Of a stretch of 26,093 bases of DNA, positions 1 through 26,093 are shown one piece after another. The translations under genes were made by a program, and so were the position numbers. This DNA is from a virus. Every line of letters begins with the position of its first letter. Within the stretch, counting starts at the first letter, position 1. Location: the IMG/VR virus record IMGVR_UViG_3300044859_000158, positions 1-26,093 of that record; one strand, written 5' to 3'. The notes beneath the pieces are model-generated. The model was not told where the DNA came from. It did no database searches and saw nothing but the letters and a program-made list of their open reading frames with translations.

Positions 1-6
1 TTTGTA

Positions 7-16
7 TATATAAATA
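7..16 (-). promoter_or_regulatory. Putative late promoter box of the next gene to the left
   Basis: TATTTATATA on the coding strand, just past the terminator at 41-71. The same order (terminator, then AT box) is seen before the sheath gene. The gene it would serve is outside the window. Confidence 0.35.
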
Positions 17-40
17 CATTAAATTAAAATTTTTGAAAAT

Positions 41-71
41 AAAAAAACCCCCACCATTTCTGATGAGGGTT
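41..71 (-). terminator. Intrinsic terminator after the tail tube gene
   Basis: On the minus strand AACCCTCATC (62-71) pairs with GGTGGGGGTT (46-55) over ten positions, including two G-U pairs, around a 6-nt loop (56-61), followed by a run of T (41-45 and beyond). It lies about 30 nt past the tail tube stop. Confidence 0.85.
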
Positions 72-72
72 G

Positions 73-95
73 TCCTTCGGTAGCTTCCGTAAGGA
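73..95 (-). other. Small hairpin between tail tube stop and terminator
   Basis: Plus-strand TCCTTCGG (73-80) pairs with CCGTAAGGA (87-95) as eight pairs with one bulged base and a 6-nt loop. It precedes the terminator by one base, giving a two-hairpin 3' end that could protect the tube mRNA. Confidence 0.5.
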
Positions 96-100
96 ATATT

Positions 101-589
101 TTAGAATTCTAAGATTGCGTAATCGTAAGCCAAAGATAATTCAATAGTTGCTGGTTCGTTTGAATCGAATGCAACATCACCAAAATTTGCAGATATAATA
201 AATGCTCCTTTTAATTTCCATTGTTCAATTTTATCACCAACAGGTCCTAACATATAGAAATCTATATCTTTTTTATAGAAATCTGCATATCCTCGTCTAC
301 CAGTAATTGATTCGTGTCCTAAACGTACCCACTCCATTACCGCTTGTGCTCCAGATGGAACAATTGGGTCATACAATGTTACAGTTATATCCTGCCACTC
401 ACCCTTACCTTGTAACTTTCTTTTAATGTTGATGTGGTCTAACACAATCGGTTCAAATGTGATTGAAGGTCTAGCTGCTGCTTTAACCATATATGAAGGA
501 ATTCCATCGATTTCCATCACATATCTATTTTTCATCTTAGGTTCGAAGTTCGTATAGAACATCTTATCAAACTCTAGTATTTCTGCCAT
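101..589 (-). CDS. Tail tube protein, T4 gp19-like
   Basis: The 162-residue product should form the inner tail tube, stacking as rings inside the contractile sheath as a conduit for DNA. The N-terminus (MAEILEFDKMFYTNFEPKMKNRYV), the RYVMEIDGIPSYMVKAA strand and the C-terminal half with ITVTLYDPI, WKLKGAFI and LAYDYAIL are typical of the T4 gp19 / phage tail tube family, and the length matches T4 gp19 (about 163 residues). It lies directly downstream of the sheath gene with a 52-nt gap, the same 18-19 order as T4. The ATG is supported by a Shine-Dalgarno AAAAGGA 7 nt upstream. An AT box at 611-620 may be its own promoter, and a strong terminator follows the gene. In T4 the portal gene would come next, beyond the window. 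Function is family inference but well supported. Confidence 0.93.
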   Translation of the reverse strand: MAEILEFDKMFYTNFEPKMKNRYVMEIDGIPSYMVKAAARPSITFEPIVLDHINIKRKLQGKGEWQDITVTLYDPIVPSGAQAVMEWVRLGHESITGRRGYADFYKKDIDFYMLGPVGDKIEQWKLKGAFIISANFGDVAFDSNEPATIELSLAYDYAILEF

Positions 590-596
590 TTTATTA

Positions 597-603
597 TCCT
601 TTT
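597..603 (-). promoter_or_regulatory. Shine-Dalgarno of the tail tube gene
   Basis: The coding strand reads AAAAGGA, 7 nt before the ATG at 589. It is the clearest ribosome binding site in the window. Most other starts here have weak sites (AAGG at 13013-13016, GGAAAG at 25727-25732) or none (3507, 12369). Confidence 0.7.
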
Positions 604-610
604 TATTATA

Positions 611-620
611 TTAATAAATA
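611..620 (-). promoter_or_regulatory. Putative late promoter box (variant)
   Basis: The coding strand carries TATTTATTAA, an imperfect copy of the TATATTTATA decamer found before other genes here. It sits 21 nt upstream of the tail tube ATG, in the 52-bp gap after the sheath gene. The promoter role is inferred from recurrence and position only. Confidence 0.4.
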
Positions 621-641
621 TCTACTTTGTTGTTTTTTGTA

Positions 642-2963
642 TTATGCGTTAAAACTTGCTCCAGTTGGTAAGATGTTGAAATCTATTACGATAAATTCCG
701 CTGTCTTAGCCGGTTGTAAGAAAATTTGTCCAGCCATAATATTTCTATCAATTACATCAGGTGTATTGTTAGTTTCATCCATCACAACTCTGAATGCGTA
801 TAAACCTTGTCTTTGTTGGATTGCCTCTAAATAAGGGTTTACAGTATTTAAGAATCGTGCTCTAGTTGTTGCTGTGTTTTGTTCGAACACTAAGAAACGA
901 GAAGTAGATGCGATGAACTTCTTAACAGTGATAAGTAATCTTCTTACGTTGATTCTATCAAGTGCAGATGCTCTATCTTGCAATGTCTTCTGTCCGAATG
1001 CTACAATACCTTGTCCAGGGAATGCTGCGATTGGGTTTACTTTGTTCTCATATAGAGTATCTCTTTCAGAATGTGTTAATCTATTCAATACACTAACTGC
1101 TCCAATAATACCACCTCTATTCAAACCAGCAGGTGCGAACCATTCAGCTGCCAATCTATCGTTTGCAGCGAATACAGCCGGCATCAATACTGATGGTGGA
1201 ACTGGTATTAATTTATTTGTGTTAGCATCTACCGTCTTAATCCAAGGGTAGTAAGTTGCTACATAGTTAGAATCTACTTCGTTTGCTTTTTCAGTTGCTT
1301 CAGTTATAGATGCACCTACATTCACAAAATCAGCGATATAGAAACAATCTTGTCTATCTTCAACCATATCAATTACTCTATTAGTAATAGTTGGGTGTTC
1401 AGAACGAATAATACCAGGAGTTACAACTAAATTGATATCGTATTCATCTGCATTTGATATAGCGTTGATTGCTTTAGTATATGCAATTGAACCATTAGAA
1501 GCTGCAGTAGCGCAATTAAATCCTTGTGTGTTTGCTGATGTTATTGGTGTACTTATATTAGCCTTTATGGTTGGATTTAAACCATCAAATCCTTCTTGGA
1601 ATGCAAGAACGAATTGTCTATGAACCATATCAGATGATGCAGAACCAGAAAGACCCATAAATATACCATTCGAATCAAATGCAAATATAGTGTTTGCTCC
1701 AGTTTGTGCACTTTCAGGAATTGGTTTTAAATATTGTCTATTATCATCTGCCACACCAGCAGTTTCAAAATCAAATCCACTAAAATATATTGGAGATGAT
1801 GATGTATTAACTACCGAACCAGTTTGATATACTACGGCCGGAATTTGTTGTGCTTCTGCATCATTTGTTGCTCTAATTGGGTTTGTATATGCTCCATGTC
1901 CAAATGGTGCTGCTGAAATTGGATTTCCAACACTATTTTCAGCCATTTCAACTCTTATAAATTTTGACCTATTTGCATAATCGCCATATTCTGTTATTTT
2001 ACCAGAAGATTCAATTTCATTATATCTGTCACCAATTCTCTTAGCAATGTAGTTAGGAGAAGCAGGGTCTAAGTTTACATTATTAAATGTTTCAATCACA
2101 CTCTTTCTCTTATCGGTATCACCAAATGAACGGATTGTTACAGTAAATGTAGAGTAATCAGTTGAACCATCTTCACCAGCTGCTTTTACATTAGAAATAC
2201 CAACTTTAAATTTAGTATTATATGTTGTACCATGTCCTAAAGTTACAAATTTGAAAAGGTCATATCTCTCACCACTAATCAATTGAGATTTAACAAAAGG
2301 AGTTTCTGCTGTTTTAACATCACCATAAACTTGATTTGGTAATGGGTCAGTAGATACTACAATATTATTTCCAAGAGAACCAGTGTATAAAGCTGCAATG
2401 TTTTCAAAATAGTTGTATGTATAAGCAGCTTTTGAACCAAATGGAGATTCACCAAATACATCCGATAAATCATTAGTAGCTGTTGGTAGGATTGATGCCG
2501 ATACATTTACACCTGCAGCCAATGTGTTAATCACAAATGAACCATCGGTTGCATCGTTACTAACTATTGTTGATGATGCAAATCCAACACCTTCATCTCC
2601 GACAGCGGTTGAATATAACACTCCAACTAATTTAGTACCTAAACTTTGGTTAGATGAACCGGATGCAAAAATACCTAAAGGCGCAGTTTGGGTGTAACCA
2701 CCTATACCACCAACCCTTACGATTGTAGCCGTTCCAGCTTCTCTTAAATAGTTTTGTACTGCGTGTTCAGTATAATAAGTTCCATCAGGAGTTCCGAAGA
2801 TTTCTTCAAACTCTGATTGCGTTCTAACAATAGTAGGAACGAATGCAGGTCCTTGTTTAAAAGGTCCTATAAATGCTGCTCCAATTTCACCAATTCCTTG
2901 CGCTAAGAAGGATAGGTCATTTTCTCTTGTGAATACGCCAGGTGATACGATTCTTTCTGCCAT
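642..2963 (-). CDS. Tail sheath protein, T4 gp18-like
   Basis: The 773-residue product should be the contractile sheath subunit that polymerises around the tail tube and shortens to drive injection. The N-terminus carries the family signature (SPGVFTRENDLS, then FIGPFKQGP, and VRVGG near residue 85). The C-terminal third is the conserved polymerisation core, including NRLTHSERDTLYENKVNPIA, RRLLITVKKFI, NPYLEAIQQRQGLYAFRVV and a final IDFNILPTG strand. At 773 residues it is longer than T4 gp18 (about 659); the extra length lies in the poorly conserved middle, which in T4 is surface exposed. The start ATG has only a weak GAAGAA upstream. The 142-bp gap before it holds an AT box and a long hairpin. 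It pairs functionally with the tube gene just downstream. Confidence 0.95.
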   Translation of the reverse strand: MAERIVSPGVFTRENDLSFLAQGIGEIGAAFIGPFKQGPAFVPTIVRTQSEFEEIFGTPDGTYYTEHAVQNYLREAGTATIVRVGGIGGYTQTAPLGIFASGSSNQSLGTKLVGVLYSTAVGDEGVGFASSTIVSNDATDGSFVINTLAAGVNVSASILPTATNDLSDVFGESPFGSKAAYTYNYFENIAALYTGSLGNNIVVSTDPLPNQVYGDVKTAETPFVKSQLISGERYDLFKFVTLGHGTTYNTKFKVGISNVKAAGEDGSTDYSTFTVTIRSFGDTDKRKSVIETFNNVNLDPASPNYIAKRIGDRYNEIESSGKITEYGDYANRSKFIRVEMAENSVGNPISAAPFGHGAYTNPIRATNDAEAQQIPAVVYQTGSVVNTSSSPIYFSGFDFETAGVADDNRQYLKPIPESAQTGANTIFAFDSNGIFMGLSGSASSDMVHRQFVLAFQEGFDGLNPTIKANISTPITSANTQGFNCATAASNGSIAYTKAINAISNADEYDINLVVTPGIIRSEHPTITNRVIDMVEDRQDCFYIADFVNVGASITEATEKANEVDSNYVATYYPWIKTVDANTNKLIPVPPSVLMPAVFAANDRLAAEWFAPAGLNRGGIIGAVSVLNRLTHSERDTLYENKVNPIAAFPGQGIVAFGQKTLQDRASALDRINVRRLLITVKKFIASTSRFLVFEQNTATTRARFLNTVNPYLEAIQQRQGLYAFRVVMDETNNTPDVIDRNIMAGQIFLQPAKTAEFIVIDFNILPTGASFNA

Positions 2964-3017
2964 TTTATTTCTTCAATTTGTATTTTAGGTTTGTATTTGC
3001 TAGTTGTGAAATACAGA

Positions 3018-3027
3018 TATAAATATA
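3018..3027 (-). promoter_or_regulatory. Putative late promoter box for the sheath gene
   Basis: An exact TATATTTATA decamer on the coding strand, 54 nt upstream of the sheath ATG and just downstream of the hairpin at 3032-3079. The order terminator, AT box, gene supports a promoter role. The direction cannot be proved, because the complement TATAAATA equals the T4 late promoter box on the other strand. Confidence 0.5.
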
Positions 3028-3031
3028 AAGA

Positions 3032-3079
3032 AAATATCCAAAACACAAATTTGTTTATAAATCTGCACTTTGGATATTT
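3032..3079 (-). terminator. Long RNA hairpin, probable terminator of the 133-residue gene
   Basis: Arms 3059-3079 and 3032-3052 form 21 consecutive pairs around a 6-nt loop (ATAAAC on the minus strand) when transcribed from the minus strand. Four pairs are G-U wobbles, which would be A-C mismatches in plus-strand RNA, so the structure belongs to leftward transcripts. A U-rich tract (TCTTTATATTT) follows. It lies 27 nt past the stop of the 3106-3507 gene. It could be a terminator, an RNA processing site or a leader structure of the sheath mRNA. Confidence 0.7.
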
Positions 3080-3105
3080 AACAATAAAAATTTTTATATT
3101 TTTTA

Positions 3106-3507
3106 TTAAACAGGTGGAGTATCTGCCACAGTTGGTTGAGCAGAACTACCAGATGTTGGAGACCAAGGTAAATCCGAACTACTAACAGTTATTGTTGCAA
3201 ATTTGACATCATCTATTTGCTTTTGTATTTGTTGATTGATGTGATTCATATAATTTGATGAAGTTGAACCACTTACAATATTTTTAACCCAGTCTAATAC
3301 TAATTCTTCTGTTAAATCACGATAGTCTATAAAACCATCACCATTTAGGTCTTGAATTGTAAATGGAGTTGCTCCGTTAAATGTACCAGTATTACCATCG
3401 GTATCGGTACCTGTTAATGTCCATTGAGTACCAACAATAACATCAGAAAGTTCTTCTGTGTTTTGTTTTTTAAGTCCTATTAATTTCCATTCGTATGTTA
3501 ATGCCAT
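3106..3507 (-). CDS. Small structural protein, DUF7936-like, with EF-hand/dockerin-type loop
   Basis: This 133-residue product resembles a family of small proteins encoded near tail genes of T4-like environmental phages (DUF7936 in my recollection). Family-like traits are MALTYEWKL at the start, TGTDTDGNTGTF near residue 32, FIDYRDLTEELVLDWVKN at 59-76 and a helical QQIQKQIDDVK before a final PW. Residues 53-64 (DLNGDGFIDYRD) fit a calcium loop: D1, N3, D5, G6, I8, D12, the pattern of dockerin loops. The C-terminus is a low-complexity Ser/Pro tail. There is no clear Shine-Dalgarno. An AT box lies 25 nt upstream and a long hairpin follows the stop, so it may be a one-gene transcript. The exact virion role is unknown. 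Confidence 0.7.
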   Translation of the reverse strand: MALTYEWKLIGLKKQNTEELSDVIVGTQWTLTGTDTDGNTGTFNGATPFTIQDLNGDGFIDYRDLTEELVLDWVKNIVSGSTSSNYMNHINQQIQKQIDDVKFATITVSSSDLPWSPTSGSSAQPTVADTPPV

Positions 3508-3532
3508 AATAATTTATTTTATGTTTATATTC

Positions 3533-3542
3533 TATAAATATA
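3533..3542 (-). promoter_or_regulatory. Putative late promoter box for the 133-residue gene
   Basis: An exact TATATTTATA on the coding strand in the 42-bp gap after the giant S74 fibre gene, 25 nt before the ATG at 3507. The role is inferred from the recurring motif. Confidence 0.5.
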
Positions 3543-3549
3543 CTTTATT

Positions 3550-3918
3550 TTATTTTTTTAATAATTCCATCAATTGTTTCTTAAGTTCAGCTATTTCGGA
3601 TTTCATTTCATCCATTTCGGTTTGTTGTTCTTTAATTGCTTCTACTAATACAGGTATCAATCTATCATACTTAACAGTTAAATAATGTTCGCCAGATATT
3701 GATGTTCCATCAGCTTCTATATCAAATGGTGCTGGTTGAACTAATTCCGGACATACCTTTTGAACTTCTTGTGCCGATAGACCCAATTGAATACTATCAT
3801 CGGTATAACCCCATTTTTTTGCAGTTTCATTATTTGTATAATAGAAACCTCGTAAACTCATTATTTTAGAAAGTGCGTTTGGAATTGGACCAATAACATC
3901 TTTTAATCTTTCATCTGA
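3550..3918 (-). other. Peptidase S74 intramolecular chaperone domain
   Basis: Residues 2818-2939 of the giant fibre. The domain opens with Ser2818 in SDERLKDVIG, the conserved self-cleavage motif of phage endosialidase and fibre chaperones, and contains LRGFYYTN, WGYTDDSIQLGLSAQEVQKVCPELV and the terminal YDRLIPVLVEAIKEQ coiled coil. All family landmarks are present, so self-cleavage next to Ser2818 is expected, leaving a mature fibre of about 2817 residues. Confidence 0.9.
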
Positions 3919-6900
3919 ATAATATGCAGTTACGTTACCGGTTACATAAAGGTCATTGCCATTAAAGAATCCAGAACCATTGATGTTACCAGTACCAGAT
4001 GCTGACATATAATCATCAACATTACCATAGGTATTATATGAATGGAATACAACTCTACCACAAGCCGCAAGTCTTAAACGGTCATGTATAGTTGATACAT
4101 CAGGGTCATTACCTTTGAATATCAATAATTCTGATTCATCCCCATTTCTCCAAATTCTTTCTATTATAGCTCCGTGGTTATATGAGCCGGGGTTATCACC
4201 AACAACTCCATAGAAACGAATTTCATTTGATGTGGAAGATCTTGGTGAAATTTGTATAGCTCCTATTCGAGATGTACCAGTAGGGTCTATATAAGTACCG
4301 GTATCATTAGAATCGTAGAATATTGGTGCTCTAAACGATTCAGCTGCTTCTATATAAGTCGTACCCCAACCTATATTTCTTCCCATTAATAATCTTCCAC
4401 CAGAATATATGAATACTGATTCAACTGAAGTTCCACTATCATGTATTGAAAATTCCCATTCATCTGCACAGTTTGCTAATATACCAGTTGTAATACTACC
4501 AGCCCAACTACCATTTTGGAAGTTATAGTTATATGATGTACTACCTATTTGAAGTACACCCGGATATCCATGATTATAGTTGTTATCACCAACACATAAA
4601 TTTCTTATAAATGATTGACCTGTTGGGTCGGTGTATCTACCTGTATCGTTTTGGTCATAGAATATTGGTGCTCTAGAACTACCATTTGAGTATGAGTTAC
4701 CACCTCTATCAATGTAGAAATCAGTAGTACCCCAAGAACCATTTCTATGTCCGTGGTCGTGATTAATTCTAAAAAATCCAGAATCATTATATCCGTATCC
4801 ACAACTCCATGTTTGACTATCAAATCCGTTAGAGAATAAAATAGAAGGTCTATCAGCTCCACCATTTGCTTCAATACGGAATTCACCAGTTATACCCCAA
4901 GAGTGGTTACCATAACTATTTGTTACCAACATAGTACTATTGTTTCCCGGTGCTGAACCTGTTTTTGTAATAGTTACAACTTGTCCATTTGATTGAGCAA
5001 AATTACTAAATCCATTAGGGTTTACATAATATGAAGTATCATTAGAGTCATAAAATATTGGTGCTCTCATATCACCATTTGCTTGCATTACACCATTACT
5101 ATTAATGAATGCAATTTCAGTACCTACTCTTTGGAATGAGAATATGTTATTTCTATATCCTTGACTAGGCCCATCTACAGTTTGACAATTAAAATCAATA
5201 TATCCACCCCATAATGCAATACCATCGTTAAAGTCATTATTTAAACGAATTCTTAATTGAGATGCTTCACCACCATCAATACCAGTAAAGTAAGTGATTG
5301 CTGCACCATCTGAAGGTGTATTATAATCTGAAAAGAATTCAATATTTGCATATCCAGACGGACTTGCTGATGTTGGGTGTAAAATTAAGTTTGCTAATGG
5401 TTGGGAGTATGAACCCCTTCCCGTTGCCAATGTTGGGTAAATTCTACTACCATTTAATCTACTTTCACCATTCGGGTCAACATATCTACCAGTATCATTT
5501 GCATCATAGAATATTGGTGCATCTACTCTACTATTATTATAGAAGTGTCCTCTAGTGTCTATTGCATATCCAGGTTCACCACCACCAATAGCACCCCAAT
5601 CGCCTTGTGAACCTAAACCAATGTTTCCATTTTCACGGAATCTCATAAAGGTTGTACCAAGATAACCAGCAATACCATTATGTGGATTCCAGTTACTATT
5701 TCCTTGAGAACCATTTGAAAATCCTATATCTAATGAAATACCATCACCAGTAGAACCAAACACCCATTGTCTATTATTTAATCCATTATGAACGAATTGA
5801 ATTGTAGGTCCGTGATTTGTATTTGATGTTACCGTATGGTCTAATGTTAATACAGGATAATTACCTCTAATGTAAACCATAGGTCTTACGTTACCATCCA
5901 ACAACGAATAAGGTGTTGATGTATCTCCTACAATAATCCTATTACCAACAACACCACCAGCATAACCAGAAACGTACAAATCACGTCCAATTCTAGCATT
6001 TCCGCCAGCAGGGTCTACATAATATCCAGTATCATTTAAATCATAAAATATTGGTGCTCTAACATCTCCAGGAAATTCAACTCTTTGCGTACCCCATCCA
6101 ACGTTTTCACCAATAGTCCAAGCTAAGTTTTCATAAGAAATTTGTCCTAAGTTTTGATTTTCATCTAATGCAGTAATTGATGATTTAGCCGATGAACGTA
6201 ACATAATATTAGAACCACCAGCTTGTCCAAAGCCTCGTCTATCATTACCACCATGTCCAACTATTAAATCAGCTTCTACATATCCACCGTATGCACCATT
6301 TCTAGAAACTTCTATTCTATTCAATAGACTACGTTCTGCTGCATTTATAAAATAAGCAGTGTTATCATTATCATAAAATATTGGTGCTCTAAATGATGCT
6401 TGCGCGTATCCATCTCTACCAACAATTACGTCACCATTATTTTGGTCAACTCTAAATTTCTCATAAGCCGTTCTATTACCACTTACTCTTGAAGGTACAG
6501 TAAATGAACGAATTTGTCCAGTTGAACCTTCGGATGTAAATGCAAACATATTGTTTGGATTATCATGCCACAATCCCCATCCAGTATATGGCTCATAATC
6601 AACAAATATACCAGTCCAACCTTCTGCTGTTTCCTGTTGTATTGCCAAAGAACCTCCAGATGAACCAGTACCACTTGATACTGAAAGAATTGCCGGTCTA
6701 TTGTAATTTGCTGCTCTTAATGAACCTGCAATATTAATTGAAGTTCCAGTATCAGCCGGATTTAAATAAAATGCCGTATTATCTCTATCCGCAATATAAG
6801 GAACGAATAATGTATTTGTTATTCTTACGTTTTGGTCACCAACACCAACCCCCATTAATTCAGTTGTAGAAACACCAGGTGAGTCATTCATAAATCTAGT

Positions 6901-9900
6901 ACCACCATAAGCAGGGTTACCACCTATTTCAACACCAGTGTGCCATCCTAAAGAAAGTCTTGTATATGTAGCAAGTCCATTACTATATGGTGCCTTTACA
7001 TACATCATATAATAAAGATTTCCATCGGTTCTAGCTCCAGAACTAATACCAGTAGATGAACCTACAGATGATGGGTCTGAATTACTATCTGCTAAATTTA
7101 TGTGTCTAGTAGTTCCACTACTTTGTCCTGTTCTAAAGAAGAACGTACCATCATTATCATAAAAACTATCACCCCAAATTTGAGGTGCTCTGAAAGAAGA
7201 ATCTACACTAGCATCACCAGCAGCACTTAATGTAAATCTTTGTATATGACTTGCACTCCCTGCTTGTCTCAATGCAATACCAAATACACCTTCATACGTT
7301 CCGGTTCCTTTATATGCTCTTAAAGATGCTCTATGGTGTTGTCCATCGGTATCATTAGTACTCATACCAATTTGAACTCTTTGACCGGATGCTAAATTTT
7401 GTACAAACAATGCATCATTAAAATCACCATTAGCTATATTATGAGCCAATGTTAAAAGATATTGAGTGGTAGAACCAAATATACTAGAACCATTTGGATT
7501 TAAGTAATATGCCGTATTATCTATATCGTAATAAATCGGTGCGTACATACCCACACCAGCTCTCATTTCTGATGTAGCTTCGTATGTTCTTGTTCTTTCA
7601 GCATCAATATCAGTACCATCATAAACAGTTGCAGATGCTAAGTAAGTATAGAATGTTGCGGTTGAACCACCTACAATATAAAAGAAGTGAGTTGATGAGA
7701 ATGATGCCGTACCAGAATGAACAAGGAATGCATAATCCTGATATTGACCCGTACCTGCATTTGATGTCAACCATTCACCAGTACCATTAGAACCAATAGA
7801 GTTAGATGCCCATTCAACACTTCTACCAACAGGTATCTTCATTTTGAATACACATAATAACCTTCTACTTGAAGGACCCGTACCTGCTGCGAAGTACCAA
7901 CCACCATAACCAGGACTTGTTCCGTTTGAAGTGGTTGGTGCATGTTGAATTTCTAATACAAATCCACTTCTATTTGGCATATTAGCCGCAGTTCCATCAA
8001 TAAACGAACCATTTTTTCTTGTTATGGTTACAGCTGAACCACCTGCATTGTTGTATACCTGAATTGAGTTACTACCATCTTGAAATTCTTCATCCGGATA
8101 TAATTTGTATCCAGTTGGTTTTAACATACCCCAAATTGCGTTGATAGTACCCGTTGCTGTATTTGAACCAACACTATTTAAAACTTTCAACCCATCAATA
8201 AAAAATTCAGCAGCGTTTAATTGAGATACATTTGAATATCCATTAGGGTCTATATAAAATGCAGTGTTGTTACTATCAATAAATTGTGGTGCTCTATAAG
8301 AACCTCTTGCTTCAGCATATCCTGAATATATTCTTGTTTCCCAAGTATCACCAACACGTGTTTCATGTCTATCAGAGTAACCTAATATAGAAGTAGTAGG
8401 TGTTCCACCCGTACTACCAGCAGTTGCTCTAAATCCAATTACCGATACACCATTTGCAGCTGGGTATAATCTAATATTTTCATTGTAATTATTGTTGTTA
8501 GCAGTATTATAACTCAGCCACATGTTATTACCAATGAATATACCATCAGCAGGTCCATTTAATTGGATAGGAACTAAACCACTAACCGGGTCATAAAATC
8601 CAGTTGAAAGTGAGTTGTTGTTCGGCATCCAAATATATGAGTCCGAACCTTCCATTCTAATATCACCCTGAATTCTTAAATCATTTAGGTTTGAAGTGGA
8701 TGCCCCATCTATAAAATATGCTGTATTATCCGAATCATAAAATATTGGTGCTCTAAAATCTACGTTAGCAGTAATATTTCCAGAACTATTAATATTCATT
8801 CTTAAACTTCCACCAGTAGCATGAGTAATTGCATTATGTGTATAAAAATCTATTTGAGTTGCTGGGTTAGCTTCATATATATTTCCTCCAATATAAATTT
8901 GGTTTGCGGCTGCACTATTATATGCTCCTATAATGGTTGTTCCTTGTGCTTGTGATGTTGCATTATAGTGAGTACCAGTTAAAGTTGAAAATTTATTAGT
9001 ACCTTCACCAGCAGGTCCCATTAGGATATTACCACCAGAACTATTACCAGCAGCAGTTAATCTTATTTTATTAAATGATGGGGAATCGGATGTTCTAACT
9101 GCTTGGTTTAGATAATCAGAAAATTGATAACCATCCCATAAATCCGCATCTAATCCAGTACCAGCTCCATCATTCGCACTATGCCAAATTGTTCCACCAA
9201 TATGCCCTTGATTTGCGGTAGTCATTGTTACCCATCCAACCGATGACCAAGTTGTATTATCCGTTCTATTTCTTATTTTGAATCCTCTAACAGGAGTATT
9301 GTATTCAAACTCCATTTGGACTGTTCCAGTAGACCCACCCATATTAGTAGACCATAATCCCGAACTATATCCTGTATAACTTAAGGTTCTAAATCCATTA
9401 TCAACATAAGTATCAATACTAGTACCAGTTCCTCCACTTAAATTTCTAAAGAACGATGAATTTTGCTGTCCACCTAAATAATCAGAGTTTAAGTTACTAA
9501 CTAAAGTTGTAGATGATACTACGAATGGTGATGTACCAGTTGCTACAGTTGATGTTATTCTATTGAATGATGGTGAATCGGTTGTACGAACATTTTGATT
9601 CATTAAATAAACTTCAGTTGCACCTAATCCAGTATCAATTGTACCACTAAGAACTACGTTACCACTTACTGATAAAGTATTATCTGCTGTCCATCTATCA
9701 GTACTTTCATCCCAATAGAATGATACCGTTGATGATGAACCTCTCCTAACTTCTATACCAGCATTTTCAGTTGGTGCTGATGAACCTGTAAAATCTCCAT
9801 TTAATGTGATTATATTATCACCTAAATTTATTGTATTTGAGTTTACAGTAGTAGTTGTACCATTTACAACTAAATTACCTGTAATTACTGCTGCTCCATT

Positions 9901-12369
9901 TACTGTCAATGTACTACCATCAAACAATAAATTACTTTCAACGGTTGCGTTTGGTGCACTTCCGTTTAATGTGATTACACCATTATTTGTTGTACCAGTT
10001 AATGATAATAATCCAGACGAACCAGACGAACCACTACTTCCAGATGTACCAGAAGTTCCTGATGTTCCAGAAGTTCCAGAAGTTCCAGAAGTTCCAGATG
10101 AACCACTTGTTCCAGAAGTTCCTGATGTACCAGAAGTTCCAGAAGTACCACGTGTTCCACTACTTCCAGAAGTACCACTTGTTCCAGATGTACCACTACT
10201 TCCAGAAGTCCCAGAAGTACCACTAGTTCCGCTAGTTCCGCTTGTACCACTACTTCCGCTTGTACCAGATGTACCAGACGTTCCCGATGTACCACTACTT
10301 CCGCTTGTACCACTACTTCCGCTTGTACCACTACTTCCAGACGTTCCAGAAGTACCACTAGTTCCGCTAGTTCCGCTTGTACCACTACTTCCGCTTGTTC
10401 CAGAAGTTCCACTTGTACCGCTACTTCCACTTACACCACTTGTACCAGAAGTTCCACTTGTACCACTTGTACCAGATGAACCAGCACTTCCACTAGCTCC
10501 GCTTGTTCCAGAAGTTCCCGATGTACCAGAAGTACCACGTGTACCAGAAGTTCCACTACTTCCACTCACACCGCTTGTTCCAGAAGTTCCACTTGTACCA
10601 CTTGTACCACTTGTACCACTTGTACCAGATGAACCAGATGAACCAGCACTTCCACTAGCTCCACTTGTACCACTCGTTCCAGAAGTTCCACGTGTACCGC
10701 TTGTTCCACTACTTCCACTCACACCGCTTGTTCCAGAAGTTCCGGATGTACCAGAAGTTCCCGATGAACCAGCACTTCCACTAGCTCCGCTTGTACCAGA
10801 CGAACCAGATGTACCACTTGTACCAGAAGTACCACGTGTACCAGAAGTTCCAGATGTTCCAGATGTTCCACTTGAACCACTTGCTCCTCCTATACCACTT
10901 GTACCAGAAGTTCCCGATGTTCCAGAAGTTCCGGATGTACCAGATGTACCACTCGTTCCAGAAGTTCCTCCCGTACCATTTGTACCACCTAATCCACCAG
11001 CTCCAGTTATTCCAGAAGAACCAGTTGAACCAGATGTACCACTTGTTCCGCTTGTACCAGATGTTCCTGCTGTTCCACTTATTCCACTTGTACCAGATGT
11101 ACCACTTGTACCGCTTGTACCACTACTTCCACTTATTCCGCTTGTGCCACTTGTTCCGCTTGTACCACTACTTCCACTTATTCCACTTGTACCACTTGTT
11201 CCGCTTGTACCACTACTTCCAGAAGTTCCGGATGTACCAGATGTACCACTACTTCCACTTATTCCACTTGTACCACTACTACCAGTTAAACCAGATGTTC
11301 CAGACGTTCCCGAAGTACCACTACTACCAGAAGTTCCACTTTGTCCAGATGTACCAGAAGTTCCAGAAGTTCCAGAAGTTCCTGATGTACCTCTTGTTCC
11401 GGATGTTCCTGATGTACCAGATGTGCCGGATGTTCCACTACTACCAGATGTACCACTTGTACCAGAAGTACCACGTGTACCAGAAGTTCCAGATGTTCCT
11501 GATGTACCACTTGTTCCAGATGTTCCTGATGTACCAGACGTTCCAGACGTTCCACTACTCCCAGAAGTTCCAGATGAACCAGATGTTCCGGATGAACCAG
11601 TTGAACCAGATGTACCACTTGTTCCAGAAGTTCCCGATGTACCAGACGTTCCAGAAGTTCCCGATGTACCAGAAGTTGCAGCTGCAAATCTTCTACTAAT
11701 TCTACCAGTTGTAGTATTCAATACCAAAACCTCATTTGTTGTATTATCGGTTGGTATTGTCTCCCCACCTACAAAGATAGAACCACTTACATTAAGAGAA
11801 CCAGTTATTTCTTGTCTATCAATAACGTTGTCACCAAATTTATTTGAACCAGATGAAAATATTACAGATGATGAAATAAAGGTTGTATGTAATTCGGTTG
11901 CTGTAATTCTGCCACCAACGTTTAGGTTTTGTGTTATTACAATCGAACCAGTTACATTTGAATTTCCGTTTACTGCTAATCCACCACTTATTGAAGTTGG
12001 TACGTTTATTACCAATCCATTATTAGGTGAAATTTGTGCAATTGCAGAACCTGATTTAATTTGATTTAGGTCTCCTAAAGCTCCAGCTGATAAGTTAAAC
12101 AATCCACTACCATCTCCTCTAAATAAAGATGAACTTATTGAAGATGATATTGCCAATGACCCAGTTATTTGAGTATTAGATTTTATTTCCAATGGTAAGT
12201 TTCCAAAAGAATCTATTTCGTATGCTTGTATTCCGGAAGCAGTAACACTACCAACAACATTTAGTGATGCTGATGAAAACTCTACTATTTTACTACCACT
12301 TACAAACAAACCAACTAAGGATGAACTTAGTTGATTTAACCCATTAGGACTTTTACCCAAATATTCCAT
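3550..12369 (-). CDS. Giant tail fibre with collagen-like shaft and S74 self-cleaving chaperone
   Basis: This 2939-residue protein is most likely a trimeric host-recognition fibre. Residues 1-231 are a beta-rich N-terminal region sharing SSGSNxFGDxxxDRQExTGS with the other giant fibre. Residues 232-786 are 185 uninterrupted Gly-terminated triplets, mostly TSG or SSG. After the shaft comes SLTGTTNNG...ATVESNLLFDG, then fibre motifs TTDSPSFN and IWHSANDGAG...DADLWDGYQ. Residues about 1200-2710 hold some eleven repeats of RAPIFYDSNDTGYYxDPNG type. Residues 2818-2939 are a peptidase S74 intramolecular chaperone beginning at SDERLKDVIG and ending in a coiled coil (LVEAIKEQQTEMDEMKSEI). In that family the C-terminal domain trimerises the fibre and then cuts itself off. 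The gene starts 12 nt after a small beta-sandwich gene, without a visible Shine-Dalgarno, so translation may be coupled. A structural role other than host binding cannot be excluded. Confidence 0.88.
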   Translation of the reverse strand: MEYLGKSPNGLNQLSSSLVGLFVSGSKIVEFSSASLNVVGSVTASGIQAYEIDSFGNLPLEIKSNTQITGSLAISSSISSSLFRGDGSGLFNLSAGALGDLNQIKSGSAIAQISPNNGLVINVPTSISGGLAVNGNSNVTGSIVITQNLNVGGRITATELHTTFISSSVIFSSGSNKFGDNVIDRQEITGSLNVSGSIFVGGETIPTDNTTNEVLVLNTTTGRISRRFAAATSGTSGTSGTSGTSGTSGTSGTSGSTGSSGTSGSSGTSGSSGTSGTSGTSGTSGTSGTSGTSGTSGTRGTSGTSGTSGSSGTSGTSGTSGTSGTRGTSGTSGTSGTSGTSGQSGTSGSSGTSGTSGTSGLTGSSGTSGISGSSGTSGTSGTSGSSGTSGTSGTSGISGSSGTSGTSGTSGISGSSGTSGTSGTSGTSGISGTAGTSGTSGTSGTSGSTGSSGITGAGGLGGTNGTGGTSGTSGTSGTSGTSGTSGTSGTSGIGGASGSSGTSGTSGTSGTRGTSGTSGTSGSSGTSGASGSAGSSGTSGTSGTSGTSGVSGSSGTSGTRGTSGTSGTSGASGSAGSSGSSGTSGTSGTSGTSGTSGTSGVSGSSGTSGTRGTSGTSGTSGTSGASGSAGSSGTSGTSGTSGTSGVSGSSGTSGTSGTSGSSGTSGTSGTSGTSGTSGSSGTSGSSGTSGSSGTSGTSGTSGTSGSSGTSGTSGTSGTSGTSGSSGTSGTSGTSGSSGTRGTSGTSGTSGTSGTSGSSGTSGTSGTSGTSGTSGTSGSSGSSGSSGLLSLTGTTNNGVITLNGSAPNATVESNLLFDGSTLTVNGAAVITGNLVVNGTTTTVNSNTINLGDNIITLNGDFTGSSAPTENAGIEVRRGSSSTVSFYWDESTDRWTADNTLSVSGNVVLSGTIDTGLGATEVYLMNQNVRTTDSPSFNRITSTVATGTSPFVVSSTTLVSNLNSDYLGGQQNSSFFRNLSGGTGTSIDTYVDNGFRTLSYTGYSSGLWSTNMGGSTGTVQMEFEYNTPVRGFKIRNRTDNTTWSSVGWVTMTTANQGHIGGTIWHSANDGAGTGLDADLWDGYQFSDYLNQAVRTSDSPSFNKIRLTAAGNSSGGNILMGPAGEGTNKFSTLTGTHYNATSQAQGTTIIGAYNSAAANQIYIGGNIYEANPATQIDFYTHNAITHATGGSLRMNINSSGNITANVDFRAPIFYDSDNTAYFIDGASTSNLNDLRIQGDIRMEGSDSYIWMPNNNSLSTGFYDPVSGLVPIQLNGPADGIFIGNNMWLSYNTANNNNYNENIRLYPAANGVSVIGFRATAGSTGGTPTTSILGYSDRHETRVGDTWETRIYSGYAEARGSYRAPQFIDSNNTAFYIDPNGYSNVSQLNAAEFFIDGLKVLNSVGSNTATGTINAIWGMLKPTGYKLYPDEEFQDGSNSIQVYNNAGGSAVTITRKNGSFIDGTAANMPNRSGFVLEIQHAPTTSNGTSPGYGGWYFAAGTGPSSRRLLCVFKMKIPVGRSVEWASNSIGSNGTGEWLTSNAGTGQYQDYAFLVHSGTASFSSTHFFYIVGGSTATFYTYLASATVYDGTDIDAERTRTYEATSEMRAGVGMYAPIYYDIDNTAYYLNPNGSSIFGSTTQYLLTLAHNIANGDFNDALFVQNLASGQRVQIGMSTNDTDGQHHRASLRAYKGTGTYEGVFGIALRQAGSASHIQRFTLSAAGDASVDSSFRAPQIWGDSFYDNDGTFFFRTGQSSGTTRHINLADSNSDPSSVGSSTGISSGARTDGNLYYMMYVKAPYSNGLATYTRLSLGWHTGVEIGGNPAYGGTRFMNDSPGVSTTELMGVGVGDQNVRITNTLFVPYIADRDNTAFYLNPADTGTSINIAGSLRAANYNRPAILSVSSGTGSSGGSLAIQQETAEGWTGIFVDYEPYTGWGLWHDNPNNMFAFTSEGSTGQIRSFTVPSRVSGNRTAYEKFRVDQNNGDVIVGRDGYAQASFRAPIFYDNDNTAYFINAAERSLLNRIEVSRNGAYGGYVEADLIVGHGGNDRRGFGQAGGSNIMLRSSAKSSITALDENQNLGQISYENLAWTIGENVGWGTQRVEFPGDVRAPIFYDLNDTGYYVDPAGGNARIGRDLYVSGYAGGVVGNRIIVGDTSTPYSLLDGNVRPMVYIRGNYPVLTLDHTVTSNTNHGPTIQFVHNGLNNRQWVFGSTGDGISLDIGFSNGSQGNSNWNPHNGIAGYLGTTFMRFRENGNIGLGSQGDWGAIGGGEPGYAIDTRGHFYNNSRVDAPIFYDANDTGRYVDPNGESRLNGSRIYPTLATGRGSYSQPLANLILHPTSASPSGYANIEFFSDYNTPSDGAAITYFTGIDGGEASQLRIRLNNDFNDGIALWGGYIDFNCQTVDGPSQGYRNNIFSFQRVGTEIAFINSNGVMQANGDMRAPIFYDSNDTSYYVNPNGFSNFAQSNGQVVTITKTGSAPGNNSTMLVTNSYGNHSWGITGEFRIEANGGADRPSILFSNGFDSQTWSCGYGYNDSGFFRINHDHGHRNGSWGTTDFYIDRGGNSYSNGSSRAPIFYDQNDTGRYTDPTGQSFIRNLCVGDNNYNHGYPGVLQIGSTSYNYNFQNGSWAGSITTGILANCADEWEFSIHDSGTSVESVFIYSGGRLLMGRNIGWGTTYIEAAESFRAPIFYDSNDTGTYIDPTGTSRIGAIQISPRSSTSNEIRFYGVVGDNPGSYNHGAIIERIWRNGDESELLIFKGNDPDVSTIHDRLRLAACGRVVFHSYNTYGNVDDYMSASGTGNINGSGFFNGNDLYVTGNVTAYYSDERLKDVIGPIPNALSKIMSLRGFYYTNNETAKKWGYTDDSIQLGLSAQEVQKVCPELVQPAPFDIEADGTSISGEHYLTVKYDRLIPVLVEAIKEQQTEMDEMKSEIAELKKQLMELLKK
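4270..8760 (-). repeat. About eleven RAPIFYDSNDTGYYxDPNG-type protein repeats
   Basis: Each repeat has the core (R)AP-I-F/Y-Y-D-x-N/D-D/N-T-x-Y/F-Y/F-x-D/N-P-x-G, followed by a variable beta-rich insert. Cores lie near 8698-8760, 8236-8305, 7490-7550, 7125-7195, 6740-6810, 6335-6400, 6003-6065, 5462-5528, 5012-5075, 4618-4680 and 4270-4335, so the period is about 330-540 bp. The five or so nearest the C-terminus are the best conserved and the three near 6700-7550 are degenerate. Similar repeats occur in tail fibres of other environmental T4-like phages. Each probably packs as a beta module on the trimeric fibre, with the inserts as exposed, diversifying surfaces. Confidence 0.8.
10012..11676 (-). 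repeat. Collagen-like (Gly-Thr-Ser)n shaft, 185 triplets
   Basis: Residues 232-786 are 555 residues in unbroken triplet register, dominated by TSG and SSG with scattered ISG, VSG, ASG, SAG, STG and six TRG. I see no Pro, Lys, Asp or Glu. At DNA level it is a 9-bp periodic array visibly richer in GC than its flanks, with mixed synonymous codons (ACT/ACA, TCT/AGT/AGC, GGA/GGT). Phage collagen-like segments usually form trimeric rod sections of fibres, but a Pro-free helix would be unusually weak. Confidence 0.9.
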
Positions 12370-12381
12370 TCATTAAAACTT

Positions 12382-12714
12382 TTATGTTATCTCCAATACT
12401 GAAACAATTGCATCTGCCGAATTAGCCAATGATGATGTTACTGAAAGAAAATCTCCACTTTCCAAAACTAACTTTTGTTCACCACCAACTAATACGTTAG
12501 AACTACCAGGCACTATTAACGCATCCTTTACAACATACACAACTTTGTTTGCTGATATATCTTTCATCATCACACTAACTGAAATGTTATTAGAATTTGC
12601 ATTAGCTACATTCACACCAATTACCGTTGCAGAAGACCCTATTGGTGCTTCGTAAACTTTAACACCCGTTGTTCCGATTGAACTATTTATACTATTTTTA
12701 AATGTATTTGCCAT
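12382..12714 (-). CDS. Small beta-sandwich virion-associated protein
   Basis: This 110-residue product has a predicted all-beta pattern: VKVYEAPIGSSATVIGVNVAN, ISVSVMMKD, KVVYVVKDALIVPGSSNVLVGGEQKLVLESGDFLSV and a final AIVSVLEIT. Small proteins with the layout 'ligand-tolerant strands, VKDAPIPxGSS, KLVLExGDxLxV, SVLEIT' are common near tail genes of environmental phages. I know no assigned function. The KLVLE...VSVLE part resembles the C-terminus of the partial gene at 25789-26093, suggesting a paralog. The start is ATG (MANTFKNS) with no clear Shine-Dalgarno. It lies between two genes with gaps of 12 nt each, so it is in the same transcript as the S74 fibre. A virion decoration or fibre-attachment protein is a plausible guess only. 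Confidence 0.7.
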   Translation of the reverse strand: MANTFKNSINSSIGTTGVKVYEAPIGSSATVIGVNVANANSNNISVSVMMKDISANKVVYVVKDALIVPGSSNVLVGGEQKLVLESGDFLSVTSSLANSADAIVSVLEIT

Positions 12715-12726
12715 TTTATTTTATTT

Positions 12727-13008
12727 TTATCCCAATGCTATTGCAAAGGCTATTGCTGAATCCAATACGTTTACGTTATCAACCAAATACCCACCTGCTG
12801 TTAAATTCATCGAGCCGGTCATTATTAAAGAACCACTTACCGATAATTTATTAGTTATACTTAAATTTGCAAATGATGCTTGTTGAACATCAATTGTACC
12901 TTTAAATGAACCAGTTAAAGAACCAGTAAACGAACCACTTAAATCCGCAAAAGCATTATTTCTATCTTGAATTATAGAACCCGAAAATATAGGATTGTGT
13001 ATTATCAT
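12727..13008 (-). CDS. Small SGSFTGS-repeat structural protein
   Basis: This 93-residue protein of unknown function has the same low-complexity beta language as the N-termini of both giant fibres: LSGSFTGSLTGSFKGTIDVQ, then LSVSGSLIMTGSMNLTAGGY. It ends in a hydrophobic DSAIAFAIALG. It may be a miniature relative of the fibre repeat units or a fibre adaptor. The start ATG has an AAGG 4 nt upstream. It is the first gene of the second fibre group: an exact AT box lies 25 nt before it, and the next gene follows after 12 nt. That it is a real gene is supported by this packing and by its shared motifs. Confidence 0.65.
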   Translation of the reverse strand: MIIHNPIFSGSIIQDRNNAFADLSGSFTGSLTGSFKGTIDVQQASFANLSITNKLSVSGSLIMTGSMNLTAGGYLVDNVNVLDSAIAFAIALG

Positions 13009-13033
13009 TTTACCTTAACTATTTTGTTATAGG

Positions 13034-13043
13034 TATAAATATA
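13034..13043 (-). promoter_or_regulatory. Putative late promoter box for the second fibre group
   Basis: An exact TATATTTATA on the coding strand in the 49-bp gap between the fibre chaperone stop and the ATG at 13008, 25 nt upstream of that ATG. Only gaps carrying such a box exceed 12 nt in this window. Confidence 0.5.
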
Positions 13044-13057
13044 AACTTCCATATCTT

Positions 13058-13501
13058 TTAGGGTTTTATAGGCCATTCTATATTAAAAGGATTTTGTTGA
13101 TTGGTTATATCTCTTAATTGTTGTCTATATGCTGTCCACAAATCTTTTATTGTTTGTGAAACATCACTTAATTGTGTCCAATCGCATTCTGTAAGTAATT
13201 GATTTCTAATAAACCTAATTTCTTCCCATTGATTTTCCAATCTATAATTTATTTCAGATTCTGTTGCATTTGTACTTACCCAATTTTGATAATACACACC
13301 ATCCGTTAAAACAGGAGTTCCTTCGATAATATTTTTTGTGTAATCATTTGGCATTGGGGTTGATGTTACGAAATATACACCCCATTCACTTAAAGCTTCT
13401 TCCGATAATTCGGCTGGTAAACTTACATTAGGATATGCTTCTCTCAATTCCTTAATAGTATAAGGATAGTTTATGGTTTCATTTATAATTCTTAAATACA
13501 T
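13058..13501 (-). CDS. Tail fibre assembly chaperone-like protein
   Basis: The 147-residue product ends with the signature of phage tail assembly chaperones (the PF16778-like group): RNQLLTECDWTQLSD near residues 97-111, WTAYRQQLRDITNQQ near 121-135 and the final NPFNIEWPIKP. Such proteins help fold or trimerise fibre tips and are usually encoded next to their fibre. The N-terminal part (MYLRIINETINYPYTIKELREAYPNVSLP) is also typical of the group, reading an amide-rich beta start and then a linker. Its ATG comes 1 nt after the stop of the upstream PKD/LRR gene, pointing to translational coupling. The candidate clients are the giant 14417-25720 fibre and the PKD/LRR protein in the same group; the other giant fibre has its own S74 chaperone. 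Confidence 0.85.
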   Translation of the reverse strand: MYLRIINETINYPYTIKELREAYPNVSLPAELSEEALSEWGVYFVTSTPMPNDYTKNIIEGTPVLTDGVYYQNWVSTNATESEINYRLENQWEEIRFIRNQLLTECDWTQLSDVSQTIKDLWTAYRQQLRDITNQQNPFNIEWPIKP

Positions 13502-13502
13502 A

Positions 13503-14405
13503 TTACTTAAAGTTTGCAGGTATTGTTGCGAAATTTGTTAAATTAACACAATTATTAAAACAATCAGTTCCAGATGGAGTTGGTGTTCTATTCCATAATT
13601 CAGGTGCTGTTCCTGTTAGGGCGTTTGATGTAGAACTCATATTGTAGCAGTTAGTAAAAACTAATGCATTTATATTATTCGTAAATTGTAATACGTTTGT
13701 AAGAGCTCTACAATTTCTAAAAGTACCAGAAAAATTTGATGCGTTTATATTTTGGTCAAATAATGTAGATGGTACTGATGTTAATGCCGGACATGCAAAG
13801 AAACAAGATGCAAATGTTGTTGCGTTTGGCACATTGTCAAATAATCCAGTTGGTACTCCAGTTAATGTTAATATTGATGCAAATGCGTTGGAAAATGTTG
13901 TTGCGTTTGGTGAATAATCAAATATATCAGCGGGTATATTTGCCAATCTAGTTGCTTGAAAAAACGATGTAAAATTAACAACTTCGTTTAATCCTGTGTA
14001 CCCACCAACATCATCAATAGTAGCACTACCAGGAATGGATGTTAGATTTTGACAACCATAAAAATTTATAGTTCTTAATCCAACAATTCCCCATTGTACT
14101 AATTCGGTAATAAGGTTTCTAATATTAATATTATTATTCACCGAAAATCCTGGCATAAATCCACTAATAGTTATTGTGTAAGTACCAGCTGATGCGTATG
14201 TGTGTATTCTATCAGATGATGAAGATGAAGTTATTAATGGGGATGATGTACCATCTCCCCAACTTATTGTAAGACTAGGTCTTAATAAACCAAAATCAAC
14301 TAATGGTACAGTAAATACTGTATTTGTTGTAGTTGTTGTAATTCTAAAAACAAACGGAAACACTAGTGCTGAATCCGATGGTATTAATTTTCTTGCTATA
14401 CTCAT
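13503..14405 (-). CDS. PKD-like and BspA-type leucine-rich repeat protein, possible adhesin
   Basis: This 300-residue protein combines two surface-protein folds. Residues about 20-82 look like a PKD domain: ISWGDGTSS at 47-55 and HTYASAGTYTITISG at 68-82. Residues about 110-300 are leucine-rich repeats of the BspA / DUF285 type, with units such as NATTFASCFFACPALTSVPSTLFD and NCRALTNV, each pairing a Cys-containing helix-turn with LTxVP. No signal peptide is seen, as expected for a virion protein. It starts 11 nt after the giant fibre stop and ends 1 nt before the fibre chaperone ATG. Position suggests a receptor-binding or tip protein of the upstream fibre. Both folds are common in bacterial surface proteins, so acquisition from a host is possible. 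The virion location is inferred, not shown. Confidence 0.75.
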   Translation of the reverse strand: MSIARKLIPSDSALVFPFVFRITTTTTNTVFTVPLVDFGLLRPSLTISWGDGTSSPLITSSSSSDRIHTYASAGTYTITISGFMPGFSVNNNINIRNLITELVQWGIVGLRTINFYGCQNLTSIPGSATIDDVGGYTGLNEVVNFTSFFQATRLANIPADIFDYSPNATTFSNAFASILTLTGVPTGLFDNVPNATTFASCFFACPALTSVPSTLFDQNINASNFSGTFRNCRALTNVLQFTNNINALVFTNCYNMSSTSNALTGTAPELWNRTPTPSGTDCFNNCVNLTNFATIPANFK

Positions 14406-14416
14406 AACTATAATTA

Positions 14417-17400
14417 TTAACTCATATTTTTTCCAACTACAAATCCGTAATATGTTGTACCATTATTAAATGTAAAGAATGATAATACATCCGTACCGAT
14501 TGATGTTAATATTGGTGCACTTCCATTAACCCAATCTACACTAGCAGGCCATGTTATAGAATATCCTCCGGCATTAACCATTGTAAATGTAAATCCAAAT
14601 GCGTTTGATGATGGAGGATTTGTAAACAATATTGCCGATGTACCAGTAAATTGTCTTCTAAAGTTATTTGCAAGGGAAAGGTCTATTGTTGTATTTGTAC
14701 CAGGTCCCAAATCCAAATATGTTTCTCTAAATGTTGTAGAAGTTATATGAGTAGAAGATACTATATTTCCAGTTATAGATAAACTAGTACCATCAAATGT
14801 CAAATTACTTTCTACATTAGCTTGAACAGGAACATCCTGATATGTAAGTAACCCATTATTAGTTGTACCATTTAAACTAAATCCATTTGTACCAGAAGTT
14901 CCAGACGTAAAGTTTGGAGGAGTTGTACCTGATGTACCAGACGTACCTGTTTGCCCAGATGTACCACCACTTCCAGCCGTACCAGATGTAAAGTTTGGTG
15001 GAGTTGTACCTGATGTACCAGACGTACCAGTTTCACCGGATGTTCCACCACTTCCAGATGTTCCAGAAGTAAAGTTTGGTGGAGTTGTACCAGAAGTTCC
15101 AGATGTACCAGTTTGACCAGATGTACCACCACTTCCAGATGTTCCAGAAGTAAAGTTTGGAGGAGTTGTTCCAGAAGTTCCCGATGTACCGGCTTGTCCA
15201 GTTGAACCAATTCCACCTGATGTTCCTGAAGTACCACTACTACCAAAGAATGTGCCATTTAAACCAGAAGTACCAGATGAACCTCCACTACCTGAAGTTC
15301 CGGATGAACCCGCCGTTCCTGCAGTTCCAGTTGAACCAGAAGTTCCAGAAGTTCCAGACGTACCAGAAATTCCAGAAGAACCAAAGAAAGTTCCATCAAA
15401 TCCAGAAGTTCCAGAAGTTGCGGATGTACCAGACGAACCAGATGTACCAGCCGTTCCAGTAGAACCACTACTACCAGCCGTTCCAGTAGAACCAGATGTT
15501 CCACTACTTCCAAAGAAAGTTCCATCAAATCCAGAAGTTCCAGATGTACCACTCGTTCCAGATGAACCAGATGTACCAGCCGTTCCAGTAGAACCAGAAC
15601 TTCCAGATGAACCAGATGTTCCACTACTACCAAAGAAAGTTCCATCAAATCCAGAAGTTCCTGCTGTTCCAGAAGAACCATTCGAACCACTTTCTCCGCT
15701 TGTACCAGAAGTTCCAGCCGTACCACTCTCTCCACTAGTACCACTACTTCCAAAAAATGTACCATCGAATCCAGAAGTTCCACTTGAACCAGATGTTCCA
15801 CTTGTACCAGCACTACCATCAGTACCAGCTCCACTTGTACCACTACTTCCGCTTGAACCACTACTTCCAAAGAATGTACCATCTAAACCAGAAGTACCAG
15901 ATGAGCCACTTGAACCAGAAGTTCCAGATGTTCCAGAACCAGAAGTACCACTACTACCACTTGAACCACTACTACCAAAGAAAGTTCCATCAAATCCAGA
16001 AGTTCCAGATGAACCGCTCGTTCCAGATGTACCACTACTTCCACTTGTTCCACTACTTCCACTTGTACCAGCTGTACCATTAGTTCCACTACTACCAAAG
16101 AAAGTTCCATCTAATCCAGAAGTACCACTTTCACCAGAAGTTCCCGATGTACCAGCAGTACCAGTTGAGCCATCAGTTCCCGATGTACCATTAGTTCCAT
16201 TAGTTCCAGAAGTTCCATTTGAACCACTACTTCCAAAGAATGTACCATCTAAACCAGACGTACCACTACTTCCAGAAGAACCTCCACTACCAGAAGAGCC
16301 CGATGTACCAGAAGTTCCAGAAGTTCCAGATGTTCCATCAGAACCCGTTGTTCCAGATGTTCCACTACTTCCAAAGAAAGTTCCATCTATACCAGAAGTA
16401 CCAGAAGTTCCGCTTGTACCAGAAGTACCAGATGTTGCACTTGTCCCAGAAGTTCCAGATGAGCCAGAAGAACCAAAGAAAGTTCCATCTAATCCAGACG
16501 TCCCAGAAGTTCCACTTGTACCACTTGTACCACTACTACCAGAAGTTCCTGAAGTACCATCAGTTCCAGATGTTCCAGAAGTTCCATCTATACCAGACGT
16601 ACCAGATGAACCAGTTGTTCCTGATGTTCCCGATGTACCATCCGTTCCAGTTGAACCAGATGTACCGCTTGAACCAGATGTACCACTGGTGCCACTAGTT
16701 CCATCAATACCAGAAGTACCGCTCGTTCCAGATGAACCAGTTGTACCCGATGTTCCACTACTTCCCGAAGTTCCACTACTTCCAGATGAACCATCTATTC
16801 CCGAAGTTCCAGAAGTACCATCTATTCCTGAAGTTCCACTACTACCTGATGTTCCACTACTTCCCGATGTACCACTTGTACCAGACGTTCCGCTTGTACC
16901 ATCTACACCAGAAGTACCCGATGAACCAGATGTTCCAGAAGTTCCATCTATACCAGAAGTACCAGATGAACCAGTTGTTCCCGATGTACCAGAAGAACCA
17001 CTACTACCAGAAGTTCCACTACTTCCATTTGAACCCGATGTACCAGAAGTTCCGCTTGTACCGGATGTTCCAGAAGAACCAGTTGTACCCGATGTTCCAC
17101 TACTTCCACTACTTCCAGATGAACCACTACTTCCCGATGTACCACTACTACCACTTGTACCACTACTTCCCGATGTACCACTAGTTCCAGACGAACCAGA
17201 TGTTCCAGACGAACCATCTTCTCCGCTTGTACCAGAACTACCACTACTTCCACTCGTTCCAGAAGTTCCGCTTGTACCAGACGTTCCAGCTGAACCAGTT
17301 GTTCCCGATGTTCCAGAAGTTCCGGATGTACCACCACTACCACTTGTACCAGATGTTCCCGATGTTCCACTTATACCATTACTACCTGATGTACCGCTTG

Positions 17401-20400
17401 TTCCAGAAGTTCCAGAAGTTCCGGATGTTCCACTTACTCCACTTGTTCCAGATGAACCACCACTTCCACTACTACCAGATGTACCACCAGTACCAGCAGT
17501 TGCCGATGAACCTGATGTTCCCGATGTTCCAGAAGTTCCGGATGAACCACCACTACCACTACTTCCAGAAGAACCACCACTACCAGCTGTTCCAGAAGTA
17601 CCAGATGAACCTCCACTACCAGATGTTCCAGAAGTTCCAGATGAACCACCACTACCACTACTTCCACTACTTCCAGAAGAACCACCACTACCACTACTTC
17701 CAGAAGAACCACCACTACCAGCTGTTCCAGAAGTACCAGATGAACCACTTGTTCCAGATGTTCCTGATGTTCCACCACTACCAGAAGAGCCTGATGTACC
17801 AGATGTTCCAGATGTACCAGATGTTCCAGATGTACCGCTTGTTCCAGATGTTCCACCACTACCACTACTTCCAGATGAACCAGATGACCCAGATGTTCCA
17901 GACGTTCCAGATGTACCTTCAGAACCAGTTGTTCCGGATGTTCCGCTACTTCCTGAAGTTCCGCTACTTCCAGATGAACCAGATGTTCCACTACTTCCAG
18001 ACGAACCAGTAGAACCACTAGTTCCACTACTTCCGCTTGAACCAGATGTTCCGCTTGAACCAGATGTTCCACTACTTCCGCTTGAACCAGATGTTCCGCT
18101 TGAACCAGATGTTCCACTGCTACCACTTGTACCAGATGTTCCACTTGAACCAGATGTTCCATCTACTCCACTTGTGCCAGATGAACCGCTACTTCCAGAT
18201 GAACCAGATGTACCATCTACTCCACTTGTACCAGAAGTTCCCGATGTTCCAGAAGTTCCCGATGAACCAGCAGAACCATCAAAACCAGAAGTACCACCAG
18301 TTCCAGAAGAACCCACAGCAGCTGCTATATTTCTTCTTTCTAATTTTTTTGTTATACTATTCCAAATTACAACATCTTCAGATGAACCAGTTTGTAAACT
18401 TTGTAATAATAAACTACCACTAACACCTAAACTACCACTAATAGTTAAGTTTGCGTTAATATTACTATCTTTATTTACTTGTAAGAATGATGCCGTATTT
18501 ACTCCTTCCGCATTTAGAGCGTAAAGAGCGTATGATGCGGTAAATGCTAATGAAGCAGTACCCACCAACATTGAAGAAGTTTGTGAACTAAGTAAATCAC
18601 CAATCCCAGCACCACCACCACCTAATATAGTTACCAATACTCCATCTGAACCAGATGTTGTAACACTTACACCACTACCAGTAAAATTAATTTTTGCAGT
18701 TTGTGATTTTACTAATGAACTTGTATAATAAACAAATAAATCAGTTCCCCCACCATCTCCTGCATTTAATGCGTATGATGCTGTTAATGCGTAAGAAGAA
18801 CTTACTGCACTAAACACTCTCATCGATGATGTTTGTGAATTTCTTACAAAGTTTTGTAAATCACCTAATGCTGATAATGATGCAGAATCAAACCCAACAA
18901 CACTTTCAGCTACACCAGCTCTAATTGCGTATGATGCGGATAGTACATTCCCAAATACTCTATCACCCGGTATTGTACCATTAATTAATGAACCACCACT
19001 TCCAATTACAACGTGTCCAGAAGTTAATCCAGCAAATTTAATTTGTATGGTATCATCATTGATTGATATTATTTGACCAGGCAATATTTGGTCTTCAGAA
19101 CCAGTTGCGTACACCTGAACCATTGGATATCTTATACCTAAATTGTGTACGATAGTTAAATCACTTACACTATTGAATGATACAGTTTCAGTTAATGTTG
19201 TTTCAGGCTGAGGTACAAAATATCCTCTATTTTCATCAAATCTTAAGATATCATATTCCGCTGATGCAGTTGGTCCTACTCCTTGGAAATTATATGTTCC
19301 TAAGAATGAACCAGTAAATAATGGTGCAAATATTAAATTACTTGCTGTTATTTGATTTGATACTACTAAATTACCATCAATTAAAGATGATGTATTTACT
19401 ACAAATCCAAAATTTGGAGATATTCTAGCTATGGCAGAACCAGATTGTAATAGTGATGTTTCAAATGCTAAATTAGCAATATTAATATTTGTTAATCCAC
19501 TACCATCTCCAATAAACGATGAACCAGATGATATTATTACATTTCCTCCGGTTACAAACAATCCACCAGTAACACTTAAGTTACCAGATACAAATGTTCT
19601 AGTTCCAATTTGCAATCCTCTATTTGGAGAAATTACCGCTTCAAATGAACCAGACTGAATTCTATCAATTTGCAAATCATCCAATGCATCAGGTGGAATG
19701 TTAAATAATCCACTACCATCACCATCATATCTTGCCGCAGTTATTGGTACGTTTACATTTAATTTAGTTGGGTCAATAATTGCTATACCAGACCCAGAGT
19801 TAATTTTATTTAATTCTAAGTTTTCAATCGCATCGGGTGGGATATTGAATAAACCACCACCATCACCAAAATAAATAGATGCGGTAATTGAACCACTAAT
19901 TGCTACGGATGATGTGAATTGAGATTGATATGAACCAGACAATGGTGCAGTTGTTACAATAAATTGTTGTCCATTTGCTACCGATGCTGTTGCAGAACCA
20001 CTAGCTATTAAAGGTGATGCTGCTGCTTGTACATTTGTTAATTGAGAACCATCTCCTATAAATGTAAATGCTTTTACACTACCACTTACATCAATACTTC
20101 CAGTGAATCTAGAACCAATAGCTGAACCAGTTGCTGATGTTGTTACTATAAAAGTATTTCCACTCTGAACCGATGCTGTTGCAGAACCACTTGCTATTAA
20201 AGGTGCTGCTGCCGCTTGTACATTAGTAATAAATCTACCATCACCAAATATAAAATCTGATGCGTAGAGTGAACCACTAACACTAATCGAACCAGTAAAT
20301 TCAGAACCAATTCCAGAACCAGTTGCTCCGGTTGTTATTATTAATTTATTTCCACTTTGTACCGATGCTGTTGCTGACCCACTTGCTATTAAAGGTGCTG

Positions 20401-23400
20401 CTGCAGCTTGTACGTTTGTTATAAATCTGCCATCACCAAATAAGAAATCAGTTGCTCTAATACTTCCACTAACTTCAATTGAACCAGTAAATTGAGAACC
20501 TAATTGAGAACCAGTTCTATCAGTAATAACTTTAAATCCCTCATCAGGTGTTACAGATGCTGTTATCGAACCAGATACAATAAATGATGATAATAATGCA
20601 TCTTCCGTTAATGCTGAACGAGGTATGTTTCTTAAAAATGTACCTTCTGCATAAATGAATGATGATGATTCTATAAATAAACCACCACTTGTATCATTTA
20701 CAAATAAACTACCAGATACAGAAATTGAACCAGTAAATTTAGATGCTATTGATGCTGTAAATACGCCATTTTCACCTAAAGAAGATGTAAATGGAGAAGT
20801 TACAACAAATCCAAAATTAGGTGAAACTGATGCGGTTACTGAACCTGATTTAATTTCCGTACTAATTAATGCATCTTCGGTTAATGCTGAACGGGGTATT
20901 CTTCTAAGAAATGTACCATCAGCGTATAAGAACGAAGAAGAATTTATAAATAAACCACCACTAATATCATTCACAAATAAACTACCAGATACAGAAATTG
21001 AACCAGTAAATTTAGATGCTATTGATGCGGTAAATGAACCATCCTCACCAAATGATGATGTGAATGGAGTAATTACAATAAATCCAGTATCAGGTGCAAT
21101 TGATGCGGTAGCACTACCACTTGCTATTCTAACTGAATCTTCTGTTATAGCAGAACGAGGTATATCAAATAATCCTCTACCACTACCACTAAACATAGAT
21201 GCAGTTAAATTACCTTCTATTTTAGTATTACCAATAAATTTAATTTCAGCAGGAATAGTTAATTCATTCAATAAATTAATCACCCCACCCATAGAACCAT
21301 GTAATTGGCAATTATAATACAAAGTATCAGGAGCATCTAATGGTGGTGTAAAAATAATTAAACCACTATCATCTCCATTATTAGTTATACCACTATTATA
21401 TGCATTACCAGTTCCAGTAGAATTTATAGTTTTAATCCAAAACGGATGTCCACTTGCATTTACATTAAATGTATAAGTTACACCTTTTACTAAAGTTATT
21501 GTTGGATTTGAACCACTTACTAATGCATTACTTATATTATAAGCACTACTTCCATCGTTTGTTACTAAAAATACATTATCTATTAAATAAGAAGGAGTAG
21601 GTCTTCCAGACGAAGATACAATAAAACTACCATCAAATCTAGAGTGAGTATTTACCTCAAATCCTTCGGTTGGTGAAATAGATGCCGTTGCACTTCCACT
21701 AAATATTTTTGTTGAATCAATTGCTAAATTGGCAAGTGTAATATTGTTAAGGAATCTACCATCACCTACAAAGAATGAACCACTTTTTACGGTCACACTT
21801 CCACTTACATCAACCGAACCAGTAAATTCAGAACCACTTTCGGCAGATTTTACTATGAATCCAAAATTAGGTGATACCGATGCCGTTACCGAACCCGATT
21901 TGATTTCAGTTGATATTAATGCATCTTCACTAAGAGCATTTCTAGGAATATTTCTTAAATAAGTACCTTCACCAAAATACGCAGATGATGAATCTAATAT
22001 TAAAGAACCAGATGTTGCAGTTACTCTTAAACTTCCTGTAATTGCAACACTACCAGTAATTCTTGAACCACTAGCTACCGATTCAACAACAAATCCTCTA
22101 TCAGCTAATGCGGAAGCAGTTACACTTCCACTTGCAATTCTAAATAATTCTTGAGAAAGTGCAGAAAATGGAATATCGGTTAAACCAGCACCACTACCAC
22201 TAAATACGGATGCTGATACACCCATTCTAAAGTTAGAACTACCACTTACTACCAAGCTTCCACTAAATATAGAACCACTAGCAACAGATGTTACTACAAA
22301 TCCAAAATTAGGAGATACAGATGCAGTTACAGACCCACTAAATATTTTTGATGTATCTAAATCAGATAGTGCAGCAATTGGTATATCAAATAATTGTCTA
22401 CCACTACCACTAAATGAACCTGTTCTTAAAAATACTGAACCACTTAGGAATAAAGAGCCACTAAATTGTGAACCTCTTTCGGTAGATTCTACTCTAAATC
22501 CAAATTGAGGTGTTACGGATGCGGTTACAGACCCAGATAAAATTCTATTAGTATCTAATGCATCTGGTGCTAATGCTGTTCTTGGGATATCAAATAATCT
22601 AGCACCACTTCCAGAGTAAGATGAACCAGAAACTAATTCAATACCTCTGCTGCCACTTACAAATATTGAACCCGTAAATTGTGAACCAAATTGTGCTGAT
22701 TTTACTATAAAACCTTTATCAGGTTCAGCTGATGCTGTTACACTACCACTAGCTATTTGCGTTGTCTCTAATGGTGGTATTATAATGTTTGTTAATCTAC
22801 TACCATCACCAACAAATGAACCGCTTATATCGAATGCACTCATTGATACAGCCGCTACAGCCGATGCAATTACCGAACCACTTACATCAATTGAACCAGT
22901 AAATTCAGAACCAACGGTTGCAGATTCTACTCTAAATCCAAATTGGGGTGTTACCGATGCAGTTATACTTCCACTTGCTATTCTAAATGAATCTTCAGTT
23001 AATGCAGAACGAGGTATATTAAACAAGCCAGAACCATCTCCTTGAAAGAATGAACCACTAAATGAACCAGTAAATTCTCTAGCTCTAACAATTTCGCTAA
23101 CATTTAAACTACCGGTTATAACAACATCGGGCCCTCTTTGTAAAATTCCATCAACTATATTGATTATTCCACCCATCAAAGAATGGAATTGGCAATTATA
23201 ATATAGAGTATTCGGTGTTTCGGATGTTGGTGTGAATAAAATTACACCATTATCATCACCATTATTAGTTACACCTGTATTATATACATTTGTAGTTCCA
23301 GTAGATGGTATTGTTTTTATATAAAATGGGTGGCCACTTGCATTTAAGTTGAATGTATAAGTTACATTTCTTACTAAAAATAATGTTGGGTTTGCATTAA

Positions 23401-25720
23401 TAGCCGCTCCATCAAAAGTGTATGAAATACTACCATTATTTGTTACATTAAATACAGTTTGTATTGATGATGTTGGTAAATACGTTGCGGATGCTGATAT
23501 AAGCATACTACCTGTAAAGGTTGAGAACGAATTTACTCTAAATCCATTATTTGGTGTAATTGATGCGGTTACAGACCCACTTCCAATTCTTGAAAGGTCT
23601 AAATCTTCAATTGCACTAATGGGTATTTCAAATAATCTAGCACCACTACCAGAGTAAGATGAGCCCGATGCTATCTCAATACCCCTAGCACCACTTACAA
23701 AAAGTGAACCTGTAAATTGCGAACCACTTTCTATGGATTGTACTCTAAATCCAAAATCGGAAGTTACGGATGCCGTTACACTAGAACTAGCTATTAAATT
23801 TGATAGGAGTGCATCCGGAGTAAGTGCTGATCGTGGTATATCAAATAGTCTTGCACCACTTCCAGAATAAGATGAACCGGAGGTCAATTCTATACCCCTG
23901 CCCCCACTTACAAAAAGAGAACCTGTAAATTGAGAACCACTTTCTTCTGATTTAACTATAAATCCAAAGTTAGGTGATACTGATGCCGTTACACTACCAC
24001 TTGCTATTCTAAAAGCATCTCCTGTAAATGATGTGAATGGTATATTAAATAACCCCTCACCACTACCACTAAAAAAACCACTACCAGACGGAATAAATAC
24101 ACTTCCACTAATTTGAATAGAACCCGTAAATTGGGACCCACTTGTTTGAGATTCTACCTTAAATCCAAAATTAGGTGATACTGATGCCGTTACTGAACCA
24201 GACTCTATTTTTGGAGCTACTGCAGCTTGTACGTTTGTTAATTGAGAACCATCTCCAATGAATGAGAATGCCTTTACACTTCCACTAACATCAATACTTC
24301 CAGTAAATTGAGAACCAAATTGAGAACCAGTAAATGGAGTTTCTACTTTAAATCCAAAATCAGGTGAAACCGATGCGGTTACTGAACCTGATTTTATTTC
24401 CGTAGATATTAATGCATCTTCGGTTAATGCTGAACGAGGTATATTTCTTAGGAATTGAGCATCTCCATAATAAGATGAACCAGATGCCAATTGTATCGAA
24501 CCACTAAATGGTGATACGAATAAACTACCACTAATATTAACCGAACCACTAAGTTGAGAACCACTTTGTTGTGATTCTACTTTAAATCCAAAATTAGGTG
24601 ATACTGATGCGGTTACACTACCACTAGCTAATTCAGTTGATACTAACGAATCAATATTAAGTGCTGATAATGGTATATTAAATAATCCCTCACCACTACC
24701 ACTAAAGAAACCACTACCAGATGGTATTACAACGTTTCCACTTACAAAAAGTGAACCAGTAAAAGTAGAACCACTTGCTAATGAGTTTACGTTAAATCCA
24801 AATACAGGTGAAACAGATGCCGTTACACTACCACTTGCTATTTTATTTGCTACTAATGAATCTATATTAAGTGCCGAAAGTGGGATGTTAAATAATCCCT
24901 CACCACTACCACTAAAGAAACCACTACCAGATGGTATGGTTATATTTCCACTTACAAAAAGGGAACCTGTAAAAGTTGAACCCTTCTCTATTGAAAGTAC
25001 TCTAAATCCATCTTCAGGTGTTACTGATGCGGTTATTGAACCGGTTGATAATCTTGTAGCTTGTGGTAAATTAAATATATCTCTACCATCTCCAAAGAAA
25101 GAACCTGTAAATGAACTACTAATTGATTGTGATGCAGTTATATCATTTACAATAATGGATGAACTTACTAATACAGATCCAGTAAATTCTTGTCTATCAT
25201 CATATCTATCACCAAAAATATTTGAACCCGATGAATAAATTATTGATGATGATATATAACTTACAATTATAGTTTCTGCATAAATTGTATCATCAACATA
25301 AAGGTCACCTTGAACTCTAGTGTTTGTATTGATTACTAAATCGCCTTGCTTAAAAGATGCCGTTGCCGAACCACTTGCTATAATTCGTGCTTCAGGTAAA
25401 TTAAATAATTGTGAACCATCTCCACCAAAAGAACCAGTAAAAGAACCAGTAAAACTACCACTTAAAGATTGGGCACTACCAGTAAATGAACCAGTAAATT
25501 GTCCAGTTACCCTATCTAAATCTAAACTTCTTACAAATCCTCTATTACCTTGGTCATCTGAAACTACAATAGCTGGAGAACCAGAAAGAGATGCTGAGAA
25601 ATTTGGGACACCTAAATTCGGTTCAGCTTGAGATAAATCTAAAAACTGATACCTATCTTGTGTTACATTTTTGGGTGAAATTACCCTTACCCTACCCGTT
25701 AATAGATTACTAATTGCCAT
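14417..25720 (-). CDS. Giant 3767-residue tail fibre with beta repeats, two cupredoxin-like domains and collagen-like shaft
   Basis: An exceptionally long fibre-like protein. Residues about 1-110 are an N-terminal region with SGSFTGS runs. Residues about 110-2120 hold some 25 repeats built on SGSVTASVSPNFGFxVxS, GSxFTGSLFVSG and SGSGxxLFxIPxSAL. Two cupredoxin-like domains interrupt them (about 744-858 and 1374-1488). Residues about 2180-2246 carry a fibre beta domain with IVHNLGIRYPMVQVYATGS. Residues 2470-3613 are a collagen-like shaft with eleven GTFFG breaks and four TTPPNF units. Residues 3614-3767 form a C-terminal tip domain widespread in phage fibres (GFTFTMVNAGGYSITWPASV ... VVGKNMS). 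There is no S74 domain, so folding may depend on the chaperone encoded two genes downstream. The ATG has GGAAAG 6 nt upstream and an AT box 20 nt upstream. The protein could also be a whisker or baseplate-attached fibre. Confidence 0.88.
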   Translation of the reverse strand: MAISNLLTGRVRVISPKNVTQDRYQFLDLSQAEPNLGVPNFSASLSGSPAIVVSDDQGNRGFVRSLDLDRVTGQFTGSFTGSAQSLSGSFTGSFTGSFGGDGSQLFNLPEARIIASGSATASFKQGDLVINTNTRVQGDLYVDDTIYAETIIVSYISSSIIYSSGSNIFGDRYDDRQEFTGSVLVSSSIIVNDITASQSISSSFTGSFFGDGRDIFNLPQATRLSTGSITASVTPEDGFRVLSIEKGSTFTGSLFVSGNITIPSGSGFFSGSGEGLFNIPLSALNIDSLVANKIASGSVTASVSPVFGFNVNSLASGSTFTGSLFVSGNVVIPSGSGFFSGSGEGLFNIPLSALNIDSLVSTELASGSVTASVSPNFGFKVESQQSGSQLSGSVNISGSLFVSPFSGSIQLASGSSYYGDAQFLRNIPRSALTEDALISTEIKSGSVTASVSPDFGFKVETPFTGSQFGSQFTGSIDVSGSVKAFSFIGDGSQLTNVQAAVAPKIESGSVTASVSPNFGFKVESQTSGSQFTGSIQISGSVFIPSGSGFFSGSGEGLFNIPFTSFTGDAFRIASGSVTASVSPNFGFIVKSEESGSQFTGSLFVSGGRGIELTSGSSYSGSGARLFDIPRSALTPDALLSNLIASSSVTASVTSDFGFRVQSIESGSQFTGSLFVSGARGIEIASGSSYSGSGARLFEIPISAIEDLDLSRIGSGSVTASITPNNGFRVNSFSTFTGSMLISASATYLPTSSIQTVFNVTNNGSISYTFDGAAINANPTLFLVRNVTYTFNLNASGHPFYIKTIPSTGTTNVYNTGVTNNGDDNGVILFTPTSETPNTLYYNCQFHSLMGGIINIVDGILQRGPDVVITGSLNVSEIVRAREFTGSFSGSFFQGDGSGLFNIPRSALTEDSFRIASGSITASVTPQFGFRVESATVGSEFTGSIDVSGSVIASAVAAVSMSAFDISGSFVGDGSRLTNIIIPPLETTQIASGSVTASAEPDKGFIVKSAQFGSQFTGSIFVSGSRGIELVSGSSYSGSGARLFDIPRTALAPDALDTNRILSGSVTASVTPQFGFRVESTERGSQFSGSLFLSGSVFLRTGSFSGSGRQLFDIPIAALSDLDTSKIFSGSVTASVSPNFGFVVTSVASGSIFSGSLVVSGSSNFRMGVSASVFSGSGAGLTDIPFSALSQELFRIASGSVTASALADRGFVVESVASGSRITGSVAITGSLRVTATSGSLILDSSSAYFGEGTYLRNIPRNALSEDALISTEIKSGSVTASVSPNFGFIVKSAESGSEFTGSVDVSGSVTVKSGSFFVGDGRFLNNITLANLAIDSTKIFSGSATASISPTEGFEVNTHSRFDGSFIVSSSGRPTPSYLIDNVFLVTNDGSSAYNISNALVSGSNPTITLVKGVTYTFNVNASGHPFWIKTINSTGTGNAYNSGITNNGDDSGLIIFTPPLDAPDTLYYNCQLHGSMGGVINLLNELTIPAEIKFIGNTKIEGNLTASMFSGSGRGLFDIPRSAITEDSVRIASGSATASIAPDTGFIVITPFTSSFGEDGSFTASIASKFTGSISVSGSLFVNDISGGLFINSSSFLYADGTFLRRIPRSALTEDALISTEIKSGSVTASVSPNFGFVVTSPFTSSLGENGVFTASIASKFTGSISVSGSLFVNDTSGGLFIESSSFIYAEGTFLRNIPRSALTEDALLSSFIVSGSITASVTPDEGFKVITDRTGSQLGSQFTGSIEVSGSIRATDFLFGDGRFITNVQAAAAPLIASGSATASVQSGNKLIITTGATGSGIGSEFTGSISVSGSLYASDFIFGDGRFITNVQAAAAPLIASGSATASVQSGNTFIVTTSATGSAIGSRFTGSIDVSGSVKAFTFIGDGSQLTNVQAAASPLIASGSATASVANGQQFIVTTAPLSGSYQSQFTSSVAISGSITASIYFGDGGGLFNIPPDAIENLELNKINSGSGIAIIDPTKLNVNVPITAARYDGDGSGLFNIPPDALDDLQIDRIQSGSFEAVISPNRGLQIGTRTFVSGNLSVTGGLFVTGGNVIISSGSSFIGDGSGLTNINIANLAFETSLLQSGSAIARISPNFGFVVNTSSLIDGNLVVSNQITASNLIFAPLFTGSFLGTYNFQGVGPTASAEYDILRFDENRGYFVPQPETTLTETVSFNSVSDLTIVHNLGIRYPMVQVYATGSEDQILPGQIISINDDTIQIKFAGLTSGHVVIGSGGSLINGTIPGDRVFGNVLSASYAIRAGVAESVVGFDSASLSALGDLQNFVRNSQTSSMRVFSAVSSSYALTASYALNAGDGGGTDLFVYYTSSLVKSQTAKINFTGSGVSVTTSGSDGVLVTILGGGGAGIGDLLSSQTSSMLVGTASLAFTASYALYALNAEGVNTASFLQVNKDSNINANLTISGSLGVSGSLLLQSLQTGSSEDVVIWNSITKKLERRNIAAAVGSSGTGGTSGFDGSAGSSGTSGTSGTSGTSGVDGTSGSSGSSGSSGTSGVDGTSGSSGTSGTSGSSGTSGSSGTSGSSGSSGTSGSSGTSGSSGSSGTSGSTGSSGSSGTSGSSGSSGTSGSSGTSGTTGSEGTSGTSGTSGSSGSSGSSGSGGTSGTSGTSGTSGTSGTSGTSGSSGSGGTSGTSGTSGSSGTSGTAGSGGSSGSSGSGGSSGSSGSSGSGGSSGTSGTSGSGGSSGTSGTAGSGGSSGSSGSGGSSGTSGTSGTSGSSATAGTGGTSGSSGSGGSSGTSGVSGTSGTSGTSGTSGTSGSNGISGTSGTSGTSGSGGTSGTSGTSGTTGSAGTSGTSGTSGTSGSSGSSGTSGEDGSSGTSGSSGTSGTSGSSGTSGSSGTSGSSGSSGSSGSSGTSGTTGSSGTSGTSGTSGTSGSNGSSGTSGSSGSSGTSGTTGSSGTSGIDGTSGTSGSSGTSGVDGTSGTSGTSGTSGSSGTSGSSGTSGIDGTSGTSGIDGSSGSSGTSGSSGTSGTTGSSGTSGTSGIDGTSGTSGTSGSSGTSGSTGTDGTSGTSGTTGSSGTSGIDGTSGTSGTDGTSGTSGSSGTSGTSGTSGTSGLDGTFFGSSGSSGTSGTSATSGTSGTSGTSGTSGIDGTFFGSSGTSGTTGSDGTSGTSGTSGTSGSSGSGGSSGSSGTSGLDGTFFGSSGSNGTSGTNGTNGTSGTDGSTGTAGTSGTSGESGTSGLDGTFFGSSGTNGTAGTSGSSGTSGSSGTSGTSGSSGTSGFDGTFFGSSGSSGSSGTSGSGTSGTSGSSGSSGTSGLDGTFFGSSGSSGSSGTSGAGTDGSAGTSGTSGSSGTSGFDGTFFGSSGTSGESGTAGTSGTSGESGSNGSSGTAGTSGFDGTFFGSSGTSGSSGSSGSTGTAGTSGSSGTSGTSGTSGFDGTFFGSSGTSGSTGTAGSSGSTGTAGTSGSSGTSATSGTSGFDGTFFGSSGISGTSGTSGTSGSTGTAGTAGSSGTSGSGGSSGTSGLNGTFFGSSGTSGTSGGIGSTGQAGTSGTSGTTPPNFTSGTSGSGGTSGQTGTSGTSGTTPPNFTSGTSGSGGTSGETGTSGTSGTTPPNFTSGTAGSGGTSGQTGTSGTSGTTPPNFTSGTSGTNGFSLNGTTNNGLLTYQDVPVQANVESNLTFDGTSLSITGNIVSSTHITSTTFRETYLDLGPGTNTTIDLSLANNFRRQFTGTSAILFTNPPSSNAFGFTFTMVNAGGYSITWPASVDWVNGSAPILTSIGTDVLSFFTFNNGTTYYGFVVGKNMS
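14420..14881 (-). other. C-terminal fibre tip domain
   Basis: Residues 3614-3767. It begins with NGTTNNGLLTY and ANVESNLTFDGTSLSITGN, matching the segment that follows the shaft in the other giant fibre. It continues as the common phage fibre ending: LDLSLANNFRRQFTGTSA, FGFTFTMVNAGGYSITWP, WVNGSAPILTSIGTDVLSFF and YYGFVVGKNMS. This ending is found on many environmental phage fibres and is probably the distal trimeric tip. Confidence 0.8.
14885..15190 (-). repeat. Four copies of an 81-bp tandem repeat (TTPPNF unit)
   Basis: The sequence AAAGTTTGG recurs at 14909, 14990, 15071 and 15152, exactly 81 bp apart. Each unit encodes 27 residues beginning TTPPNF followed by seven Gly triplets (TSG TSG SGG TSG QTG TSG TSG and close variants). 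TTPPNF keeps the triplet register but drops two glycines, and holds the only prolines of the shaft. Confidence 0.9.
15243..16490 (-). repeat. Eleven DGTFFGSSG modules spaced 102-138 bp
   Basis: The plus-strand CCAAAGAA (or CCAAAAAA) that encodes the FFG break starts at 15243, 15381, 15510, 15630, 15750, 15867, 15975, 16095, 16233, 16371 and 16473. Spacings are 138, 129, 120, 120, 117, 108, 120, 138, 138 and 102 bp. Each break is preceded by FDG, LDG, IDG or LNG and followed by SSG. The distal third of the shaft is therefore segmented every 34-46 residues. Confidence 0.9.
18985..19185 (-). other. Fibre beta domain of VHNLG type
   Basis: Residues about 2180-2246 contain LTIVHNLGIRYPMVQVYATG, then ILPGQIISINDDTIQIKFAG and LTSGHVVIGSGG. 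The pattern 'T-V/I-x-HNLGxR-xxVQVY ... I-x-x-xDxNTIxI-F ... SGxVVI' recurs in many phage fibre proteins as a small beta sandwich. It marks the junction between the repeat region and the shaft. Confidence 0.65.
21259..21600 (-). other. Cupredoxin-like domain 2
   Basis: Residues about 1374-1488. Copper ligand candidates are His1425 (GHPFWIKT), Cys1471, His1474 and Met1477 (NCQLHGSMGGVI). The spacing H-45-C-x2-H-x2-M and the YTFNVNASGHPF and LYYNCQLH strands fit a type-1 copper fold, with the Cys-His-Met loop spacing of amicyanin. All four ligands are intact. Confidence 0.75.
23148..23490 (-). other. Cupredoxin-like domain 1
   Basis: Residues about 744-858. Copper ligand candidates are His797 (GHPFYIKT), Cys843, His846 and Met849 (NCQFHSLMGGII). 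Spacings equal those in domain 2. The strands VRNVTYTFNLNASGHPF, GVILFTPTSETP and LYYNCQFH match the family of small cupredoxin-like inserts (YYxCxxHxxMGG) seen in environmental phage structural proteins. Copper binding is predicted, not shown. Confidence 0.75.
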
Positions 25721-25740
25721 TCTTTACTTTCCAGCTTTTT

Positions 25741-25750
25741 TATAAATATA
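25741..25750 (-). promoter_or_regulatory. Putative late promoter box for the first fibre group
   Basis: An exact TATATTTATA on the coding strand, 20 nt before the ATG of the 3767-residue fibre. A second near-copy lies exactly 20 bp upstream. The 68-bp gap holds no gene. Confidence 0.5.
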
Positions 25751-25760
25751 ATGAATCCCT

Positions 25761-25770
25761 TATAAATATT
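25761..25770 (-). promoter_or_regulatory. Second copy of the AT box
   Basis: AATATTTATA on the coding strand shares nine consecutive bases (ATATTTATA) with the box at 25741-25750, at an exact 20-bp shift. It is 40 nt before the giant fibre ATG and about 20 nt past the preceding stop. It could be a tandem promoter or an upstream element. Confidence 0.35.
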
Positions 25771-25788
25771 ACCCAAAGATAATATCAC

Positions 25789-26093
25789 TTATTCATTCGC
25801 ACTTTCAAGCAAAGAAAGAACTACAGTTAATTCAGTTGAGCCCGAAACAATGAATCCGTATGTTTCTTCTAATACTAATTTACCAGAAACTACGGGAGAA
25901 AGCGAATCCGCTGGTGGTATTGTAACATTAGTAACTAATCTTACAGCTTCTTGTTCGGTAAAAACCGGAGCTTCGATGGTTTCTTTTATTACATCCACTA
26001 AAGAATTTACAAGATATATAGATGCAGATACTCCGGCCGCAGTTCCATTATTAAACCCAGTCAATACTGATTGAGTTACTGCATTTTGAAATA
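25789..26093 (-). CDS. C-terminal part of a small beta-rich protein, cut by the window edge
   Basis: The reading frame stays open to the window edge: upstream of a TTG at 26064 it continues as FQNAVTQSV, so the true start is outside the window and the TTG is probably not used. The visible part is about 100 residues, ending VVLSLLESANE. A helix-like NSLVDVIKETIEAPVFTEQEAVRL is followed by strands VTIPPADSLSPVVSGKLVLEETYGFIVSG. The segment SGKLVLE...FIVSG...VVLSLLE resembles EQKLVLESGDFLSV...IVSVLEIT of the 110-residue protein at 12382-12714, suggesting a related beta-sandwich fold. Function unknown. It lies 68 nt upstream of the giant fibre gene, separated by two AT boxes. Confidence 0.7.
   Translation of the reverse strand, partial: FQNAVTQSVLTGFNNGTAAGVSASIYLVNSLVDVIKETIEAPVFTEQEAVRLVTNVTIPPADSLSPVVSGKLVLEETYGFIVSGSTELTVVLSLLESANE

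Follow-up and report, generated by a model that had tools for sequence, protein, structure and literature searches.

A giant tail fibre of an aquatic phage carries two cupredoxin-like domains with the ligand set of type-1 copper sites

The giant fibre gene and its neighbourhood

The window, that is, the whole stretch of DNA analysed here, is the complete IMGVR_UViG_3300044859_000158 record (26,093 bases), and neither tRNA nor Rfam RNA was found along its length. The gene under study (14417–25720, minus strand) encodes P0001, a giant fibre protein of 3767 residues. Its neighbours, also on the minus strand, include a tail tube protein similar to T4 gp19 (101–589; match to phrog_4542, 1e-27), a contractile tail sheath (642–2963), a second giant fibre of 2939 residues, P0002, which ends in a Peptidase_S74 chaperone (3550–12369), and a tail fibre assembly chaperone (13058–13501). 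The presence of sheath, tube and chaperone identifies the phage as contractile-tailed, and the closest annotated sheath belongs to Microcystis phage Mel-JY01 (47% identity). We take the source of P0001 to be a contractile-tailed, T4-like aquatic phage.

A protein of 300 residues (13503–14405, minus strand) adjoins P0001 and shows a weak match to PKD (E 5e-4); it is possibly another surface protein. Two long frames on the plus strand (752 and 1090 residues, at 9806–12064 and 15252–18524) run antisense to GTSG repeats and look like artefacts of repeat composition.

P0001 is made of repeat modules (residues ~1–2100), most of them 63–91 residues long, a collagen-like GTSG tract (~2470–3490) and a C-terminal fibre domain. 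The N-terminus matches the tail fiber family phrog_8745 (3.4e-6), and the C-terminus matches the tail fiber families phrog_9017, 7760 and 3904. At two places the module spacing widens, to 202 and 193 residues, and each of these places accommodates a cupredoxin-like domain. Both insertions occur at the same point, just after the FTGS-like strand of the module (FTGSMLISAS and FDGSFIVSSS). The initial annotation of this DNA had described one domain that breaks the repeat series, and the widened spacing of 202 residues bears this out; the second copy had been overlooked. P0002 is devoid of such a domain.

Copy 1 spans residues 753–857 (23150–23464, minus strand) and copy 2 spans residues 1379–1485 (21266–21586, minus strand). 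Each carries two His residues, a Cys and a Met as a putative ligand set. In copy 1 the set is made of His797 (codon at 23330–23332), Cys843 (23192–23194), His846 (23183–23185) and Met849, the axial ligand (23174–23176), all on the minus strand. His797 lies within SGHPFYI, and the other three lie within YYNCQFHSLMGG. When P0001 was read again, the reading frame, the numbering and the sequence contexts given in the initial annotation for these four residues proved correct. The equivalent residues of copy 2, also encoded on the minus strand, are His1425 (21446–21448), Cys1471 (21308–21310), His1474 (21299–21301) and Met1477 (21290–21292). Cys843 and Cys1471 are the only two cysteines in the 3767 residues of P0001, and four of its eight histidines are likewise site ligands. 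In 69 of 107 distinct related ORFs longer than 800 residues, every Cys is the Cys of the site. The placement of both cysteines and of half the histidines at the two sites, together with HMM matches in other phages (E down to 2e-25), indicates that the arrangement is not a product of chance.

Fold and relationship to blue copper proteins

An AlphaFold2 model of the cupredoxin-like domain, built with 63 relatives, had a pLDDT of 96 and a pTM of 0.88 and contained eight strands. When 222 residues of context were modelled, only the cupredoxin part was confident (pLDDT ~94–98), which is consistent with an independent domain set in a fibre that single-chain modelling fails to capture. In a Foldseek search of the PDB the top match was rusticyanin (E 2e-5, probability 1.00), followed by AcoP and the three-domain copper nitrite reductase of Hyphomicrobium; pseudoazurin with an engineered amicyanin loop, plastocyanin and amicyanin were also matched. 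TM-scores against these cupredoxins were modest (~0.5). Judged by its eight strands and by top PDB matches that are all cupredoxins, the predicted fold appears to be a Greek-key beta sandwich. The structure prediction proposed in the initial annotation thus gave a confident beta sandwich that matches cupredoxins.

Profile comparison pointed in the same direction. When a profile of the diverse domain family was aligned by hhalign with bacterial PF00127 (Copper-bind) proteins of the plastocyanin/azurin family, the probability was 90.1% (E 1.6e-6), as against a maximum of 0.64% for 20 column-shuffled control profiles, and all four ligands (His, Cys, His and Met) were paired in register. From this register and from the fold match, we infer that the four ligands would lie near enough to hold one ion. 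The fold and the His-Cys-His-Met register are therefore features that the phage domain has in common with rusticyanin, amicyanin, plastocyanin and pseudoazurin; in contrast with these proteins, the phage domain is built into a virion fibre and has neither a signal peptide of its own nor a redox partner.

A PDB sequence search with copy 1 yielded no match, and a PDB search with the family profile yielded weak matches only, one of which was the Cys-His-Met end of copper nitrite reductase (E 0.42). No Pfam or NCBIfam family was above its cut-off for the domain, and no member of the domain family scored high enough to pass the gathering threshold of any copper family in Pfam: the cut-offs of both PF00127 (Copper-bind) and PF13473 (Cupredoxin_1) were missed, the best PF00127 match in the family having an E of 0.067. 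Copy 1 scored 22.1 bits (E 1.5e-4) against PF25489, the At5g54830-like domain, whose cut-off is 27 bits; PF25489 may be, at most, a distant relative.

The initial annotation had also likened the C-x2-H-x2-M loop to that of amicyanin. The comparison is sound, as the spacing of Cys843, His846 and Met849 is that of Cys92, His95 and Met98 in amicyanin (PMC12723479). The residue that follows the first His is, however, Pro in the phage domain, unlike Asn54 in amicyanin and Ser86 in rusticyanin (PMC12723479). The second shell therefore differs from that of known blue sites, so that neither the colour nor the potential of the site is predictable. Two specific identities can be discarded: the domain is not an amicyanin, as it is internal to a fibre of 3767 residues, and it is not a phage-borne plastocyanin for photosynthesis, as it is embedded in a fibre and closest to fibre and connector proteins.

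Distribution of the domain and behaviour of its ligands

In phages the domain is widespread, with matches in 272 records that come almost entirely from cyanophages. The proteins that contain it are fibres as well as gp9, the connector between baseplate wedge and tail fibre. Isolates that carry the domain include Prochlorococcus phages P-SSM2 and P-SSM7 and Synechococcus phage S-SM1. Both copies of P0001 match PHROG 677, the family of cyanophage T4-like gp9 (E 2.2e-25 for copy 1 and 9.2e-26 for copy 2), and the homology falls in the C-terminal domain of that profile (positions ~285–411 of 412). Hence, gp9 and P0001 share a domain family and differ in its use: gp9 has a single C-terminal copy behind a T4_gp9_10_N domain, while P0001 has two internal copies. 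Another parallel is the PSSM2_028 fibre of phage P-SSM2, in which a domain 56% identical is likewise located within a collagen-repeat fibre, although that fibre is shorter and the flanking modules are different. In most related phages (G084–G094) a further copy is found in a second giant protein of ~3000–4700 residues, ~13–16 kb away.

Just downstream of cyanophage gp9, gp10-like ORFs (L255–L334) contain a related-looking beta domain without the four ligands, which may represent an ancient paralogue of the gp9 domain that has no site. It was pulled in by an early iterative HMM and set aside before the ligands were counted.

Relatives were also detected in bacterial proteins that look secreted, either alone behind an N-terminus resembling a signal peptide or joined to CHRD-like domains (a weak Pfam match). 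These proteins, from Methylotenera, Acidobacteria and flavobacteria (the latter CHRD-fused), have the same four ligands and mostly ~44–56% identity in the best segment. The domain is, however, stand-alone or C-terminal in such exported cellular proteins rather than internal to a fibre. No Pfam or NCBIfam family was above its cut-off for these relatives, and the genes that flank the stand-alone cellular ones, inspected by eye, had no evident copper function. Marine alphaproteobacteria (within L091–L115) have two such domains in tandem in a single protein, and fusions to CHRD-like domains are seen in Flavobacteria. Weaker fold matches were obtained with 'beta-sandwich proteins' of Pithovirus/Marseillevirus, structural matches from giant viruses (BFVD A0A481Z6J5, A0A481Z7Q7 and A0A481YVH3).

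All four ligands were intact in 225 of 239 copies sharing less than 90% identity (NR90), a count tilted towards intact sites because searching relied in part on motifs that include the ligands. When only non-seed copies were considered, with a mean pairwise identity of 31%, the site was intact in 48 of 52. The Cys was absent from 12 of the 239 copies, and in 10 of these 12 the second His was gone as well (Fisher p 5e-15, kinship among copies uncorrected). The rest of the domain did not follow the same course: 18 other conserved columns were kept at 86% in Cys-less copies vs 88% in intact ones. A tree of the copies required at least nine changes of state between intact and site-less; the ligand columns were kept in the tree, which tends to cluster site-less copies and hence lowers the number of changes. 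The codons of the ligands vary synonymously among phages, with CAT/CAC at 184/62 and 181/65 for the two His and TGC/TGT at 141/105 for the Cys.

The position of the losses followed a pattern of its own. In seven lineages of giant fibres the site was lost from the first copy (L185, L167, L073, L042, L024, L015 and L187), where Ser or Asp replaces the Cys, while all later copies keep H-C-H-M. Loss from the second copy was never seen in giant fibres. With a number as small as seven and kinship unmodelled, a two-sided sign test gives ~0.016. Several lineages do without the site, so it cannot be essential for the fold. Altogether, the counts of intact sites, the recount in non-seed copies, the codons and the losses in giant fibres are those of ligands conserved as a functional set.

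A putative metal site on the phage fibre

A ligand set of two His, a Cys and a Met on a cupredoxin fold has a single well-known function, which is to hold copper. We consider it likely, on the grounds of sequence and model, that both domains of P0001 are genuine metal-binding cupredoxin sites of a type-1-like kind, and the metal held is probably copper. The initial annotation had left two possibilities, namely that the fibre binds copper or that the fold has been kept as a rigid plug. Copper binding is favoured because the ligands are conserved as a set and lost as a set, and because copies without the site keep the fold.

One may still argue that the fibre acquired a cupredoxin for its stability and rigidity, as a knob or spacer, and that the ligands are inherited leftovers in a metal-free domain. 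Site-less copies that retain the fold do occur, and the related domain of the gp10 neighbours wholly lacks the ligands. However, one would expect leftovers to drift singly and in either copy. The actual observation is that 225 of 239 copies are intact and that losses are mostly joint; furthermore, the ligand codons of intact copies change only synonymously, and the rest of the fibre has almost no Cys. Joint loss, and loss from the first copy only, speak for a metal site in use rather than a relic fold, and we regard the latter as quite improbable. It also seems unlikely that the site is occupied by a different metal (zinc, or Cu(I) only) or serves for a redox contact in which no metal takes part. 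Engineered cupredoxins are able to take zinc, and the Pro that follows the first His sets this site apart from known blue ones; on the other side, all four residues are the ligands of copper cupredoxins and are in register with them.

If copper is accepted as the metal, the fibre would display the two cupredoxin domains as side knobs, each holding one copper ion. The ion would probably be taken from the medium or from the lysed host, since assembly occurs in a reducing, copper-poor cytoplasm, or might be scavenged in the host. A trimeric fibre, as most fibres are, would thus carry six ions. What a loaded knob does is more open to speculation. A tentative interpretation, weakly inferred and plausible rather than probable, is that it makes surface contact at adsorption. 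Such a role might require one well-placed site per chain, as suggested by the second copy never having been seen to lose its site, and the first copy would be partly redundant.

A purely structural metal is an alternative. Copper, zinc or Cu(I) could stiffen and stabilise the knob against environmental proteases and heat and have no direct part in contact, and we take this to be a serious candidate that falls somewhat short of probable. The intact site is the rule across extracellular fibres of differing architecture, which fits a general role in stability. On the other hand, site-less copies persist alongside intact ones within one fibre, and the losses in giant fibres, always in the first copy and never in the second, suggest a need that is specific to position. 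Stabilisation and surface contact appear about equally likely. A further version of contact is that a hypothetical host surface protein for uptake of copper or other metals recognises the copper-loaded knob. The tip of the T4 gp37 fibre holds seven iron ions by means of HxH motifs, and the idea of a Trojan horse has been published for iron on phage tails (PMC11705849). This precedent, and the location of the domain in tail fibres and baseplate-fibre connectors, speak for the proposal. It is, however, a doubtful one: both copies belong to the N-terminal half of P0001, away from the distal tip of the fibre. The parallel with gp37 is also limited to the presence of metal on a phage fibre, as the residues, the fold and the metal are all different (PMC11705849).

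No report of a cupredoxin, blue copper or plastocyanin-like domain in a structural protein of a phage emerged from a literature search, in agreement with the initial annotation, which knew of no experimental function. The fold itself was already known; what appears to be undescribed in the literature searched is its use on phage fibres as a copper site that seems intact, together with the nearly all-or-none behaviour of the ligands.

Should the sites hold copper, centres of the blue-copper type would be present on the exterior of the particle in a large group of phages. The notion of metal-bearing phage tails would be extended from iron to copper, a domain that is unannotated and very common in the structural proteins of cyanophages would acquire a function, and copper availability would be linked in a testable manner to phage adsorption in cyanobacteria. 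An extreme speculation, rather unlikely as a whole, is that many aquatic phages, especially cyanophages, bear type-1 copper sites on their fibres and connectors, so that their virions are copper-loaded metalloprotein particles; that adsorption requires one site or more on each long fibre, attachment being copper-dependent; and that the copper bound to phages constitutes a pool of the metal in lakes and oceans.

An unusual domain combination was found in the Actinomycetia phage DSL-LC01 (L084), in which one protein contains a YHYH domain and a cupredoxin-like domain and is encoded beside collagen-repeat genes.
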